A stretch of DNA of 64,000 bases, taken from contig JAFRTG010000035.1 of assembly GCA_017427265.1 (NCBI GenBank), forward strand, positions 1-64,000, read 5' to 3'. Numbering within the stretch: the first letter of the stretch is position 1; each line of letters begins with the position of its first letter. The notes under the pieces are model-generated. The model saw nothing but the letters and a program-made list of their open reading frames with translations, did not search any database and was not told the DNA's origin. Positions 1 to 64,000 of the stretch are shown in pieces. This DNA is from Oscillospiraceae bacterium. GTDB taxonomy: Bacteria; Bacillota; Clostridia; Oscillospirales; Ruminococcaceae. Both the position numbers and the translations under genes were made by a program.

Positions 1-47
1 CGCATTTCAATCAGCTTCGGTACATCGTCAATTCTCAGTGCTTTCAT
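1..47 (-). CDS. 5' end of a small prophage gene, truncated by window edge
   Basis: Only the first 15 codons are visible (reads MKALRIDDVPKLIEM). A strong AGGAGG ribosome binding site lies just upstream of the ATG at 47, and the start overlaps the stop of the preceding gene in an ATGA junction, so translation is probably coupled. It is the last visible gene of the leftward early operon of the prophage-like element. The fragment is too short to assign a function. Confidence 0.6.
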   Translation of the reverse strand, partial: MKALRIDDVPKLIEM

Positions 48-226
48 GTGTCAACCTCCTTCCATTTCTCATCGTGTGCATCGAGCTGAGTTCGCATTTT
101 CAGCCGGATAGCAGGGTATTCTTTAGACACATCCGGCGGAAGCGCGGCAAGCAGCACAAGTAATCTGCAAACCTCATGCCGCGTTAGTTTCAGCGTCACA
201 GTGCGGAAATTCGGCAGAGTTTTCAC
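44..226 (-). CDS. small prophage early protein of unknown function
   Basis: This 60-residue protein is read from a GTG start at 226. That start is preferred over upstream codons because GGGAGG sits about 7 bases before it and because the GTGA overlap with the previous gene's stop is typical of coupled phage genes. The product has a helical, leucine-rich middle (HEVCRLLVLLAAL) and a charged C-terminus with no recognisable domain. It overlaps the next gene leftward by 4 bases. It belongs to the Cro-side early operon; function unknown. Confidence 0.6.
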   Translation of the reverse strand: MKTLPNFRTVTLKLTRHEVCRLLVLLAALPPDVSKEYPAIRLKMRTQLDAHDEKWKEVDT

Positions 227-417
227 GGCATCGCCTCCCTGTACTCGTCCGCCGTCATACCGTACACCCCGCAAAGCGTGTCCCGCAGTGACGGATCCGG
301 TGCCATACCACCGCTGAGCTGCCTGTAAATATCCGGCACGAGTATGCCGGCACGCTCTGCCACCTGCACAGCCGTCAGCCCGTGCTCATGCAGCCACGTT
401 TTCATTTTCAGCGTCAT
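223..417 (-). CDS. small helix-turn-helix protein
   Basis: This is a 64-residue protein whose start (ATG at 417) follows GAAAGGAGAAAG. The pattern of a helix, then LTAVQVAERAGILVPDIYRQL, resembles the second and third helices of a compact DNA-binding HTH, and the C-terminal LRDTLCGVYGMTADEY resembles the region after the HTH in XRE proteins. It is probably a DNA-binding regulator of the element. It lies in an overlapping chain of small genes transcribed away from the repressor. Family placement is by motif impression only. Confidence 0.6.
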   Translation of the reverse strand: MTLKMKTWLHEHGLTAVQVAERAGILVPDIYRQLSGGMAPDPSLRDTLCGVYGMTADEYREAMP

Positions 418-685
418 GTGCTTTCTCCTTTCCATCGCCCCAGTCGATGCCGGACTCATTGATCAGCGTAACCGGGACATTGATCCTCAGATGCCGGAGC
501 AGCTCTGTCACGCGCTCCTCTGCAAGCCTCTCGGCCCGCTCATCGGCCCATGCCTGCAGGCGCTTCTTCTCGCTGCGCAGGATGTCGAGCACAACGGCTC
601 TCATGTGGAGACAGTACCCGGCTGCAAGCGATGCGATCGTGCCGCAGGCGATCAGCAGACACATCATGGTTTCACCGTTCGTCAT
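386..685 (-). CDS. single-pass membrane protein with charged coiled-coil tail
   Basis: This is a 99-residue protein. Residues about 7-27 (MMCLLIACGTIASLAAGYCLH) form one membrane segment. A Lys/Arg/Glu-rich helix follows (about residues 36-65), probably a coiled coil facing the cytoplasm. The start at 685 has AGAGGTG upstream and overlaps the end of the previous gene by 14 bases; the 3' end overlaps the next gene. No family is recognised. The position in a phage early operon fits small membrane proteins such as exclusion or holin-like accessory proteins, but this is only a guess. Confidence 0.55.
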   Translation of the reverse strand: MTNGETMMCLLIACGTIASLAAGYCLHMRAVVLDILRSEKKRLQAWADERAERLAEERVTELLRHLRINVPVTLINESGIDWGDGKEKAHDAENENVAA

Positions 686-896
686 GGCTCTGCACCTCTT
701 TCAGCGCATTTTTCACGGCGAGCGACCACCCAGCCGCCAGCGTTGCCGCAAGCTCTGTTCGATCCTCCGGTTCTGCGACGGCAATAATCTTTTCGGCAAT
801 ATGCTGCACGACATGTGCCATTTCAGTCGCCAGATCAGACGGAGAACCGAGACACGATAACATTGTCTGGCTGCCTGTCGCCTCGATCTTCAGCAT
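672..896 (-). CDS. small helical prophage protein of unknown function
   Basis: This is a 74-residue protein starting at ATG 896, chosen because AAGGAGG lies 8 bases before it and because it overlaps the previous gene's stop by 7 bases. The sequence is mostly amphipathic helix (DLATEMAHVVQHIAEKIIAVAE, then LAATLAAGWSLAVKNALKEV). There is no signal peptide, membrane segment or catalytic motif. It is one of the coupled leftward early genes; function not recognised. Confidence 0.55.
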   Translation of the reverse strand: MLKIEATGSQTMLSCLGSPSDLATEMAHVVQHIAEKIIAVAEPEDRTELAATLAAGWSLAVKNALKEVQSHDER

Positions 897-1168
897 TCGG
901 GTTCCCTCCTTATCATGTTCTCTGCGTGCTCGATCGCAAGCGGACGGAGCACGATCGCAGGATCCAGACCGAGAATTGCAAAGTACAGCCACACGCGATG
1001 CTGCGGGATCTTGCCCGGATCCTTGCTGTCAGATGTGACCGTGCAGGGGTTTACATGTGCCCGCTTGGCCAGCTCGCCCTGCGTCATCTTCTGGCGCTGC
1101 ATCTCCGCCGCGATCAGATCCCAGATGATCCGTGACGGCGTGCGCTTTCCGGTTGCTTTCTTTGCCAT
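890..1168 (-). CDS. XRE-family helix-turn-helix protein
   Basis: This is a 92-residue protein with an N-terminal basic tail and an XRE/Cro-type HTH at about residues 15-55 (QRQKMTQGELAKRAHVNPCTVTSD), the typical 'MTQ-ELA-R..V...TV' pattern. AAGGAGG precedes the ATG at 1168. The C-terminal half (VWLYFAILGLDPAIVLRPLAIEHAENM) is helical and may serve dimerisation. As the second regulator after the Cro-like gene it may act like a phage excisionase- or Cox-type or second-stage regulator. That role is inferred from position only. Confidence 0.7.
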   Translation of the reverse strand: MAKKATGKRTPSRIIWDLIAAEMQRQKMTQGELAKRAHVNPCTVTSDSKDPGKIPQHRVWLYFAILGLDPAIVLRPLAIEHAENMIRREPEC

Positions 1169-1171
1169 AGG

Positions 1172-1372
1172 TCATGCCTCCTTGCCGACAAGTTCCGAAC
1201 AGGTCGTATGCAGCACCTGCTCAATTCTGACTGCGGTGATGACGCTCGGTACTTTCAGACCGGACTCATACTGCGCCATTGTGGGCTGCGATACGCCGAC
1301 CGCTTCCGCGAGTTCCGCCTGCGTCATGCCTGCACGCTCCCGCAGCTTTTTCAGGTTTTCGCTCAATGCCAT
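1172..1372 (-). CDS. Cro-like XRE transcriptional regulator
   Basis: This 66-residue compact HTH_3 protein contains LKKLRERAGMTQAELAEAVGVSQPTMAQYESG at about residues 7-38, a textbook XRE domain filling almost the whole protein, as in Cro. The start at 1372 has AAAAGGAGTG upstream; an upstream in-frame ATG at 1456 has no ribosome binding site. It is the first gene leftward of a strong promoter (1526-1554) whose spacer carries the shared operator, and it lies divergent to the larger CI-like repressor. This is the classic lysis/lysogeny layout. Confidence 0.85.
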   Translation of the reverse strand: MALSENLKKLRERAGMTQAELAEAVGVSQPTMAQYESGLKVPSVITAVRIEQVLHTTCSELVGKEA

Positions 1373-1411
1373 GTTTTCACACTCCTTTTCTAAAAATATA
1401 TAGCTGTGGTA

Positions 1412-1440
1412 TTGACTATCTGTGCAAAATGGTGTATAAT
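1412..1440 (+). promoter_or_regulatory. near-perfect sigma-70 promoter facing the Cro promoter
   Basis: TTGACT (1412-1417) and TATAAT (1435-1440) are separated by exactly 17 bases. It reads rightward toward the CI-like repressor, whose start is about 170 bases downstream. The expected start site near 1447 lies inside the transcript made by the opposing promoter at 1526-1554, so the two promoters face each other and their transcripts overlap by about 70 bases. This promoter lacks the 17-bp operator seen in the others. Confidence 0.7.
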
Positions 1441-1525
1441 GAGATTGCCACATCAACAGAATACACCACTTCGCACATAGTCGTTTGCTATGGGCGGCGG
1501 TTTGTCTGCTCCATAGCCTAGGTAT

Positions 1526-1554
1526 ATTATAATTCCGAATTTTAGAATTGTCAA
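1526..1554 (-). promoter_or_regulatory. leftward early promoter (Cro side) with operator in the spacer
   Basis: On the minus strand TTGACA (1549-1554) and TATAAT (1526-1531) are spaced by 17 bases. The spacer reads ATTCTAAAATTCGGAAT, an imperfect ATTC-N9-GAAT palindrome that also occurs inside the promoters at 3369-3397 and 3419-3447. A repressor bound there would block RNA polymerase directly. It should drive the Cro-like gene and the coupled genes down to position 1. Confidence 0.8.
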
Positions 1555-1561
1555 TATAAAT

Positions 1562-1578
1562 ATTCTGATTTTCAGAAT
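1562..1578. promoter_or_regulatory. fourth copy of the 17-bp operator, just before the repressor gene
   Basis: ATTCTGATTTTCAGAAT is a clean palindrome (ATTCTGA / TCAGAAT around TTT), followed by a partial second half (TTTCAGAATGT). It lies 36 bases before the repressor start and 8 bases beyond the -35 box of the leftward promoter. It matches the consensus ATTCYGAATWWWAGAAT seen in the promoter spacers, so it is a likely autoregulatory site for the repressor. Confidence 0.65.
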
Positions 1579-1613
1579 TTCAGAATGTTACACAAAAAGG
1601 AAAGGTGATTTTT

Positions 1614-1964
1614 GTGCTGTACGACAATATCAACGCTTTGTGTGCCGAAATCGGCACAACTCCAACAAAGTTCACAACAGAAGTCTTGAAACTTAGTTCA
1701 TCAAAAGTAACTGCATGGAAAAACGGCTCTATCCCAAAGTATGAAATCCTTCAAGCGATCGCTGATTATTTCCATGTCACAATAGGTTATCTTTTTGACG
1801 GCGGCGAAAAAAGCTCGCTCCCCGAATTAACGGAGAACGAGCAAGCGATCGTAAAGGTATTCAAGGAGCTGACCGACACCCAGCAGGGCGAGATCATCGG
1901 CAGAGCAAAGGTCATGGCCGAGCAGAACGGTGAGGAGTATCTGCGGAAAGAAAGTGTATCGTGA
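1614..1964 (+). CDS. CI-like XRE repressor of the prophage
   Basis: This is a 116-residue protein with an N-terminal HTH (residues about 5-60: INALCAEIGTTPTKFTTEVLKLSSSKVTAWKNG then ILQAIADYFHVTIGYLFDG) and a helical C-terminus (TENEQAIVKVFKELTDTQQGEIIGRA) typical of small phage repressors. There is no S24 peptidase domain, so classical RecA-driven self-cleavage is unlikely. GTG at 1614 is chosen because AAGGAAAGG sits 8 bases upstream; a GTG at 1605 would overlap that site. It is transcribed opposite to the Cro-like gene and is followed by the DUF2513 gene after 23 bases. Confidence 0.85.
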   Translation: MLYDNINALCAEIGTTPTKFTTEVLKLSSSKVTAWKNGSIPKYEILQAIADYFHVTIGYLFDGGEKSSLPELTENEQAIVKVFKELTDTQQGEIIGRAKVMAEQNGEEYLRKESVS

Positions 1965-1987
1965 TTAGAATAAACGAGGATGATTAA

Positions 1988-2395
1988 ATGAAAATTGATT
2001 ATTCATGTGCAAGAGATGTTTTATTAACGCTCGAAGAATGCTTAGCTTTAGAAGAATTGCCGGGCACAAATGGCGGATTCCAATACAACTGCGTGGAATT
2101 GTCCGATCTGTATGAAGCTGAAAAACTAAAAAAATACGACCGTATGGTTGTAGCATATACTTTGATGATGCTTCATGAAGCTGAGTATATTGATGCCAAT
2201 GTGATTGATGCGGATAATGCGATACTCAGAATTAGATGTAATGATATAACGTATGAAGGGCATAAGTTTCTTGACAGCGTAAGATCAGAAACTGTGTGGA
2301 AAGAACTATTGAAAAAAGGTGCAAAAGCTGGATTGTCATTCACATTTGAGATTCTCAAAGAAGCCGCTGCTGCTTATATTTCAAGTAAACTCTAA
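1988..2395 (+). CDS. DUF2513-family phage/mobile-element protein
   Basis: This 135-residue protein has the features of the DUF2513 family: an N-terminal 'RDVLLTLEE' helix, a central winged-helix-like region (YTLMMLHEAEYIDAN), and the conserved ITYEGHKFLDSVRSETVWKE stretch at about residues 90-110. DUF2513 proteins are common beside phage repressors; their function is unknown, although the wHTH-like fold suggests regulation. GAGGATGAT precedes the ATG. It directly follows the repressor and is probably cotranscribed. Base composition from here to about 3060 looks more AT-rich than the chromosome to the right. Confidence 0.8.
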   Translation: MKIDYSCARDVLLTLEECLALEELPGTNGGFQYNCVELSDLYEAEKLKKYDRMVVAYTLMMLHEAEYIDANVIDADNAILRIRCNDITYEGHKFLDSVRSETVWKELLKKGAKAGLSFTFEILKEAAAAYISSKL

Positions 2396-2397
2396 TA

Positions 2398-2544
2398 TCA
2401 GAACCGAATGTCATCTGAGTCAGTAAGCAGCCACTTCATCAGACAGGTGCACAAAAAAGCTGCTGCTGTTATCAGCGCCACTCTGGTTGCAGCTTTCATT
2501 GCGGCACCATTATCCGAATGATAATGAATAGTGGAGCCAGCCAT
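2398..2544 (-). CDS. 48-residue single-pass membrane peptide
   Basis: A short minus-strand gene starts at ATG 2544 with an excellent GAGGAGGAATAA ribosome binding site and ends at TGA 2398. The product begins MAGSTIHYHSDNGAAMKAAT, followed by a hydrophobic segment (VALITAAAFLCTCLMKWLL, about residues 22-40) and an acidic tail. It sits between two plus-strand genes and is antisense to their intergenic transcript. It could be a small membrane effector or exclusion peptide. The coding call rests on the ribosome binding site and the TM segment. Confidence 0.6.
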   Translation of the reverse strand: MAGSTIHYHSDNGAAMKAATRVALITAAAFLCTCLMKWLLTDSDDIRF

Positions 2545-2599
2545 TATTTATTCCTCCTCTCTACAGAAATGATATTCGTTGAAAAAAATGGGTGATAAA

Positions 2600-3004
2600 A
2601 TGGAATTGCCAGATAGCATTTGGAATGCCGGTGAATCTTTAAGCGGTAGGCTCGCAAGCAGCATCGCTACAGATATGGAACGAAACGCGATGCTTGCAAG
2701 CGAGAAATTTGATCGCGGTCTTGAACAGCATGATGCGATCATGAGTATGGCAGGTAACTTCGATCAAACGGTACAGGATGTAAGCGAATTGAACGAAACA
2801 GTATCTGGAATCGACCAGCGACTCTCGCTGCTCAATCAGCGAGTAGAGGATCTCACACGCGATTTGGATGATGCTCGGCGTAAAGCTAATGAAGCAAACG
2901 AAAAAGCGGCTAAAGCTGATAAGCGATATAATCTTTTACTTGCGTTGTTTGGTGCAGTAGCAGCTGAAGGTCTCGCTATGTTGATTGCATGGCTAATGAA
3001 GTAA
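2600..3004 (+). CDS. coiled-coil protein with C-terminal membrane anchor
   Basis: This is a 134-residue protein. Residues about 55-105 form a long heptad coiled coil (VSELNETVSGIDQRLSLLNQ then VEDLTRDLDDARRKANEANE), and the last 20 residues (LLALFGAVAAEGLAMLIAWL) are one membrane segment, so it is tail-anchored with a cytoplasmic coiled coil. The ATG at 2600 is preferred because GGTGAT lies before it; upstream in-frame starts (2579, 2588) have no such site. It ends in a 12-base convergent overlap with the next gene, which has the same architecture. Function unknown. Confidence 0.65.
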   Translation: MELPDSIWNAGESLSGRLASSIATDMERNAMLASEKFDRGLEQHDAIMSMAGNFDQTVQDVSELNETVSGIDQRLSLLNQRVEDLTRDLDDARRKANEANEKAAKADKRYNLLLALFGAVAAEGLAMLIAWLMK

Positions 3005-3334
3005 AAATATCCATATATCAATAATAACGAAGATAGCTATTACAATAGCTATTACAAGCCGGGATTTCTTTTGAAACCGTGCATCTTCTTTTTCACGGCG
3101 CTTTTTCCTTTCTTCATCTTCGAGTTCCCGCTCTGCGCGCCTTCTGTCCATATTTGCAATCATTTCATCCAGTTGTGCATTGATAGAGTCGCAATGCTGC
3201 TTGATTACAGCCAGATCAGCACGGAGCTGTTGGTTATTAGCAGCAATCTTTTGAATCAAGGCTGGATCGCGTTCATACCTCAATAGCAAGCCCGGATCGA
3301 GCTCACGCCTCGGTTCGGTTTTGCTTTCATCCAT
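2993..3334 (-). CDS. operator-controlled tail-anchored coiled-coil protein
   Basis: This is a 113-residue protein: a charged N-terminus, a coiled coil at about residues 28-90 ending in a very basic/acidic run (ERELEDEERKKRREKEDARF), then a C-terminal membrane segment (LVIAIVIAIFVIIDIWIFLL). AAGGGGGG/GAGG precedes the ATG at 3334. It is driven by its own strong promoter (3369-3397) that carries the shared operator, so it is predicted to be off in the lysogen and on when the element is induced. Its partner at 2600-3004 has the same design on the opposite strand. Function unknown. Confidence 0.65.
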   Translation of the reverse strand: MDESKTEPRRELDPGLLLRYERDPALIQKIAANNQQLRADLAVIKQHCDSINAQLDEMIANMDRRRAERELEDEERKKRREKEDARFQKKSRLVIAIVIAIFVIIDIWIFLLH

Positions 3335-3368
3335 TCCTCACACCCCCCTTCCTGTATAGCCTGTCTAT

Positions 3369-3397
3369 ATTATAATTCTTTTATTCGGAATTGTCAA
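3369..3397 (-). promoter_or_regulatory. operator-bearing promoter for the tail-anchored protein
   Basis: On the minus strand TTGACA (3392-3397) and TATAAT (3369-3374) are spaced 17 bases, with ATTCCGAATAAAAGAAT between them. Both boxes match consensus perfectly. The spacer matches the 17-bp operator of the Cro-side promoter at most positions. It is divergent from, and only 21 bases away from, the integrase promoter. Confidence 0.8.
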
Positions 3398-3418
3398 TAC
3401 AAAAGCCTTAATTTGTTG

Positions 3419-3447
3419 TTGACAATTCTGAATTTTAGTGTTATAAT
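3419..3447 (+). promoter_or_regulatory. operator-bearing promoter for the integrase
   Basis: TTGACA (3419-3424) and TATAAT (3442-3447) are spaced 17 bases, with ATTCTGAATTTTAGTGT between them, a third promoter-spacer version of the shared operator with a degraded right half. It should drive the integrase gene starting at 3492, and a weaker operator half-site could allow partial expression in the lysogen. Confidence 0.8.
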
Positions 3448-3491
3448 AGATTATAGCCAAGCTATAAAGCACAGCAAAGGGGAGTGAGAAC

Positions 3492-4544
3492 ATGGCAAAA
3501 GCGAGAAAACTGCCCTCTGGCAGCTGGAGCGTCAATCAGTTCATAGGCTACGACTCGAACGGCAAACGTATCTACAAGCGCTTCACGGCACCCACCAAAC
3601 GCGAGGCGGAATATCTTGCCGCGGAGTTCGTGGCAAAGAAAAAACGCCCCGTCGGACGGATGACCGTCGGCGAGGCGATAGACAGGTATATAGAAAGCAA
3701 GGACGGCGTCCTGTCGCCGACCACAGTAAACGGATACCGGAACATCCGCCGGCATCATCTTGCCGGCATCATGGATATCCAGATAGACCGCCTGACGCGT
3801 GAGGATGTGCAGCGCGAGGTCAACCGTGAGGCGAAGCTGCACAGCGCGAAAACCGTCATCAATGCGCACGGGCTGCTCGCAGCGGCGCTTGCAATGCACA
3901 ATCCCGATTTCATCCTACGGACGACGCTGCCGCGCAAAGTAAAACAGCTCAAACGCGATCTGCCAACCTCTGAGGACGTTATCAGAGCCGTTCACGGAAC
4001 GCCTGTGGAGCTTCCGGTGCTGCTGGCTATGTGTCTGTGCCTGCGGCTCTCAGAGGTCAGAGGCGTGCGCAGGAGCGCTGTGGAGGGCAACCTGCTTCGC
4101 ATTGATCGCGTGATCGTGACCGTCAGAGGCGCGCACATCGAAAAGGAGCTTGCGAAGACGGATGCAACCAGGCGTTATGTGGAGCTGCCTCCACACCTCA
4201 GAGACATGATTCTCGCATCCGAGACGGAGTACATCACAGAGCTGACAGGCCGCGCGATCTATGGCCGATTCGTCAACGCCATGAAGAAAGCCGGCTTCGA
4301 GGGTGTCCGCTTCCACGATCTACGGCACATCTCCGCAAGTGACATGCACGCCCGCGGGATCCCGGACCGTGTTGCAGCTGAGCGCGGCGGATGGTCCGGC
4401 ACTCAGACCATGCAGCAGGTCTATCAGCACACCTTTTCGCAGGACCGCCGGAAGGCCGATCAGATCATGTCGGATTACTACGAGGAATTGCTCGATGCAA
4501 CACAAAATGCAACACGAAACATTGAAATGCACGAATCTGCGTGA
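3492..4544 (+). CDS. int: tyrosine recombinase (phage integrase)
   Basis: This 350-residue integrase catalyses site-specific insertion and excision of the element. The N-terminus (residues 1-50) is an arm-binding AP2-like domain (SGSWSVNQFIGYDSNGKRIY then FTAPTKREAE), residues about 57-140 are the SAM-like core-binding domain, and residues about 160-330 are the catalytic domain. Expected active-site residues are Arg185 (LRLSE), Lys222, His275-x-x-Arg278, Trp301 in the His/Trp position and Tyr311 (QVYQHTF). AAAGGGGAGTGAG precedes the ATG. The gene ends 10 bases before the tRNA-Gly-derived att site, as expected for a tRNA-targeting integrase. Confidence 0.95.
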   Translation: MAKARKLPSGSWSVNQFIGYDSNGKRIYKRFTAPTKREAEYLAAEFVAKKKRPVGRMTVGEAIDRYIESKDGVLSPTTVNGYRNIRRHHLAGIMDIQIDRLTREDVQREVNREAKLHSAKTVINAHGLLAAALAMHNPDFILRTTLPRKVKQLKRDLPTSEDVIRAVHGTPVELPVLLAMCLCLRLSEVRGVRRSAVEGNLLRIDRVIVTVRGAHIEKELAKTDATRRYVELPPHLRDMILASETEYITELTGRAIYGRFVNAMKKAGFEGVRFHDLRHISASDMHARGIPDRVAAERGGWSGTQTMQQVYQHTFSQDRRKADQIMSDYYEELLDATQNATRNIEMHESA

Positions 4545-4553
4545 CGTTTCCTC

Positions 4554-4576
4554 GGGTTCGATTCCCCTCACCTGCT
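4554..4576 (+). other. attR: residual 3' end of a tRNA-Gly gene
   Basis: The stretch GGGTTCGATTCCCC (T arm) followed by T, CACCTGC (3' acceptor strand) and T (discriminator) is the 3' end of a tRNA without its 5' part. CACCTGC implies a GCAGGTG 5' end, and a U discriminator with this acceptor fits bacterial tRNA-Gly. It lies right after the integrase and is followed by a strong terminator, which would be the tRNA's native one. The intact tRNA should sit at the left end of the element, outside the window. Confidence 0.75.
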
Positions 4577-4582
4577 TATACG

Positions 4583-4629
4583 AAAAGCATCGCATTTGCG
4601 CAGATTTAACGCAGATGCGATGCTTTTTT
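4583..4629. terminator. strong bidirectional terminator between int/att and the transport operon
   Basis: Arms 4583-4600 and 4610-4627 pair over 17 of 18 positions (AAAAGCATCGCATTTGCG with its near-complement) around a 9-base loop, flanked by A- and T-runs on either side. It can end transcripts from int or the tRNA on the plus strand and the BtuD-like gene on the minus strand, whose stop codon is at 4628. Confidence 0.85.
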
Positions 4630-5740
4630 ATTCTGCAAACTCTGTGCACAGCTTTCCGGAATCTACAGCCTGATTTTTCAGCGTTTCATTTCTCTGATTC
4701 ATGGTACCGAAGCTGCTGATGAAGCAAATCACCTGTCTGCATTGTTCCATCAGCGCAGATGCTTTCCTGACTGCATCCTCACTGACCGGTTCAAATGCTT
4801 TCTCCGTGATCACTGCAGACGCAAGTGCGGACGCAACCGGATATTCCAGATCGTTTTCATGAAGGACACCGACAGCAAACGGAATCCCCATGCGGTGCAG
4901 CTTTCTGTATACCGGAATTCCTGCGCCGCCTCCGCCGATCACAAATATTTCCGGTTCTCCTGATTCTGCAGAAGGCTCTGCAGTGCCGAACCGCGGGTCA
5001 TATATCCCGTTTTGAATTTCATAGAGCTGTGAGATATAGTCTCCGGAAAAAATTTCTTCCGGTGTGCCGATCCGCTCCGCTGTTCCGTTGTGTACACAAA
5101 TAACCGTATCCGAAAACTTCTGCGCGAGATCCAGCTCATGCAGCGACTGAATCACGGCAATCTGACGTTCTTTTGCAAGTCTGCGCAGCAGCGAGAGAAT
5201 ATGCAGCTTGTGCCCGATATCAAGAAAGGATGTCGGTTCATCCAGCAGCAGAATCTTTGGCTGCTGTGCGATTGCGCGCGCAAGCATCACACATTGCCGC
5301 TGTCCGTCACTGATCTGCCGGAAATCGGTGTCATACAGATGCGACGCTCCGACAAGCTGCATCGCATCCCGTGCAATTTTTTTATCCTCTGCGCTGAGAA
5401 TGCCGAGCGTTCCGGTATACGGATATCTGCCGGTTTCGGCAACATCACCGCAGGTCATGCGCTCAGCAGTTATTTTTTGCGTCAGCAGTAGAGAAAGCCG
5501 TCTGGATATATCCTTCTCCTGCAGCAGACTGAGACTGTCGCCGCAAAGCGCAATATTTCCGGAAAGTACAGGAAGCTGTGCAGCAACTGTTTTCAGAACG
5601 GTCGATTTGCCCGCGCCGTTCGGACCGATCAGCGTGCATATTTCGCCCGCAGAAACGGAAAATGTCAGCCTGTCAACAATGATCTTTTTGCTGTATCCGA
5701 CAGAAAGCGCATCCGTTTGCAGCACTTCCTTCTGATTCAT
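4628..5740 (-). CDS. btuD: cobalamin/tetrapyrrole-type ABC transporter ATPase with extra C-terminal domain
   Basis: This is a 370-residue FecE/BtuD-family ATPase that powers import with the permease encoded just upstream (ATGA overlap). It has Walker A GPNGAGKST (39-47), a Q-loop Gln near 88, a signature in the variant form ISDGQ (143-147), Walker B ILLLDEPTS (163-171) and the H-loop His201. Residues about 263-370 are an added domain starting with IFVIGGGGAGIPVYRKL, glycine-rich and Rossmann-like, beyond the usual ~255-residue length. Start 5740 follows AAAGGAGC; longer in-frame starts inside the permease lack a ribosome binding site. It is the last gene of the riboswitch-controlled operon. 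The exact substrate is inferred from that control. Confidence 0.88.
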   Translation of the reverse strand: MNQKEVLQTDALSVGYSKKIIVDRLTFSVSAGEICTLIGPNGAGKSTVLKTVAAQLPVLSGNIALCGDSLSLLQEKDISRRLSLLLTQKITAERMTCGDVAETGRYPYTGTLGILSAEDKKIARDAMQLVGASHLYDTDFRQISDGQRQCVMLARAIAQQPKILLLDEPTSFLDIGHKLHILSLLRRLAKERQIAVIQSLHELDLAQKFSDTVICVHNGTAERIGTPEEIFSGDYISQLYEIQNGIYDPRFGTAEPSAESGEPEIFVIGGGGAGIPVYRKLHRMGIPFAVGVLHENDLEYPVASALASAVITEKAFEPVSEDAVRKASALMEQCRQVICFISSFGTMNQRNETLKNQAVDSGKLCTEFAE

Positions 5741-6762
5741 GATGTGCTCCTTTCCTTTGCACGGTGCAGCATAATATAAATGACGACCGGTGCGCCGAAC
5801 ACTGCTGTTACAGTACTGACACTCAGCTCCTGCGGTGCAAACAGCGTGCGTGCGATCAGATCGCAGCCCATGCAAAAGACACCGCCACCCAGAAATGCCG
5901 CCGGAATCAGAATCAGCGGCTTGGCCGTACCAAACATCCCTTTCATCAGATGCGGCACGGCAATGCCGACAAAGGATACCGGCCCTGCAAACGCCGTCAC
6001 ACATGCAGACAGCAAACTGGAAAGCAGAATCAGGAGCAGCCGGAACCGCCGGATATTGACACCCATATTTTCTGCATACGCTTCACCGAGCTGATAGGCA
6101 CCGATCGGCTTGGAGAGCAGAAATGCACCGATCAGCGCAGCAAATACCAGAAGCGTCATCGCACGGATATCCTGCCAGTCCGCGCCGGAAAAGCTGCCCT
6201 TTGACCAGTTATGCAGATTGACAATGTTGGCGTCATCTGCAAATGTCACTGCAAGATCGGTCAGCGCATTACAGATATAGCCGATCATGACACCGGAGAT
6301 CACCAGCTGCGCCATGCTCCGTACCTTGCCGGAGAACAGCAGCACCATCAGCATACACAATACTGCACCGACAAATGCCGCTGCAATCATCATACTGCTG
6401 TGCATCACAAAACCGTGCTGCAGTGCTGCAATCATCAGCAGAGCAACGGTCAGCTTTGCGCCGGACGATATTCCGAGCACAAAAGGTCCGGCAATCGGAT
6501 TGCGGAAAAAACTCTGCAATAAGAAGCCGGAAACCGATAACCCGCCGCCGAGAATCAGAGCAGAAAGTGTCCGCGGCAGCCGGATATCGGTCAGAATGCG
6601 CACCGATGCAGCGTCCGCAGGACGACCGGTCAGAATGCCGAAAACCGATGCCGGAGATATATGGGTGCTGCCGGACATCAGGCTCAGGCAGAAGAAAAGC
6701 CCGGCAAGCACAAGCAGCCCGATAAAACAAATCGAAACGCGCAGCATACGCCGTTTTTCCAT
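5737..6762 (-). CDS. btuC: BtuC/FecCD-family ABC transporter permease
   Basis: This 341-residue polytopic membrane protein of the FecCD family dimerises to form the import channel for cobalamin- or siderophore-like ligands. Recognisable family landmarks are RLPRTLSALILGGGLSVSGFLLQSFFRNPIAGPFVLGISSGA (about residues 61-102), the GWCKGS-like 'NLHNWSKGSF' segment, and GPVSFVGIAVPHLMK (about residues 258-272), which contacts the ATPase. It lies 10 bases after the binding-protein gene and overlaps the ATPase gene. Placement downstream of a cobalamin riboswitch supports corrinoid uptake. Confidence 0.9.
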   Translation of the reverse strand: MEKRRMLRVSICFIGLLVLAGLFFCLSLMSGSTHISPASVFGILTGRPADAASVRILTDIRLPRTLSALILGGGLSVSGFLLQSFFRNPIAGPFVLGISSGAKLTVALLMIAALQHGFVMHSSMMIAAAFVGAVLCMLMVLLFSGKVRSMAQLVISGVMIGYICNALTDLAVTFADDANIVNLHNWSKGSFSGADWQDIRAMTLLVFAALIGAFLLSKPIGAYQLGEAYAENMGVNIRRFRLLLILLSSLLSACVTAFAGPVSFVGIAVPHLMKGMFGTAKPLILIPAAFLGGGVFCMGCDLIARTLFAPQELSVSTVTAVFGAPVVIYIMLHRAKERSTS

Positions 6763-6772
6763 ATGTGATACC

Positions 6773-7900
6773 TCAATGAATCCGGTGCAGATAGGTCAGC
6801 TGTTCAATGTTCTCCGCCTGACCGGAAAAGATGTAGTTCAGGTCGGTCATCATATCCGCAGCACCGGTCGTCTGCTGATAGAAATTCTGCTCCGTGCACC
6901 ATACAGCATCGTCCTGTACTGCACGAAAATCCTTGAAAACAGATGACTTTTCAATCAGCTGCGCGATGGAATCCAGCTGTCCCTCTATTGTGCTGTTATA
7001 GATCAGGATATCTGCATTCTTCGCAATCGAATAGAATGTTTCCATCTGAATATTCATGGTTGAAAGCGCGTTGTCGTCAATATGCAGATCGTCTGCGGTG
7101 AAAATATAACGCCCGCCTGCAAGGCCGATCATCTGTGAAATGTAGTCGCCCGGCTTGCGGATATTGACCGCCCCGTTTGCTGTCACGCTGAAAAAGGCGA
7201 CCGTTTTGCGTTCGGCATCGGAAATATCAGGGAGCTGCAGCGCATGAAATCCCGCAGTTTTCTCCTCAAAGACCTTTTCCGCTTCCTCCTCTTTGCCGAG
7301 CAGAAGCCCGTAGAGCTTCATCCATTCCATGCGTCCGAGCGGATGCTGCTCATAGCTGGAGCGTTCCACGATCACCGGAATGCCCAGCGATTCAATCTGC
7401 TCTTTGACAGCCGGGCTGTGCGAGATCATCGTGTTTTCAATCGCAAGCGGACAGTCGGATTCCGTCAGTGCCTCGTAGTCCGGCGCGCTGTATTTGCCGA
7501 TGAACGTGAGCTCCCCGCGCTGCATCGCGTCCTGTACCGCAGGAAGCGTCCAGCCGCCGATGTCTGTCGATGTCATCGTAACCGCATCCAGCGAGCCGAT
7601 CGCATCGAACAGATCCATTGCGGAGGAGGAAGCCAGATAAATATCGCCATGCGGCTGACGAATGACAGGCAGCGAATTCCCTTCCGGTTCTGAACATCCG
7701 TCCGGCACAAACAGATAGCTTTCAGCAGCGATGTGAATGACGAAGCAGCCGTCCGTGCAGTGATCGACGGAAAACTGCTCCGCATATTCCAGCGGCATCT
7801 GACCTGTGATTTGATAACCGGCTGTGTCCGGCTCTGTATGCGCCGCACAGCCGGTCAGCAGAATGAATGCTGCCGCAAACGGAAGAACCCGTTTCATCAT
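6773..7900 (-). CDS. btuF: BtuF/FecB-like substrate-binding lipoprotein
   Basis: This 375-residue surface lipoprotein captures the ligand for the BtuCD-like importer. A signal peptide ends in the lipobox LLTGC (Cys near residue 18). The body has the two-lobed TroA/FecB architecture: lobe 1 with VTMTSTDIGGWTLPAV and FIGKYSAPDYEAL, a long linking helix (GRMEWMKLYGLLLGKEEEAE), and lobe 2 with VAFFSVTANGAVNIRKPGDYISQMIGLAGG. The first ~65 residues before lobe 1 are longer than usual. The start overlaps the upstream lipoprotein stop. A corrinoid ligand is inferred from the riboswitch; haem or another tetrapyrrole is possible. Confidence 0.8.
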   Translation of the reverse strand: MMKRVLPFAAAFILLTGCAAHTEPDTAGYQITGQMPLEYAEQFSVDHCTDGCFVIHIAAESYLFVPDGCSEPEGNSLPVIRQPHGDIYLASSSAMDLFDAIGSLDAVTMTSTDIGGWTLPAVQDAMQRGELTFIGKYSAPDYEALTESDCPLAIENTMISHSPAVKEQIESLGIPVIVERSSYEQHPLGRMEWMKLYGLLLGKEEEAEKVFEEKTAGFHALQLPDISDAERKTVAFFSVTANGAVNIRKPGDYISQMIGLAGGRYIFTADDLHIDDNALSTMNIQMETFYSIAKNADILIYNSTIEGQLDSIAQLIEKSSVFKDFRAVQDDAVWCTEQNFYQQTTGAADMMTDLNYIFSGQAENIEQLTYLHRIH

Positions 7901-8856
7901 TTGACGGAGGCGGAATCGAAATACAGCGTATATTCGATCTCGTGCGGCGTACTCATGGCAGTCGTATCTGCTGTGATTTTCAGTTTGCGGTCAAAAGCGG
8001 AGACAGGAATCTCAAAAACAGAAAATTCGGTGGTATCGGTCGGCTCATACTTTTCGCCGTCCACAATCATATAGTCATACTTGTTGCTGCTCCAGATAAT
8101 CTCCGCTGCTGCCTGACCGCCGGAGACAGTCAACTTGGCGGGAGACTGCACGCTGGCTTTGCCGGAGCCGCCCTCCAGTGTCACATCTACCGTATATTCG
8201 CCGTCTGCAAGTCCGAGGGATGCAGCGGTGACCTTTTCCTGCTGGGGCAGCGCATCCTCCGGGAGCGAATCCGCACGAAAGACCAGCTTGCGGTCATACC
8301 ATAGCTGCTTTTTGCGGCTGAATGCAGCGCAGTCGATTGCCTGATTGAGCGCTTCCACAGGGAATGTGAAGATGCAGCCGCTGTCTGTTTCGTCGGGAGC
8401 GATGAACGCTGATACATCGGCCTGTGCAGCCTGCTCTGCCGTTCCCGCAAAGAGATATTCATAGCTCTTGCTGCCGATTGTCAGCGCAGCGGTCATTTTG
8501 CCGTCTGCGACAGTCAGCCTGCAGTCCGCAATCTTGAACATGGACGAGCTGGAATCGACGGAAATCTGGTATTCGCCCTCTTTGACCGCTTCGGCCGGAA
8601 CTGGCTCCATGCCCTCGTATCCGACTGCATCTGCTTCGATGACATCATCGCCTGTTGCGACGGCAAGCGAGGATTCGTCAGCAGTGACCGTTTCGGCCTG
8701 TGTGGTTTCCGGTGCGATTTCTGTTGCCGTTTCTGCTGCTGCGCTTTCCTGAACAGCCGGTGCAGTATCAGTCGGCTGCATATCCGGCAGCGTATTGCCG
8801 CAGCCGGTCAAAAGCAGCGCACAGAGCAGTGCGATCGTCCAAGTCTTCTGTTTCAT
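7897..8856 (-). CDS. lipoprotein with two tandem beta-sandwich (NEAT-like) domains
   Basis: This 319-residue lipoprotein has a signal peptide with LLTGC lipobox (Cys19), then an Ala/Thr/Glu-rich spacer to about residue 90 that would lift the domains off the membrane. Two related repeats follow: about 92-195 (GEYQISVDSSSSMFKI... ending RKLVF) and about 210-315 (GEYTVDVTLEGGSGKASV, then YDYMIVDGEKYEP, ending HEIEYTLYF). The pattern 'DGxY-V-V...A.L.V..G...A.I.....Y.Y...G..Y.P' recalls NEAT or iron-transport-associated domains, which bind haem in other Firmicutes. Lying between an exported CbiK and the BtuF-like protein, it may bind or relay a tetrapyrrole. That role is inferred. Confidence 0.6.
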   Translation of the reverse strand: MKQKTWTIALLCALLLTGCGNTLPDMQPTDTAPAVQESAAAETATEIAPETTQAETVTADESSLAVATGDDVIEADAVGYEGMEPVPAEAVKEGEYQISVDSSSSMFKIADCRLTVADGKMTAALTIGSKSYEYLFAGTAEQAAQADVSAFIAPDETDSGCIFTFPVEALNQAIDCAAFSRKKQLWYDRKLVFRADSLPEDALPQQEKVTAASLGLADGEYTVDVTLEGGSGKASVQSPAKLTVSGGQAAAEIIWSSNKYDYMIVDGEKYEPTDTTEFSVFEIPVSAFDRKLKITADTTAMSTPHEIEYTLYFDSASVK

Positions 8857-8879
8857 ACAATTTCCTCCCGATACAGAAA

Positions 8880-8901
8880 CCGGACAGCCGAAACTGTCCG
8901 G
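8880..8901 (-). other. intercistronic hairpin between cbiK and the lipoprotein gene
   Basis: CCGGACAG (8880-8887) and CTGTCCGG (8894-8901) pair perfectly around a 6-base loop, in the 54-base gap between the two genes. Only a weak T-rich stretch (TTTCTG) follows on the minus strand, so it may be a partial terminator or an mRNA-stability element that tunes downstream expression. Confidence 0.5.
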
Positions 8902-8910
8902 ATCGTAATA

Positions 8911-9966
8911 TTACTGAATCGAATCAATCGCAGCCTGTGCGTGCTCGACATACAGCTTGCGGATTTCTTCATTTTCACCGAGGCCGCGTACCACGCATTT
9001 GACCTCATAGCCTGCACTCTCGAAAACGGATTTCCAGGAATCCTCTTCATCGCCTGCCATGTCGTTGTTGGCGTGATCGCCTGCAACAACCATCAGCGGC
9101 TCCAGAACAACGCGCTCATAATCGCCCGCCTGAACCAGCTTCAGCACATCGTCCACGGACGGCGTTGCTTCCACCGTGCCGACAAAGTAATTCTTGTAGC
9201 CGTCAGCAGTCAGCAGATCCTGCATCTTCTGATAAACCGCATTGGAATCGGCCTCTGTTCCGTGACCCATGAAGCAGATCGCGGTCTTTCCGTCGTCATA
9301 TTCCTTTGTCCAGTCGGTGATTGCCGCTTCCACGCGCTTGAAATCGTCATCGCTCGTGAGCAGCGGCTTGCCGAATACGACCTTGTCAAAGGCATCGGAC
9401 TTTGCGCCGACCTGATCAATCAGATCATTGTATTCCAGACCGTTCATCAGGTGAGTCGGCTGAACAACAAGCGTTTTGACGTTGTTGTCGATTGCACGCT
9501 GCAAAGCAGCATCCACATCGTCAATGAGAATGCCGTCGCGGCGGTTCACATGGTCGATGATGATATTTGCAGTAAAGCCGCGGCGCACACTGTAATCCGG
9601 AAACGCCTTTTCCAGCGAATCCTCGATTGCACCAATCGTCAGGCGGCGGCTGTCATTGTAGCTTGTACCGAAGCTCAGAACCAGCAGCTCCTTTTCGCCG
9701 ATCTCGTCCTGATTGCGTACATTGTCAAGCGATGCATCGCCGGTATCGTAGTTTTCCTCATCTTCCTCAGGCTCTTCCTCCTCTTCGGAAGACGCATCCT
9801 CCGGAGCAGTTGTTTCTTCAACCGAGGATTCCTCCGGGACAGCAGTTGTTTCGGCAGCGCTGCTCTCCGTATTCTGTGTATCTGCAACGGAACCGGATTC
9901 TCCGCAGCCGGTAACCGCAGCAGCCATCATTGCAAGACTCATGATAACAGCAAGTTTCCTTTTCAT
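8911..9966 (-). CDS. cbiK: exported lipoprotein form of anaerobic cobalt chelatase CbiK
   Basis: This is a 351-residue protein of the CbiK family, which inserts Co2+ into sirohydrochlorin (factor II) in the anaerobic B12 pathway. Unlike the classic cytoplasmic ~264-residue enzyme, it starts with a signal peptide and lipobox (AVTGC, Cys21) and a Glu/Asp/Ser-rich tether (residues about 23-90). The catalytic trio is present: His235 in MGHGTE, Glu267 in GTVEATP and His298 in AGDHANNDM, with spacings (32 and 31) close to those of Salmonella His145/Glu175/His207. It is the first gene after the cobalamin riboswitch, followed by the tandem-domain lipoprotein and the importer. Why a biosynthetic chelatase should act outside the membrane is unresolved. 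Confidence 0.88.
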   Translation of the reverse strand: MKRKLAVIMSLAMMAAAVTGCGESGSVADTQNTESSAAETTAVPEESSVEETTAPEDASSEEEEEPEEDEENYDTGDASLDNVRNQDEIGEKELLVLSFGTSYNDSRRLTIGAIEDSLEKAFPDYSVRRGFTANIIIDHVNRRDGILIDDVDAALQRAIDNNVKTLVVQPTHLMNGLEYNDLIDQVGAKSDAFDKVVFGKPLLTSDDDFKRVEAAITDWTKEYDDGKTAICFMGHGTEADSNAVYQKMQDLLTADGYKNYFVGTVEATPSVDDVLKLVQAGDYERVVLEPLMVVAGDHANNDMAGDEEDSWKSVFESAGYEVKCVVRGLGENEEIRKLYVEHAQAAIDSIQ

Positions 9967-10007
9967 TTTTATACATCCTTTCCGATAAAAGGGCGCATGA
10001 ATCGCAA

Positions 10008-10043
10008 TAAAAAATGCTCCCTCTCCGCCGGGAAAGAAAGCAT
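10008..10043 (-). terminator. riboswitch expression-platform terminator
   Basis: On the minus strand a hairpin with arms 10031-10043 and 10014-10026 (13 pairs, several of them G-U, starting ATGCT/AGCAT) is followed at once by TTTTTT (10008-10013). It lies between the cobalamin aptamer and the cbiK ribosome binding site. This suggests control by premature termination when B12 is bound. Confidence 0.75.
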
Positions 10044-10133
10044 CGCAGACAGACCCTTCCGAAAGCCGGAGAGCCTGCAGACAGTACGATCAATCCCTCG
10101 TGATCTGAGCCGTTCGGCTCTGTACCAACAGAC

Positions 10134-10312
10134 GGCAGGTTTCCTGGCTTATGCTTCAGCACGGTATTCAAAGCCTTCCCGATTGCTCAGTGACTCCGCA
10201 CGGCGGCCGTGCAGCTGAATACCGCTCAGCAAATACAGTGACGAGATCGTGCAGGATTCTGACCTGCTTCCCTTTTAACCCGCTGCGGGAGAAGCTCCGG
10301 CAGCCGGCACCG
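10134..10312 (-). ncRNA. cobalamin (B12) riboswitch
   Basis: Reading leftward, the region contains the hallmarks of the cobalamin aptamer in order: GGTGCC near 10312, TTAAAAGGGAAGCAGG, AATCCTGC, CACTGT, GGAGTCACTGAG, CGGGAAGGC, and the B12 box AGCCAGGAAACCTGCC at 10134-10149. Binding of adenosyl- or methylcobalamin should switch off the downstream genes. It controls cbiK, the lipoprotein and the importer, not the corrin operon, which ends upstream at 10405. Confidence 0.95.
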
Positions 10313-10349
10313 TTTGTTTCATATTCGGTTCTGTTCATGAACAATAGAC

Positions 10350-10378
10350 ATTATAGCGCAGTTGCCGCAGAATTGCAA
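10350..10378 (-). promoter_or_regulatory. promoter of the riboswitch transcript
   Basis: On the minus strand TTGCAA (10373-10378) and TATAAT (10350-10355) are spaced exactly 17 bases. Transcription would start near 10343, about 30 bases before the aptamer. It lies just beyond the cbiC stop codon, so the transport operon has its own start even if some readthrough occurs. Confidence 0.75.
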
Positions 10379-10404
10379 GTATTCCGCAGCTTTTTTTGCA
10401 TATT

Positions 10405-11034
10405 CTACAGTTTTTTGTCAGCTAGATACAGAAGCGCATTGCAGATTGCCGCCGCAACATTGCTCCCGCCCTTTCGCCCGCGTGCGGCAATACAGGGGAT
10501 TCCGGACGCGATCAGCATTTCCTTTGACTGCACCACATTGACAAATCCGACCGGAACTGCTATGACAAATTCCGGACGGAAAATCCCCTGCTCAATGAGC
10601 TCCGTCAGCCGGATGAGCGCCGTCGGAGCATTGCCGACAGCGTAGATGACAGGCTTTCCGAGCCTGGCGGCTTTCTCAACAGATGCCGTTGCTCTGGTTG
10701 TGCCGTTCTTTTTTGCTGCATCCGCGATATCCGCGTCTGCCATAAAGCATTCGCATGTGCAGCCGTGCCGCGAAAGCGCTGCTTTGTTGATCCCGGATTT
10801 TGCCATATTGGTATCTGTCACAAAAACAGCCTTTTTCTGTATCGCCTGCATCGCTGTTTCTATCATACCCGGTGAAAAATAAAGACTGTCGAGATAATCA
10901 AAGTCTGCTGTCGTATGGATCACGCGCATGACAACCGGCTTGATGTCGTCAGGAATCTCACGGTCAAGCTCAGATTCAATAATCTCAAAGCTGCGGCGTT
11001 CGATATCTGCCGGCAGAACGTACTCGAGCTTCAT
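10405..11034 (-). CDS. cbiC: cobalt-precorrin-8 methylmutase
   Basis: This 209-residue CbiC moves the methyl group from C11 to C12 to give cobyrinate. The catalytic His is visible as His40 in VMRVIHTTADFDY, and the family motifs FVTDTNMAKSGIN, YAVGNAPTAL and GIPCIAARGRKGGSNVAAAI are all present. The start overlaps the cbiP stop by 4 bases. It is the last gene of the corrin operon and ends shortly before the promoter of the riboswitch operon. Confidence 0.96.
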   Translation of the reverse strand: MKLEYVLPADIERRSFEIIESELDREIPDDIKPVVMRVIHTTADFDYLDSLYFSPGMIETAMQAIQKKAVFVTDTNMAKSGINKAALSRHGCTCECFMADADIADAAKKNGTTRATASVEKAARLGKPVIYAVGNAPTALIRLTELIEQGIFRPEFVIAVPVGFVNVVQSKEMLIASGIPCIAARGRKGGSNVAAAICNALLYLADKKL

Positions 11035-12503
11035 ACACCATCCTCCATAATCTGATAGACCTTTGCTATATCAATACTCTTCCGCACGGTATCAGCAAGC
11101 AGATCAAGCTGCGCTTCACGATGCGCACGGCGGTCAAGCACTTCTCCGTGATATTGCAGCCCCTTTGCCTGATACAGCGCATGAACCAGTGCACCGGAAA
11201 CCGCTGCGCTGTCAAATATCCCGTGTACATAGCAGCCGGCGATATTGCCGGAATAACGGCCGCCGCAGCTCGTCAGCGGTGCAGAGCTGCTTTCCGTACT
11301 GCCCATATGTACCTCATAGCCGTAAAAGGAAGCACCCGATAAACAGGAAAAAAAGCCGGGCAGGCTGCAAAAAGTCCCCGCTGTCTGCGTCTGTGTTTTC
11401 TCCGGATCAAAAACAGTTCTGCAATCCGGCAGCAAGCTGAGACCGCGGATACTCCCCCCGCATTCAACACACGCCGGGTCAGAGATCTCACATCCAAGCA
11501 TCTGGTATCCGCCGCAGATACCGAACACGGGGAATCCGCGCCGGGCAAGCGAGAATACAGCCTGCTCCATACCGGTTTCGCGCATCCACTGCATATCTGC
11601 AATCGTGCTTTTGGTGCCCGGCAGAATCAGCAAATCCGGGTTGCCGAGCTGTTCCGGCGCTGATACATACCGCACAGAAACGCCCGCATACTGCGTCAAT
11701 ACATCGAAATCAGAGAAATTGGAAATCTTTGGAAAGCGGATCACCGCAATATCTATGATCCCCGTATTCTGCGATTTGTTCAGCCGCTGTGAGAGGCTGT
11801 CCTCATCCTCAAGATCATGCTGAATATACGGCATCACGCCGAGAACAGGCTTCCCGCTTTTTTGCTCTAAAATCCGGACGCCGTCGTCAAACAGGGACAG
11901 ATCGCCGCGGAACCGGTTGACAATAAGGCCTTTTATAAGATTCTGCTCATGCGGTTCAAGCAGTGAATAAGTGCCTAAAAGCTGCGCAAACACACCGCCG
12001 CAGTCGATATCCCCGACCAGCAGCACCGGAATCCGCAGCATGTCCGCAAGCCCCATATTGACAATGTCATTTTCTTTCAGATTCAGCTCAACCGGGCTTC
12101 CGGCGCCTTCGACGACGATGATGTCATACTGCGAAGCGAGTGTTTCGTATGCATACCGGATATCCGGAATCAGTTCGGTTTTTCGTCTGAAATACTCTGC
12201 TGCCCGCATATTGCCGCGTGCCTTGCCGTTGACAATAACCTGTGAGCCGACATCGGTTGTCGGTTTGAGCAGGACCGGATTCATCAGCGCTGAGGGCTCA
12301 ATCCCAGCGGCCTCTGCCTGCAAAGCCTGTGCCCGCCCGATTTCCAGACCGTCCGGTGTTATATAAGAATTCAGCGCCATATTCTGCGATTTGAACGGTG
12401 CAGCGCGGAAGCCGTCCTGCCGGAAAATACGGCATAAAGCTGCTGTCAGCAGGCTTTTTCCGGCACCGGACATCGTGCCCTGAATCATGATTGCTTTTCT
12501 CAT
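11031..12503 (-). CDS. cobQ: cobyric acid synthase (cobyrinic diamide amidase)
   Basis: This 490-residue CbiP/CobQ amidates side chains b, d, e and g of adenosylcobyrinic diamide, using ATP and glutamine. The N-terminal ATP-binding domain has a P-loop-like GTMSGAGKS (residues 9-17) and the family stretch AQALQAEAAGIEPSALMNPVLLKPT; the C-terminal class I glutamine amidotransferase domain has the nucleophile Cys in GICGGYQML and the His in YVHGIFD. It overlaps cobD upstream and cbiC downstream by 4 bases each. Confidence 0.96.
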   Translation of the reverse strand: MRKAIMIQGTMSGAGKSLLTAALCRIFRQDGFRAAPFKSQNMALNSYITPDGLEIGRAQALQAEAAGIEPSALMNPVLLKPTTDVGSQVIVNGKARGNMRAAEYFRRKTELIPDIRYAYETLASQYDIIVVEGAGSPVELNLKENDIVNMGLADMLRIPVLLVGDIDCGGVFAQLLGTYSLLEPHEQNLIKGLIVNRFRGDLSLFDDGVRILEQKSGKPVLGVMPYIQHDLEDEDSLSQRLNKSQNTGIIDIAVIRFPKISNFSDFDVLTQYAGVSVRYVSAPEQLGNPDLLILPGTKSTIADMQWMRETGMEQAVFSLARRGFPVFGICGGYQMLGCEISDPACVECGGSIRGLSLLPDCRTVFDPEKTQTQTAGTFCSLPGFFSCLSGASFYGYEVHMGSTESSSAPLTSCGGRYSGNIAGCYVHGIFDSAAVSGALVHALYQAKGLQYHGEVLDRRAHREAQLDLLADTVRKSIDIAKVYQIMEDGV

Positions 12504-13531
12504 CCGTACACCTCTCTGACAGCTGCAAGCAGCATGCGGTTCTCGTCATGCGTGCGGACTGCGATCCGGAAATGCGCAGATGACAGGCCGTGAAAATCCG
12601 AGCAGCTTCGGACTAAAATCCGGCGTTCCCGCATCTTCGCACCGAACTCCGGTTCAGTTTTCAGCAGCATGAAATTCGCACTCCCCGGATAAACCGTCAC
12701 TCCGCCGGCGGGCAGAAGCTCCTCTAAAAACATCCGCTCTGCCTTGAGATATGAGACGGTTTTCCGGATCCATTCCGTTTCCCGGAGCGCGGCAATTCCG
12801 GCAGCCTGTGCAGGAACGGATACGCTCCAATACTGTCCGGTACATCGGATTTTTTCAGCGAGCAATTCATTTCCGCAGACAGCATAGCCAAGGCGCAGGC
12901 CGGGCATCGCATAGAGCTTTGTAAAAGCATTCAGAATCACACAGTTCTCATTCCAATATGAACGCAGGCTGTATTGCGCAGGAGATTCCGTAAAACGCAA
13001 AAAGCATTCGTCCGATATCAGAAGCGCATGCTTTTCAAGGCATTGATCTGCGATTTTCTTCAGGAGTTCCGGCGAAATCAGCTGACCGGTCGGATTATTC
13101 GGCGTGCATAAAAACACGATATCCGTTTCATCCGATATTGCAGACAGAAAGCCTTCGTCAAGCTGAAAATTCGCTGCAGGGTCAAGCGCATATTCCGCGA
13201 CGCTGCATCCCGCTTCCCGCAGCGCAAAGGCATACTCCGAAAAGGTCGGTGCACAGATCAGCGCGTGCTTCGGCCGGAAAGCGTGTGAAATACGGTAAAT
13301 CATATCTGCTGCACCGTTTCCGCAAACAATCTGCGCGGGCGGAATCTGCTCAAATCCGGAGATGCACTGTGTCAGTGCGGTACAGTGCGGGTCCGGATAA
13401 TGAACGCAGTTTCCTGCGGCGTCAAGAATTGCCCTCCGCACGGCGTCAGGCATTCCGAGCGGATTGATATTCGCTGAAAAATCAAGCATTTCTTTATTCT
13501 GATAAATATTTCCGCCGTGTATTTTCATCAT
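12500..13531 (-). CDS. cobD: L-threonine-O-3-phosphate decarboxylase
   Basis: This 343-residue PLP enzyme of aminotransferase fold I makes (R)-1-amino-2-propanol phosphate, the linker of the B12 nucleotide loop. It opens with the family signature KIHGGNIY then LDFSANINPLGMP. The PLP lysine lies in NAFTKLYAMPGLRLGYAV, and CTPNNPTGQLI is the cofactor-binding loop. Start 13531 (ATGATG after GGAGTATT) overlaps the cbiB stop; the upstream in-frame ATG at 13555 lies inside cbiB. This is the Salmonella-type CobD, distinct from cbiB, which is also called cobD in aerobic nomenclature. Confidence 0.94.
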   Translation of the reverse strand: MMKIHGGNIYQNKEMLDFSANINPLGMPDAVRRAILDAAGNCVHYPDPHCTALTQCISGFEQIPPAQIVCGNGAADMIYRISHAFRPKHALICAPTFSEYAFALREAGCSVAEYALDPAANFQLDEGFLSAISDETDIVFLCTPNNPTGQLISPELLKKIADQCLEKHALLISDECFLRFTESPAQYSLRSYWNENCVILNAFTKLYAMPGLRLGYAVCGNELLAEKIRCTGQYWSVSVPAQAAGIAALRETEWIRKTVSYLKAERMFLEELLPAGGVTVYPGSANFMLLKTEPEFGAKMRERRILVRSCSDFHGLSSAHFRIAVRTHDENRMLLAAVREVYG

Positions 13532-14493
13532 AGAATACTCCAAAACAAAATGCACCGTACCGCGGATGCGAGAATCAGCATCAGGACAGAGGTGCAGTAC
13601 ATTAACCGGTTTGCACAGCGGATATCTGCCGGTTCGATCGCCCGGTCATCGTCCCCGATATACGGCTTTTTGTGCAGTTTCCCGAAATACCATGCATCCC
13701 CCGCAAGCCGCAGATGCAATGCTCCGGCACAGACGGATTCTGTCTGCGCAGAGTTGGGGCTTGCATGCTTTCTGCGGTCACGCCGCCAGATTCGCAATGC
13801 ATGTTTCGCATCCAGATGCAGCAGCGGACAAGCCGCAATCATCAGCAAGGCAGACAGCCTTGACGGTATATAGTTCAGCACATCGTCGAACCTTGCCGCG
13901 CATCTTCCGAGGTCAGCATACTTTTCATTCTGATAGCCGATCATCGAATCCATGGTATTCGCAGCTTTATAAAAAAAGCCGCCGACAGCCCCGCCGAATG
14001 CAATATAGAACAGCGGTGCAGTCACACCGTCAGAGGTGTTTTCCGCTACTGTTTCGACCGCTGCGCGGATAATTCCGGCGCGGTCAAGAACCGAAGTGTC
14101 ACGCCCCACAATCATGGAAACAGTCCTGCGTGCAGCCTCGGTATCGCCGGCTTCTGCTGCCCGGCAGACCTTCATGCTTTCGTCGCGCAGATTACGCGCC
14201 GCAAGCAAATAAAAAATCAGGAAACTTTCCGCAATTAATCCGAAAACAAGATGAATCCGATAGCAAAGCAGCAGAATCGTCAGCGGAATGATCGAGGATA
14301 CAAACAGAACGGTAACAACAAGAATAAATCCGCCCAAACGCATATTGTGCAGGTTTTTTCGTATGATACGCTCCAGCAGAGATATCAGTTTTCCGATCAG
14401 ACGGATCGGATGCGGCATCCGGTACGGATCGCCGATACAGGCGTCAAGCAAAAATCCGATGACAAGCGGCAAAGCCGGAATCAGGTGTTTCAT
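13528..14493 (-). CDS. cbiB: adenosylcobinamide-phosphate synthase
   Basis: This 321-residue membrane protein attaches aminopropanol (phosphate) to adenosylcobyric acid. It has the CbiB hallmarks: hydrophobic N-terminus then DACIGDPYRMPHPIRLIGKLI, the stretch RTVSMIVGRDTS, and VAENTSDGVTAPLFY followed by AANTMDSMIGYQNEKY. Start 14493 (MKHLIPALPL) has a GGAG 11 bases upstream. It lies one base after cobC and overlaps cobD. It is predicted to span the membrane several times, with its partners acting at the cytoplasmic face. Confidence 0.94.
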   Translation of the reverse strand: MKHLIPALPLVIGFLLDACIGDPYRMPHPIRLIGKLISLLERIIRKNLHNMRLGGFILVVTVLFVSSIIPLTILLLCYRIHLVFGLIAESFLIFYLLAARNLRDESMKVCRAAEAGDTEAARRTVSMIVGRDTSVLDRAGIIRAAVETVAENTSDGVTAPLFYIAFGGAVGGFFYKAANTMDSMIGYQNEKYADLGRCAARFDDVLNYIPSRLSALLMIAACPLLHLDAKHALRIWRRDRRKHASPNSAQTESVCAGALHLRLAGDAWYFGKLHKKPYIGDDDRAIEPADIRCANRLMYCTSVLMLILASAVRCILFWSIL

Positions 14494-14494
14494 G

Positions 14495-15055
14495 TTATAT
14501 GCGCTCCGTAACAATCAGTGTATGGCCGTCATACTGACAGCACCAACCGCGGCCGTTCTCAGTCATCCAGTCAAAATAGTCACGCTGCGGCTTTGCAAAA
14601 TACGACAAAACAGACATGATCGTACCGCCGTGCACAATCATTGCCATGCTTTCAGCAGACTGATGCTTCTGTGTGACCGCAAGAAACCCGCCGCAGCAGC
14701 GCCTGCGAAAAGCATCCGGCGATTCCCCTTCCGGAAACGGCATTTCGCCGGCGCTGTCAATCCATTCCTGATAAAGCGGATTCCCGTTCAGTTCTGTGTG
14801 ATTTTTCCCCTCAAACAATCCAAAATCGCATTCGCGGAATGCATCACAGATTTCGGCGTTCATGCCCGGAAAAAGCATCCCGGCTGTCTGGATGCAGCGC
14901 TGCATCGGGCTGGAAACAATCACATCGCACTGCGGAAAGCGGCGTTCTCTCAGGGCCGAGATTCCTTCCGGGCAGAGCGGCTCATCCGTGCGCCCGATAT
15001 ACCGTTTTTTCAAATTCCCGGCTGTCATTCCGTGCCGGATCAGCAAGATTTTCAC
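14495..15055 (-). CDS. cobC: alpha-ribazole phosphatase (histidine phosphatase family)
   Basis: This 186-residue enzyme removes the 5'-phosphate in the final steps of nucleotide-loop assembly. It has the RHG catalytic motif (LLIRHGMTAGN, residues about 5-15), an SSPMQRCIQTA stretch with the second Arg, the acid/base Glu in FGLFEGKNHTEL and the second His in IVHGGTIMS. GTG at 15055 is the start: AAAGGAGC lies 8 bases before it and it overlaps the upstream stop as GTGA. Assignment over a generic phosphatase rests on the operon. Confidence 0.88.
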   Translation of the reverse strand: MKILLIRHGMTAGNLKKRYIGRTDEPLCPEGISALRERRFPQCDVIVSSPMQRCIQTAGMLFPGMNAEICDAFRECDFGLFEGKNHTELNGNPLYQEWIDSAGEMPFPEGESPDAFRRRCCGGFLAVTQKHQSAESMAMIVHGGTIMSVLSYFAKPQRDYFDWMTENGRGWCCQYDGHTLIVTERI

Positions 15056-15435
15056 AGTAATGCTCCTTTGATTGCAGTCGGAATCCCGCATACCAGCCGG
15101 ATGACGCTGTCAGCATGTGCAGCAATGATACAGCCGCATCTCCCGACGGTTTCACGCCAGATGCGTTCCGGTTTTTCCATCGGTATGATGCCGCTGCCGA
15201 TTTCGTCAATCAGAATGATACAATCCGGATTTTCCTGACACAACTTTTCCGTGAAAGCCTCTGCATCCATTCCGGCGTCTGCGGCACGGCGAACGAGAAC
15301 ATGATAATTCTTCAGAATTTTCGATGATTTCGCTTCTTCAAAGTCACAGCAGGCGCCGTCGGTAATTGCAAACGGAACATGTGCCTGTGCATAAGCGGTT
15401 TTTCCCTGATAGGCACCGCCTGTAATCAGAATCAT
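15052..15435 (-). CDS. short CobU-like P-loop protein
   Basis: This is a 127-residue paralogue of adenosylcobinamide kinase/guanylyltransferase. It keeps the P-loop (ITGGAYQGKTAYA, residues 4-16) and the C-terminal signature (LIDEIGSGIIPM, then RIWRETVGRCGCIIAAHADSVIRLVCGIP) but lacks most of the middle of CobU, including a clear guanylylation His motif. Start 15435 overlaps the cobS stop as ATGA. A full-length cobU lies two genes upstream. Conservation of both ends argues for a working specialised protein rather than a decaying gene. The activity is not known. Confidence 0.8.
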   Translation of the reverse strand: MILITGGAYQGKTAYAQAHVPFAITDGACCDFEEAKSSKILKNYHVLVRRAADAGMDAEAFTEKLCQENPDCIILIDEIGSGIIPMEKPERIWRETVGRCGCIIAAHADSVIRLVCGIPTAIKGALL

Positions 15436-16202
15436 GTAAGTCCCCCCGTGACGATTCCGGCTAAAACGGCTGCTGCAAGCACGGTAATCTCGCAAAGCTG
15501 CAGAAACCAGCCGCAGAGATCGCCGGTCGTTCCGCCGAAATCCTGATATGCAATATATTTATAGTACAGAAAACACAGCAAGGCGCCGCCGAACACTGCA
15601 CATCCCCGTATGAAATCCGCCAGAAGCATAGCAAAAATTGCTGCGGCTGCAAATGCACAGACCATACCGATTGTGACGGAACGGTGCGACGGTTTTACAA
15701 AATCCTGCAGCGTACCTTCCTTTTTGGCACAGCGGAACGTCACGGCTGACAATCCGCTGCAGGAACGCGAAAGAATATATCCGCAGGCAATCACCGCCGT
15801 ACTCCGGATATCAGAAATCTGTGCAAACAGCACGGTTTGCAGAATCAGATACAGGCAAACGCGAATTACGGCAAACGAGCCGATATGCGGATCAGACATG
15901 ATCTGCAGTTTCTTTTCGCGGTCAGCGCAGGAAGCACGCGCATCCGTCACATCGCAGAAGCCGTCAAGATGAATGCCGCCCGTTACTGATATCGGAATCA
16001 GCACGGCGACAGCCGCAAACAGCATCCGGCTGCAGCCGAAACGGGCGCAAAACATATGCCAGAGCAGAAGCATTCCGCCGATGACCACGCCGATCAGTGG
16101 AAACCATCCAAGCGCATACCGTCGGTTTTCTTCCTTCCAAGCAACCTGCGGCACCGGAATGCGTGAGTACATCAAAAAAGCGGAAATCAGCGATTTGAGC
16201 AT
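15432..16202 (-). CDS. cobS: adenosylcobinamide-GDP ribazoletransferase (cobalamin synthase)
   Basis: This 256-residue integral membrane protein joins the lower ligand (alpha-ribazole) to adenosylcobinamide-GDP. Typical CobS motifs are FLMYSRIPVP (residues about 9-18), RYALGWFPLIGVVIGG, and the acidic GGIHLDGFCDVTDA, in which the Asp residues probably bind Mg2+, followed by DREKKLQIMSDPHIGSFAV. Several hydrophobic helices fill the rest. It lies 4 bases downstream of cobU and overlaps the short CobU-like gene. Confidence 0.95.
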   Translation of the reverse strand: MLKSLISAFLMYSRIPVPQVAWKEENRRYALGWFPLIGVVIGGMLLLWHMFCARFGCSRMLFAAVAVLIPISVTGGIHLDGFCDVTDARASCADREKKLQIMSDPHIGSFAVIRVCLYLILQTVLFAQISDIRSTAVIACGYILSRSCSGLSAVTFRCAKKEGTLQDFVKPSHRSVTIGMVCAFAAAAIFAMLLADFIRGCAVFGGALLCFLYYKYIAYQDFGGTTGDLCGWFLQLCEITVLAAAVLAGIVTGGLT

Positions 16203-16206
16203 ATGT

Positions 16207-16716
16207 TCACCCCTTTACCGTGACGGGTATGCCGTATATACATTCGATGACCTTGTCAGCTGCAAGTGCGATTTTCTGATTGATTCTGCCGAGCGCGCTG
16301 ATATAAGCCGCGGTACCGTCTCCGTAAGTGATTCCGTCGCTTCCGACCTGATTTGTCACAATAACAAGCAAGGAAGTCCGCTGATAAAGCTGCTGAATAT
16401 CAGATATGATTTTATCCGCACAGTCTATGATTTTATCTCCGCGGAACATTTCATTTGCAAGAAGATTGCCCATGCATTCCAGTAAGACTGCGCTGCCGTC
16501 CGGGAAATCTGCACGGCCGATATCAGTATACTGTTCAACGGTCAGAAACCCTTTTTCCGCACGCATGATGCGGTGCCGTCTGATTGCAGTATGTGCTTCC
16601 TCGCCGAACGGCTGCATCGCAGCAAGATATATTTTCTGCTCGGTTCTGTTCCGGAAAAGAGACTCGGCATAACGCGATTTTCCGCATTTGGAACCGCCTG
16701 TCACCAGAATCATCAT
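16207..16716 (-). CDS. cobU: adenosylcobinamide kinase / adenosylcobinamide-phosphate guanylyltransferase
   Basis: This 169-residue bifunctional enzyme phosphorylates adenosylcobinamide and then adds GMP. It has P-loop TGGSKCGKSRYAE (residues 6-18), IRRHRIMRAEKGFLTVE with the His expected to carry GMP, LLECMGNLLANEMF, and the VTNQVGSDGITY stretch. This form with SDGITY is frequent in Clostridia, as opposed to GSGIVP in enterobacteria. The start overlaps the cobT stop as ATGA. Confidence 0.93.
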   Translation of the reverse strand: MMILVTGGSKCGKSRYAESLFRNRTEQKIYLAAMQPFGEEAHTAIRRHRIMRAEKGFLTVEQYTDIGRADFPDGSAVLLECMGNLLANEMFRGDKIIDCADKIISDIQQLYQRTSLLVIVTNQVGSDGITYGDGTAAYISALGRINQKIALAADKVIECIYGIPVTVKG

Positions 16717-17762
16717 GATTGTTTTGTATACCTCTCGATCGGTTCGTCGTCAAATTTGTGCGCATACCGGTAGAGCGCAAGTGCGCCGTCGAGCAGCGGC
16801 AGCAGAAGCAGTCCGCCAGTGCCTTCTCCGAGCCGCAGTCCGGCGTCTATGACCGGTTTCAGGTGCATCATATGCAGCAGACCGCTCGCAGCAGGTTCGC
16901 CGGAGCAGTGACTTGCAAGCATATATTCCGCACAGAGCGGATTCAGCCGGTATGCAATCGCCGCGGCAGCTGCGGAGATCACCCCGTCAATAATAACCGG
17001 AATCCGGTATACGGCACCGCCGAGAAACAGACCTGTCATGCCGGCTATTTCAAGCCCGCCGAGCATTTGCAGCAGGTGCAAAGGATGTTCAGCGGACGGT
17101 CTGTGCAATTCGATGCCGCGGCGGATTGTGCTGATTTTCCGGCGCAGCCCGTCATCAGACAGACCTGAGCCCCGTCCGGTGACTGCCTCCGGCGGAAGTC
17201 CCAGCAGAACTGCTGCGATTGCAGAAGCGGAAGTCGTATTGCCGATGCCCATTTCACCGGATACAATCATTCGGGTTCCGGCCGTTTTCAGCTCCCGGAC
17301 AATATCAATTCCGGTTCTGACTGCTGCGGTTGTTTGTTCTTCAGTCATGGCCGGTTCTTTTGTAAAATTCCGCGTTCCGGCTGCGATTTTTCTTTGTATA
17401 ATCCTGTCAGACTCTGCATTTGTTTTCATGCCGATATCAACGGCCAGAACTTCTGCATGAAATTCGCGCGCAATCGCATTGACATTGGATCTGCCCTCGG
17501 CGATTGCCGCTGCACAGATCGCTGTGACATCGCTGCCGCACTGTGTCACGCCTTCTTCCACAATGCCGTGATCGGCACAGAAAATAACCGCCGTCCGTCC
17601 GGAAATATCAATATCGGCAGAATGCTGTATCGCTGCAATCCTCTGCAGCATTTCTTCGAGATCACCGAAGCTGCCGAGCGGCTTTGCAATACTGTCCCAA
17701 TGAGATTTCGCCGCCAGATACGCAGAATCATCAGGCTTTTCAATCAGATGAATACGATCCAT
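16713..17762 (-). CDS. cobT: nicotinate-nucleotide-dimethylbenzimidazole phosphoribosyltransferase
   Basis: This 349-residue CobT makes alpha-ribazole phosphate from a lower-ligand base and nicotinate mononucleotide. It has AAKSHWDSIAKPLGSFGDLE, FCADHGIVEEGVTQ, EMGIGNTTSASAIAAVLLG, the GRGSGLSDDGLRRK loop and GLRLGEGTGGLLLLPLLD, whose Glu is the catalytic base. Start 17762 follows GGAGGAAA; an in-frame ATG at 17978 lies well inside cbiA and lacks a ribosome binding site. The first 23 bases overlap the 3' end of cbiA. The lower-ligand base cannot be told from sequence; no bza genes are in the window. Confidence 0.94.
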   Translation of the reverse strand: MDRIHLIEKPDDSAYLAAKSHWDSIAKPLGSFGDLEEMLQRIAAIQHSADIDISGRTAVIFCADHGIVEEGVTQCGSDVTAICAAAIAEGRSNVNAIAREFHAEVLAVDIGMKTNAESDRIIQRKIAAGTRNFTKEPAMTEEQTTAAVRTGIDIVRELKTAGTRMIVSGEMGIGNTTSASAIAAVLLGLPPEAVTGRGSGLSDDGLRRKISTIRRGIELHRPSAEHPLHLLQMLGGLEIAGMTGLFLGGAVYRIPVIIDGVISAAAAAIAYRLNPLCAEYMLASHCSGEPAASGLLHMMHLKPVIDAGLRLGEGTGGLLLLPLLDGALALYRYAHKFDDEPIERYTKQS

Positions 17763-19086
17763 CTTTTCCTCCGAATAGAGCGCAAGCAGATGCAAACCGC
17801 AGTGCAATGCGATAATCTGACGGGAAATAAAGATGCGGAAAGCCTGCGTATATCGTTTGGCTGGCGTGTCCGCATTCCCATGTTCGTCCGTCTGTTTTAC
17901 CGGCTGAAAAATCACTGCCGGGATTCGTGCTGTCCCAGTAATGGAATTCATGTGCCTTAACCGTTTCCCCGGCATCACAGATCAGATTGTCTGCATCGGT
18001 GTGCAGCGAGACATAGCCGAAACGCTGCAGGCGCTTTGTCGGAAAAACCCTGCCGCGGATCACACCGGCAAGCGGCAGGCAATGACCGTTTTTCGTTTCG
18101 ATTTCCTCATGCAGATACATGAAGCCGCCGCATTCTGCAATGACCGGCATCCCCGCCTGAACCGCATTCCGGAGCTCAGCCAGCATGGTCTGATTGGCAG
18201 ACAGCTGCTCTGCATACAGCTCCGGATACCCGCCGCAGAGCAGCAATCCGTCAGCCTGCGGCAAATGCGCATCTGCAAGCGGAGAAAAGAATTGGATTTC
18301 GCAGCCGGTTTCACGCAGAATGGAAAGGTTTTCCTCATACTGGAAACAAAACGCTTTATCATGCGCAACTGCAATGACCGGCTGTGAATTCAGTTTCGGT
18401 ATCACCGTTTTCCTGTATGCCGGCATCGGTCCGCACTTGACTTTCAGAATTTTATCAAGGAGAATATGCTTTTCGGCAAGTCTGCCGAGCACATCTGTTT
18501 TTTCATGAATATCCGTTATTTCAGATGCAGTAACGAGTCCGAGATGTCTGCTTTTGAGTGTATGTTCGTGAACCGGAAGGCAGCCGAAATATTCGGTGTG
18601 CAGCTCTGCACAAAGCTGCTCTGCAAACGGAATGAGACGCTCCGGAAGCTGATTCAGAATGAACCCTGCAATACGGTTCGGTTTCTGATACTGCAGAAAT
18701 CCCTGCATCACAGCGCCGATGGACTCTTTCATGCCGCGCGCGTTGATTACAAGAATGACGGGAGTTTCCGTAATTTCGGAAATGTGATAAGCGGAGCCCT
18801 CCGCCCCGTCATAAAAGCCCATTACGCCCTCAATCACGGCAATTTCTGCGCTCTGACAGCCGGCTTCAAGCAAATGGCACAGCTGATTGCGGTCACAGAA
18901 AAAGCTGTCGAGATTATGCGAGGGCGTGCCGAGAATCTCACGGTAAAACATCGGGTCAATATAATCCGGACCGCATTTGAACGCCGACACTTTCACGCCG
19001 CGCTGACGAAGCGCGGAAAGAACCGCGCAGGTCACGGTCGTTTTCCCGCATCCGCTTCCGGTTCCGGCAATCAGTACGCGCTGCAT
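17740..19086 (-). CDS. cbiA: cobyrinic acid a,c-diamide synthase
   Basis: This 448-residue enzyme amidates side chains a and c of cobyrinate. The N-terminal ATP-binding domain starts with VLIAGTGSGCGKTTVTCAVL (P-loop residues 8-16) and contains KCGPDYIDPMFY and EGVMGFYDG; the C-terminal glutamine amidotransferase domain has LLLCGGYPELYAEQL and the nucleophile Cys in IAECGGFMYL. It overlaps cbiET by 16 bases and cobT by 23. This is the single-protein (anaerobic) type. Confidence 0.95.
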   Translation of the reverse strand: MQRVLIAGTGSGCGKTTVTCAVLSALRQRGVKVSAFKCGPDYIDPMFYREILGTPSHNLDSFFCDRNQLCHLLEAGCQSAEIAVIEGVMGFYDGAEGSAYHISEITETPVILVINARGMKESIGAVMQGFLQYQKPNRIAGFILNQLPERLIPFAEQLCAELHTEYFGCLPVHEHTLKSRHLGLVTASEITDIHEKTDVLGRLAEKHILLDKILKVKCGPMPAYRKTVIPKLNSQPVIAVAHDKAFCFQYEENLSILRETGCEIQFFSPLADAHLPQADGLLLCGGYPELYAEQLSANQTMLAELRNAVQAGMPVIAECGGFMYLHEEIETKNGHCLPLAGVIRGRVFPTKRLQRFGYVSLHTDADNLICDAGETVKAHEFHYWDSTNPGSDFSAGKTDGRTWECGHASQTIYAGFPHLYFPSDYRIALRFASACALFGGKDGSYSSD

Positions 19087-20273
19087 CCGAAGCCTCCCGA
19101 AATCAGCCAGACCGGATTCTGCGCTTCAAACATCGTATGGGAACCAATCTGTTTTGTTCTTGTGACTGCAATCTGAACGGTCTGATATGCATTGCAGTAC
19201 TGTTCAAAAAGCGGTACAGCCTGCGCAAGCGTTTCCAGCGAAACGGCTGTCAGCGCAATTACCGCTTTGGGATTTTTTTCAGCGATCAACGCAAATATTC
19301 CCGGAAGCTCGCCGCCGGAACCGCCGATAAACACCGCATCAGGCGCGGGATAATCGCGCAGAATATCCGGACAGTATCCGTTTATTGCTGTGATGTTATC
19401 ACACGAAAAATGAATTGCATTCTGTTCCGTCAGGTGTACCGCTTCTTCCTTGCAGTCAAACGCATACACCTGACCGTCCGGACAGCGAAAGGCCGTTTCC
19501 ACCGCCACAGAGCCTGTCCCGCAGCCAATATCCCATACGACTGCCTCGTGTGTAATGTTCAGCGCAGCAACCGCATTGCAGCGAATTTCAGCCTTCGTCA
19601 TCGGAATTTTTCCGCGTATGAAATCACAGTCCGGAATCGCAGACGGAATAAACCGCAAATAATCCGCGTTCTCTGTGATGATGACGGTCAGTGTTTCGTT
19701 CGGAAGGCTGAAAAAATCAGATGCCCTGCCATGCAGGATCTGCTCATTTTCATAGCCGAGATTCATACCGATGTGTACGCGGATCTCCCCAAGGCCATAC
19801 GCAGTCAGCTGCTGACAGACCGCGGCAGCAGTCATGTCTCCGCCGAGCAGAAAGAAACAGAGCCGGTTCATTTTTGCATGAACTGCAATATTCGCAGATG
19901 TGCCGTGCAGTGAGATAAAGCGCATATTTTCATATGATATCCCGCATTTTGCACAGAACGCCGACATGGAGGAAATACCCGGCAGCATCACAGCATCCAT
20001 ATCGCTGAGATGCGGCAGCAGATTTTTGGCGCCGCTGAAAAAGCCGCTGTCACCGGAAAGCAGAACCGCAGCGCAATCCGCAGCGCTGTTCCGGAGTACC
20101 TCAGCAATGCGCTCCGGCTGATACAGGCATGCCAGATCTTTGCCGGAATCCATATACGGCGCCAGCATTCGTTTGGCACCGATCAGCAGTTCAGCCTGCG
20201 CAATCTTCTCCGCCGCCTCAGCAGTCAATGTCCCGCGGCCGTCTGCTCCGGTACCGATCAGATAGACCTTCAT
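19071..20273 (-). CDS. cbiET: fused cobalt-precorrin-7 C5/C15-methyltransferase (CbiE-CbiT)
   Basis: This 400-residue protein is a natural fusion. Residues 1 to about 205 form CbiE, a class III SAM methyltransferase (YLIGTGADGRGTLTAEAAE, LLSGDSGFFSGAKNLL, LPGISSMSAFCAKCGI). Residues about 215-400 form CbiT, a Rossmann-type methyltransferase and decarboxylase (IPMTKAEIRCNAVAALNI, VVWDIGCGTGSVAVETA, FIGGSGGELPGIF). The fusion equals CobL of the aerobic pathway. It overlaps cbiJ by 4 bases and cbiA by 16. Confidence 0.95.
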   Translation of the reverse strand: MKVYLIGTGADGRGTLTAEAAEKIAQAELLIGAKRMLAPYMDSGKDLACLYQPERIAEVLRNSAADCAAVLLSGDSGFFSGAKNLLPHLSDMDAVMLPGISSMSAFCAKCGISYENMRFISLHGTSANIAVHAKMNRLCFFLLGGDMTAAAVCQQLTAYGLGEIRVHIGMNLGYENEQILHGRASDFFSLPNETLTVIITENADYLRFIPSAIPDCDFIRGKIPMTKAEIRCNAVAALNITHEAVVWDIGCGTGSVAVETAFRCPDGQVYAFDCKEEAVHLTEQNAIHFSCDNITAINGYCPDILRDYPAPDAVFIGGSGGELPGIFALIAEKNPKAVIALTAVSLETLAQAVPLFEQYCNAYQTVQIAVTRTKQIGSHTMFEAQNPVWLISGGFGCSAY

Positions 20274-21028
20274 CGTAAATCCTTCTCCTTCATAAGCAGC
20301 AGCATTCTGCGTATTTCCGCTTCATCATATCCGCAGTCGGCTTCAACCGGTCTGCACAGCGTAATCATCCGGATGCCGGCAAGTTTCACAGCTTCCGCTT
20401 TTTCCGGATAACCGCCGACTGTGCCGCTTTCCTTTGTCAGCAGAATTTCAGCACCGCTCTGACGGATATGCGAAAGATTCTGCTCTGTGCTGAACGGACC
20501 TTTCGCAAAAATCAGCTTACCGGAATCAAATCCGAGCCGAACACAGTCTGAACGGATAGATTCAGACGGCAGAAGCCGAAGCCAGATTCGTGAACGGAAA
20601 TTCCGCACCGAGGTCAATGCCGGAACGGACTTGCTTCCAAGCGTGCTCAGTACGGTACAGTCTGTCTGATTGAGCAGTGCCGTCATCTGTTCCAGCGCGG
20701 TGACAGATTCTCCGTACACCGGAAGCGTTTTCCGAAGCAGTCTCCAGCACGGAATCGCAAGCTGCTGACATGCTGACCGGATATTATCTGTTGCGGCCTG
20801 TGCGTAAGGGTGCGTTGCATCAATGACGGCTGCGTACCGTTTTTTGCGCAATAAAGTGCAGATTTCTTCATTGTTCAGCCGGCCTGACAAAACACCGATC
20901 CCCGCAGGCAGAAGCGATGAACCGTATTCTGTTGCAGTTGACACATCTGCATCAATCTGCTTTTCTGCACAGAATTCGGCAAGCTCCCTGCCCTCAGTCG
21001 TACCTGCGAAAATCAGAATCCTATCCAT
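20270..21028 (-). CDS. cbiJ: cobalt-precorrin-6A reductase
   Basis: This 252-residue NAD(P)H-dependent reductase belongs to the CobK/CbiJ family. It opens with ILIFAGTTEGRELAEFCAE (nucleotide-binding motif GTTEGR at residues 7-12) and contains VIDATHPYAQAATDNI, VLSTLGSKSVPAL, IFAKGPFSTEQNL and LLTKESGTVGGYPEKAEAV, all characteristic. Start 21028 (MDRILIFAGT) is preferred because longer starts lie deeper in cbiH; even this one overlaps cbiH by 8 bases. Confidence 0.93.
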   Translation of the reverse strand: MDRILIFAGTTEGRELAEFCAEKQIDADVSTATEYGSSLLPAGIGVLSGRLNNEEICTLLRKKRYAAVIDATHPYAQAATDNIRSACQQLAIPCWRLLRKTLPVYGESVTALEQMTALLNQTDCTVLSTLGSKSVPALTSVRNFRSRIWLRLLPSESIRSDCVRLGFDSGKLIFAKGPFSTEQNLSHIRQSGAEILLTKESGTVGGYPEKAEAVKLAGIRMITLCRPVEADCGYDEAEIRRMLLLMKEKDLR

Positions 21029-21743
21029 GACGGTAACCGCGCGGCGTGACCATTTTTCCGGCAATCACCTTTGTTTCCGAGTTGCCGATATAGACGGTAG
21101 TGAACATGTCAACCTGTGTGTGCTGCAATTCAGAAAGTGAGCAGATGCAGGAATATTCTCCGTCCCGGCCGATGTTTTTCACGTACCCGCAAACCGTTTC
21201 CGGAGCGCGGTATTGCAGAATAATGCCGCAGGCTCTCTGCAGATAATCCGCACGCTGCTTTGACGAAGGATTATACAGCACAATTACAAAATCGCCTTCC
21301 GCCGCACAGCGCAGACGCCGTTCGATTTTGTCCATCGGTGTCAGCAGATCAGACAGGCTGATGATCGCGGTATCGTGCGTCAGCGGTGCACCGAGCACAG
21401 CCCCCCCGCTGAACGCAGCAGTAATTCCCGGAATGATTTCAATTTCTGTGCCCGGATATTCAGCAAGATATTCATATACAAGAGCCGCCATGCCGTAAAG
21501 CTCCGGGTCTCCGCTGCAGATCAGCGATACCGTCTGCGTTTGTGCAGATTCCAGTGCCAGCCGGACACGTTCCGTCTCCTGCCGCATTCCGTTTTCAAGA
21601 AATTGTTTATCCGGAAACAGCGGCTTCACCAGCTGCGTATAGGTTTTATATCCGATAATCAGATCGCTTTGCAGCAGCGCATGTTCCGCGGCAGCTGTCA
21701 TGCAGCTGCGTGCACCGCTTCCGAATCCGACAACATATAGCAT
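21021..21743 (-). CDS. cbiH: cobalt-precorrin-3 C17-methyltransferase (ring contraction)
   Basis: This 240-residue class III methyltransferase methylates C17 and helps contract the ring. It has VVGFGSGARSCMTAAAEHAL (SAM-binding loop), LIIGYKTYTQLVKPL, ICSGDPELYGMAALVYEYL, EIIPGITAAFSGGAVLGAPLTHD and VLYNPSSKQR, the CbiH/CobJ pattern. LIIGYKTY and the alanine-rich GITAA region distinguish it from CbiL and CbiF. The start overlaps the cbiG stop by one base (TGATG). Confidence 0.93.
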   Translation of the reverse strand: MLYVVGFGSGARSCMTAAAEHALLQSDLIIGYKTYTQLVKPLFPDKQFLENGMRQETERVRLALESAQTQTVSLICSGDPELYGMAALVYEYLAEYPGTEIEIIPGITAAFSGGAVLGAPLTHDTAIISLSDLLTPMDKIERRLRCAAEGDFVIVLYNPSSKQRADYLQRACGIILQYRAPETVCGYVKNIGRDGEYSCICSLSELQHTQVDMFTTVYIGNSETKVIAGKMVTPRGYRHG

Positions 21744-22780
21744 CAGAGCATCCTCTTTTCAAAATCAATTTCGACCGGCCGTGCCGCTGCGGCAACTGTG
21801 ATGCCGTCCCCGGCAGTTCTGGACATTACGAGTGCTCCGCCGCTGCACAGAACTGCACTGCGTTCGCAGATATTATCGGTTCCGGTGACGGTTTCCACAA
21901 AATCTGAATGTGAAAAATCGCCCGCAAGCTGCATCAGCTGTCCGGCGCTGAATGTATGAAACGGCACATTCCGCATCTTGCAGAACAACAGCAGACCGGG
22001 CTCATCCGCCTTCCGGTCAATGCTGGACACTGCACAGATTCTCCGCTCATCAATTCCGGCAGCCGTCATTCTTGACACCACAGCAGCTTCGATTTTTTCA
22101 TGCGGGATTCCGCGCTTGCAGCCGATCCCTGCCACAATGTTTTTCGGGATCAGATGCAGTGTCACCGGATACGGAGAGAAACCGGCAGAATCTGCAATCA
22201 CAATCCCGCATCGCGCTTCATCAGTCAGAATCAGTTCCGCCGGCAGATTTCTGTAAGGATATGTGCAATGCAGCCCGATTTTTTCACCGTCCAGAACCGC
22301 AGCTGCAATTTCCTTTGCAGCTTCCGGATCATCCATCAGCAAATGATTGGCTGCAGCAAAGCTGTCCGGGGAAAAAAGCCCGCCGATATCCGTAGCCGTT
22401 GTAATAACGGCGTGTGCATGAATTTCAGATGCAATCCGCTGTGCAAGCGCGTTTGCTCCGCCCAGATGCCCGGACAGCAGCGGAATCACATACTGCCCGC
22501 GGTCATCGGCTGCAAGCACCGCAGGATCCGTCTGCTTGGAACAGATATGCGGTGCAATCATGCGGACGGCAATGCCGCAGGCGCAGACGAAAATCAGTGC
22601 ATCAAATTGCCGGAAAACGGATTTTGTCAGCACTGCAAGATCACGGAATTCATCTGCCCGGCTGTCCGTATGCTTATAAAAACAAAAACGGCTGATTTCA
22701 AATTGAACCATCTGCATTTGAATTTGTAACGACAGCGCACGGCCGCGCTCGGTCAGGCTGATTACTGCAATGCGCTTCAT
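21743..22780 (-). CDS. cbiG: cobalt-precorrin-5A hydrolase
   Basis: This 345-residue CbiG opens the delta-lactone of cobalt-precorrin-5A, releasing acetaldehyde. The N-terminal part has ALIFVCACGIAVRMIAPHI and YVIPLLSGHLGGANALAQRIA, both CbiG signatures, and the C-terminal domain has VAGIGCKRGIPHEKIEAAV and ICAVSSIDRKADEPGLL. There is a 4-base overlap with cbiF and a 1-base overlap with cbiH. Its presence with cbiD and cbiK confirms the oxygen-independent branch. Confidence 0.94.
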   Translation of the reverse strand: MKRIAVISLTERGRALSLQIQMQMVQFEISRFCFYKHTDSRADEFRDLAVLTKSVFRQFDALIFVCACGIAVRMIAPHICSKQTDPAVLAADDRGQYVIPLLSGHLGGANALAQRIASEIHAHAVITTATDIGGLFSPDSFAAANHLLMDDPEAAKEIAAAVLDGEKIGLHCTYPYRNLPAELILTDEARCGIVIADSAGFSPYPVTLHLIPKNIVAGIGCKRGIPHEKIEAAVVSRMTAAGIDERRICAVSSIDRKADEPGLLLFCKMRNVPFHTFSAGQLMQLAGDFSHSDFVETVTGTDNICERSAVLCSGGALVMSRTAGDGITVAAAARPVEIDFEKRML

Positions 22781-23532
22781 TGCTTCGCCTCACGGAATTC
22801 TGTTTCAAATGCCGGATCATAGAGCTTTGAAAGCGCATAGTCATTCCCAAGGAAATCGCCGACAACAATCAGCGCAGTCTTGCGGATGCCGTTTTCCCGA
22901 ACAGTTTCCGCAAGCGTTCCGACAGTACAGCGGAAGATCTTTTCATCCGGCCAGCTCACTTTGTAAACGACCGCCGCAGGCGTTTCGGGTACATATCCGC
23001 CCGCGAGCAGTTCCTCAGAAAGCTCCGCAGACATGCCGGCACTCAAAAACACAGCCATTGTCGCATGATGCGCAGCAAGGCCACGAATCTGCTCACGTTC
23101 CGGGACAGGCGTCCGCCATGCCATGCGCGTCAGAATCACCGTCTGAGAGACATCAGGCAATGTATATTCCGCTTTGAGCGCTGCCGCTGCACCGCAGAAC
23201 GAACTGACCCCCGGACAGACTTCATAGCCGATTCCAAGCGGATCCAGTCTGTCCATTTGTTCCCGAATCGCCCCGAAAATACTTGGATCTCCGGTATGAA
23301 GCCGCACGGTGGTTTTTTTTTCTGCTTCCGCCTTTTGCATGACTGCAAGCACTTCGTCCAGCGTCATTATTGCGCTGTTATGAATTTCGCAGCCTTCTTT
23401 TGCATATTGCAGCAGCGCGGGATTCACAAGCGAGCCGGCATAAATAATCACATCAGCCTGTTCCAGCAGACGCATTCCGCGAACTGTAATCAGATCCGGC
23501 GCACCGCAGCCGGCACCGACAAAATATATCAT
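22777..23532 (-). CDS. cbiF: cobalt-precorrin-4 C11-methyltransferase
   Basis: This 251-residue class III methyltransferase (CbiF/CobM) has YFVGAGCGAPDLITVRGMRLL, ADVIIYAGSLVNPALL, RLHTGDPSIFGAIREQMDRL, EVCPGVSSFCGAAAALKAEYTLP and ILTRMAWRTPVPE, the diagnostic R-M/T-P-V-P-E motif of CbiF. Start 23532 follows GGAGG and overlaps the cbiD stop; the frame stays open further upstream inside cbiD but without a start signal. Confidence 0.95.
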   Translation of the reverse strand: MIYFVGAGCGAPDLITVRGMRLLEQADVIIYAGSLVNPALLQYAKEGCEIHNSAIMTLDEVLAVMQKAEAEKKTTVRLHTGDPSIFGAIREQMDRLDPLGIGYEVCPGVSSFCGAAAALKAEYTLPDVSQTVILTRMAWRTPVPEREQIRGLAAHHATMAVFLSAGMSAELSEELLAGGYVPETPAAVVYKVSWPDEKIFRCTVGTLAETVRENGIRKTALIVVGDFLGNDYALSKLYDPAFETEFREAKQ

Positions 23533-24662
23533 ATTGCTTCCTCCGTCATCGCTGAGATGATTGCATCCGCACAGGTTGTTTTCAAGAGAATATCGTGCTG
23601 ATTGGAAAAGATGACTGCGCCGGTCTGCACCTGATCCTTCACACGCGCAGAAATATAAAACCCGATGCGTTCGGTCAGAATCCGCAGCATATCCTGCACA
23701 TTCTGATGCTGATACAGAATATCGAGTGCCGCATCTGTGGTAACGCAATCCGGCAGCTGCATCAGGATTTCCCGCGGAATTCCGGCAAGAGCCGCGCAGG
23801 CAATCAGCGTTTCCATACGCCCGTCCGCACAGGATGAATGCGTATTCATAATGCCGGAGCCGAGCTTTACGAGCTTGCCGATATGCCCAATCAGCAAAAT
23901 GCTTTGAAATCCAAGCGTCACACCGATATCGAGTGCATCGCCGATAAAATTGCTGCACATCACAGCGCGTTCTGCGAGCTCCGGCCTGAAATGCTTCAAA
24001 AAAGAATCGCTGTAGTTGCCGACAGTCAGCAGCAGATGTTCAGATCCGGCTGCCCGCCGCATATTCGCCTCTGTACGGATGGTTTCAACCAGGGCGGCGT
24101 TGCTCATCGGTTCCACAATGCCGGTTGTGCCGATGATCGAAATGCCGCCCGTAATGCCCATGCGCGGGTTAAAGGTTTTTTGGGCAAGCACATCTCCGCC
24201 CGGAACCGAGATGATAACGCGGAACCCGCCGGAATAATCGTATTTCTGTGCAATTTCATGCAGAGCGTCCCCGATCATCCGGCGCGGAGTGCTGTTGATT
24301 GCAGCATTGCCGACCGGCTGGTCAAGACCAGGCCTTGTGATTCTCCCGACACCCTCGCCGCCCTCAATGGCGATTCCGGAATCCGCTTTCGATACCTCTG
24401 CATAAACGAAAATACCGTTTGTAATATCCGGATCGTCACCGCTGTCCTTTTGAACCGCGCAGGAAACCGATTCTTCTGTCCGGCTGATATCCGTCAGATC
24501 GAGCAAAAGCGGAATTCCGGCCGGTGTATTAAGCGAAACATGTCCGCAGGAAATTTTGCCCAGCAGCATTTCCGCAGCGGCCTTTGCAGCAGCAGCAGCA
24601 CATGATCCTGTCGTATATCCGCAGCGCAGTCTTTTTGTTCCGCGGTAAATATATTGTTCCAA
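23529..24662 (-). CDS. cbiD: cobalt-precorrin-5B C1-methyltransferase
   Basis: This 377-residue CbiD methylates C1 and is found only in the anaerobic pathway. It begins with LRCGYTTGSCAAAAAKAAAEML, the family signature, and contains EGGEGVGRITRPGL, ISVPGGDVLAQKTFNPRMGITGGISIIGTTGIVEPMS and LLIGHIGKLVKLGSGIMNTHS. It is the first gene of the 16-gene corrin operon, about 85 bases downstream of its promoter. No riboswitch precedes it. Confidence 0.96.
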   Translation of the reverse strand: MEQYIYRGTKRLRCGYTTGSCAAAAAKAAAEMLLGKISCGHVSLNTPAGIPLLLDLTDISRTEESVSCAVQKDSGDDPDITNGIFVYAEVSKADSGIAIEGGEGVGRITRPGLDQPVGNAAINSTPRRMIGDALHEIAQKYDYSGGFRVIISVPGGDVLAQKTFNPRMGITGGISIIGTTGIVEPMSNAALVETIRTEANMRRAAGSEHLLLTVGNYSDSFLKHFRPELAERAVMCSNFIGDALDIGVTLGFQSILLIGHIGKLVKLGSGIMNTHSSCADGRMETLIACAALAGIPREILMQLPDCVTTDAALDILYQHQNVQDMLRILTERIGFYISARVKDQVQTGAVIFSNQHDILLKTTCADAIISAMTEEAI

Positions 24663-24751
24663 AACAAAATCCTTTCGTTTCTCTGCGCTTTTTACGCAAA
24701 TCCCCGCAGCATCTTTTACAGTCGCACAATCGTTATAAATAATTCTACATT

Positions 24752-24780
24752 ATTATAACAGAAAAGCGTCTGTTCGTCAA
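24752..24780 (-). promoter_or_regulatory. promoter of the corrin biosynthesis operon
   Basis: On the minus strand TTGACG (24775-24780) and TATAAT (24752-24757) are spaced 17 bases. A leader of roughly 80 bases follows to the cbiD start. That leader is too short for a cobalamin aptamer and shows none of its conserved boxes, so control by B12 here must be absent or of another kind. Confidence 0.75.
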
Positions 24781-24797
24781 CCGGAACGGAATCAAAT

Positions 24798-24834
24798 CAC
24801 AAAGCTCCGGACAATCGGAATCCGGAGCTTTGTG
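24798..24834 (-). terminator. terminator of the SAH/purine operon
   Basis: Perfect 14-base arms (24798-24811 and 24821-24834, CACAAAGCTCCGGA and its complement) around a 9-base loop lie immediately after the deaminase stop codon. The minus-strand continuation ATTTGATT is moderately T-rich. It isolates this operon from the corrin operon promoter 18 bases further on. Confidence 0.75.
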
Positions 24835-24835
24835 T

Positions 24836-26104
24836 TCAGCCTGTCAGTCTGCTGATGCGTTTTTCAGTATCGGCAATGATCTCCTCCGGAGAAGCGCCGA
24901 TGAAGTATTCGCCGTTTTCATAGAGGATCGTTCCGGCGCACATCGTCATGCGGATATTGCCCGTACAGCCGTTCAGTACGAGACTTTCCGGAATATGGTA
25001 GATCGGCTGCAGGTTCGGTGCATGCAGATCAATCAGAATCAGATCAGCCTGCTTGCCCGGCGCAAGAATATCGCAGTCATGCAAACCCATTGCACGAGCG
25101 CCGCCGACTGTCGCGGCCTGCAGCATCACATTTGCCGGAATCGCGGCTGCATCGTTATGGCGCAGCTTCTGCAGGACGGCTCCGAGATACATCTCACGGA
25201 ACGGGTCAAGTGCATTGTTGGAAGCCGGACCGTCTGTACCAAGCGCAAGCTGCACGCCTTCTTCGTATGCTTCCTTCAGCGGTGCAATACCGCTTGCCAG
25301 CTTCGCGTTGGACGCCGGACAGGAAACCATCCAGAGATCGTTTCTGCGGAAAACCGCACGGTCATTTCCGTCGAACCAGACACCATGAAAGCCGCCGCCG
25401 CCGTACTCCCAAAGACCGATGGATTCAAAATACTGCGCCGGCGATGCGCCGTGCCGTTCGATGCATTCGAGATGCTCGCGCTCTGTTTCGCTGATGTGTG
25501 TGTAAACCGGTTCTTTTTCGGCGTGCGCAAGCTCTGCAACGCCGCGGTGCAGCCCTTCATCGCTGGTATATTCCGCATGGAAACCGAGGCGGTATCCGAT
25601 GCGAGGATGAATATGACGGAACTTCTGAAACTGGTCGTTCAGCCGTTCAACATCCTTAACGGTGCCGTTGATGCTGCCGCAGAGCACAGCACGGATACCG
25701 GATTCAATCGCGGCCTGCACAGTGCTGTCCGGATAAAAATACATATCGAAGAATGCAGTCGTTCCGGAAGCAAGATACTCCAGAATCGCAAGGCGGTCAA
25801 ATGCATAGACATCCTCGGCGGTGAGTCTGTCCTCATAGGGAAACACCTTTTCAAACAGCCATTTCTGCAGCGGAACATCCTCTGCAAACGAACGCAGAAA
25901 TGTCATCGCGGAATGTGTATGCGCATTTTTGAAGCTGGGCATCAGAAGATTGCCTCCCGCATTGATCTCGCGCTCAAAAGCAGGCAGCTCTGCGGGCGTC
26001 TCTCCGATATAGGAAATGACATCGCCGTCCGTCCACAGCTCACCCTCTGTGATTTCGCACCCGTCTGCCATGGTCAGAATTCGTGCGTTATAAAAACGAA
26101 TCAT
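24836..26104 (-). CDS. mtaD: 5-methylthioadenosine/S-adenosylhomocysteine deaminase-like amidohydrolase
   Basis: This 422-residue metal-dependent amidohydrolase of the TrzN/MtaD family deaminates SAH, MTA or adenosine to the inosyl form. The zinc site is visible: His62/His64 in NAHTHSAM, a His in GFHAEYTSDEG and in YTHISETEREH, and the Asp in LGTDGPASNNALD. The C-terminal beta segment (GKQADLILIDLHAPNLQPI) completes the composite domain. It is the last gene of an operon with sahH and a nucleoside phosphorylase. Which of SAH, MTA or adenosine is preferred cannot be read from sequence. Confidence 0.9.
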   Translation of the reverse strand: MIRFYNARILTMADGCEITEGELWTDGDVISYIGETPAELPAFEREINAGGNLLMPSFKNAHTHSAMTFLRSFAEDVPLQKWLFEKVFPYEDRLTAEDVYAFDRLAILEYLASGTTAFFDMYFYPDSTVQAAIESGIRAVLCGSINGTVKDVERLNDQFQKFRHIHPRIGYRLGFHAEYTSDEGLHRGVAELAHAEKEPVYTHISETEREHLECIERHGASPAQYFESIGLWEYGGGGFHGVWFDGNDRAVFRRNDLWMVSCPASNAKLASGIAPLKEAYEEGVQLALGTDGPASNNALDPFREMYLGAVLQKLRHNDAAAIPANVMLQAATVGGARAMGLHDCDILAPGKQADLILIDLHAPNLQPIYHIPESLVLNGCTGNIRMTMCAGTILYENGEYFIGASPEEIIADTEKRISRLTG

Positions 26105-26110
26105 TTGAAA

Positions 26111-26728
26111 TTACTCCTTTGAATCTGTGCTGCTGCGCGCCTGCTGCAATGCTTCCTGCATAGACTCCACTGCAAGCTGAATATTGCCGACCTCATCGGA
26201 AGGATCCGCAAAGGATGCGCTCCCCTGCAAAGAAAGATAGGAGCCGTAATAGTCCAGCAGCTTCTGCGCTTGTCCCAGTGTTCTGCGGATCAGACAAATT
26301 CCGGCATTCCGATAGGATTCCTGCATGATTCTGTCATACTGAAAAAAGCAGATCGTATGCAAAAAACCGGACATCAGCGAATAAAACAGCCGTTCCATCT
26401 GCTCATAAAGCCCGTCCTCCCGCAGATGCTTTTCCATTTTGCCGCGCAAAGCATGACGCTCATGAAAAATATCAATCAGGCTGCAGGCTTCGGTCAGCCA
26501 GCTCTTTACGGTTTCGCCGTAGTGCCCAAGGTCAAAAACGCGGGAAGTATCAGAAACATAGCTGTATTCCTTTGTCACAATATATTTGCGGAAATCTGAA
26601 TCCAGCCCGTTGTTTTTCAGCAGATCGACCGTCAGTGCGTAGTTCACTTTCGTGCGGCTGCGCAGGTGCTTTCGCTCCCAGTTCAGAATCTGACGGAGCA
26701 TTTTTTCTTCCTTCGGATATTTCTGCAT
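26111..26728 (-). CDS. unknown all-helical protein in the SAH operon
   Basis: This is a 205-residue soluble protein with no signal peptide or membrane segment. It is almost entirely helical, with a basic N-terminus (QILNWERKHLRSRTKVNYAL), a central segment rich in aromatic residues (MERLFYSLMSGFLHTICFFQYDRIMQESY) and a Gln/Ser-rich C-terminus. I do not recognise a family. It sits 6 bases before the deaminase gene and 28 bases after punA, so it is cotranscribed with purine and SAH enzymes. A regulatory or scaffolding role is possible but unsupported. Confidence 0.7.
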   Translation of the reverse strand: MQKYPKEEKMLRQILNWERKHLRSRTKVNYALTVDLLKNNGLDSDFRKYIVTKEYSYVSDTSRVFDLGHYGETVKSWLTEACSLIDIFHERHALRGKMEKHLREDGLYEQMERLFYSLMSGFLHTICFFQYDRIMQESYRNAGICLIRRTLGQAQKLLDYYGSYLSLQGSASFADPSDEVGNIQLAVESMQEALQQARSSTDSKE

Positions 26729-26756
26729 TCAGCCGCCTCCTTTTTCGTATGTCTGT

Positions 26757-27587
26757 TCAGATGATGTTGTGAATGCCTGAAATTGCGGCGCGGACAAGCT
26801 GTTCAAACTGCGGAGCAGCCTTGTCGCCCGCCTCTTTGACCTCCTCATGCGTCAGAGGATGCGGCGAGATTCCTGCCGCAAGATTGCTGATGCAGGAGAT
26901 TCCGCAGATCTCCATGCCGCAGTGGCGCGCTGCGATCGCTTCGATTGCCGTGCTCATGCCGACGGCATCCGCGCCGAGCAGCCGGAACATCCGGATTTCT
27001 GCCGGAGATTCATATGCAGGGCCTGCTGTCTGGACATAAACGCCTTCCTTCAGCGGGATATCCGCATTGACAGCGATTTTGCGAATCAGCTGCTGCAGCC
27101 TCTTGCTGTAAATTTCGCTCATATCCGGGAACCGGACGCCGAGTTCGTCGAGGTTTTCCCCGCGCAGCGGAGACGGCACAAAGCTGGAGATCTGATCGGT
27201 AATCAGCATGAATTCGCCTGCGTGCATACCGGCCTGAATGCCGCCTGCCGCATTCGTCAGGAAGAGCACCTCAGCGCCGAGCTGACGGAGCAGTCTGACC
27301 GGCAGAACCGCCTCCTGCGGCGTATAGCCTTCATACATATGTACTCTGCCCTGCATGACCGCCACCGGTACGCCGTCGCAGTATCCGAAAACGAATCTGC
27401 CGGCGTGACCTGCTACGGTTGATACAGGAAAGCCGGGAATATCCTTATAATCCAGTGTGGATTTCACATCAATCTTATCCGCAAAGCCGCCGAGTCCGGA
27501 GCCGAGAATCAACGCGATCTCCGGCTTGAAGCTGATACGCGATTTTACAAATTCCACGCAACGCTCATACTGCTCTTTCACCGTCAT
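26757..27587 (-). CDS. punA: purine nucleoside phosphorylase (trimeric, type I)
   Basis: This 276-residue phosphorylase cleaves (deoxy)inosine or guanosine, and possibly adenosine, to base and ribose-1-phosphate. It has ALILGSGLGGFADKI (phosphate loop), STVAGHAGRFVFGYCDGVPVAVMQGRVHMYEGY, LTNAAGGIQAGMHAGEFMLITDQI, TAGPAYESPAEIRMFRLLGADAVGMSTAIEAIAARH with the base-recognition Glu and Met, and CISNLAAGI. It overlaps the coiled-coil gene by 4 bases. In context it consumes the inosine/adenosine released by the SAH enzymes on either side. Confidence 0.94.
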   Translation of the reverse strand: MTVKEQYERCVEFVKSRISFKPEIALILGSGLGGFADKIDVKSTLDYKDIPGFPVSTVAGHAGRFVFGYCDGVPVAVMQGRVHMYEGYTPQEAVLPVRLLRQLGAEVLFLTNAAGGIQAGMHAGEFMLITDQISSFVPSPLRGENLDELGVRFPDMSEIYSKRLQQLIRKIAVNADIPLKEGVYVQTAGPAYESPAEIRMFRLLGADAVGMSTAIEAIAARHCGMEICGISCISNLAAGISPHPLTHEEVKEAGDKAAPQFEQLVRAAISGIHNII

Positions 27588-28150
27588 GATGACTGCTCCT
27601 CTCCGCGCTCGATCACAGCATCGGGATTTTCCACTGCTGCATCGGGATTTTCAAATACTTCGATCTCCGGATTTTCAAACGTACCGTCCGGATTTTCAGG
27701 AATCGCATGAAGCTGCTCAGGCACCGCTTCCGGGTTTTCAATAACCAGATTCTGCTGTTTCAGACCGTTCTCCACCTGCTGCACACTTTCCGTCAGCTTG
27801 CGCTGGAGTCTGTCTCCGTGATAACCGATCAGGTTGATGCTGCGTTCCATTGTATGCTGCAGTGCGTCTGCGGTTTCGTTCAGTTTTGCGATCACAGCAT
27901 CATTGGTCGTATCCGGCGACAGATAAGCGCCGATCTGCCGCTCCATTGCACTGATCTGACTGCCCATTGTATCAAGGCTTTCCGTCAGCAGTTTGAGCTG
28001 TGCCGTCTGCATATTGGCAAGCGATTCCGATGTCTCATTCATCTTCTTGACCAGGTATGCGGAATAGCGCTCCACCTTGCCGTCCAGTGCATCGAGCTTC
28101 TGATCCATTTTCGTCAGGAAATCGGCAAGTGCATTTGCAGTTTCACTCAT
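27584..28150 (-). CDS. coiled-coil protein with Glu-Asn-Pro repeat tail
   Basis: This is a 188-residue protein. Residues 1 to about 135 form a long amphipathic helix or coiled coil with regular hydrophobic spacing (MDQKLDALDGKVERYSAYLV, then MERSINLIGYHGDRLQRKLT). The tail (about 136-182) repeats a short motif, ENPE/ENPD, six times (IENPEAV, PENPDGT, FENPEIE, FENPDAA, VENPDAV). There is no signal or TM. It lies between sahH and punA and overlaps punA by 4 bases. It may organise proteins, as polar or phasin-like coiled coils do, but no function is recognised. Confidence 0.7.
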   Translation of the reverse strand: MSETANALADFLTKMDQKLDALDGKVERYSAYLVKKMNETSESLANMQTAQLKLLTESLDTMGSQISAMERQIGAYLSPDTTNDAVIAKLNETADALQHTMERSINLIGYHGDRLQRKLTESVQQVENGLKQQNLVIENPEAVPEQLHAIPENPDGTFENPEIEVFENPDAAVENPDAVIERGEEQSS

Positions 28151-28277
28151 AGAATATCACTCCTTTGACTATTTTCACAGGATACCGGTTTCATTCCCGC
28201 TGATCGGTTCCCCGAATCAGCCGGCTTTGGCTTTGTGCTTTATACCATCCGAACCGCTTGGCAAGCCGGGAACTTTC

Positions 28278-29513
28278 TCAGCCGTAGAGATACCTGCGCT
28301 GCTCCTCGGTGAGAACATCAATCGTGATGCCCATGCTCTGCAGCTTGCGATGTGCAACAGCCTCATCAACCTCACGCGGTACATTGTTCAGCAGCGTCGT
28401 CACGGAACTGCGGTTTTCCGTCAGCCATTTAGCGCTGAGCGCCTGAATTGCAAAGCTCATGTCCATAATCTCAGCCGGATGGCCGTCACCGGCAGCAAGA
28501 TTAACCAGTCTGCCCTCTGCAATGACGTAAACGGTCACACCGTTCGGCAGCGTATATCCCATGATATTATTGCGTGCCGGGAACGATTTGACAGCCAGCG
28601 CACGCAGTCCTGCCATATCGACCTCGACATCAAAATGGCCGGCATTGCAGAGGATCGCGCCTTCGTGCATTCTGAGGAAGCTCTTTTCTGTGATGACATG
28701 GCTGCAGCCGGTCACCGTGACAAAGAAATCACCGATTTCAGCAGCATCTTCCATCTTCATAACGGTAAAGCCGTCCATGACCGCTTCAATCGCCTTGACC
28801 GGGTCAACCTCGGTGACAATGACCTTTGCGCCGAGCCCCTTGGCACGCATAGCTGCGCCCTTTCCGCACCAGCCGTAGCCTGCAATGACAACAGTCTTGC
28901 CGGCGACAATCAGATTCGTCGTGCGGTTGATGCCGTCCCAGACAGACTGTCCGGTTCCGTAGCGGTTATCAAAAAGGTGCTTGCAGTCTGCGTCGTTGAC
29001 GAGCATCATCGGGAATTTCAGTTCTCCCGCAGCCGCCATCGCCTTGAGACGGAGAATGCCGGTTGTCGTCTCCTCGCAGCCGCCGATGACATTTTCCAGC
29101 AGCTCCGGATATTCCTTATGAATCAGCGTAACGAGATCACCGCCGTCATCAATAATGAAATGCGGTTTTGCTTCGATCACGCGGCGTGTGTGCGTGTCGT
29201 ATTCAGCGGGTGTCGTTCCGTGCCATGCATAAACATTCAGACCGCCGTGAACCAGTGCCGCAGCTACATCATCCTGTGTGGAAAGCGGGTTGGAACCGGT
29301 AATATACATTTCAGCACCGCCGGCTGCCAGTACGCGGCAAAGATAAGCGGTCTTTGCTTCCAGATGGATCGAGAGTGCGATACGCTTTCCGGCAAAGGGC
29401 TTTGTTTTGGAAAACTCCTCTTCGATTCCGCGCAGCAGCGGCATATTTGCTTTGACCCATGCAATTTTCTGTTCTCCGGATTCCCAGAGATCGGGATTTC
29501 TGATTTCGCTCAT
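28278..29513 (-). CDS. ahcY: S-adenosylhomocysteine (or S-inosylhomocysteine) hydrolase
   Basis: This 411-residue NAD-dependent hydrolase splits SAH, or its deaminated form SIH, into homocysteine and the nucleoside. It has HLEAKTAYLCRVLAAGGAEMYITGSNPLSTQDDVAAAL, TTGILRLKAMAAAGELKFPMMLVNDADCKHLFDNRYGTGQS, and the NAD-binding VIAGYGWCGKGAAMRAKGLGAKVIV. It lacks the ~40-residue insertion of eukaryotic and proteobacterial enzymes, like Thermotoga and archaeal forms. The nearby SAH-deaminase-like gene raises the possibility that the true substrate is SIH, as in methanogens. It is the first gene of the operon. Confidence 0.93.
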   Translation of the reverse strand: MSEIRNPDLWESGEQKIAWVKANMPLLRGIEEEFSKTKPFAGKRIALSIHLEAKTAYLCRVLAAGGAEMYITGSNPLSTQDDVAAALVHGGLNVYAWHGTTPAEYDTHTRRVIEAKPHFIIDDGGDLVTLIHKEYPELLENVIGGCEETTTGILRLKAMAAAGELKFPMMLVNDADCKHLFDNRYGTGQSVWDGINRTTNLIVAGKTVVIAGYGWCGKGAAMRAKGLGAKVIVTEVDPVKAIEAVMDGFTVMKMEDAAEIGDFFVTVTGCSHVITEKSFLRMHEGAILCNAGHFDVEVDMAGLRALAVKSFPARNNIMGYTLPNGVTVYVIAEGRLVNLAAGDGHPAEIMDMSFAIQALSAKWLTENRSSVTTLLNNVPREVDEAVAHRKLQSMGITIDVLTEEQRRYLYG

Positions 29514-29557
29514 AATTATATTGACCTCCGTTTCAGTGGCTGAGTGCCTATGCAGTC

Positions 29558-29586
29558 ATTTTACCATATTTATCTCCGAAATGCAA
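29558..29586 (-). promoter_or_regulatory. promoter of the SAH/purine operon
   Basis: On the minus strand TTGCAT (29581-29586) and TAAAAT (29558-29563) are spaced 17 bases, about 45 bases before the ahcY start, which has a GGAGGTC ribosome binding site. It diverges from the pncB promoter about 50 bases to the right. The boxes are moderate matches. Confidence 0.55.
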
Positions 29587-29637
29587 GCCATGCAGGACAA
29601 ATTTCAGATTTGTAACGAAGAAACACGCAGAAAAGAC

Positions 29638-29666
29638 TTGACGAAAACGGCTTTTTGTAGTAGAAT
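29638..29666 (+). promoter_or_regulatory. promoter of pncB
   Basis: TTGACG (29638-29643) and TAGAAT (29661-29666) are spaced 17 bases. The transcript would carry a leader of roughly 110 bases before pncB, containing the candidate attenuator hairpin at 29715-29753. Confidence 0.7.
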
Positions 29667-29714
29667 ATATAAGAATAACCGCGCTCGGCTGCACGGCTCC
29701 GGGCGTTTTCGATC

Positions 29715-29764
29715 GGACGGTGTTCCGGCGGGCAAGCCGCTGAGCCGCCGTCCTGTACTTTTTT
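29715..29764 (+). terminator. candidate attenuator hairpin in the pncB leader
   Basis: Within the leader, CGGCGG (29727-29732) can pair with CCGCCG (29745-29750), extended outward by GGA/TCC across a bulge, and a run of six T (29759-29764) follows six bases later. It lies between the promoter and the GAGG ribosome binding site of pncB. It therefore looks like an in-leader terminator rather than the end of a gene. The controlling ligand or protein is unknown. Confidence 0.5.
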
Positions 29765-29782
29765 AGAAAAGAGGTAAACAAT

Positions 29783-31264
29783 ATGAGCATTGCACCGAAC
29801 GGACAGCCTTCGCTGTTTGCTGCACGCAATCTGACCATGCTCGTAGACTTTTACGAACTGACGATGGCAAACGGCTTTCTGGAGAACGGTCTCGGCGATG
29901 TGACCGCATGCTTTGACCTGTTCTTCCGCAAGGTTCCGGATCAGGGCGGCTATGCGATTATGGCCGGTCTTGAGCAGGCGATTGAATATCTGAAAAATCT
30001 GCGCTTTACAAAGGAAGATATCTGCTATCTGCGTGAAAGAGGCATTTTCTCCGAACAGTTTCTGGATTATCTTGCCCGCTTCAGATTTGCCTGTGATGTC
30101 TGGGCAATTCCGGAGGGCACGCCGATCTTCCCGCACGAGCCGCTGATGACTGTCCGCGGCCCGGCGATACAGGCGCAGTTCATCGAAACGATGCTGCTGC
30201 TTTCCGTCAATCACCAGTCGCTGATTGCGACCAAGGCGAACCGCATTGTCCGCGCGGCAGACGGCCGTCCGGTCATGGAGTTCGGTTCCCGCAGGGCGCA
30301 GGGCGGCGACGGCGCACTGTACGGCGCAAGAGCAGCCTATATTGCCGGTGCAGCCGGTACGGCCTGCACGATCTGCGACCGTGAATTCGGTGTTCCGGCG
30401 CTCGGCACCATGGCACACAGCTGGGTGCAGCTGTTCCCTTCCGAGCTTGAGGCCTTCCGCGCATATGCAAAGGTCTATCCGGATGCATGCACACTGCTGG
30501 TTGATACCTTCCATGTCCTCAAATCCGGCGTTCCGAATGCAATCACAGTCTTTCAGGAGCTGAAAGCTGCGGGACACAAGCCGCAGGGCATACGCATTGA
30601 CAGCGGCGATATCGCATATCTTTCCAAGAAAGCCCGTGTCATGCTGGATGAAGCAGGACTGCAGGAGGTCAAGATTGTCGCCTCCAATTCGCTGGATGAA
30701 TATCTGATCCGTGATCTGCTCGTACAGGGCGCACAGATCGACAGCTTCGGCGTCGGAGAACGTCTTGTGACATCCCGCTCCGAACCGGTATTCGGCGGCG
30801 TCTACAAGCTGGCAGCTGCCGGTACGGCGGAGGCACCGGATACGCTGGTTCCGAAGATGAAAATATCCGAAAACGCATCCAAAATCACGAACCCCGGCTT
30901 CAAGATGCCGTGGCGTCTGTTTGATCTTGAAACAGGCATGGCGATTGCTGACGTCATCACGCTTGCAGATGAAACCATCGACGACACGCAGCCGTATGTC
31001 ATTTTCGATCCGGAGTTTACCTATAAGCGCAAGACGCTGACGAATTTCAAGGCTGTCCGGCTGCAGGTTCCCGTCTTTGAAAAAGGCAAATGCGTCTACG
31101 AATCCCCGTCAATCGAGGACATGCGCACCTACTGCCGCGAGCAGCTTGATACTATCTGGGATGAGGTCAAGCGTTTTGAGAATCCGCACGCATACTACGT
31201 CGATCTGTCCGAGCCGCTCTGGAAGCTGAAGCGTGAGCTGCTTGATAAATACTTTGCAGACTGA
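29783..31264 (+). CDS. pncB: nicotinate phosphoribosyltransferase
   Basis: This 493-residue enzyme converts nicotinate and PRPP to nicotinate mononucleotide (NAD salvage). It has LTMLVDFYELTMANGFLENG at the N-terminus, the 'F.R..P..GG.A..AGLEQ' stretch, PVMEFGSRRAQGGDGALYGARAAYIAG, LGTMAHSWVQLFP and LLVDTFHVLKSGVPNAI, plus IRIDSGDIAYLSKKAR, all family signatures. The length fits the longer Firmicutes PncB2 type. The NaMN it makes is also a substrate of CobT in B12 assembly. AGAGG precedes the ATG. Confidence 0.94.
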   Translation: MSIAPNGQPSLFAARNLTMLVDFYELTMANGFLENGLGDVTACFDLFFRKVPDQGGYAIMAGLEQAIEYLKNLRFTKEDICYLRERGIFSEQFLDYLARFRFACDVWAIPEGTPIFPHEPLMTVRGPAIQAQFIETMLLLSVNHQSLIATKANRIVRAADGRPVMEFGSRRAQGGDGALYGARAAYIAGAAGTACTICDREFGVPALGTMAHSWVQLFPSELEAFRAYAKVYPDACTLLVDTFHVLKSGVPNAITVFQELKAAGHKPQGIRIDSGDIAYLSKKARVMLDEAGLQEVKIVASNSLDEYLIRDLLVQGAQIDSFGVGERLVTSRSEPVFGGVYKLAAAGTAEAPDTLVPKMKISENASKITNPGFKMPWRLFDLETGMAIADVITLADETIDDTQPYVIFDPEFTYKRKTLTNFKAVRLQVPVFEKGKCVYESPSIEDMRTYCREQLDTIWDEVKRFENPHAYYVDLSEPLWKLKRELLDKYFAD

Positions 31265-31297
31265 CACCGTGCGCCCGCTGAACACAGAGGTATACAG

Positions 31298-32740
31298 ATG
31301 AATCTCTCCATTACCCGCATTCACATGGGCCCTGCACGCTGTGCCGCTGATCTGACAGACGGCAGCGAGCGCGGAGAATATGTTTCGCAGGATTATATTC
31401 TGCATACACTCGGCAGACCCATGCGGGCTGTCAACCTGATGTACTGCTACTATCCGCTGGATAAGACGTTTCCGATGCGTGCAAGACATGCTTTCGCGGA
31501 CAGAGTCGTTTCATTCCAGTGGGATTATCCCTATGACGATTATTTTCCGTACACCGGCGGCCTGAACGGTTCCCGGAACGGTCCGGTTTTCCGCCAGATA
31601 CAGGATATCCGCCGGCACGGACAGGATGTCATCCTGACGCTGACCTGCGATCCGCATGTGACGGACGACCATCTGATTGCAATCGCACAGGATCTGCGCC
31701 CTTACGGGCGCCTGATGCTGCGGCTCAACCACGAGGCAACCGGCGGCTGGTTTTCCTTCAACAAACGCGCTTCTTTTGAAGAGGTTGCTGCATTTTTTGT
31801 GCACGCAAGCGAGGTGATCCGCGCACATGCGCCGAATGTCCGGACGGTAATCTGCATCGGCGGCATCGAGGATCCTGAATCTCAGGAAATGGTGCGGGAG
31901 CAAGCCTTTGCATGTACGGTTCGCGCTGCGGATATCTGGTCTGTGGACAAATATCTGGCGCTGCACTGGGGCTGGCCGTATGATATCGCGGAGAAAGGCG
32001 GCCACTCGCACCGCCGCGACAGCAGCCGGAATGTATACAATCTCACGAAGCGCTCGTTTTACCGTTTCAAAGCCCTGAACGGCGGAAAACCGAAGCCGAT
32101 GACGATGGGCGAATTCAATGCGGACGGCGATGTGACAGGCCCCTACGGTCAGTGCGAAATGATTGAAGAATTTCTCCGGCTGCTGAAAAACGATCCGGAA
32201 AACTGGCTGACCGCCATCAACTTTTATCAGTTCCGCGACCGCGGACGTCTTGGACTTGAAACAGAGGATCCGTCCAATCCGGAATGCGGAATCGCGCAGC
32301 CTGTGATGCGGACATTCCGCAAATGGATCCGCGATGACCTGTTCCGGCCGACCCTGACTTCTTGCGGCGATGCATCACTCCCCGCGACACTGCGCTGGGG
32401 CAGCGCCGAGGATGCAGAGGGTCTTGCGATCCGTCTGCATTTTGAAGGCAACCCGCATTACTGTGAGCTCACCTTCCGCGATGAAGGAAACTATATGCTG
32501 GAGCTGCACGGACGCTGGTTCTATAAGGCACCGCAGACGCGCTTTGTTGACCTGATGCCCGCATTCTTTGAGAAACCACTGACAGCGCCCTGCGATCTGA
32601 CACTGAAGCTGTTTGCGCCGCCTGCATCCGGCAGAAACGATCCCGAACAGCCGGACGGCCTGATGAACAGCTTTGCCGAGATCGAATCCCTGCCGGACAT
32701 CCGCATCGAATACGCACCCGTGGAGGAAAGCTGTGACTGA
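31298..32740 (+). CDS. cytoplasmic GH26-like (clan A) glycoside hydrolase family protein
   Basis: This is a 480-residue protein without a signal peptide. Residues about 45-335 look like a TIM barrel with the two acidic residues of the GH26 type: Glu146 in LRLNHEATGGWFSF (compare R-x-x-HE-x-x-G-x-W in beta-mannanases) and Glu272 in TMGEFNADGD. Aromatic substrate-site residues (IWSVDKYLALHWGWPYD, INFYQFRDRG) are present. A C-terminal beta-rich region of about 125 residues follows. It overlaps the HAD gene by 8 bases. It would act on an intracellular oligosaccharide, or be a non-catalytic relative. No substrate can be assigned. Confidence 0.6.
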   Translation: MNLSITRIHMGPARCAADLTDGSERGEYVSQDYILHTLGRPMRAVNLMYCYYPLDKTFPMRARHAFADRVVSFQWDYPYDDYFPYTGGLNGSRNGPVFRQIQDIRRHGQDVILTLTCDPHVTDDHLIAIAQDLRPYGRLMLRLNHEATGGWFSFNKRASFEEVAAFFVHASEVIRAHAPNVRTVICIGGIEDPESQEMVREQAFACTVRAADIWSVDKYLALHWGWPYDIAEKGGHSHRRDSSRNVYNLTKRSFYRFKALNGGKPKPMTMGEFNADGDVTGPYGQCEMIEEFLRLLKNDPENWLTAINFYQFRDRGRLGLETEDPSNPECGIAQPVMRTFRKWIRDDLFRPTLTSCGDASLPATLRWGSAEDAEGLAIRLHFEGNPHYCELTFRDEGNYMLELHGRWFYKAPQTRFVDLMPAFFEKPLTAPCDLTLKLFAPPASGRNDPEQPDGLMNSFAEIESLPDIRIEYAPVEESCD

Positions 32741-33578
32741 TACTCTTTATGTAACCGATCTGGACGGAACGCTGCTGCAGCCGGATGTCACGGTCTCAGA
32801 CCGCTCCGTCAGGATTCTGTCTGCGCTTCTGGCACAGGGGCTTCCGCTGACGGTCGCCACGGCGAGAACCAGCTTTTCCGTCATGCCGATTCTGGAAAAG
32901 CTCCCGATGCAGCTTCCGCTGATTTTACAGAACGGCGCTGTTCTGCACGATCCTGTCCGTGACCGGATCGTATCTGCGGCCGCAATCCGGCCGGAAATCT
33001 TTTTGCAGGTCATCCGCCTGTATGCGGAATACGGCTTCAACGGTTTTGTTTTCTGCGTGCCTGAGGATACGCTGCATTGCTGCTACACGGAGCTTTCCAC
33101 GCCGCATATGAAGCGTTACTACCAGGAGCGTCGTGATAAATATCAAAAGCCGTTTGTGCAGGTGCAGCAGCTTGCTGATCTTGCTGATAAAAAACCTGTT
33201 TACCTGTCGCTGAATGCGCCGAAGCCGCGGCTCGATCCTGTTTATGATGCTGTCCGGCAGATTGCAGGCATTTCCGTTGCCTACTACCGGGATGTCTATG
33301 AGCCGGAGATCTGGTATCTGGAAATCTCAGCTCCGGATGCGTCAAAATATCACGGCATCGAAAAGCTCAGAAAGCTGACCGGTGCAAAAAAGGTTGTCGG
33401 ATTCGGCGATAACCTTAACGATCTGCCGCTGTTCCGCGCCTGTGACGAAAAAATCGCAGTCGGAAATGCGGCGGACGAACTGAAAGCACTTGCGGACACT
33501 GTCATCGGCTGCAACACAGAGGATGCCGTTGCGGTGTATCTGCAATCCGTATTTCACGCCGGAACAGACGGACTCTGA
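32733..33578 (+). CDS. HAD-superfamily (Cof-type, IIB) phosphatase
   Basis: This is a 281-residue haloacid dehalogenase-like phosphatase. Motif I is VTDLDGTLLQPD (nucleophile Asp at about residue 9), motif II is VATARTSFS, motif III is a Lys near KYHGIEKLRKLTG, and motif IV is VGFGDNLNDLPLF; the central region is a C2B cap. The start is GTG 32733 after GGAGGAAA, overlapping the GH26-like gene's stop. Such enzymes dephosphorylate sugar phosphates or flavin/PLP precursors. The pairing with a glycosidase-like gene suggests a sugar phosphate, by inference only. Confidence 0.85.
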   Translation: MTDTLYVTDLDGTLLQPDVTVSDRSVRILSALLAQGLPLTVATARTSFSVMPILEKLPMQLPLILQNGAVLHDPVRDRIVSAAAIRPEIFLQVIRLYAEYGFNGFVFCVPEDTLHCCYTELSTPHMKRYYQERRDKYQKPFVQVQQLADLADKKPVYLSLNAPKPRLDPVYDAVRQIAGISVAYYRDVYEPEIWYLEISAPDASKYHGIEKLRKLTGAKKVVGFGDNLNDLPLFRACDEKIAVGNAADELKALADTVIGCNTEDAVAVYLQSVFHAGTDGL

Positions 33579-33608
33579 AACTTCGGAACGGAATACGGTC
33601 TGAACTGC

Positions 33609-33625
33609 CGGCACGCTGCGTGCCG
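33609..33625 (+). terminator. short hairpin between the HAD gene and iorA
   Basis: CGGCAC/GTGCCG pair around GCTGC, followed by TTTCAATCATT. The stem is only 6 pairs and the T-run is weak, so it may be a partial terminator. The 100-base gap holds nothing else clear apart from the AAGGAG ribosome binding site of iorA. Confidence 0.35.
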
Positions 33626-33678
33626 TTTCAATCATTAACAAACGATTCTGCACGGAATCGGGAAAAAGGAGAATACAC

Positions 33679-35406
33679 ATGAAAAAACTGATGCTTGGCA
33701 ATGAAGCATTCGCAAGAGGTCTTTATGAGGCAGGCTGCCGGTTTGCGTCCAGCTATCCGGGTACACCTTCCACAGAGATCACCGAAACAATCGCAAAGTA
33801 CGATGAAGTCTACGCAGAATGGGCTCCGAATGAAAAGGTCGCAGTCGAATCTGCGCTGGGCGCCAGCTTTGCCGGTGCAAGAGCCTTCGCGGCCATGAAG
33901 CACGTCGGCCTGAATGTTGCGGCCGATCCGCTCTACACCGCCGCCTATACCGGCGTCAACGGCGGTCTGGTCATTGCAGTCGCTGACGATCCGGGTATGC
34001 ATTCCTCTCAGAACGAGCAGGACAGCCGGCATCATGCAATCGCCTCCAAGGTTCCGATGCTGGAGCCGTCCGATTCGCAGGAGTGCAAGGATTTTGCAAT
34101 GCTCGGTTACGAGATTTCCGAGCAGTTTGATACACCGGTTCTCATCCGCACGGCAACCAGAGTCGCGCACTCTCAAAGTGCTGTCGAGCAGCTGCCGCGT
34201 CAGGAAAAGGAACTGAAGCCTTACGCCAAGAATCCGCAGAAATACGTCATGGTGCCTGCAAACGCCAAGAACCGTCATGTTGTGGTTGAAGAGCGTACAC
34301 AGAAGCTCATTGCATATGCAGAAACCGCTCCGATCAACAAGGTTGAGGACAACGGCTCGGATATCGGCGTCATCACCTGCGGCGCATCCTATCAGTACGC
34401 CAAGGAAGCACTCGGCAGCAAGGTCAACTATCTCAAGCTCGGCATGACGAATCCCCTGCCGAATCAGCTGTTCCTTGATTTTGCGGCAAAGTGCAAAACC
34501 GTTTATATCATCGAGGAGCTGGACGGCATTCTCGAACAGCATGCCAAGGCGCTCGGCATTGCCTGCAAGGGCAAGGAAATCTTCGGCTGCATCGGCGAGC
34601 TGAATCAGGTTATCATCGCAGAAAAGCTGCTCGGCACAACACCGGAAGTTACCGCTTATCCGGAGCAGCTGCCGATCCGTCCGCCGGTCATGTGCGCAGG
34701 ATGTCCGCACCGCGGCGTATTCTACACGCTTGCAAAGCACAAGATTACCGTTTCCGGCGATATCGGCTGCTATACGCTCGGCGCTGCAAAGCCGCTCGAA
34801 TCCATTGACTGGACAATCTGCATGGGCAGCTCTGTTTCCTGCCTGCACGGCTATAACAAGGTGCTCGGCGAAAAATCCCAGAACAAAACCGTTGCCGTCA
34901 TCGGTGACTCTACCTTCATGCACACCGGCCTGAATTCGCTGGTCAATGTAGCGTATAATGCTTCCAATTCTACCGTTATCATTCTGGATAACTCCATCAC
35001 AGGCATGACCGGTCACCAGCAGAACCCGACCACCGGCAAGAACCTCAAGGGCGACCCGGCTGCTGCCGTCGATCTGGAAGCGCTCTGCCATGCAATCGGC
35101 ATCAAGCGTGTCCGCGTTGCCGATCCGTATCATCTGGCAGAAATGGAGCAGGCGGTTCTTGAAGAACTGGCTGCAGATGAGCCGTCTGTCATCATCAGCC
35201 GCCGTCCGTGCGCGCTGCTGAAATATGTCAAGCACAATCCCCCGCTCCATGTCGATACCGACAAGTGCAAGAGCTGCAAGATGTGCCTGAAGCTCGGCTG
35301 CCCGGCCATCTCCATGAAGAACGGAAAGGCCTGCATCGACCATACGCAGTGCGTCGGATGCGGCATCTGTGAGGAGCTCTGCAAATTCAGCGCAATCGAA
35401 AAGTGA
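33679..35406 (+). CDS. iorA: indolepyruvate:ferredoxin oxidoreductase, alpha subunit
   Basis: This 575-residue thiamine-diphosphate subunit oxidatively decarboxylates aryl pyruvates (from Trp, Phe, Tyr) to aryl-acetyl-CoA, reducing ferredoxin. The N-terminus has LGNEAFARGLYEAGCRFASSYPGTPSTEI; the TPP part has PPVMCAGCPHRGVFYTL, VSGDIGCYTLGAAKP and VIGDSTFMHTGLNSLVN followed by NSITGMTGHQQNP. The C-terminus carries two [4Fe-4S] motifs, CKSCKMCLKLGCP and CVGCGICEELC. It is followed by a zinc-ribbon gene and iorB. Several other genes of the same theme follow. Confidence 0.95.
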   Translation: MKKLMLGNEAFARGLYEAGCRFASSYPGTPSTEITETIAKYDEVYAEWAPNEKVAVESALGASFAGARAFAAMKHVGLNVAADPLYTAAYTGVNGGLVIAVADDPGMHSSQNEQDSRHHAIASKVPMLEPSDSQECKDFAMLGYEISEQFDTPVLIRTATRVAHSQSAVEQLPRQEKELKPYAKNPQKYVMVPANAKNRHVVVEERTQKLIAYAETAPINKVEDNGSDIGVITCGASYQYAKEALGSKVNYLKLGMTNPLPNQLFLDFAAKCKTVYIIEELDGILEQHAKALGIACKGKEIFGCIGELNQVIIAEKLLGTTPEVTAYPEQLPIRPPVMCAGCPHRGVFYTLAKHKITVSGDIGCYTLGAAKPLESIDWTICMGSSVSCLHGYNKVLGEKSQNKTVAVIGDSTFMHTGLNSLVNVAYNASNSTVIILDNSITGMTGHQQNPTTGKNLKGDPAAAVDLEALCHAIGIKRVRVADPYHLAEMEQAVLEELAADEPSVIISRRPCALLKYVKHNPPLHVDTDKCKSCKMCLKLGCPAISMKNGKACIDHTQCVGCGICEELCKFSAIEK

Positions 35407-35413
35407 GCAGCAT

Positions 35414-35629
35414 ATGAAAAAAGCAGTTCCGCACAAGGTACGAAGAATTGATTGCCCGTACTGCGGCATCCGCATGGAATACCGCGGGGCAGAACGTATT
35501 CAGCTTGGCAGATGGGGCATTTTTATGGAGCACTGGGATAACTTTCTTTCCGGCTCGCTCAGCGTACAGATCTACGAATGCCCGGAATGCGGAAAGCTCG
35601 AAATGTTCCGTATTCATAAAAAACGATAA
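35414..35629 (+). CDS. small zinc-ribbon protein between iorA and iorB
   Basis: This 71-residue protein has two Cys pairs, CPYC (near residue 14) and CPEC (near residue 59), typical of a zinc ribbon, with an aromatic stretch between them (RWGIFMEHWDNFLSG). ATG 35414 lies 8 bases after the iorA stop; the ribosome binding site is weak, suggesting coupling to iorA. I do not know a defined function. Its placement between the two subunits suggests it is carried along with them or helps their assembly. Confidence 0.75.
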   Translation: MKKAVPHKVRRIDCPYCGIRMEYRGAERIQLGRWGIFMEHWDNFLSGSLSVQIYECPECGKLEMFRIHKKR

Positions 35630-35654
35630 TTACGAACGAAAAGGAGTTCTGTAA

Positions 35655-36230
35655 ATGGAAACGAAATCTGTTATGATCGTCGGCGTCGGCGGACAGGGTT
35701 CTTTGCTCGCCAGCCGCATTCTCGGCAATGTTCTGCTGCAGCAGGGCTACGCCGTCAAGGTCAGCGAGGTACACGGTATGTCGCAGCGCGGCGGCTCCGT
35801 CGTGACCTATGTCAAGTACGGTGATGCCGTCTATTCCCCGGTCGTCGAAAAGGGCGAAGCGGATGTTATTATCTCGTTTGAGCTGCTGGAAGCCGCAAGA
35901 TGGGCTTCCTGTCTGAAGAAGGGCGGCAAGATTGTCACCTCGACCCAGACACTTGACCCGATGCCTGTCATTACCGGTGCGGCAACATATCCGGAAGGCA
36001 TCGTCGAAAAGCTCGAAGGCATGGGCATTGACGTTACTGCCGTCGATGCACTGTCCCTTGCAGAGCAGGCAGGCAGCGCAAAAGCATCGAATGTTGTTCT
36101 GATGGGCGTTGTTTCCGGCAAGATGGACTTTGACGAGTCTGTCTGGCAGGAGGCGCTCAACCAATGCGTGCCGGAAAAGTTCATCGAAATGAACCGCAAG
36201 GCTTTTGCTCTGGGCAGAAAAGCAGTATAA
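35655..36230 (+). CDS. iorB: indolepyruvate:ferredoxin oxidoreductase, beta subunit
   Basis: This 191-residue gamma-domain-type subunit partners IorA. It has VMIVGVGGQGSLLASRILGNVLLQQGYAVKVSEVHGMSQRGGSVVTYVKYG, the conserved GVGGQG and EVHGM-QRGG motifs that shape the CoA/ferredoxin side of the active site. AAAGGAG precedes the ATG. The enzyme is oxygen-sensitive and cytoplasmic, fitting an obligate anaerobe. Confidence 0.95.
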   Translation: METKSVMIVGVGGQGSLLASRILGNVLLQQGYAVKVSEVHGMSQRGGSVVTYVKYGDAVYSPVVEKGEADVIISFELLEAARWASCLKKGGKIVTSTQTLDPMPVITGAATYPEGIVEKLEGMGIDVTAVDALSLAEQAGSAKASNVVLMGVVSGKMDFDESVWQEALNQCVPEKFIEMNRKAFALGRKAV

Positions 36231-36313
36231 CAGACACAGCAAACATCATCATTACCGTGACATACCTGTGAGTGACGCGAATCTGAAAATAACACTTGAA
36301 AGGAAGTAACCCA

Positions 36314-37621
36314 ATGGCAAAATATTGGCGTGAGGACATTGAGACGATGCCGCGCGAAGACATGAAGAAGCTGCAGAGCGAACGACTCGTCAAGCAGGTT
36401 CAGCATGTCTATGAGCATGTCCCCTATTACAGGGATCTGATGGACAAAAAAGGTGTAAAACCGGATGACATCCGGTCTGTTGACGATCTGTACAAGCTGC
36501 CGTTTCTCTCCAAGGCGGATCTGCGTGACGCTTATCCGACCGGAATGCTCGCAGTTCCGATGAAGGACTGCGTCAGAATCCACTCCACAAGCGGCACGAC
36601 CGGCCGGCGCGTGGTTGCGTTTTACACGCAGCACGATGTCGATCTCTGGGATGAATGCTGTGCAAGAGCCATTACCGCAGCGGGCGGCACTGCAGAGGAC
36701 GTATGTCAGGTCGCTTACGGCTACGGCCTGTTCACAGGCGGCTTCGGTCTCAACGGCGGCTCGCAGAAGGTCGGCTGTCTGACCCTGCCGATGTCTTCGG
36801 GCAACACAGAGCGCCAGATTCAGTTCATGCGCGATCTGAACGCAACGATTCTCTGCTGCACCCCCTCCTATGCTGCATACATCGGTGAAACGCTGCACGA
36901 CATGGGACTGACTCCGGACGATATCAAGCTCAAGGCCGGTATCTTCGGTGCGGAGCCCTGGACCGAGGAAATGCGCCGCACGATTGAAGCGTCGCTCGGC
37001 ATCAAGGCCTATGACATCTACGGTCTGACTGAAAGCTCCGGTCCCGGTGTCGCATTTGAGTGCGAGGAGCAGACCGGTATGCACATCAACGAAGACCACT
37101 TCATCCCGGAAATTATTGACCCGGAAACCGGCGAGGTACTCCCGGAAGGCTCGGTCGGTGAGCTTGTGTTCACAAGCATCACAAAGGAAGCGTTCCCGCT
37201 GCTGCGCTACCGCACAAGAGACCTCTGTCAGCTGACACGCGGCAAGTGCTCCTGCGGCAGAACCCTCATCAAGATGTGCAAGCCGATGGGCAGAAGCGAT
37301 GATATGATGATCATTCGCGGTGTCAACGTGTTCCCGTCTCAGATTGAAACTGTTCTGATCGAGCAGGGCTACTCTCCGAACTATCTCATTGAGGTTGACC
37401 GCAAGAATAATACGGATACGCTTGACATCAGTGTCGAGATGAACACAGAGCAGTTCTCTGACAAGATGAAGGACATCCAGGAAAAGGAACGCAGCCTTGC
37501 TTCTGCAATCAAGACGATGCTTGGCATCAATCCGAAGGTGCATCTCGTCTCTCCGAAATCCATCACCAGAAGCGAAGGAAAAGCGGTTCGCGTCATCGAC
37601 AAGCGCAAGCTGCACGACTGA
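36314..37621 (+). CDS. paaK: phenylacetate-CoA ligase
   Basis: This 435-residue adenylate-forming enzyme interconverts aryl acetates and aryl-acetyl-CoA. It has LPFLSKADLRDAYPTGM, IHSTSGTTGRRVVAFYT (P-loop-like STSGTTG), AGIFGAEPWTEEMR, YDIYGLTESSGPGVAFEC and RTLIKMCKPMGRSDDMMIIRGVNVFPSQIE. Start 36314 follows AAAGGAAG. Behind iorAB the enzyme could run toward acid formation, conserving ATP from aryl-acetyl-CoA, a known arrangement in amino-acid fermenters. Confidence 0.93.
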   Translation: MAKYWREDIETMPREDMKKLQSERLVKQVQHVYEHVPYYRDLMDKKGVKPDDIRSVDDLYKLPFLSKADLRDAYPTGMLAVPMKDCVRIHSTSGTTGRRVVAFYTQHDVDLWDECCARAITAAGGTAEDVCQVAYGYGLFTGGFGLNGGSQKVGCLTLPMSSGNTERQIQFMRDLNATILCCTPSYAAYIGETLHDMGLTPDDIKLKAGIFGAEPWTEEMRRTIEASLGIKAYDIYGLTESSGPGVAFECEEQTGMHINEDHFIPEIIDPETGEVLPEGSVGELVFTSITKEAFPLLRYRTRDLCQLTRGKCSCGRTLIKMCKPMGRSDDMMIIRGVNVFPSQIETVLIEQGYSPNYLIEVDRKNNTDTLDISVEMNTEQFSDKMKDIQEKERSLASAIKTMLGINPKVHLVSPKSITRSEGKAVRVIDKRKLHD

Positions 37622-37662
37622 TTCCTCTGACATCCTGATAGAAACGAAAGGATATCCCAAAC

Positions 37663-38631
37663 TTGAAAAAACATTTTCTGACAGCTTTCACCGCACTTGC
37701 ATCCGCAGTTCTGCTGACCGGATGCAGCGTCGGTGTAAAAAACGGCACGTATGTTTCCGTCAACGGCATCAAAAATATGGCCGAGGCATACCGCTCTGAC
37801 CCGGATACAGCTTTCGAGCAGATTTTTTCAGAAGAAACGGAACCTGATATGAGCGTTACGCTCAAGGGAGATCAGTTTTTGATTGCACAGCGGCTGGATT
37901 CGACAACAGGCATTGAATGGAAAGGCAGATACAGCGCAAATCAGGCAGCACTGAGATTCAGTTATGCCGATGCTGTTGTCAATGGGACAGATGAAACACA
38001 GTGGATTCAGGATCGCCTCACGGCGCTGAATGAAACCGGCGCTTTACCCGAACAGATTGCGCCGCGAATCTATCTGTCCTCTGCTGCATATGCCTACTCC
38101 AAGCTCCCGATCGGCATACTGCGGAATTCAGGTGTAAAGGAGTCGTCTGCCATTGAGCTGCACAAAGATTTCCTCTGCACACCGATGTACGGAATGACTG
38201 TAGAAGGCAGGTATGAGACCGGTAAGGACTTTGCAGTCAATTATGTTCCGGCTGATACGCTCCGGAATGACAAATATTCCAAAGCATATTACAACGAAGC
38301 GGAGCAGACCTACTCAGCACAGCCGGATGAGGAAAAGCTCGGAACGGAGCTCAGTATACTCGCCAACCGTTTCGGCCTGCAGGACAGTGAAAACATGCAG
38401 TTCCGCATCACATTCTCCGGCGGCATCTGGGAGATGTCCGCTGCGGACGGCAGTGCGTTCACCCACGGTGGATACGCAGAAAGCAAAAAACATCCGGGAT
38501 TCATTTCCGTGTTTGAGCAGCCGGATGATCCGCAGGCAAAACAGATGCTGGATTCGCTTTACCCGCTGTTCCTTTATATCGACGGCGGCAGCGGCAAAAT
38601 CTATTATCCGGGATTTGTCAGAAAACCTTAA
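37663..38631 (+). CDS. lipoprotein of unknown function
   Basis: This 322-residue lipoprotein is read from a TTG start (37663) after GAAAGGAT. The signal peptide ends in LLTGC (Cys21). The rest is soluble, about 300 residues with mixed alpha/beta character and no recognised domain; it begins VKNGTYVSVNGIKNMAEAYR and ends YIDGGSGKIYYPGFVRKP. It is placed between paaK and the ACT gene on the same strand, so it is probably cotranscribed, but a link to aryl-acid metabolism is not evident. Confidence 0.75.
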   Translation: MKKHFLTAFTALASAVLLTGCSVGVKNGTYVSVNGIKNMAEAYRSDPDTAFEQIFSEETEPDMSVTLKGDQFLIAQRLDSTTGIEWKGRYSANQAALRFSYADAVVNGTDETQWIQDRLTALNETGALPEQIAPRIYLSSAAYAYSKLPIGILRNSGVKESSAIELHKDFLCTPMYGMTVEGRYETGKDFAVNYVPADTLRNDKYSKAYYNEAEQTYSAQPDEEKLGTELSILANRFGLQDSENMQFRITFSGGIWEMSAADGSAFTHGGYAESKKHPGFISVFEQPDDPQAKQMLDSLYPLFLYIDGGSGKIYYPGFVRKP

Positions 38632-38657
38632 CTCTCTGAAATAAGGAGGATTTTACG

Positions 38658-39092
38658 ATGGATACGATCAAGCAATTTTCCGTTTTTGTGGAAAACAAGC
38701 AGGGCAGAATGGCAGAGCTGACAAGACTGATTGCTGACGCAGGCATTGATCTGCGGACACTGAGCCTTGCAGATACACGCGATTTCGGCATTCTGCGCAT
38801 CATCGTCAACAAGCCGGAAGAAACCGAAGCGCTTCTGAAACAGAACGGCTGGACATACAAGGCGACCTCTGTGATCGGCGTCAAGGTTCCGGACTGCCCG
38901 GGCGGCGTCGCAACCGTGCTTGAAGCACTCAACGAGGTCAATGTCAACGTCGAATATATGTATGCGTTTGTCAACCGGACCCCCGGCCGCGCCGATACAG
39001 TCATCTGTGTGGACGACGAGCAGGCTGCTCTTGAGATTCTGCAGAAAAAACATATTGATATTCTGACGGCTGAGGAGGCATACGACATCTGA
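38658..39092 (+). CDS. tandem ACT-domain protein
   Basis: This is a 144-residue protein made of two ACT domains (about residues 3-68 and 71-140): IKQFSVFVENKQGRMAELTRLIADAGIDLRTLSLADT, then VIGVKVPDCPGGVATVLEALNEVNVNVEYMYAF. Such stand-alone pairs bind amino acids and commonly accompany iorAB and paaK, where they are thought to sense aromatic amino acids. AAGGAGG precedes the ATG. It has no DNA-binding domain, so it would act on an enzyme or another regulator. Confidence 0.9.
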   Translation: MDTIKQFSVFVENKQGRMAELTRLIADAGIDLRTLSLADTRDFGILRIIVNKPEETEALLKQNGWTYKATSVIGVKVPDCPGGVATVLEALNEVNVNVEYMYAFVNRTPGRADTVICVDDEQAALEILQKKHIDILTAEEAYDI

Positions 39093-39132
39093 TTCTGTCT
39101 GCATGATTCCGCTAAATTCTTTACACAAGCTA

Positions 39133-39161
39133 TTGACAATGAAGCTCGAAAAGTGTATAAT
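39133..39161 (+). promoter_or_regulatory. promoter before the zinc-ribbon coiled-coil gene
   Basis: TTGACA (39133-39138) and TATAAT (39156-39161) are spaced exactly 17 bases, both perfect consensus. A leader of about 90 bases leads to the ATG at 39260. This is the only perfect promoter on the chromosomal part of the window, suggesting high constitutive expression of the small protein. Confidence 0.85.
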
Positions 39162-39259
39162 AAGTATGTAGGTATATTGCAGGAGAACTGTGTAACCTGC
39201 AAAATAGAACGCCGGAGCAGGCAGAAACAGCGCTTACGGCGCGGAATGGAGTGTGTTTC

Positions 39260-39700
39260 ATGAGCATATTTGACAAGGTCAGTGACATGAGCAGAGGCAT
39301 CAGCGAAAAGGCATCCAATGTCTCTGAAGTCAGTAACCTCAAGCGGAAGATCCTCTATGAAGAGGAGCGTATTGTGGAGATTTTTGCAGATCTCGGAAAA
39401 AAGTATTACAAGAATCCTGATGAAGATCCGGCTGTTTTCCGTGCATTGTGCGACGATATCGACGCACGCCGCAGACGCATCAAGAAAATGAAGTTTGAGT
39501 TGAACACCCTCCGCGGCTTCAAAATGTGCCCGAAGTGCGATGCTGAAAACAGCGAAAAGAACATTTTCTGCGGTGTTTGCGGAGCCCGTCTCCCTGACCC
39601 GGACGACGAGGACTTCACATCGCTGGAAGAGAGCGATTATTACACCGAAACAAGCAATCAGTTCTTCAACGCTGACAGCACCGGCAATATCGGCATCTGA
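39260..39700 (+). CDS. coiled-coil protein with C-terminal zinc ribbon
   Basis: This is a 146-residue protein. The first ~85 residues are helical (FDKVSDMSRGISEKASNVSE, then LKRKILYEEERIVEIFADLG), followed by a zinc ribbon CPKCDAENSEKNIFCGVCG (residues about 92-110) and an acidic Ser/Thr tail. ATG 39260 is chosen after GGAGTGTG. Small proteins of this type are common in Firmicutes, with no defined function. It is a monocistronic unit with its own promoter and terminator. Confidence 0.8.
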   Translation: MSIFDKVSDMSRGISEKASNVSEVSNLKRKILYEEERIVEIFADLGKKYYKNPDEDPAVFRALCDDIDARRRRIKKMKFELNTLRGFKMCPKCDAENSEKNIFCGVCGARLPDPDDEDFTSLEESDYYTETSNQFFNADSTGNIGI

Positions 39701-39722
39701 TTCAAAAAAACAGAATATCGGA

Positions 39723-39759
39723 AAAATGTCCTGCCTTCCTGAAAGGCGGGACATTTTTT
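39723..39759 (+). terminator. terminator after the zinc-ribbon gene
   Basis: The arms AAAATGTCCTGCCTT and AAGGCGGGACATTTTTT pair almost completely (one G-U) around CCTGA, ending in a run of T. This is a standard intrinsic terminator, 22 bases after the stop codon. Confidence 0.88.
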
Positions 39760-39846
39760 ATGCTGCAAAAAATCTGCTGCCTTTGATTCTATCGGGGGCG
39801 TGTCCGGCATAAGATAAAACAGATCAGCGAAAGGCGGGTTTTCCAA

Positions 39847-40788
39847 ATGCCAGTCAACAGCAGACTATCTGATATCCTCCCCTGCCTGACAGCCTCACTG
39901 CAGATACCGTTCCGGAAAATGAATCCGGAAACAGCAGCTGAGATTCAGGAACTGCGTCTCAGACGCGGAAGGCCGCTTCATGCAGTACGCGGCGGGACGG
40001 AATACGCAGTCACGGAAAGCGGCGCGCTGACCGCCACAGGGCAGAAAGGATGCTTTGTCAGCGGACAGGCTCTTGATACTGTATTCCGGAACTGCTGCGC
40101 GCATTCCGTTCACAGCTATCAGCACGAAATTGTGCACGGGTATCTGACCGCATCGGGCGGCAACCGAGTCGGTATCTGCGGTACAGCAGTGTTACAGAAC
40201 GGATGCGTGACCGGTGTGCGCGATATCAGCGGTCTCAATATCCGCATTGCGTCAGAGCGTACAGGCTGTGCAGAGCCGCTTGCTGCCATGATCGGTGACC
40301 CGCGGCGTACAGGCGGTGTTTTGCTCTGCGGTTCGCCTGCGTCCGGAAAAACAACGATTCTGCGTGATCTAGCGCGGATATTCGGCAACAGGATGCGGGT
40401 TTGTATCCTGGACGAGCGCGGAGAGCTTGCCGCAACCCGGAACGGAATTTCGCAGTTTGACGTCGGCACACAGACAGACGTATTTGACGGCTATCCCAAA
40501 GCAGAAGCGGTCGAACAAGCTGTTCGCGTCATGTCCCCCGAAGTCTTAATCTGCGACGAGCTCGGCGGCCGTGACGAAGCCGACCGTCTGCTGCAAATGC
40601 TCCATACCGGCGTCCGTCTGATTGCTTCAGCACATGCAGAATCCTTTGCTGACCTGTTCAGGCGTCAGCAGATGAAGCGGCTGATAGACGAAGGCATCTT
40701 TCATGCAGCATATCTGCTCGGAACCGGCCGTTGCTGCGGAGAGATTGCGGGCATCCATACATTCGGAGGACAAACATGCAAAAACTGA
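39847..40788 (+). CDS. spoIIIAA: stage III sporulation protein AA (ATPase)
   Basis: This 313-residue secretion-type ATPase of the SpoIIIA-SpoIIQ channel acts in the mother cell to feed the forespore. It has EIQELRLRRGRPL (residues about 32-44), GNRVGICGTAVL, Walker A LLCGSPASGKTTILRDLAR (162-170), CILDERGEL and SPEVLICDELGGRDEADRLLQ (Walker B region). It is the first gene of the intact spoIIIAA-AH operon. No clear sigma-E promoter could be read with confidence in the 85 bases upstream. Confidence 0.95.
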   Translation: MPVNSRLSDILPCLTASLQIPFRKMNPETAAEIQELRLRRGRPLHAVRGGTEYAVTESGALTATGQKGCFVSGQALDTVFRNCCAHSVHSYQHEIVHGYLTASGGNRVGICGTAVLQNGCVTGVRDISGLNIRIASERTGCAEPLAAMIGDPRRTGGVLLCGSPASGKTTILRDLARIFGNRMRVCILDERGELAATRNGISQFDVGTQTDVFDGYPKAEAVEQAVRVMSPEVLICDELGGRDEADRLLQMLHTGVRLIASAHAESFADLFRRQQMKRLIDEGIFHAAYLLGTGRCCGEIAGIHTFGGQTCKN

Positions 40789-41270
40789 TCGGCGTGATGC
40801 TTTTGCTTGGCATCAGTCTTTCGGCAGGACAGTCCGCTGCTGACAAACTGCATCGGCGGGCTGCATATCTGCGGCTGCTGCGGCAATGGCTCACTGAAAT
40901 CACAGGGCAGCTCCGCATCTCGCTTCCCCTGACTGCAGATTTGCTGCGGATGACAGCAGAAAACCCGGTATACCGGTCGCTGGAATTTTTGCAGACCGCA
41001 GCAGTCAACGCCGGGCAGTTCCCCGATTGCTGGGAAAACGCGCTACGGTCTGACCGGATACTGACAACAGAAATGCATGATGTGCTGTCTGCCGTCGGAC
41101 AGACACTTGGGAGTACCGCACTCGACGGACAGCTTTCCGTCCTGACACTCTGCACGGAACGGCTTGCGGATCTGCAGAGACAAGCTGAACAGACAGCGCG
41201 GGAGAAAAGCAGCCTTTACCGCAGCATGGGGCTTTTCGGCGGATTGTTTGCCGTCATCCTGCTGCTTTGA
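40776..41270 (+). CDS. spoIIIAB: stage III sporulation protein AB
   Basis: This 164-residue protein resembles the GspF-like component of the channel. N-terminal TM (IGVMLLLGISLSAGQSAAD), a helical middle (LRLLRQWLTEITGQLRISLPL), and a C-terminal TM (YRSMGLFGGLFAVILLL) match SpoIIIAB in size and layout. ATG 40776 follows GGAGG inside the end of spoIIIAA (13-base overlap). Confidence 0.9.
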   Translation: MQKLIGVMLLLGISLSAGQSAADKLHRRAAYLRLLRQWLTEITGQLRISLPLTADLLRMTAENPVYRSLEFLQTAAVNAGQFPDCWENALRSDRILTTEMHDVLSAVGQTLGSTALDGQLSVLTLCTERLADLQRQAEQTAREKSSLYRSMGLFGGLFAVILLL

Positions 41271-41293
41271 TAATAGGAAACGGAGCGGTTCAC

Positions 41294-41491
41294 ATGGATA
41301 TCGACCTGATTTTCAAGGTCGCGGGCATCGGTATCATCGTTGCAGTTCTGAATCTGGTACTGAAACGTGCAGAACGTGAAGAACAGGCTATGCTGACAAC
41401 ATTGGCCGGCCTGATTGTCGTTCTGATGCTGATTATCTCACAGATACAGGATCTGTTTGACCGCGTCAAAACGGTCTTTGGGCTATGGTGA
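41294..41491 (+). CDS. spoIIIAC: stage III sporulation protein AC
   Basis: This is a 65-residue, two-TM protein: IDLIFKVAGIGIIVAVLNLVLKR and TLAGLIVVLMLIISQIQDLFD, ending VKTVFGLW, the usual SpoIIIAC pattern. Start 41294 follows GGAGCG. It overlaps spoIIIAD by 7 bases. Confidence 0.93.
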   Translation: MDIDLIFKVAGIGIIVAVLNLVLKRAEREEQAMLTTLAGLIVVLMLIISQIQDLFDRVKTVFGLW

Positions 41492-41895
41492 CGGCAATTC
41501 AGGCTGCCGGAATCGGCATGACAGGTGTTCTGATTGCCAAATTACTGCAGAGGTATGCGCCGGAGCAGGCGCTTCTGATGACGCTGCTGCTCGGCGCTGT
41601 GATAACCGGATGTGCAGTCACAGCCATGATGCCGGTGCTAACGGAGATTGATGCACTTCTGTCGTCCGGCGGACTTAGCACGGAGCAAACTGCATGTATC
41701 ACCAAGGCGGTCGGTATCTGCTGTATCACGCAGCTCGCGGCCGATTTGTGCAAAGATGCCGGCGAATCGGCAATGGCATCCGGCATTCTTCTGACCGGAA
41801 AAATTACGCTGATTTTGCTTGCACTTCCATTATTTTCACCGTTGAAGCAACTGCTGGAGGAGGTGATATCTTGCGTTTCATTCTCCGGATTATGA
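41485..41895 (+). CDS. spoIIIAD: stage III sporulation protein AD
   Basis: This 136-residue polytopic membrane protein is paralogous to SpoIIIAC in its first half (VTAIQAAGIGMTGVLIAKLLQRYAPEQALLMTLLLGA) and has the conserved C-terminal helix region VGICCITQLAADLCKDAGESAMASGILLTGKITLILLALPL. The 3' end overlaps the spoIIIAE start by 25 bases. Confidence 0.93.
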   Translation: MVTAIQAAGIGMTGVLIAKLLQRYAPEQALLMTLLLGAVITGCAVTAMMPVLTEIDALLSSGGLSTEQTACITKAVGICCITQLAADLCKDAGESAMASGILLTGKITLILLALPLFSPLKQLLEEVISCVSFSGL

Positions 41896-42989
41896 TCGTG
41901 ATATGTCTGCTGCCCTGCTGCGTGCTGCATGCGGAAGCGGCTGAGAATCCGCTTGCAGATATGGAAGAAACGCTGCAGCAGCTGGAAATTCCGGCAGAAA
42001 CCGCCGACCTGTTCGCTGAGGCCGGGATATCACCGGAGCAATCCGAAGGACTTCGTGAAATGGATCCGCATTCGGGACTGAAAACACTGCTGCGGACTGC
42101 TGCTTCGGAAGCGGCCGAACCGCTCCGTCTCGGCGGCAGACTATTGGCGCTGACAATCCTTCTGACTCTGCTCGGCAGTCTGGGTGATGCTGCTGCGGAT
42201 TCCTCTGTGCGACAAGTATTTGATACAGTTTCCGCTGTTATATGCATCACCGCAGCGGCAGAGCCTCTCTGCGGCTGCCTTGAACGCACGGCAGATGCAC
42301 TGGAAACCGGACAGGCTTTCATGGCGGGTTACATTCCTGTCTTTGCCGGGTTTCTCGCGGCAGGCGGCTCTGTAGCAGGCGGTGCAGCCTATCATGTTTT
42401 CGTGCTGTTTCTGACAGAAACTGTCATGCTGCTTGCAAACCGTCTGCTCTTTCCGCTGCTGCAGTGGGGAACAGCGCTCGGCATTGCAGATGCAGTCAAC
42501 CCGAAACTGCGTCTCGGACAGTTTGTCAGCGGATTCCGAACCGCTGTGACATGGACACTCGGCACGGTGATGGCTCTGTTTTCTGCACTCCTGTCGGTGC
42601 GGAGCTTTGTAGCCTCCGCAGCAGATTCTTTGGCTGCAAAATCCGCAAAGCTGCTGACGTCGAGCGTGATTCCGGTCATCGGAAGCGCCGTGTCGGACGC
42701 ATACGGCACTGTTCAGGGCAGCATCATATTACTGCGAAACAGTACAGGCGCAGTCGGAATTCTTGTGATTATCTGGCTGACTGTCCCGCCGCTGCTGTCC
42801 CTGCTTTGTTACCGTGCTGTGTTCCGGCTCATGCAGATTGTTGCCGAAACCGCCGGTACGGAAACGCTGGGCAGCCTGTTCCGAAACGCGCAAACCGTTT
42901 TGTCAGCTGCTTTTGCGATTCTGGTCTGCTATGCGGTCATGCTGATCTTTTCCAGCGCAATCATGATGATTCTAGTCGGGAACCGTTAG
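41871..42989 (+). CDS. spoIIIAE: stage III sporulation protein AE
   Basis: This 372-residue polytopic membrane protein with a leading signal-like segment (LRIMIVICLLPCCVLHAEA) is the putative channel-forming subunit. The TTG at 41871 is chosen as start because a perfect GGAGGTGAT precedes it; the frame upstream is only an overlap with spoIIIAD. Several TM segments follow (LLALTILLTLLGSLGDAA, FLAAGGSVAGGAAYHVFVLFL, ILVCYAVMLIFSSAIMMILVG). Confidence 0.93.
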   Translation: MRFILRIMIVICLLPCCVLHAEAAENPLADMEETLQQLEIPAETADLFAEAGISPEQSEGLREMDPHSGLKTLLRTAASEAAEPLRLGGRLLALTILLTLLGSLGDAAADSSVRQVFDTVSAVICITAAAEPLCGCLERTADALETGQAFMAGYIPVFAGFLAAGGSVAGGAAYHVFVLFLTETVMLLANRLLFPLLQWGTALGIADAVNPKLRLGQFVSGFRTAVTWTLGTVMALFSALLSVRSFVASAADSLAAKSAKLLTSSVIPVIGSAVSDAYGTVQGSIILLRNSTGAVGILVIIWLTVPPLLSLLCYRAVFRLMQIVAETAGTETLGSLFRNAQTVLSAAFAILVCYAVMLIFSSAIMMILVGNR

Positions 42990-42999
42990 GAGGCATTCC

Positions 43000-43461
43000 A
43001 TGGATACCATACGGACAGCGGTACTCAGTGCGTGCCTGACTGCGCTCGGACTGACATTTGCAGAGCATATTTTGCCGATGGAACGGTTTGATCGTCAGGT
43101 CCGACTGATTTTTGCCGTGCTGATGACAACTGCAATTCTGAAGCCGCTGACAAATCTTGACTTTTCACCGCTGTATTCAGACGAAACAGCAGACTCTTTT
43201 ACATCTGATGAGATATGCAGCATGGCGGATCAGGCACGCACCGATGCAGTCTGTGAAAGCGTGATGCAGACGCTGAACCGGGAGCTTGCAGAGCGTAAAG
43301 TTCCGTGCAGGGTCACAGCAGTCGATGCGCATATCACAGAGAACGGCAGCATAGATATTACCGAGGTGCAGACAGAGGGGAACCTGCTGACCGGCAGGGT
43401 TTACCTGCTGGAATGGCTCGGCGGCAATGTCAGAATTACGGAGGGAGGAAAAACGGATTGA
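43000..43461 (+). CDS. spoIIIAF: stage III sporulation protein AF
   Basis: This 153-residue protein has two N-terminal TM segments (TAVLSACLTALGLTFAEHILP and LIFAVLMTTAILKPL) and a soluble ring-building-motif-like domain (about residues 85-150). Size, order and topology match SpoIIIAF. It overlaps spoIIIAG by 4 bases. Confidence 0.9.
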   Translation: MDTIRTAVLSACLTALGLTFAEHILPMERFDRQVRLIFAVLMTTAILKPLTNLDFSPLYSDETADSFTSDEICSMADQARTDAVCESVMQTLNRELAERKVPCRVTAVDAHITENGSIDITEVQTEGNLLTGRVYLLEWLGGNVRITEGGKTD

Positions 43462-43994
43462 TCGCATCTCTGCATGAAATCCTGCGGCAGTTATCTCCGG
43501 GGAAGAAAAAAGCCGTTATGGCAGCAGGCTGCATTCTGGCCGCAGGATTCCTGCTGCTCTCTGACCGTCTCCGGCAGGATACAAAGCAAAGAACACCCTC
43601 AGACACGACGCAGTTTGTGCAGACAGCAGATGCATACAGGGATGAACTGGAAATCCGTCTGAAAAAACTGCTCGAACAGCTCGAAGGCGTCGGTAAAACG
43701 GAAATCATGCTTACCGTCAGCAGCTCAGCTGAACAGGTTTATGCGCAAGAGGTCAAATCCTCGTGCAGCGAGCGGAATCAGCAGCAGGAAACATCCCTTG
43801 TCCGTCTGCGAAACGGCGGAACTGAATCCGCACTCGTCACGGAAACACACAGTCCGGAAATCTGCGGTGCAGCAATTCTCTGCACCGGCGGCGGACATGC
43901 GGCCGTTCGTGAGCGTGTGGCGCATGCTGCTGTCGTCCTGCTCGGAATCCCGCCGGCCAGAATCTTTGTCGGCCAGTATTCAGCAAGCCATTGA
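43458..43994 (+). CDS. spoIIIAG: stage III sporulation protein AG
   Basis: This 178-residue protein has one N-terminal TM (AVMAAGCILAAGFLLLSDRL) and a ring-forming periplasm-side domain; VGKTEIMLTVSSSAEQVYAQE and the C-terminal GGGHAAVRERVAHAAVVLLGIPPARIFV are typical of SpoIIIAG, which forms a large ring in the intermembrane space. TTG 43458 is used as start after GGAGGGAGG; no ATG fits the family length. Confidence 0.92.
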   Translation: MIASLHEILRQLSPGKKKAVMAAGCILAAGFLLLSDRLRQDTKQRTPSDTTQFVQTADAYRDELEIRLKKLLEQLEGVGKTEIMLTVSSSAEQVYAQEVKSSCSERNQQQETSLVRLRNGGTESALVTETHSPEICGAAILCTGGGHAAVRERVAHAAVVLLGIPPARIFVGQYSASH

Positions 43995-44009
43995 AAGGAG
44001 TTTTTATCT

Positions 44010-44609
44010 ATGAAAAAACCTGCAATCATCATCGGAAAACGACAAATCATCCTCAGTGCACTGACGCTTCTGCTCGGCGGTGCGGTCTATCTCAACTATG
44101 CGCTCTCCGGCGGCGGCAAGCTGATACCGGACGGAATGCTTCGCTATGAGGCAGAAAAGCCGGCTTCGGCAGATACGGATGATCTTGCCCATTACGGTAC
44201 TGCGGAAATGGTCAGTGCAAATCCGACACGGGCTGATTATTTTGCGCAGGCAAGACTCGACAAACAAAACAGCCGGGATTCCGCCGTTCAGACGCTTCAG
44301 AGCATCATCGGCGGCGGCGATCTCAGCAATGATGAAATGGTAACAAACGCAATCGACGCGGTACATCTCTCCAAACAGATGGAAAGCGAAAGCGTCATCG
44401 AGAATCTGATTCTTTCGCAGGGGTTCTCTGATTGCGTCGTATATCTGGACGGTCAGTCCGCCAAGGTGGTCGTTGAAAGCGACGGACTTGCCCCGCAGCA
44501 GGCAGCGGCGATTAAAGAAATCGTGATGTCCGAATCCGATATTTCCGCTGAAGGCATCCGGATTTTTGAGGTAGCAGCCGATGCGGAGCCGGCTTCTGAT
44601 AAGCCTTAA
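44010..44609 (+). CDS. spoIIIAH: stage III sporulation protein AH
   Basis: This 199-residue protein has one TM (QIILSALTLLLGGAVYLNYAL) and a YscJ/FliF-like domain at about residues 95-190 (VENLILSQGFSDCVVYLDGQSAKVVV). In spore formers it interacts with SpoIIQ in the forespore membrane. It is the last gene of the operon; AAAGGAG precedes the ATG. The ~45 bases after the stop are A/T runs without a clean terminator. Confidence 0.93.
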   Translation: MKKPAIIIGKRQIILSALTLLLGGAVYLNYALSGGGKLIPDGMLRYEAEKPASADTDDLAHYGTAEMVSANPTRADYFAQARLDKQNSRDSAVQTLQSIIGGGDLSNDEMVTNAIDAVHLSKQMESESVIENLILSQGFSDCVVYLDGQSAKVVVESDGLAPQQAAAIKEIVMSESDISAEGIRIFEVAADAEPASDKP

Positions 44610-44652
44610 TAAAAAAATTTTTCGGAAATCACTGCTTTTTTTCAAAAAAAGG

Positions 44653-44681
44653 TTGTACGAACGGAAAAAATCTGGTATAAT
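44653..44681 (+). promoter_or_regulatory. promoter of the asp23-nusB-recN gene run
   Basis: TTGTAC (44653-44658) and TATAAT (44676-44681) are spaced 17 bases. Transcription would begin near 44688, nine bases before the leader hairpin. The next visible promoter-like element on this strand is at 54941, so the ten genes to recN may share this start. Confidence 0.7.
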
Positions 44682-44696
44682 ATAAGATGTATCAAT

Positions 44697-44739
44697 GCAG
44701 GCTGAGAGCGACTGCTTTCCGCCGCAGCCTGCTTTTTAT
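44697..44739 (+). terminator. leader terminator/attenuator before asp23
   Basis: GCAGGCTG (44697-44704) pairs perfectly with CAGCCTGC (44725-44732) and is followed directly by TTTTTATT. Because it lies between the promoter and the ribosome binding site of the Asp23 gene, it would end transcription prematurely unless antiterminated. It is notable because the second gene, nusB, encodes an antitermination factor, so feedback is conceivable. Confidence 0.6.
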
Positions 44740-44764
44740 TGTTTCATCCGAGGAGGAAATCAGA

Positions 44765-45109
44765 ATGAGCAATCAGTATCCAAAAAAAGCAGTGGCTTCC
44801 GGAGAAGTCAAGATTTCTGAAAATGTGATTCGTTCCATTGCAGGCGTTGCCGCGATGGAAGTCGAAGGCGTTGCTGAGCTTGCAGAGGTGAAGGGATCCC
44901 TGCTGTGTCCGGCACCTGCTCCGGTCAGCGTGTCTGTCGTCAATGACATGGTCGAGATTACAGTGCGGCTCGTGCTGTCCAGCGGTTACCGTCTGACGAC
45001 TGTTGCCGAGCAGGTGCAGCAAAATATCAAGGAAAATGTCCAGAGCATGGCCGGTGTGGTCGTATCCAAGGTGCATGTGATTGCTTCGGATATTGCCTTT
45101 GATGACTGA
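44765..45109 (+). CDS. Asp23/Gls24 family envelope stress protein
   Basis: This 114-residue protein starts at ATG 44765 after GAGGAGG. It has the family core ISENVIRSIAGVAAMEVEGVAELAEV, VVNDMVEITVRLVLSSGYRL and VAEQVQQNIKENVQSMAGVVVSKVHVIASDI. Asp23 proteins are cytoplasmic, often membrane-associated, and linked to cell-wall homeostasis. This short form beside nusB is typical of clostridia. Confidence 0.92.
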   Translation: MSNQYPKKAVASGEVKISENVIRSIAGVAAMEVEGVAELAEVKGSLLCPAPAPVSVSVVNDMVEITVRLVLSSGYRLTTVAEQVQQNIKENVQSMAGVVVSKVHVIASDIAFDD

Positions 45110-45131
45110 AAATACGGAAAGGATTCCATTC

Positions 45132-45566
45132 ATGCCGAAAATTACAAGACGCGAAATCCGCGACAGTGCAATGAAGCTGCTCTTTGAGACTGCACTGCGC
45201 GATGACCCGATTGATGTGCTTTACGAGATCGCAGAGGAAATTGACGAAATCATTGTCAATGAAGAAGTTCGTTTCCTCGTAAACGGCACGCTTGCACATC
45301 AGGAGGAAATTGACGCTCTGATCCAGAAATACAGCCCCAAGCGCAGCATCGGCAGAATTGCCAAGCTGACGCTGACGATTCTGCGGCTTGCGTTCTTTGA
45401 GATTCTCTATGTTGAGAAAACGCCGGTCAATGCTGCAATCTCCGAGGCTGTCCTGCTTGCAGAGAACTATTCCTACAATGAAGAGGATGTCCGCTTTATC
45501 AACGGTCTGCTCGGTGCCTATTCCAGAGAAAACCCGCAGACGGTGACTGAACAGACCGAATCATGA
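45132..45566 (+). CDS. nusB: transcription antitermination factor NusB
   Basis: This 144-residue all-helical protein binds boxA RNA with NusE (S10) in rRNA antitermination. It has TRREIRDSAMKLLFETALRDD, the central FLVNGTLAHQEEIDALIQKYSPKRSIGRIAKLTLTILRLAFFEILY and VNAAISEAVLLAENYSYNEEDVRFINGLLGAY. Start 45132 follows GGAAAGGA. It overlaps the tsaD-like gene by 4 bases. Confidence 0.95.
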   Translation: MPKITRREIRDSAMKLLFETALRDDPIDVLYEIAEEIDEIIVNEEVRFLVNGTLAHQEEIDALIQKYSPKRSIGRIAKLTLTILRLAFFEILYVEKTPVNAAISEAVLLAENYSYNEEDVRFINGLLGAYSRENPQTVTEQTES

Positions 45567-46519
45567 AAATTCTCGGTATCGACACCAGCAATTATACAAC
45601 ATCCTGTGCGTGGTTTGATCCGGAGACCGGTGTCATGCTGCAGCGCAAACAGCTTTTACCGGTACCGACCGGACAGGCAGGGCTGCGGCAGAGCGATGCA
45701 GTCTTTCATCATACGCGGCAGCTGCCGGATTTAATTGAACAGCTGATGCAGGATGCAGACGGAGAACCGGATGCATTCGGTGTTTCTGTGTCTCCGCGAT
45801 CCGCCGAAGGGTCTTATATGCCCTGTTTTCTGGCCGGGCGCGGTGCTGCAAGAATTCTGTCCGCCGTTCATCGCAGGCCGCTCTATGAGACCTCTCACCA
45901 GATGGGACATATTCTTGCGGCGCTCTATTCTGCGAACTGCCTGCACTGGCTGAAACCGGATGCTGCGCCGTTTCTTGCGTTCCATGTCAGCGGCGGAACC
46001 ACTGACTGCGTCCGCTGTATTCCGGATGCAGACGCGGTTTTGCAGATTGAACCGGTATCTTCCTCACTCGATCTCAAAGCCGGACAGGCTGTTGACCGTG
46101 TCGGAATGATGCTCGGACTTGCGTTTCCATGCGGTCCGGCGCTTGAGCAGCTGGCCATGCAGAGCACTTCATCCGCACATATGCAGGTGAAGCTGAAAGA
46201 CGGATGCTGTTCGCTTTCCGGTCTGCAGAATCAGTGTGAACAAATGCTGAACCGCGGCGTGCCTGCTGCGGATATTGCGCGGTACTGCCTCAATTCGCTT
46301 TCTGCGGTACTGAAGGCTATGACGAAGGAAGCCGCCGCATCATGCGGAAATCCTGCTGTGCTCTATGCAGGCGGCGTTCTTTCCGATCAGCTGATTCAGG
46401 ATGAACTGCGGCGCATTCCGCTGGAGTCCGCATTTGCAGAGCCGGCTTTTTCATGTGACAACGCTGCCGGAATCGCAGTCTATGCAGCGTGGAAGGAGAA
46501 GCAGGCATGTCTATTTTAA
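45563..46519 (+). CDS. TsaD/Gcp-like ASKHA protein (paralogue with altered metal motif)
   Basis: This 318-residue ASKHA-fold protein resembles TsaD, the subunit that makes t6A in tRNA. It has LGIDTSNYTTSCAWFD, the region FGVSVSPRSAEGSYMPCFLAGRGAARIL, the metal-site helix SHQMGHILAAL and a LAFHVSGGTTDCV nucleotide loop. In genuine TsaD the metal motif is H-x-E-G-H; here it reads HQMGH, keeping both His but with Met where Glu is expected. Such short paralogues next to nusB/xseA are seen in clostridia and are not the main t6A enzyme. Function uncertain. Confidence 0.8.
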   Translation: MKILGIDTSNYTTSCAWFDPETGVMLQRKQLLPVPTGQAGLRQSDAVFHHTRQLPDLIEQLMQDADGEPDAFGVSVSPRSAEGSYMPCFLAGRGAARILSAVHRRPLYETSHQMGHILAALYSANCLHWLKPDAAPFLAFHVSGGTTDCVRCIPDADAVLQIEPVSSSLDLKAGQAVDRVGMMLGLAFPCGPALEQLAMQSTSSAHMQVKLKDGCCSLSGLQNQCEQMLNRGVPAADIARYCLNSLSAVLKAMTKEAAASCGNPAVLYAGGVLSDQLIQDELRRIPLESAFAEPAFSCDNAAGIAVYAAWKEKQACLF

Positions 46520-47721
46520 CTGTCAGTCAACTGAACCGCTATGTTGCATTCCGGCTGCAGGAGGATGAACGTCTGCGCGGGATTCTGCTGCGCGGAGAAA
46601 TCGCAAACTTCACAAGGAATTTCCGTTCCGGCCACTGCTATTTCAGTCTGCGCGACGAGGAAGCATCCGTCAGAGCCGTGATGTTCCGGTCACATGCAGA
46701 CAGACTGCCGTTTGATCCGGAAAACGGCATGCATGTGATTGTGCAGGGAACGGTCACGCTCTACGAACGGGACGGTGCTTATCAGGTCAATGTGACGGAC
46801 ATGCAGCCGGACGGCGTCGGCGCACAGGCGCTTGCACTGCAGCAGCGCCGTGAGAAGCTCTCAAAGCTCGGCTATTTTGCACCGGAGCGGAAACGTCCGG
46901 TTCCGCCCTTCCCGAAAAAAATCGGTATTGTAACATCCCGCAGCGGTGCTGCTCTTCAGGACATGCTGCAGATTCTGCAGCGGCGTTATCCGATCGGATG
47001 CGTTTGTATTTATCCCGCTGTTGTTCAGGGAGAACAGGCGCCGCAATCGGTCGCTGACGCCCTCCGTACAGCCGGTAATGACGGCTGTGACCTGATTCTG
47101 ATGGGACGCGGCGGCGGTTCAAATGAGGATCTGTCTGCATTCCAGTCTGAAGAGGTTGCAACCGCGGTTTTCCTGTCTCCTGTCCCAGTCATCAGTGCAG
47201 TCGGTCACGAAACCGATCACTGTATTGCAGATGAAGTTGCAGATCTGCGCGCACCGACGCCCTCTGCCGCAGCCGAACTGGCGGTTCCGGATTTGACGGA
47301 AATGTCTGCGGCTTTACGCGCGCTGCGTGAGCGCCTTGACCGTGCAATGTCACGGATACTGGAATCGTCCGAAAATGCGCTCAATGCAGTACAGAACCGT
47401 CTGCAGAAGCAGAGCCCGGTACACAGCATACAAATGAAAACGGAACAGATCGCTGCCCGCTCAGCGCGTCTGGATCACGCAGTGCAGCAGCTGCTCAGCC
47501 AAAAAGAGCAGTCGCTTATGCTGCTGCTGAACCGGATTGAAGCGGTCAGCCCGATCGCAGTGCTGCAGCGCGGTTATGCGCTGGTTTATCAGAATGATAC
47601 GCTTGTACTGGATGCCGCACAGCTGAAATCCGGTGATACCTTGCAGATTCATTTTGCAAAGGGCTCCGCATTTGCGGCCGTGACGGATATCCCGGAAGGA
47701 GAATCAACCCATGAAATTTGA
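46507..47721 (+). CDS. xseA: exodeoxyribonuclease VII large subunit
   Basis: This 404-residue catalytic subunit of a single-strand-specific exonuclease has an N-terminal OB fold (LTVSQLNRYVAFRLQEDERL, ILLRGEIANFTRNFRSGHCYFSL), the core IGIVTSRSGAALQDMLQIL, DLILMGRGGGSNEDLSAF and PVISAVGHETDHCIADEVADLRAPTPSAAAELAVPD, and a coiled-coil C-terminus. It starts at 46507 inside the end of the tsaD-like gene and overlaps xseB by 11 bases. Confidence 0.96.
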   Translation: MSILTVSQLNRYVAFRLQEDERLRGILLRGEIANFTRNFRSGHCYFSLRDEEASVRAVMFRSHADRLPFDPENGMHVIVQGTVTLYERDGAYQVNVTDMQPDGVGAQALALQQRREKLSKLGYFAPERKRPVPPFPKKIGIVTSRSGAALQDMLQILQRRYPIGCVCIYPAVVQGEQAPQSVADALRTAGNDGCDLILMGRGGGSNEDLSAFQSEEVATAVFLSPVPVISAVGHETDHCIADEVADLRAPTPSAAAELAVPDLTEMSAALRALRERLDRAMSRILESSENALNAVQNRLQKQSPVHSIQMKTEQIAARSARLDHAVQQLLSQKEQSLMLLLNRIEAVSPIAVLQRGYALVYQNDTLVLDAAQLKSGDTLQIHFAKGSAFAAVTDIPEGESTHEI

Positions 47722-47908
47722 AGAAGGTATGCTTCAGCTCAGCGAAATCGCCGCCAGACTGGAAGAAGGCGGTCTGCCGCTTGAAGAAGCTGTAGCCCTC
47801 TACGGAAAAGGAGCGAAAATTGCCGATGCCTGCCGCAAGGAACTCGAACAGGCGAAGCTGACTGTATCTGAATTCGGAAAAAACGCCGGTGAACCGGCAA
47901 ATATCTAA
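47711..47908 (+). CDS. xseB: exodeoxyribonuclease VII small subunit
   Basis: This 65-residue helical hairpin binds the XseA coiled coil. FEEGMLQLSEIAARLEEGGLPLEEAVALYGKGAKIADACRKEL is the full family pattern (E-x-L-E..G.L.LEE....Y..G). It overlaps xseA and lies 41 bases before dxs. In many Firmicutes ispA (geranyl/farnesyl transferase) sits at this point; here there is no room for it. Confidence 0.95.
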   Translation: MKFEEGMLQLSEIAARLEEGGLPLEEAVALYGKGAKIADACRKELEQAKLTVSEFGKNAGEPANI

Positions 47909-47949
47909 CACGGAACGGCAGACACAACATCTGCCGAACGGAGAAGAAA

Positions 47950-49860
47950 ATGAACAGAGAACGTCAAACACAAGCATATCCCCATCTCCTGCTGAATACA
48001 CTGCAGCTGCCCGAAGGGCTCCGGAAACTGACGCTTGCACAGTGTAATGTGCTTTGCGCCGAGATCCGAAAGCTGCTGATTGATACTGTCCTGCAGACCG
48101 GCGGACATCTTGCATCCAATCTCGGCGTCGTCGAGCTGACGCTTGCCATTCACCGGAATTTTCATTCCCCGAAAGACAGGCTTGTCTGGGACGTCGGGCA
48201 CCAGGCTTATGTACACAAAATTCTGACCGGACGCGCTGCCCGTTTGCCTGAACTCCGGCAGCAGGGCGGACTCGCCGGCTTCCCGAAGCCGTCAGAATCC
48301 GTCCATGACACATTTATCACAGGGCACAGCAGCACGGCTGTTTCTGCTGCTTTCGGTATGGCGGAAGCCATGCGTCTTTCCGGCGACACCGAACATTATG
48401 CAGTTGCAATCGTCGGTGACGGTGCAATGACCGGCGGCATGTTCTATGAAGGACTGAATAACGCCGGAAAAACAAAGTCAAACCTGATTGTCATTCTGAA
48501 TGACAACAATCAGGCTATCTCCAAAAATGTCGGCGCTATTTCAAAATATCTCACAAAAATCCGCAGCAGCTCGGATTATGTCAAGGCAAAATGGAAGGTC
48601 GAAAGCGTAATCCGCAAGGCGCCGGCAATCGGCGATAAGCTCGCTGTCACACTGAAAAACACCAAGGACAAAATGCGCCATAATATTGTGCAGTCCACGA
48701 TTTTCGAGGATCTCGGATTTGTGTATCTCGGACCGGTGGACGGTCATGATATCGAAGCGCTGGACGAGGCTCTGCAGGTTGCCAAAAGCTACCGCAGGCC
48801 TGTCGTTGTGCATGTCAATACAATCAAAGGCAAGGGTTACAAGCCTGCTGAGGACAATCCCGGCGAATATCACGGCGTCCCCCGCGTTGATCTGACGCAT
48901 GCGGACATTGACCGCATTGATCTGGATGCAAAGGATCCGGAGCTCTCCATTGACGAATGCTACTCGACGGTTTTCGGCAAGCATCTTGCTGATCTCGGAA
49001 AACAGGATCAGAAAATCTGTGCAGTCACAGCTGCCATGAAATACGGTACCGGCCTGCAGTTTTTCTACTCTGCATTTCCGGACAGATTCTATGATGTCGG
49101 CATTGCAGAGCAACATGCCGTGACCTTCTGTGCTGCACTTGCCTCAATGGGGAAAATCCCTGTATTTGCTGTATATTCAACCTTCCTGCAGCGCGGCTTC
49201 GACCAGCTTCTGCATGATACCGCGATTGCGGGCTATCATGTTGTACTCGGTGTAGACCGCGCCGGTTTTGTCGGCGAGGACGGTGAGACACATCAGGGCA
49301 TTTTTGATGTCCCGATGCTGTCATCCATTCCCGGCTGCGCAATCTACTCCCCTGCCAATTATGCAGAACTGATCTACTGCCTTGGAAGGGCGATTTATCA
49401 GGAAAAGGGACTGGCAGCAGTTCGGTATCCGCGCGGCAAGGAGAAAGAGCATTCTGTTCTGAAGCCGAACGGAGACTTTACGCATGAGGCAGGGACGGAA
49501 ACGCTTGTGGTGACCTACGGAAGATTTTCCGAGTATGCTGCATCAGCAGTTGAAAAGCTGCATTCATCCGGCATTCCCTGCGGATTTCTGCGGCTGACCA
49601 AAATCTTCCCCATTCCGCAGGAAACGCTTGCAATCGCAGAAGGTTATCAGAACATCTGCTTCTTTGAGGAAAGCAGCAGAACCGGCGGCATCGGTGAAAA
49701 ACTTGCGGCCAGCCTTATGATTTCAGGCTGGAAAGGCACGTTCCGATGTCGTGCTGTTGATGGGTTTGTACAGCAGGCATCGGTCAACACATGTCTTGCG
49801 GAAAACGGTCTGACCGAAGAGGACGTTCTGCAGGCAGTAAAGGAGCTCCGCAATGGCTGA
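47950..49860 (+). CDS. dxs: 1-deoxy-D-xylulose-5-phosphate synthase
   Basis: This 636-residue TPP enzyme condenses pyruvate and glyceraldehyde-3-phosphate, the first step of the MEP isoprenoid route. It has GGHLASNLGVVELTLAIH, LVWDVGHQAYVHKILTGR, the TPP motif VGDGAMTGGMFYEGLNNAG then LNDNNQAIS, and FYDVGIAEQHAVTFCAALA with the catalytic Glu, plus VDRAGFVGEDGETHQGIFD. GGAGAAG precedes the ATG. It overlaps tlyA by 8 bases. Confidence 0.96.
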   Translation: MNRERQTQAYPHLLLNTLQLPEGLRKLTLAQCNVLCAEIRKLLIDTVLQTGGHLASNLGVVELTLAIHRNFHSPKDRLVWDVGHQAYVHKILTGRAARLPELRQQGGLAGFPKPSESVHDTFITGHSSTAVSAAFGMAEAMRLSGDTEHYAVAIVGDGAMTGGMFYEGLNNAGKTKSNLIVILNDNNQAISKNVGAISKYLTKIRSSSDYVKAKWKVESVIRKAPAIGDKLAVTLKNTKDKMRHNIVQSTIFEDLGFVYLGPVDGHDIEALDEALQVAKSYRRPVVVHVNTIKGKGYKPAEDNPGEYHGVPRVDLTHADIDRIDLDAKDPELSIDECYSTVFGKHLADLGKQDQKICAVTAAMKYGTGLQFFYSAFPDRFYDVGIAEQHAVTFCAALASMGKIPVFAVYSTFLQRGFDQLLHDTAIAGYHVVLGVDRAGFVGEDGETHQGIFDVPMLSSIPGCAIYSPANYAELIYCLGRAIYQEKGLAAVRYPRGKEKEHSVLKPNGDFTHEAGTETLVVTYGRFSEYAASAVEKLHSSGIPCGFLRLTKIFPIPQETLAIAEGYQNICFFEESSRTGGIGEKLAASLMISGWKGTFRCRAVDGFVQQASVNTCLAENGLTEEDVLQAVKELRNG

Positions 49861-50587
49861 GCGGCTCGATACGGCGCTGACTGCACGCGGTCTCTGCAGC
49901 AGCCGCAACCGTGCGAAGACGCTGATCTCGGAAGGTCACGTAACCGTCAACGGGATCGTCTGCATGAAGGCATCGCAAAAGATTATGCCGGATGATACGC
50001 TCTGCGTCACAGAAGCACTGCCCTTTGTCGGACGCGGCGGATATAAGCTGCGGTATGCGCTCTCAGAATTTCAGATCAATCCGGAAGGCTTCTCCTGCCT
50101 TGACATCGGTGCCTCAACCGGCGGTTTTACGGACTGCCTGCTGCAAAACGGTGCAGCACATGTGATTGCAGTGGATGTCGGGCACGATCAGATTGCGCCT
50201 TCTCTTCGGGAGGATGCGCGTGTGACTGTTCTTGAGGGAACGGATATCCGGCAGCTTCCGCCTGAAACAGACGGCCTTCCGGCTGATTTCATCTGCTGTG
50301 ATGTATCCTTTATCTCACTTCGACAGATTATCCCCTGCCTGACCGCGCTGCTTCGGAAAGACGGCCAGGCTGTTCTGCTTGTCAAACCGCAGTTTGAGGC
50401 CGGCCGGAGTGCATTGAATAAAAACGGCATTGTCCGGGATGAAAAAATCCGGATGCAGGTTTTACGTGAAATCCGCGACTGCTGTGCACAGCACGGGCTT
50501 GTTCCCTGCGGTGAATGCGAATCGCCGATCAAAGGCGGAAGCGGAAACACGGAATTCCTATTATATATGAAAAGAGTACCGTCATGA
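49853..50587 (+). CDS. tlyA: TlyA-family rRNA methyltransferase (S4 domain plus FtsJ-like)
   Basis: This is a 244-residue protein. Residues about 1-60 form an S4 RNA-binding domain (ERLDTALTARGLCSSRNRAKTLISEGHVTVNG), and residues about 65-240 form a Rossmann methyltransferase (CLDIGASTGGFTDCLLQNGAAHVIAVDVGHDQI, ICCDVSFISLRQIIP, VLLVKPQFEAGR). The family methylates 2'-OH of ribose in 16S and 23S rRNA, although some members are called hemolysins. The 3' end overlaps the nadK start by 4 bases. Confidence 0.93.
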   Translation: MAERLDTALTARGLCSSRNRAKTLISEGHVTVNGIVCMKASQKIMPDDTLCVTEALPFVGRGGYKLRYALSEFQINPEGFSCLDIGASTGGFTDCLLQNGAAHVIAVDVGHDQIAPSLREDARVTVLEGTDIRQLPPETDGLPADFICCDVSFISLRQIIPCLTALLRKDGQAVLLVKPQFEAGRSALNKNGIVRDEKIRMQVLREIRDCCAQHGLVPCGECESPIKGGSGNTEFLLYMKRVPS

Positions 50588-51483
50588 TTTGTCTGATTTA
50601 TCCGAACCTATCCAAGCCCAAGGCTATCGCTACTGCGAAGGAAATCTGTGCAAGACTGACCGCGCTTCATGCCGGAATCCGTATGGAGCAGTCCCTCGCA
50701 GAGCTTTTCTCTGATATCCCCGAAATTGAATTCTGTCCGCCGGAAACAATAATGGATCGTGCTGATTTTGTCATTGCAATCGGCGGTGACGGCACCATCC
50801 TTCGCTGTGCCGGCCGTATTCTGAAAGATGCTGCCCGGCGCGGTACGGAACCGGTCAGGCTGGTCGGCGTCAATACCGGCACACTTGGTTTTCTTGCAGC
50901 ATTTGAAGCCACAGAGCTGGACATGCTGGATCGGCTGCAAAGCGGCAATTATTCCATTTCAAACCGTATGATGCTCAAAACAACAATCTGCGGCGGCGAG
51001 CACGACGGATTGACGAAGCATGCGATGAACGATATCTATGCATCCCGCATGAACGGCAGAATCTGTGATTTTGCTGTTTCTGTTGACGGATTCCAGATCG
51101 GTGTCTACCGCGCTGACGGCATTATTTTTTCGACACCGACAGGTTCTTCAGCCTATGCGCTTTCTGCGGGCGGCCCGGTGATGGAGCCCGATCTTTCTTT
51201 GATTGAGATGAATCTGGTCTGTCCGCACTCACTGTTTGCAAGACCGATGCTGTTCGCTCCGCAGCGCGAAATCCGTGTGACGTACCGCGGCGTCGGTGAC
51301 GGCGGTCTCAACGTCCACTCGGACGGTACGGAGATTGCTGTACTGCATAATGCACAATCCTTTACTGTTACGAAATCCGAGCAGTATATGCCGTTTGTGG
51401 ACTGCAAGGGCTATGCGTTCTATGATGCACTGAACGGAAAACTGATGCGGCCGCTCAAAAGCAAGCAGGATCCGGATGTATAA
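50584..51483 (+). CDS. nadK: NAD kinase
   Basis: This 299-residue enzyme phosphorylates NAD to NADP. It has FVIAIGGDGTILRCAGRI (GGDG at residues 67-70), VGVNTGTLGFLAAFE, and the C-terminal beta region with DGIIFSTPTGSSAYALSAGGPVMEPD. The start is ATG 50584, overlapping the tlyA stop. Standard position between tlyA and argR in Firmicutes. Confidence 0.95.
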   Translation: MICLIYPNLSKPKAIATAKEICARLTALHAGIRMEQSLAELFSDIPEIEFCPPETIMDRADFVIAIGGDGTILRCAGRILKDAARRGTEPVRLVGVNTGTLGFLAAFEATELDMLDRLQSGNYSISNRMMLKTTICGGEHDGLTKHAMNDIYASRMNGRICDFAVSVDGFQIGVYRADGIIFSTPTGSSAYALSAGGPVMEPDLSLIEMNLVCPHSLFARPMLFAPQREIRVTYRGVGDGGLNVHSDGTEIAVLHNAQSFTVTKSEQYMPFVDCKGYAFYDALNGKLMRPLKSKQDPDV

Positions 51484-51532
51484 AGAGTTAATTTCCGTCA
51501 TATTTTCAGGACATTAAATGGAGGGCACGATC

Positions 51533-51973
51533 ATGCTCAACGCAAGACAGGAAATGATTTTGAAGCTGATTGAATCCAACGATATCAATACGCAGGAAAT
51601 GCTGCGCGACCTGCTGGAGGAAAACGGCTTCTCCGTCACACAGGCCACAATCTCAAGAGATATCCGGCTGCTGAAGCTGCGCAAAAAGCGCACAGCGGCC
51701 GGAATCAGCTGTTACGTACAGGCGCCTTCCGTACCGCAGGCGCCGAACGGCTTGCTGAATGACGTTGTTGTCAAAATTGATTATGCGATGAATACTGTTG
51801 TTATCAGCTGCCATGCGGGTTCTGCGCAGGCGGCCTGTGCTGTTCTCGACCGGATGCAGCTTCCGGAGATTGTCGGAACAATCGCCGGTGACGATACGAT
51901 TTTCATTCTGACGCGCTCGGAGGCAAGCGCAAAGCAGCTGATTCATCTGCTTGAAACCCGTATCTGGGGGTAA
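51533..51973 (+). CDS. argR: arginine repressor
   Basis: This 146-residue regulator has an N-terminal winged helix (residues about 1-70: RQEMILKLIESNDINTQEML, GFSVTQATISRDIRLLKL) and a C-terminal hexamerising, arginine-binding domain (VVISCHAGSAQAACAVLDRMQLPEIVGTIAGDDTIFIL; GTIAGDDT is the ligand motif). Start 51533 follows GGAGGG; an earlier in-frame ATG at 51518 lies on top of that site. It is followed after 3 bases by recN, the usual order. Confidence 0.94.
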   Translation: MLNARQEMILKLIESNDINTQEMLRDLLEENGFSVTQATISRDIRLLKLRKKRTAAGISCYVQAPSVPQAPNGLLNDVVVKIDYAMNTVVISCHAGSAQAACAVLDRMQLPEIVGTIAGDDTIFILTRSEASAKQLIHLLETRIWG

Positions 51974-51976
51974 AAC

Positions 51977-53650
51977 ATGTTAAAGGAACTCACCATAGAA
52001 AATCTCGCTGTCATTGCATCAGCTCAGATTCCGCTTGAAAACGGCTTTAACGCATTTACCGGTGAAACCGGTGCCGGAAAATCAATTCTGATTCACGGAA
52101 TTCAGGCTGTGCTCGGTCAGCGTACCAGTAAGGATCTGGTACGGACCGGATGCAAAAAGGCTGTAATCACGGCACAGTTTTCTCCGATCTCCGAGGATAC
52201 AAGAGCAGTGCTCGCAGAATACGGACAGCCTGCTGATGATAACGAATTGCTCTTGACACGCGAGATCTCGTCTGACGGCGGAAGCATCGGCAAAGTCAAC
52301 GGAAAATCCGCTCCTGCAGCTTTGCTGCGTGCCCTTGGAGAAACGCTTGTCAATATTCACGGACAGCATGACAATCAGATTTTGCTTCGCCCGGAACGGC
52401 ATCTTGAGGTTCTGGACCGGTTCGGCAATGACCGAACATTGCTGCAGAGCTATCAGCAGGAGTTCCTTGCCTTGCAGAAAACTGCGCGTACACTCAGTCA
52501 GCTGAAAAAAACAGAGCAGGAGAAAATCCAGCGCTTAAAACAGCTGCAGGAATGTATTGCCGAAATCGGTGAGCTCGATCCGCAGCCGCAGGAGGATCGC
52601 CTGCTGGATGAGCAGTTTCATGCTGCATCACGCGCAGAAGAAACCGCAGAACTTGCCGGCACGATCTCCAGAATGCTGACTGACGGCGACGAAAATATCT
52701 CAGATGCTTTGGCGATTGCCTGTGAACAGCTCGGCAGACTCGCTTCTGCCGACAGTCAGGCGGAATCTCTGCATGAGCGCTTGAAAGCACTCAATATAGA
52801 ATTGCGTGACATTGCCGATGAAGTCAACGGATTTACAACCGGGATGCTCTCCCCTGCTGAATTCCAGCGGCTTTCCGATCGCCGCAACGCTGTCAATACG
52901 CTCGCGCTGCAATATCATACGGATGCGGACGGCCTGCGGCAGATCTATGAGGATGCCCTGAAAGAAGTCGAAGCAATTGAGACAGATTCCGACAACCTTC
53001 GGCGCCTGACCGATGAACGCAGTGAACGTCTGCACCGTGTTACAGAGCTGGCTAAACAGCTGACAGTACACCGGCAGAAGCTCGCAGAAGCGTTTTCGCG
53101 CCGCGTCGGTGAAGAACTCGCTTATCTGAATATGCCGCGTGTGCAGCTGTCCGTTTCTCTGACACAGGGAAAGCTGACCCCGAACGGCATGGATCATGCT
53201 GAATTTCTGATTTCCGCCAATCCCGGCGAGCCGCCGAAGCCCATTGCGCAGATCGCATCCGGCGGCGAGCTTTCCCGCATGATGCTCGCACTGAAATCTG
53301 TTCTGGCTGAGCGCGATGCAATCCCCACACTGATTTTCGATGAAATCGACACCGGCGTCAGCGGAAAGGCTGCACAAAAAATCGGTCTGAAGCTGCGTGA
53401 GCTTGCTGCGCATCATCAGGTAATCTGTGTCACACATCTGGCACAGCTTGCGACACAGGCCAATCACCATCTTCTGATTGAAAAACACAGCACAGAAACT
53501 GCCACGAACACCGAAGTCACCGTACTTGACCGTGCCGCACGGATTGAAGAAATCGCACGGATTATGGGCGGTGACGACCGTTCTGATCTGCTGCTGAAAA
53601 CTGCTGAAGCTGCACTGGACGCTGCATCCGGCTCCGAGCATGCTTCATAA
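51977..53650 (+). CDS. recN: DNA repair protein RecN
   Basis: This 557-residue SMC-like ATPase acts in double-strand break repair. N-terminal Walker A is GFNAFTGETGAGKSILIHGIQAVLGQR (residues 29-36 for GETGAGKS); the two arms form a coiled coil (about 160-360), and the C-terminal part has the ABC signature IASGGELSRMMLALKSVL and Walker B PTLIFDEIDTGVSGKAAQKIG, followed by CVTHLAQLATQANHHLLIEK. It is the last gene of the long run starting at asp23. Confidence 0.96.
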   Translation: MLKELTIENLAVIASAQIPLENGFNAFTGETGAGKSILIHGIQAVLGQRTSKDLVRTGCKKAVITAQFSPISEDTRAVLAEYGQPADDNELLLTREISSDGGSIGKVNGKSAPAALLRALGETLVNIHGQHDNQILLRPERHLEVLDRFGNDRTLLQSYQQEFLALQKTARTLSQLKKTEQEKIQRLKQLQECIAEIGELDPQPQEDRLLDEQFHAASRAEETAELAGTISRMLTDGDENISDALAIACEQLGRLASADSQAESLHERLKALNIELRDIADEVNGFTTGMLSPAEFQRLSDRRNAVNTLALQYHTDADGLRQIYEDALKEVEAIETDSDNLRRLTDERSERLHRVTELAKQLTVHRQKLAEAFSRRVGEELAYLNMPRVQLSVSLTQGKLTPNGMDHAEFLISANPGEPPKPIAQIASGGELSRMMLALKSVLAERDAIPTLIFDEIDTGVSGKAAQKIGLKLRELAAHHQVICVTHLAQLATQANHHLLIEKHSTETATNTEVTVLDRAARIEEIARIMGGDDRSDLLLKTAEAALDAASGSEHAS

Positions 53651-53664
53651 AAAGGAGTGACGCA

Positions 53665-54825
53665 ATGGAACCGGAATACGAAGCAGCCATTTCCGGCAAA
53701 AAAAGAAGCAAACGACGATCTGAACGGCAGATTCGTTTTTCCGGCATTGACATCGTCAAGAATCTTGCGCTGCTGCTTGTGATCTGTATACACACGTTTC
53801 TCCACACGGGGTTCTACGGTACGCCGATCACAATGCAGTTCGGTGCTCCGCAGATTTTTCTGAGATGGATCGCATTCAACTGCGTTCCGCTGTTTATGAT
53901 TACAACCGGCTTCCTGATGTGTCACAAGACGCTTTCGGCCGGGTACTATCCGAAGATTATCCGCGTGCTGGTCATCTACGTCGTCATCAGTCTGGGCAAT
54001 GTCATTTTCAATGTGTTCTATTACCACATGGATTATACCGCATGGCAGATTATCCGCGGCCTGTTCATGTATACGGACGCACACTACGGCTGGTATGTCG
54101 AATATTATTTCACGCTGTTTCTGCTGATTCCTTTTATCAATGCAGCATTTTTCGGATTGAAAAACAGAAAACAACGGCTGCTGATGGTCATGACTGCGTG
54201 CTTTCTGTTTGTGGTTGCGCCGACCTTCTATGTCGGCAATGACGTTTCAACGCAGATCCGGCCGTTCCCGGCTTTTTTTGTCCGCGGTTATCCGATTGCG
54301 TACTATCTGATCGGCGCTTTCGTCCGCGAATATCCGCCTTCACGGACTCGCCGCACAAAAATGCGTTTTCTGCTTTGGTTCCTGATCGCATGGATTCTGC
54401 TTTCCCTGACAACGATCTATCAGAGCATGATGAACAAGGAAAACGGTTCCGTCTGGCTTTCCTGGCACTATGACGATTACGGCTCCTGGCCGGCCGTTCT
54501 GATGAGTGCAATGTTCTTTCTTTTGCTGTTTGATATCCGCATCCGAAGCCGGGCAATGACTGCTGTGCTTCAGCGTCTCAGCAATGCAACGTATCCTGCA
54601 TATCTGATCTCATTTATCTTCGACGCAATATTTTATAAAAAACTGAATGCAACATATCCGACCGTTGTGACCAGATTTCAGCATGTAATTCCCGTAATTG
54701 CAAAGGTTTTTGCCTGCTCAATGCTATCCGGCCTTGTGATTCAGCTGCTGTATGAATTATGCGAGAAAAAGGCAAAGCAATTTATTCACAATGACCGAAT
54801 GCGTTCATACAATGCCAGACAATAG
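53665..54825 (+). CDS. membrane acyltransferase (acyltransferase-3 family)
   Basis: This 386-residue polytopic protein has about ten membrane segments. It opens with a basic cytoplasmic tail, then RFSGIDIVKNLALLLVICIHTFLHTG with the putative catalytic His of this family (V-x-x-H near residue 40), and contains CVPLFMITTGFLM and WYVEYYFTLFLLIPFI, all typical of the acyltransferase-3 family (OatA/NolL-like). It probably acetylates or otherwise acylates a cell-surface glycan. It has no SGNH domain, so the acceptor is not predictable. AAGGAG precedes the ATG, 14 bases after recN. Confidence 0.88.
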   Translation: MEPEYEAAISGKKRSKRRSERQIRFSGIDIVKNLALLLVICIHTFLHTGFYGTPITMQFGAPQIFLRWIAFNCVPLFMITTGFLMCHKTLSAGYYPKIIRVLVIYVVISLGNVIFNVFYYHMDYTAWQIIRGLFMYTDAHYGWYVEYYFTLFLLIPFINAAFFGLKNRKQRLLMVMTACFLFVVAPTFYVGNDVSTQIRPFPAFFVRGYPIAYYLIGAFVREYPPSRTRRTKMRFLLWFLIAWILLSLTTIYQSMMNKENGSVWLSWHYDDYGSWPAVLMSAMFFLLLFDIRIRSRAMTAVLQRLSNATYPAYLISFIFDAIFYKKLNATYPTVVTRFQHVIPVIAKVFACSMLSGLVIQLLYELCEKKAKQFIHNDRMRSYNARQ

Positions 54826-54853
54826 CCCGTACAGCAGCTTTGTACGGGCTATT
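54821..54853 (+). terminator. hairpin terminator after the acyltransferase gene
   Basis: Perfect 13-base arms (AATAGCCCGTACA at 54821-54833 and its complement at 54841-54853) enclose GCAGCTT. The stem includes the stop codon. What follows (GTTATGTC) is only mildly T-rich, so termination efficiency may be moderate. Confidence 0.7.
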
Positions 54854-54940
54854 GTTATGTCAAAACGCATAATTACGTGTTCCGTTTGCTGTGCATAATA
54901 CCAAAAATAAATCGAAAGTAAAAAGAATGATAAAAAACAG

Positions 54941-54969
54941 TTGACACTGTACCGCATTCATGCTATGAT
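54941..54969 (+). promoter_or_regulatory. promoter of the small gene and dockerin-serpin
   Basis: TTGACA (54941-54946) and TATGAT (54964-54969) are spaced 17 bases in an A/T-rich 190-base intergenic stretch. It leads to the 73-residue gene and, 77 bases beyond, the serpin gene. Confidence 0.75.
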
Positions 54970-55041
54970 AAAAATATAGTTGAACTCCATTTTTGAAATT
55001 GTGTTGCTGAGATAAACCGAAATGCAGCGGAGGTCATAGAT

Positions 55042-55263
55042 ATGACGATTGAGTTAACGCATGAACAAGCCGTTGTTCTTTCAGATCTTCTTTACAGAAT
55101 CAGTGAGAAGGAAGAATATTACGAGGATATTGCGGAACAGTTTGTGCTGTGGATCATCGAAGCACAGCTTGATAAAAAGCTCGATGAACCGTTCCGGAAA
55201 AACTATATAGAGCTCGTGAAGGAAAGCCGGGATCATGTCAGAAATCATTATCCCAACGGGTAA
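55042..55263 (+). CDS. small acidic protein of unknown function
   Basis: This 73-residue soluble helical protein (begins MTIELTHEQAVVLSDLLYRI; rich in Glu, Tyr and Lys) has no signal peptide or known motif. A GGAGG site precedes the ATG. It shares a promoter with the dockerin-serpin gene and lies 77 bases before it. No family is recognised. Confidence 0.7.
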   Translation: MTIELTHEQAVVLSDLLYRISEKEEYYEDIAEQFVLWIIEAQLDKKLDEPFRKNYIELVKESRDHVRNHYPNG

Positions 55264-55340
55264 ATTGCAGGAGCACTTTTCTGAAATGGGAGTAAGCGTA
55301 AAACATGCCGAGTTTCTGTCGTGAAAGGGAGGGATTGATT

Positions 55341-56882
55341 ATGAAACTCAAAAAAACACTCTGCATTCTGGCGGCAGCAAATCTGATTGCAGGAAGCTGC
55401 ATTGTGCCGTCTGCGGCGGCAGCTGACGAACCGTCTGTCTCACCGCAGGTAATATACGGTGACGCTGACGAAAGCGGCATTGTGGATGTTTCCGATGCTG
55501 TTCTGATTGCAAAATTTGCATCCGCTGATTCCACCGCAAAGATCACAGATGCCGGTAAGATCAATGCTGACGTTGATCTGAATGAGGTTGTTGATTCAGA
55601 TGATCTGACGCAGGTTCTGGAATTCATTGTTCATCTGCGGAAAACGCTCGGCGCGCAGACGGTCAATCCGCAGTATCAATCCGTGAACCTGCTTGACGGC
55701 ATCACGCCGAATACGATCGAAGGCAAAAAGGTTGACGATGCATTCGTGCTCAGCCAGCTGAATTTCTCATCTGAACTGTTCCGGAACTGCGCGTTTGCAG
55801 AGCAGGAAAAGCCGAACCTGCTGATCTCGCCGCTTTCTGTTACGCAGGCACTCGCTATGACTGCGAACGGCGCCAAGGGCGAAACCAAAAAGCAAATGGA
55901 GCAGGTGCTGGGCGGAACGCTGGAAATGAACGCCCTGAACGAATACTACTACGATTACACATCAAATCTTGCTTCTTCTGAAAAGGCGTCCCTTGATCTT
56001 GCAAATTCGATCTGGATTCTGGATGATGAATCTGTCATAAAGGTTCCGCAGGCGTTCCTTCAGACAACAGCAGATTACTATGATTCTGCTGTGTTCCGCG
56101 CAGCATTTGACGAAGGTACACTGAACGATATCAATGCATGGATTTCTGACAATACTCACGGTATGATTCCGCACATGCTTGACCAGATTGATACGGGTAA
56201 TGTTATGTTCCTCATCAATGCACTCGCATTTGATGCAAAATGGAGCGAGCCGCTCGAACCGCTCGACCGCAAAGCGAATTTCTATGTCCAGGCGGATATG
56301 GTCAAGCCGGTTGATATGATGAAAGGCACAGCCGATGCATATATTTCTGATAAATACAGTGCCGGTTTCCTCAAATATTACGAAGGCGGAGACTATGCAT
56401 TTGCCGCGATCCTTCCGGACGCTGAGCAGGCCGTTACGATTTCCGATTATATCGGCATGATGTCCGGTGAGTCCCTCAAAGCACTGCTCGACAGCCGCAA
56501 GAAAACAGAGGTTCAGGTTTATGTCCCGAAGTTCAGCTATGATTATGATATAGTGCTGAATGATACGCTGAGCAGAATGGGAATGGAACTGCCGTTCTTG
56601 CCCGCAGCTGATTTCACAGGTCTTGATTCTCTCGGCGGAACGTATATTGACTATGTCCTGCATAAAACATTTATCTCAGTGGACGAACTCGGCACAAAAG
56701 CCGGTGCGGCAACGGTTGTATCCATGCGAAAGAACAGCATGCCGCAAACCATCATCCGCCTCGATTGTCCGTTCATCTATATGATTCTGGATATGCACAC
56801 AAACCTGCCGGTTTTCATGGGCGTTCTGAATGATCCTGCTCCCGATATCCAAGCCGGAAAAGTTGCGAATTACGTCAGTTGA
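55341..56882 (+). CDS. secreted dockerin-serpin (cellulosomal protease inhibitor)
   Basis: This 513-residue exported protein has a signal peptide (residues 1 to about 28, ending SAAAA) and a type I dockerin at about 39-98 with two Ca-loops (GDADESGIVDVSDAVLIAK, INADVDLNEVVDSDDLTQVL). A serpin domain spans about 135-505 (NLLISPLSVTQALAMTANGAKGET, FLINALAFDAKW). The reactive-centre loop hinge ELGTKAGAATVVS (449-461) has the small residues needed for loop insertion, so an inhibitory serpin is likely; the scissile bond probably falls within MRKNS (462-466). It should dock to a scaffoldin and guard the cellulosome from proteases. ATG 55341 follows AGGGAGG. Confidence 0.92.
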   Translation: MKLKKTLCILAAANLIAGSCIVPSAAAADEPSVSPQVIYGDADESGIVDVSDAVLIAKFASADSTAKITDAGKINADVDLNEVVDSDDLTQVLEFIVHLRKTLGAQTVNPQYQSVNLLDGITPNTIEGKKVDDAFVLSQLNFSSELFRNCAFAEQEKPNLLISPLSVTQALAMTANGAKGETKKQMEQVLGGTLEMNALNEYYYDYTSNLASSEKASLDLANSIWILDDESVIKVPQAFLQTTADYYDSAVFRAAFDEGTLNDINAWISDNTHGMIPHMLDQIDTGNVMFLINALAFDAKWSEPLEPLDRKANFYVQADMVKPVDMMKGTADAYISDKYSAGFLKYYEGGDYAFAAILPDAEQAVTISDYIGMMSGESLKALLDSRKKTEVQVYVPKFSYDYDIVLNDTLSRMGMELPFLPAADFTGLDSLGGTYIDYVLHKTFISVDELGTKAGAATVVSMRKNSMPQTIIRLDCPFIYMILDMHTNLPVFMGVLNDPAPDIQAGKVANYVS

Positions 56883-56898
56883 TGCAATGTATCAATAC

Positions 56899-56928
56899 AA
56901 AAGCCGGAGAAACTGCTCTCCGGCTTTT
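56899..56928. terminator. bidirectional terminator between serpin and hydF
   Basis: AAAAGCCGGAGA and TCTCCGGCTTTT pair perfectly over 12 bases around AACTGC and have A/T runs on both sides. It serves the serpin gene on the plus strand and hydF on the minus strand, whose stop is at 56933. Confidence 0.9.
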
Positions 56929-56932
56929 TGTG

Positions 56933-58126
56933 TTATAATAATGTATCTCCCATGAGTGAGCGTTCGAGAATCCCGCTGCATGCGGCCAAAACGGTGCCGT
57001 AATTCGTAAACGGAACGCCCTGTGACATAGCCGTGCGCATTCTCCAAAGCATTTCCCGTTCTGTTCGCATACATCCGCCGCAATGAATGACAAGCGCATA
57101 CAGCGAAAGATCCTCCGGAAATGTACCGCCGGAGCAATAAGAAAGGCAGAATTCTTTTCCGGTAAAGCGCTGAATCGCTTTGGGCAGCTTGACAGTACCG
57201 ATATCATTGCACTGCCTGTGATGCGTGCAGCCCTCTGCAATCAGAACCGATGCGCCGTCCGGCAGCGCCTGCAATGCCTGCACACCGGCTACGGCGGTTT
57301 TCAGAAAGCCTTTATATCGCGCCATCAGAATCGAAAACGAGGTGAGCGGCACGGTATCCGGAACCGCAGCGGACACAGCAGCAAATGCCTGACTGTCCGT
57401 CACGACCATCCGCGGGGGCGTTTTCAGTGATTGCAGCAGTCCCGGCAGCTGTTCCGGCTGGGTCAGCAGCGGACATGCACCTGCATCCAGAATTTCACGC
57501 AAAGTCAGCTGCTGCGGCAAAATCAATCTTCCCTTCGGGGCTGACTCATCAATCGGTGTCACAAGCACGACTGCATCCCCTGTTTGAATCAGGTCACGGA
57601 TCAGAAACCGCTCCGGCGCATCCTGATTTGCCAGCGCGCCAAGTGCTTCTTTCAGTTCATGAATCCCCTCACCGGTCTGTGCGCTGACATAAAAACTGTT
57701 TTTCGGGAGCTGCGCAGGTTGCTCAGCGAGCATATCGGATTTGCTCAGTGCCACAAGATACGGCGTATGCTCCTGCTCAAACAATGCGATCAGTTCGCGG
57801 TCAGTATCCGATAACGAAGCCGAAGCATCCGTCACCAGAACTGCAATATCCGTGCGGTAAAGCTCCCGCTTGGTCTTTTCAATTCGCTGTGCGCCGAGCT
57901 GCGCATCATTGTCATCAAAGCCCGCGGTGTCGGTAATCAGAACCGGACCGAGCGGAAGAAGCTCCATACTTTTGCTGACAGCATCGGTTGTTGTTCCCGC
58001 GACCGGCGACACAATGGATACATCCTGACCGGTCAATGCATTGACCAGGCTGGATTTTCCGGCATTGCGCGCACCGAAAAATCCGATATGAATCCGCTCA
58101 GAGGCGGGTGTTTGTTCCAGACTCAT
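56933..58126 (-). CDS. hydF: [FeFe]-hydrogenase maturation GTPase HydF
   Basis: This 397-residue protein is the scaffold on which the hydrogenase 2Fe subcluster is assembled with HydE and HydG. The N-terminal GTPase has GARNAGKSSLVNAL (G1, 18-25), TTTDAV (G2), DTAGFDD (G3) and SKSDM (G4); a dimerisation domain follows. The C-terminal cluster-binding domain has Cys300-x-His302 and His348-Cys349-x-x-Cys352, the full ligand set. GGAG precedes the ATG. hydE, hydG and a hydrogenase are not in the window. Confidence 0.93.
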   Translation of the reverse strand: MSLEQTPASERIHIGFFGARNAGKSSLVNALTGQDVSIVSPVAGTTTDAVSKSMELLPLGPVLITDTAGFDDNDAQLGAQRIEKTKRELYRTDIAVLVTDASASLSDTDRELIALFEQEHTPYLVALSKSDMLAEQPAQLPKNSFYVSAQTGEGIHELKEALGALANQDAPERFLIRDLIQTGDAVVLVTPIDESAPKGRLILPQQLTLREILDAGACPLLTQPEQLPGLLQSLKTPPRMVVTDSQAFAAVSAAVPDTVPLTSFSILMARYKGFLKTAVAGVQALQALPDGASVLIAEGCTHHRQCNDIGTVKLPKAIQRFTGKEFCLSYCSGGTFPEDLSLYALVIHCGGCMRTEREMLWRMRTAMSQGVPFTNYGTVLAACSGILERSLMGDTLL

Positions 58127-58141
58127 AATATACTCCTGATA

Positions 58142-58169
58142 AAACAGGCGGCAAAATTGCCGCCTGTTT
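58142..58169 (-). terminator. terminator of the GH5 cellulase gene
   Basis: Perfect 13-base arms (AAACAGGCGGCAA and its complement) around two bases are followed on the minus strand by TTTTATC. It lies 10 bases after the stop codon and just before hydF. Confidence 0.85.
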
Positions 58170-58178
58170 GTGTTGAAT

Positions 58179-59984
58179 TTACTGCGGTGCTTTCAGACCG
58201 GTTTCGTCAATCAGTTTTGCAATGTACTTCAGGATGACAGTAATATCATCCGAATCAACGCCCTTCTTGCCGTCGCAGTCTGCATTCACAAGACCGTGAT
58301 CGGTAATTTGTGCAGAGCTGTCACCGCTGGAGAACTTCGCAACCAGAACAGCATCGGATACATCAACCGACTTGTCAAGGTTGGCGTCTCCAAGACGGTA
58401 CCATTCTTCTGAAGGACCTGATGTGCTTGTGGAAACCGTCTGCGAAACAGTCGTTGTGACGGTTGTTTCACTCGTCGTTTTGACTGTCTCGGAAAGCGTC
58501 GTTGCGGTCGTAACGGTCGTTGTGGCGGTCGTAGCAGTTGTCGTCTTGGTGACCGGCGGATTCGTATGTGTTCCGCTATAGTATTCGCTCAGCGACTGGC
58601 CGTTTGCGCCCACCTTATACTTATGGTCAAGGCTGATAAATACGCCGTTTTCATCCTGCCAGAGTGCCGGCTTGACGAGATTGTATTTATCCATATCCCA
58701 TGTTGTCATGTCCTCAAGGACAAGTCCGCCGGTATCGCCGGAATTCCAGTTATAGCACCAGAATGTGTGATGGATGTGCTTTTCGATCATATAGTCGCGG
58801 AGAACCTTCATCCATTCCTGGTTTGCACCGGAACCGTCATGCTCCTTATCAATGAAGCCGCCCCATTCGCCCATCAGAAGCGGCGCGATGTTCTCCTCAC
58901 AGATGTATGCCCAGGTATCGAGCCAGTATTCATCCAGCAGAGACTGCCGGTCAAAATCATAACCGGAAATGGTATTTCCTTGTCCAACAAGATGGAACCA
59001 CGACTGCGGGTGAACAAGCGGGCCGTAATCATGCGGCGAATAGACGATATGACTTTTCAGCTTTTCGTCCAGCGGGAGTTTTTTGACACCACGGAGATTT
59101 CCGCCCCACCATGCGCCGAAAACTTTGCTCGGCTCACCGTAGTGCGCATAATCGACCGACGGCGTTGTCCAGTCAGCGCCTCTGTCGAAATCCGGATAGC
59201 ATTCGATACCTTCGACCATAATCAGAAGGTTTGGATTTCCGGAGAGACAGGCCTCAGCGCCGCGTTCAGCAGCATATTTCCAGTTGTTTTCGTCCTTGCT
59301 TTCGTCCCACTTGGCAAATTTGCCCTCTTCGGGCTTGCCGTGCGGTTCGTTTTTCAGGTCGATCGCAATGATCGTATCGTCATTCTTGTAAGTATCGCAG
59401 AACCATTCCAATGCGGTGAGCCAGTCTTTGGTACCGAAATTCTCATCGTACCACAGCGGATAAGTATGGCCGCCTGCATTGGTTGTGGCGCAGTGAATGT
59501 CAATCATGATCTTAATGCCGCATTCCTTGCACCATTCAACAGCCTGATTCCATACATCTAAACTGTACTTCGGCGTGCCGCCGGCAACACCCTCGATTGT
59601 CAGCTCCGGATTCTCCCATTCACCGACTTTAATGATCGGATCCGGTTTTTTATTCTTCCATTGGATAAGAATTTCTGTAGACATCGGAACACGGAGCAGA
59701 TTGAAGCCGTGATCCGCAATATCCTGCAAATCCTTATGCAGATTGGAATTCCAGACGCCGTCGAATACCTGCGAGCCGACATTGTAGCCGAACCAGTTGA
59801 CACCGGTCATCCAGACTTCATTGCCGTTCATATCAACGACCTTGTCGCCCTCCACATGCAGCCAGTCGTCCTGCGTATCGTCCGCAGCAAATGCAGACGT
59901 GCCGGGACAGGTTGCTGCGATTCCGTGTGACGCCAGCATGACAGCCGCAGTCAGAATTGCCGCAAACTTTTTCATCCTTTTCAT
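58179..59984 (-). CDS. cellulosomal GH5 endoglucanase with C-terminal dockerin
   Basis: This 601-residue secreted enzyme has a signal peptide (1 to about 34, ending TSAFA) and a GH5 TIM barrel at about 40-440. The acid/base is Glu213 in IAIDLKNEPHG and the nucleophile is Glu373 in LLMGEWGGF, with His in YSPHDYGPLVHPQSW. A Thr/Val-rich linker (about 470-520) leads to a type I dockerin at about 528-590 (LGDANLDKSVDVSDAVLVAK, NADCDGKKGVDSDDITVIL). It likely cleaves cellulose or related beta-1,4-glucans on the cellulosome. The dockerin is close to that of the serpin. Start 59984 (MKRMKK) has AGAGGGG upstream; an earlier TTG is less well placed. Confidence 0.95.
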   Translation of the reverse strand: MKRMKKFAAILTAAVMLASHGIAATCPGTSAFAADDTQDDWLHVEGDKVVDMNGNEVWMTGVNWFGYNVGSQVFDGVWNSNLHKDLQDIADHGFNLLRVPMSTEILIQWKNKKPDPIIKVGEWENPELTIEGVAGGTPKYSLDVWNQAVEWCKECGIKIMIDIHCATTNAGGHTYPLWYDENFGTKDWLTALEWFCDTYKNDDTIIAIDLKNEPHGKPEEGKFAKWDESKDENNWKYAAERGAEACLSGNPNLLIMVEGIECYPDFDRGADWTTPSVDYAHYGEPSKVFGAWWGGNLRGVKKLPLDEKLKSHIVYSPHDYGPLVHPQSWFHLVGQGNTISGYDFDRQSLLDEYWLDTWAYICEENIAPLLMGEWGGFIDKEHDGSGANQEWMKVLRDYMIEKHIHHTFWCYNWNSGDTGGLVLEDMTTWDMDKYNLVKPALWQDENGVFISLDHKYKVGANGQSLSEYYSGTHTNPPVTKTTTATTATTTVTTATTLSETVKTTSETTVTTTVSQTVSTSTSGPSEEWYRLGDANLDKSVDVSDAVLVAKFSSGDSSAQITDHGLVNADCDGKKGVDSDDITVILKYIAKLIDETGLKAPQ

Positions 59985-60024
59985 ATGCAAACCCCTCTTT
60001 TTGCATGATTTATTGAATCAGTTT

Positions 60025-60708
60025 TCACTGCTGATTCCGTTTTTCTCTGCAATACAGAATACCTGCCGCCGCAATCAGAATACAGGCAGCTGCCGCGCAG
60101 GCCGCGCAGACAAAGGCCTTTTTCCTGACTGCGGAATAATCTGTCTGTGCAATCAGATACACTGTTTCACATGCTTTGGAAAAGCGTCCCGTATATGCTT
60201 CTCCGTACCATTCCGAGAATATGCGCCGGACATCCTCCGGCATGGACCGGATGATTCCGGATGCCTGAAATGTCACCGCTGGCTTTGTCACGGCACGGAG
60301 ATCTGCTTTCCGGCCGTCCTTTTCGACCGTTTCCAGCAAAGCTGCGTGATACTGTTCACACGCCTCAGCCAGACGGTCAAGCTGTTCGTATTCCTCCTGT
60401 CGGCCGGTCTCATAAAGCATGAGCTTACCGTCCGGCCGCGAAAAAACATAGTACCGGGATACAGGATGCGCAGATGCTGAAAATCCGTACACCGTATTCC
60501 GCACAGTCTGCTCGGCAATGCATCCGTCTGTATTGTCCAGAACGCCTTCCGCTAAATATCCCTCACGGAGCATTTGCGGTGTGAGCGCTTGCAGACTGCC
60601 GATCTCATTTCGTTGAATCTGCAGAAACGGCCGAAGAGAAGCAGAAAACAGTACGGCAGCACATGCAGCGGGCAGCGCTGCTGCGGCAATTATGCCGGAT
60701 TTTTTCAT
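60025..60708 (-). CDS. two-TM extracytoplasmic protein of unknown function
   Basis: This is a 227-residue protein with an N-terminal TM (SGIIAAAALPAACAAVLFSA), about 150 extracellular residues, and a C-terminal TM (AFVCAACAAAACILIAAAGILYC) followed by a short basic tail. Start 60708 follows AGAGGTG. The middle part (YYVFSRPDGKLMLYETGRQE) is mixed alpha/beta without a recognised domain. It lies between atpC and the GH5 gene on the same strand; no link to either is evident. Confidence 0.7.
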   Translation of the reverse strand: MKKSGIIAAAALPAACAAVLFSASLRPFLQIQRNEIGSLQALTPQMLREGYLAEGVLDNTDGCIAEQTVRNTVYGFSASAHPVSRYYVFSRPDGKLMLYETGRQEEYEQLDRLAEACEQYHAALLETVEKDGRKADLRAVTKPAVTFQASGIIRSMPEDVRRIFSEWYGEAYTGRFSKACETVYLIAQTDYSAVRKKAFVCAACAAAACILIAAAGILYCREKRNQQ

Positions 60709-60752
60709 GCTGTTCACCTCTCTGTCCGATTCACCTGACAGGAACAAACGAG

Positions 60753-62641
<1,889 letters not shown>

Positions 62642-62665
62642 TCAGATTACAACGCGGAGCCGCAT

Positions 62666-63532
62666 TTACCCCTGCGCATTCGCGCCGGATACGATTTCCG
62701 TCAGCTCCTGCGTGATGGACGCCTGCCGCGCGCGGTTGTATTTCAGCGAGAGATCGTCGATCATCTCCTGCGCATTGTCGGAAGCATTTTCCATTGCCAT
62801 TCTTCGTGCCGCCTGTTCGGAAGCATAGGTATCGACAATCGTGCAATAGAGAATACCTGCCAGATACTGCGGTATCAGGGAATCAAACACGGCCTCCGGA
62901 CTCGGCTCATAGTGCGTAAGGCTCCGGACGCCGGGATTCAGTTCCATGTTCGGAACCGGAATCACCTGCATCTGACGGGCTTCCTGGGAAAGCGGCGACA
63001 CCATATTCGTGAAGAAAACGTCAACGAGCGCAAGATGTCCCTGATCGAACAAATGCACAATATGCTGCGCCATATGCAGCGCGGTATATGTCGAAATGGT
63101 CTCGCCGACGTTGTCAAACGTACCGAGCACGCGCTTGGTTGTTTTGGCATAGTGTTCAGACGCCTTCTTGCCGACCGTCATGAGAATGACCTCACGCCCC
63201 TCCGCTTCCAGCTCGCGGATGCGCTGGTCAGCAAGACGGAACACATTGATATTGAAACCGCCCGCAAGACCGCGGTCGCCGGCAATGACGACAAGCAGTG
63301 CAGCGCCCTCCTCCCGGAGCTCCGTATAAGCGGAATGGAACCCAACCGCCTCGGAAGCGACCTCGCTCATGGTCTCATAGAGCAGATTGAAGAACGGAAC
63401 TGCCTGCTCGGCGCGAGCCTTTGCACGCCGGAGCTTGGAGGAAGAAACGAGCTCCATTGCCTTTGTGATCTGCATGGTGCTTTCCACGCTCTTGATCCGG
63501 CGCTTGATTGCCTTCATATTGGAAGCAGCCAA
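62666..63532 (-). CDS. atpG: F1-ATPase gamma subunit
   Basis: This 288-residue central stalk has the N-terminal helix MKAIKRRIKSVESTMQITKAMELVSSSKLRRAKARAE, the central Rossmann-like fold (LLVVIAGDRGLAGGFNINVF) and the C-terminal helix ASDNAQEMIDDLSLKYNRARQASITQELTEIVSGANA. It lies 15 bases after atpA. Confidence 0.97.
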   Translation of the reverse strand: MAASNMKAIKRRIKSVESTMQITKAMELVSSSKLRRAKARAEQAVPFFNLLYETMSEVASEAVGFHSAYTELREEGAALLVVIAGDRGLAGGFNINVFRLADQRIRELEAEGREVILMTVGKKASEHYAKTTKRVLGTFDNVGETISTYTALHMAQHIVHLFDQGHLALVDVFFTNMVSPLSQEARQMQVIPVPNMELNPGVRSLTHYEPSPEAVFDSLIPQYLAGILYCTIVDTYASEQAARRMAMENASDNAQEMIDDLSLKYNRARQASITQELTEIVSGANAQG

Positions 63533-63547
63533 AGTTCACCCCTCCAA

Positions 63548-64000
63548 TCAGACAAATCGTTTTACAAATTCTGCAATCGCATTTTTCAGTTCAGCCTCGG
63601 TATCCGGCGCGAGTTTGCCGGTTTCCTCGATTGCATCAATGATATCGCTGTGCGTTTCGTTGATCTCCTGCAAAAGCGCAGTTTCAAATTCAGCAACACG
63701 CTTGACCGGAACATCCCGCAGCAGATTGTTCGTAACTGCGTAAAGAATCACAACCTGATCCGGTGCGGAAAGCGGACTGCTCTTGCCCTGCTTGAGCACC
63801 TCCACAACGCGCTCGCCAATGGCAAGCCGTTCCTTCGTATCCTTGTCCAGATCGGAACCGAACTGTGAGAAGGCCTGCAGTTCACGGTACTGCGAATAGG
63901 TCAGCTTCAGTGAACCGGAAACCTTTTTCATCGCAGGAATCTGTGCTGCAGAGCCGACACGGGAAACCGAAATACCCGGGTTGACAGCCGGACGCACACC
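63548..64000 (-). CDS. atpA: F1-ATPase alpha subunit, C-terminal part (cut by window edge)
   Basis: The last 150 residues are visible: RPAVNPGISVSRVGSAAQIPAMKKVSG, SQYRELQAFSQFGSDLDKDT and the C-terminal helical domain ending EFVKRFV. GISVSRVGSAAQ is the alpha-subunit signature with the arginine finger. The 5' part lies beyond position 64000. Confidence 0.97.
   Translation of the reverse strand, partial: GVRPAVNPGISVSRVGSAAQIPAMKKVSGSLKLTYSQYRELQAFSQFGSDLDKDTKERLAIGERVVEVLKQGKSSPLSAPDQVVILYAVTNNLLRDVPVKRVAEFETALLQEINETHSDIIDAIEETGKLAPDTEAELKNAIAEFVKRFV

Follow-up and report, generated by a model that had tools for sequence, protein, structure and literature searches.

On balance, the window analysed here (the whole 64 000-nucleotide stretch of DNA) probably carries the extracytoplasmic front end of B12 synthesis in an organism that salvages tetrapyrrole precursors, activity and substrate being inferred from gene content and homology. 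This front end would be a unit headed by a cobalamin riboswitch, in which the genes are ordered as follows: CbiK (a chelatase with the signal of an exported lipoprotein), a tandem NEAT-like lipoprotein, a substrate-binding protein (SBP), a FecCD permease and an ATPase.

CbiK and its export signal

The CbiK open reading frame [8911–9966 (−)] encodes 351 amino acids, arranged as a signal (residues 1–20), Cys21, an acidic tether extending to about residue 90 and a class II chelatase domain (residues 92–347). The initial annotation had described a lipobox, an acidic tether of about 70 residues and a CbiK domain, all of which were recovered: the N-terminal signal is MKRKLAVIMSLAMMAAAVTGC and includes Cys21, the tether that follows it is 69 residues long with 25 D/E and a single K/R, and residues 92–347 match PF06180 from end to end (Pfam, 2e-81; profile positions 1–261 of 262). 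The same annotation pointed to a start codon downstream of the signal peptide, and hence a cytoplasmic enzyme, as the finding that would overturn export. An SD-like sequence, GGAAAGGA, lies upstream of the CbiK ATG, and a scan for start codons found no ATG, GTG or TTG in codons 15–126, so that an ordinary later start giving a cytoplasmic CbiK is excluded; relatives of the protein also keep their signals. Export was judged from the motif and from this comparison with relatives.

The active site had been placed at His235, Glu267 and His298. Both histidines stand, but the glutamate is residue 266, residue 267 being an alanine. His235, Glu266 and His298, presumably the catalytic residues, align with the His/Glu/His set of 1qgo and occupy columns that do not vary in the 18-row alignment of lipoprotein CbiKs, which includes that of the window (the L061 row is partial and the L051 row contains unread X residues). 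Against the NCBIfam equivalog model for sirohydrochlorin cobaltochelatase (NF047852), the window CbiK scores 229.7 bits, below the cut-off of 400.

The riboswitch-headed unit

The cobalamin riboswitch [RF00174; 10117–10329 (−); cmscan 80.9 bits, E 2.5e-18] ends 150 bases before the CbiK start, in agreement with the proposal of a B12-riboswitch operon in which CbiK comes first. The tandem-domain lipoprotein and the importer expected downstream are likewise real. The lipoprotein with two NEAT-like domains [7897–8856 (−)] is followed by the substrate-binding lipoprotein of an ABC importer [6773–7900 (−); PF01497, 7.9e-26; lipobox recognized by eye], a FecCD/BtuC-type permease [5737–6762 (−); PF01032, 1.6e-78] and an ABC ATPase with a C-terminal extension [4628–5740 (−); PF00005, 9.4e-28; likely start ATG 5740]. 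The best NCBIfam model for the permease is the curated BtuC model (205.7 bits, below the cut-off of 334), and that for the ATPase is ‘corrinoid ABC transporter ATPase’, also below cut-off. The ATPase extension [4628–5000 (−)] runs about 120 residues past the ABC domain and is partly covered by the corrinoid ATPase model NF007082, whose match reaches residue 428 of the 458-residue frame. A phage-type integrase gene [3492–4544 (+)] immediately adjoins the unit on its downstream side and converges with the ATPase gene.

Conservation of the unit

The family set comprised 148 genomes of the same family, 57 of which gave a CbiK match. Ten of these 57 are unclassified, having partial or weak matches (including G147, where the gene is broken); the other 47 provided 48 stretches (L050–L096 and the window as L097), and four more cob loci were added. 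By N-terminus, the 48 family CbiKs divide into 18 lipoproteins, 2 with a membrane segment and no lipobox, and 28 that look cytoplasmic; one genome, G012, has both a lipoprotein CbiK and a cytoplasmic one. The full order CbiK–NEAT–SBP–permease–ATPase is found at 14 of the 18 lipoprotein-CbiK loci. Among the remainder, G035 has CbiK, NEAT and SBP only, G111 and G005 are rearranged, and the G067 locus has a more distant permease and ATPase with zero matches to NEAT or SBP.

A scan of named genomes returned at least 590 relatives, from which the 80 most similar to the lipoprotein query were taken as a selected set. By title, these best 80 come from Oscillospiraceae, Lachnospiraceae and other Clostridia and are mostly gut or rumen MAGs, with isolates such as Ruminococcus flavefaciens ND2009 and Y1, Evtepia gabavorous KLE1738, Lachnoclostridium sp. 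An14 and Fusobacterium naviforme ATCC 25832 among them. A loose rule, under which the Cys picked in some relatives may not be the true one, classed 67 of these 80 as lipoproteins; 3 more have a lipobox by eye, 9 have a hydrophobic signal lacking a Cys (also by eye) and 1 is truncated at a contig end. The nine proteins with a signal but no lipobox Cys (L171, L182, L185, L198, L201, L202, L204, L206 and L210) may be secreted free or be attached in some other way. Export of CbiK thus seems to be kept across relatives though the type of signal varies.

Fifty-five named loci extend at least 6 kb downstream of CbiK; in 46 of them CbiK is followed by all four partners as separate genes, and 3 of the 9 exceptions carry a fusion of the NEAT part with CbiK. 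A cobalamin riboswitch was found at 17 of the 18 lipoprotein-CbiK family loci (the window and 16 of the 17 others, L084 having none); at L050 and L055 it precedes neighbouring genes of the unit. It was also present at all 8 named loci tried and at 4 of the 8 cytoplasmic-CbiK loci tried. At 37 of the 80 named loci no cob gene occurs in the fetched DNA. When gene clusters were compared by eye across loci, no additional conserved gene of unknown function was seen in the unit, the unlabelled clusters resembling antisense frames, genes for sensors or regulators, and the short CobU-like gene described below.

The NEAT-like lipoprotein and gene fusions

In the second domain of the tandem-domain lipoprotein (residues 214–319) a haem-binding NEAT fold is present. 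By sequence alone, the link of the lipoprotein to NEAT is weak: the window protein scores 31.5 bits against a Pfam NEAT gathering score of 32.8, a search of solved chains with it returned zero NEAT chains, and the family profile reached NEAT chains at E 0.12–0.27 only. Nine of the 11 members of its alignment match Pfam NEAT at E up to 0.01 (best 1.1e-10). The motif [H/Y]xxxY is found in 75 of 79 motif hits, with Y first in 11; YxxxY is the ligand motif of NEAT domains.

Gene fusions join the NEAT-like lipoprotein to its neighbours on either side. At 4 of the 80 named loci (L189, L192, L199 and L205) CbiK and the NEAT pair are fused in single open frames, and at 7 of the 80 (L175, L187, L188, L190, L191, L200 and L201) the NEAT pair is fused to the SBP. 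The frames of L199 and L203 were read and Pfam was run on 6 of the 12 loci; the NEAT part of the fusions is matched by the family profile of the NEAT-like lipoprotein and not by Pfam NEAT. Occurring on both flanks of the NEAT protein, these fusions are the best evidence in support of CbiK, the NEAT lipoprotein and the binding protein acting as what would be one extracellular relay. At L203 [7984–9849 (+)] the product is a lipoprotein with two complete tandem CbiK domains (Pfam 5e-161, two stretches).

Cobalamin genes and missing precursor genes

Upstream of the unit, the region 10405–24662 (−) encodes CbiD, CbiF, CbiG, CbiH, CbiJ, CbiET, CbiA, CobT, CobU, CobS, a second short CobU-like protein, a phosphatase, CbiB, CobD, CbiP and CbiC. 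The short CobU-like gene [15052–15495 (−)], beside CobS, corresponds by eye to a cluster present in 13 of the 97 compared loci. In the window genome, which is 99.34% complete, only four TP methylases occur, namely CbiF, CbiH, CbiE and the 16S rRNA methylase RsmI; it therefore has neither CbiL nor CobA, and with all four accounted for, a hidden copy of either was rejected. A search of this genome for HemB, HemC, CobA, SirC and CbiL found none of the five. Two PF13241 matches considered as a hidden SirC are a TrkA protein and, by eye, an FAD/FeS oxidoreductase. The initial annotation had suggested looking for another chelatase (CbiK or CbiX): with PF06180 and PF01903 none was detected, and the one CbiX candidate from PF01903 is the same CbiK gene. 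The genome keeps the corrin pathway from CbiH on, the corrin-ring pathway being incomplete for want of CbiL.

CbiC was found in 17 of the 18 lipoprotein-CbiK family genomes; neither a second full CbiK nor a CbiX was detected (E<1e-20) in 17 of the 18. The 48 family genomes with CbiC comprise 17 with a lipoprotein CbiK, 22 with a cytoplasmic CbiK only, 2 with an anchored CbiK and 7 with no full CbiK. HemB, HemC and CobA are all missing from 13 of the 17 lipoprotein-CbiK genomes versus 6 of the 22 cytoplasmic-only genomes (Fisher P = 0.004, kinship ignored), and CbiL is missing from 8/17 versus 1/22 (P = 0.005, kinship ignored). The loss of CbiL does not come from a single bad assembly, as 11 other genomes with CbiC lack it. 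Nine of these 11 have four TP methylases (one of those in G147 being a broken fragment, and G026 being only 87% complete), and in G011 and G019 a fifth occupies the position of CobA. For comparison, five or six were counted in each of seven genomes that have CbiL. Three of the 17 exported-CbiK genomes with CbiC (G005, G019 and G118) have HemB, HemC and CobA, and salvage is therefore not their only route. G012 has a HemC fragment and, as noted, a cytoplasmic CbiK besides its lipoprotein CbiK.

Among genomes without a lipoprotein CbiK whose locus was fetched, that locus holds a FecCD permease in 6 of the 9 genomes lacking HemB, HemC and CobA versus 0 of the 16 having them (P = 0.0005, kinship ignored; three further genomes with the three genes had no fetched locus, and three with CobA alone, one of these with a permease, were set aside). 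When all genomes are counted the figures are 18/22 and 3/19, a comparison made partly circular by the permease that belongs to the unit itself. At seven loci (L071, L075, L078, L086, L098, L099 and L100) a different FecCD permease and ATPase lie beside a cytoplasmic CbiK or cob genes, and the genomes concerned are mostly without precursor genes; perhaps import comes first there and cobalt insertion after. The gene for the cobalt importer CbiM is present in 10 of the 28 fetched loci with a cytoplasmic CbiK, in 0 of the 20 with an exported or anchored CbiK and in 0 of the 80 named loci; these counts apply only near the gene, as the fetched loci reach about 8–9 kb on each side.

Descent of the exported CbiKs and comparison with known systems

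Exported relatives of CbiK are already known, and the two that we tested (FetB and 2xvx) tentatively fall elsewhere in the tree. The domain-trimmed tree had 84 rows: 48 domains came from the family set and 33 from the named set, where 32 of the 80 loci were represented, and the other 3 were PDB chains (IhtB itself was outside it). Apart from FetB and 2xvx, the 51 exported rows lie on one side of a branch with support 100/93. FetB and 2xvx are found together among cytoplasmic CbiKs, a placement that is tentative because the branches are long (bootstrap 0.989, not fully settled); common descent of the window CbiK with these two to the exclusion of cytoplasmic CbiK was not recovered. The two membrane-anchored CbiKs, L053 (G006) and L054 (G145), which have an N-terminal membrane segment and no lipobox, adjoin the exported clade and are possible intermediates in a move to the outside.

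Along its whole domain the window CbiK is homologous to 1qgo (2e-44), with the same His/Glu/His; we take 1qgo and 2xwp to be Salmonella CbiK, a cytoplasmic sirohydrochlorin cobaltochelatase, which to our knowledge has no signal and no NEAT or importer unit. The entry 2xvx is presumably CbiKP, the periplasmic CbiK of Desulfovibrio vulgaris, an organism in which one of two CbiKs is reportedly cytoplasmic. Like the window protein it is an exported CbiK relative (5.1e-33), with its separate place in the tree, and we know of no NEAT partner for it. FetB and IhtB are CbiK-like proteins located outside the cytoplasm. FetB (PDB 9b86, ‘Heme-binding protein FetB’) is a close CbiK homologue by sequence (3.4e-43) that groups with 2xvx and not with the clade of the window, again on long branches.

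Both CbiKs of D. vulgaris are described as functional (via PMC12654859), and Desulfovibrio has cbiK-cbiL and btuCDF under the joint control of a B12-element (PMC545781). CbiK also appears in a list of outer-membrane or extracellular proteins from Actinobacillus pleuropneumoniae (PMC10720984) and among the vesicle proteins of Tannerella forsythia, where the paper's own table marks it ‘C’ (PMC4604654), so that exported CbiKs are not new as such. These are surface material like the window protein; both organisms, however, are Gram-negatives, and the relevant parts of the two papers describe no such unit. The NEAT haem relays of Gram-positives (IsdX1, Hbp2, and IsdC with a FecCD-type importer) offer another likeness, from which the window unit differs in its B12-riboswitch control, its chelatase partner and a motif that begins with either H or Y. 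In titles and the beginnings of abstracts, a search that mostly left out subscription papers, no description of a CbiK–NEAT–SBP–FecCD unit was found.

Alternative explanations

The role proposed for FetB and IhtB concerns haem or porphyrin (PMC13402209, PMC13227078): IhtB is called a putative ferrochelatase/reverse ferrochelatase (PMC13227078) and the FetB of Porphyromonas gingivalis is credited with making Mn-protoporphyrin (PMC13402209). By analogy, the surface CbiK of the window might remove or swap the metal of haem and the NEAT–ABC part import haem or porphyrin, the B12 riboswitch being a secondary link. The homology with FetB and the fact that known NEAT domains bind haem are in keeping with such a use. 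We nevertheless consider it unlikely, given the cobalamin riboswitch at nearly all lipoprotein-CbiK family loci, the presence in these genomes of CbiC and of a sole full CbiK/CbiX, and the position of FetB and 2xvx elsewhere in the tree.

The similarity of the permease and ATPase to BtuC and corrinoid ATPase models, both below cut-off, would rather suit uptake of B12 or cobinamide, for which riboswitch control is, as a matter of general knowledge, usual; CbiK would then repair or bind metal-free or wrongly metallated corrinoids. This is less likely still. It leaves unexplained why CbiK should be the only CbiK/CbiX where the corrin-ring pathway is kept, as well as the link to lost precursor genes, and the substrate of CbiK in the known pathway is an uncontracted ring (PMC7242693).

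The occurrence of HemB, HemC, CobA and CbiL together with a lipoprotein CbiK only, in G005 and G118, would be accommodated if an internal precursor were exported, metallated outside and re-imported, or if the surface CbiK supplemented internal synthesis that uses an unrecognized internal chelatase. We hold this to be very unlikely: it does not apply to the window genome, because the precursor genes were not found there, and no exporter-like cluster was seen among those common to at least 5 of the 97 loci (by eye, one member each). That the surface CbiK, understood to have a metal site, merely captures cobalt for a cobalt importer would fit the absence of a CbiM gene beside exported CbiKs, but is hardly credible when the NEAT fusion and the FecCD permease point to a ring and not an ion.

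Proposed surface metallation and precursor salvage

Cobalt insertion at the surface into a salvaged ring, followed by import, is favoured by the combination of tetrapyrrole-type parts, a cobalamin riboswitch and a sole CbiK/CbiX. Because the window genome keeps the corrin pathway and the precursor genes searched for were not detected in it, its sole CbiK/CbiX most likely opens B12 synthesis by inserting the metal into such a ring at the surface. The cell would collect a metal-free isobacteriochlorin made by its neighbours, either sirohydrochlorin (factor II) or its 20-methyl form (factor III). The lipoprotein CbiK would insert Co2+ outside the membrane, which would also trap the ligand; the NEAT lipoprotein would accept the metallated ring and pass it to the binding protein, and the FecCD importer would bring it inside to CbiL, if present, or to CbiH. 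When cobalamin is plentiful, the riboswitch would shut the unit off. If the metal went in before import, the cell could do without a cobalt importer, in keeping with the CbiM counts near the gene.

The normal substrate of CbiK is sirohydrochlorin, and CbiL makes cobalt-factor III for CbiH (PMC7242693). The absence of CbiL from 8 of the 17 genomes counts against the salvage reading, because cobalt-sirohydrochlorin would need CbiL; a supply of the 20-methylated ring to genomes without CbiL is the simplest answer, and a guess. The cytoplasmic-only genomes that also lack HemB, HemC and CobA likewise count against a link with salvage.

The initial annotation had suggested extracellular metal insertion, metal exchange or tetrapyrrole capture linked to uptake, rather than simple biosynthesis. 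The first part is supported, in that the surface CbiK shares its B12-riboswitch unit with an importer and tetrapyrrole capture would be linked to uptake; the second does not seem to hold, since a sole CbiK/CbiX in a genome keeping the corrin pathway reads as an entry to B12 synthesis.

Like the tetrapyrrole precursor salvagers of Shelton et al. (2018, PMC6461909), the window genome keeps the corrin pathway and has lost precursor genes. It differs from them in that CbiL is missing too, and the relevant parts of that paper mention no uptake or surface chelation machinery. Precorrin-2 salvagers are put at 0.6% (PMC8123684), and a Porphyromonas case without precorrin-2 synthesis is described (PMC6461909). 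For these salvagers, as for the Porphyromonas case, the unit offers a defined and testable answer to the questions of how the ring enters and where cobalt is inserted.

Taken to its full extent, and here we are more tentative, the proposal is that anaerobic B12 synthesis may have had its first committed step moved outside the cell: rings made by others would be metallated by a lipoprotein cobaltochelatase and handed through NEAT to the importer, lineages without CbiL would use the 20-methylated ring, and B12 synthesis would be split between species at a metal-free isobacteriochlorin. The records of carriers are mostly from gut and rumen and include isolates (R. flavefaciens, E. gabavorous). 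If the proposal is true, gut microbes would trade metal-free B12 intermediates, and predictions of B12 producers from genomes that count CbiK as cytoplasmic would need revision.
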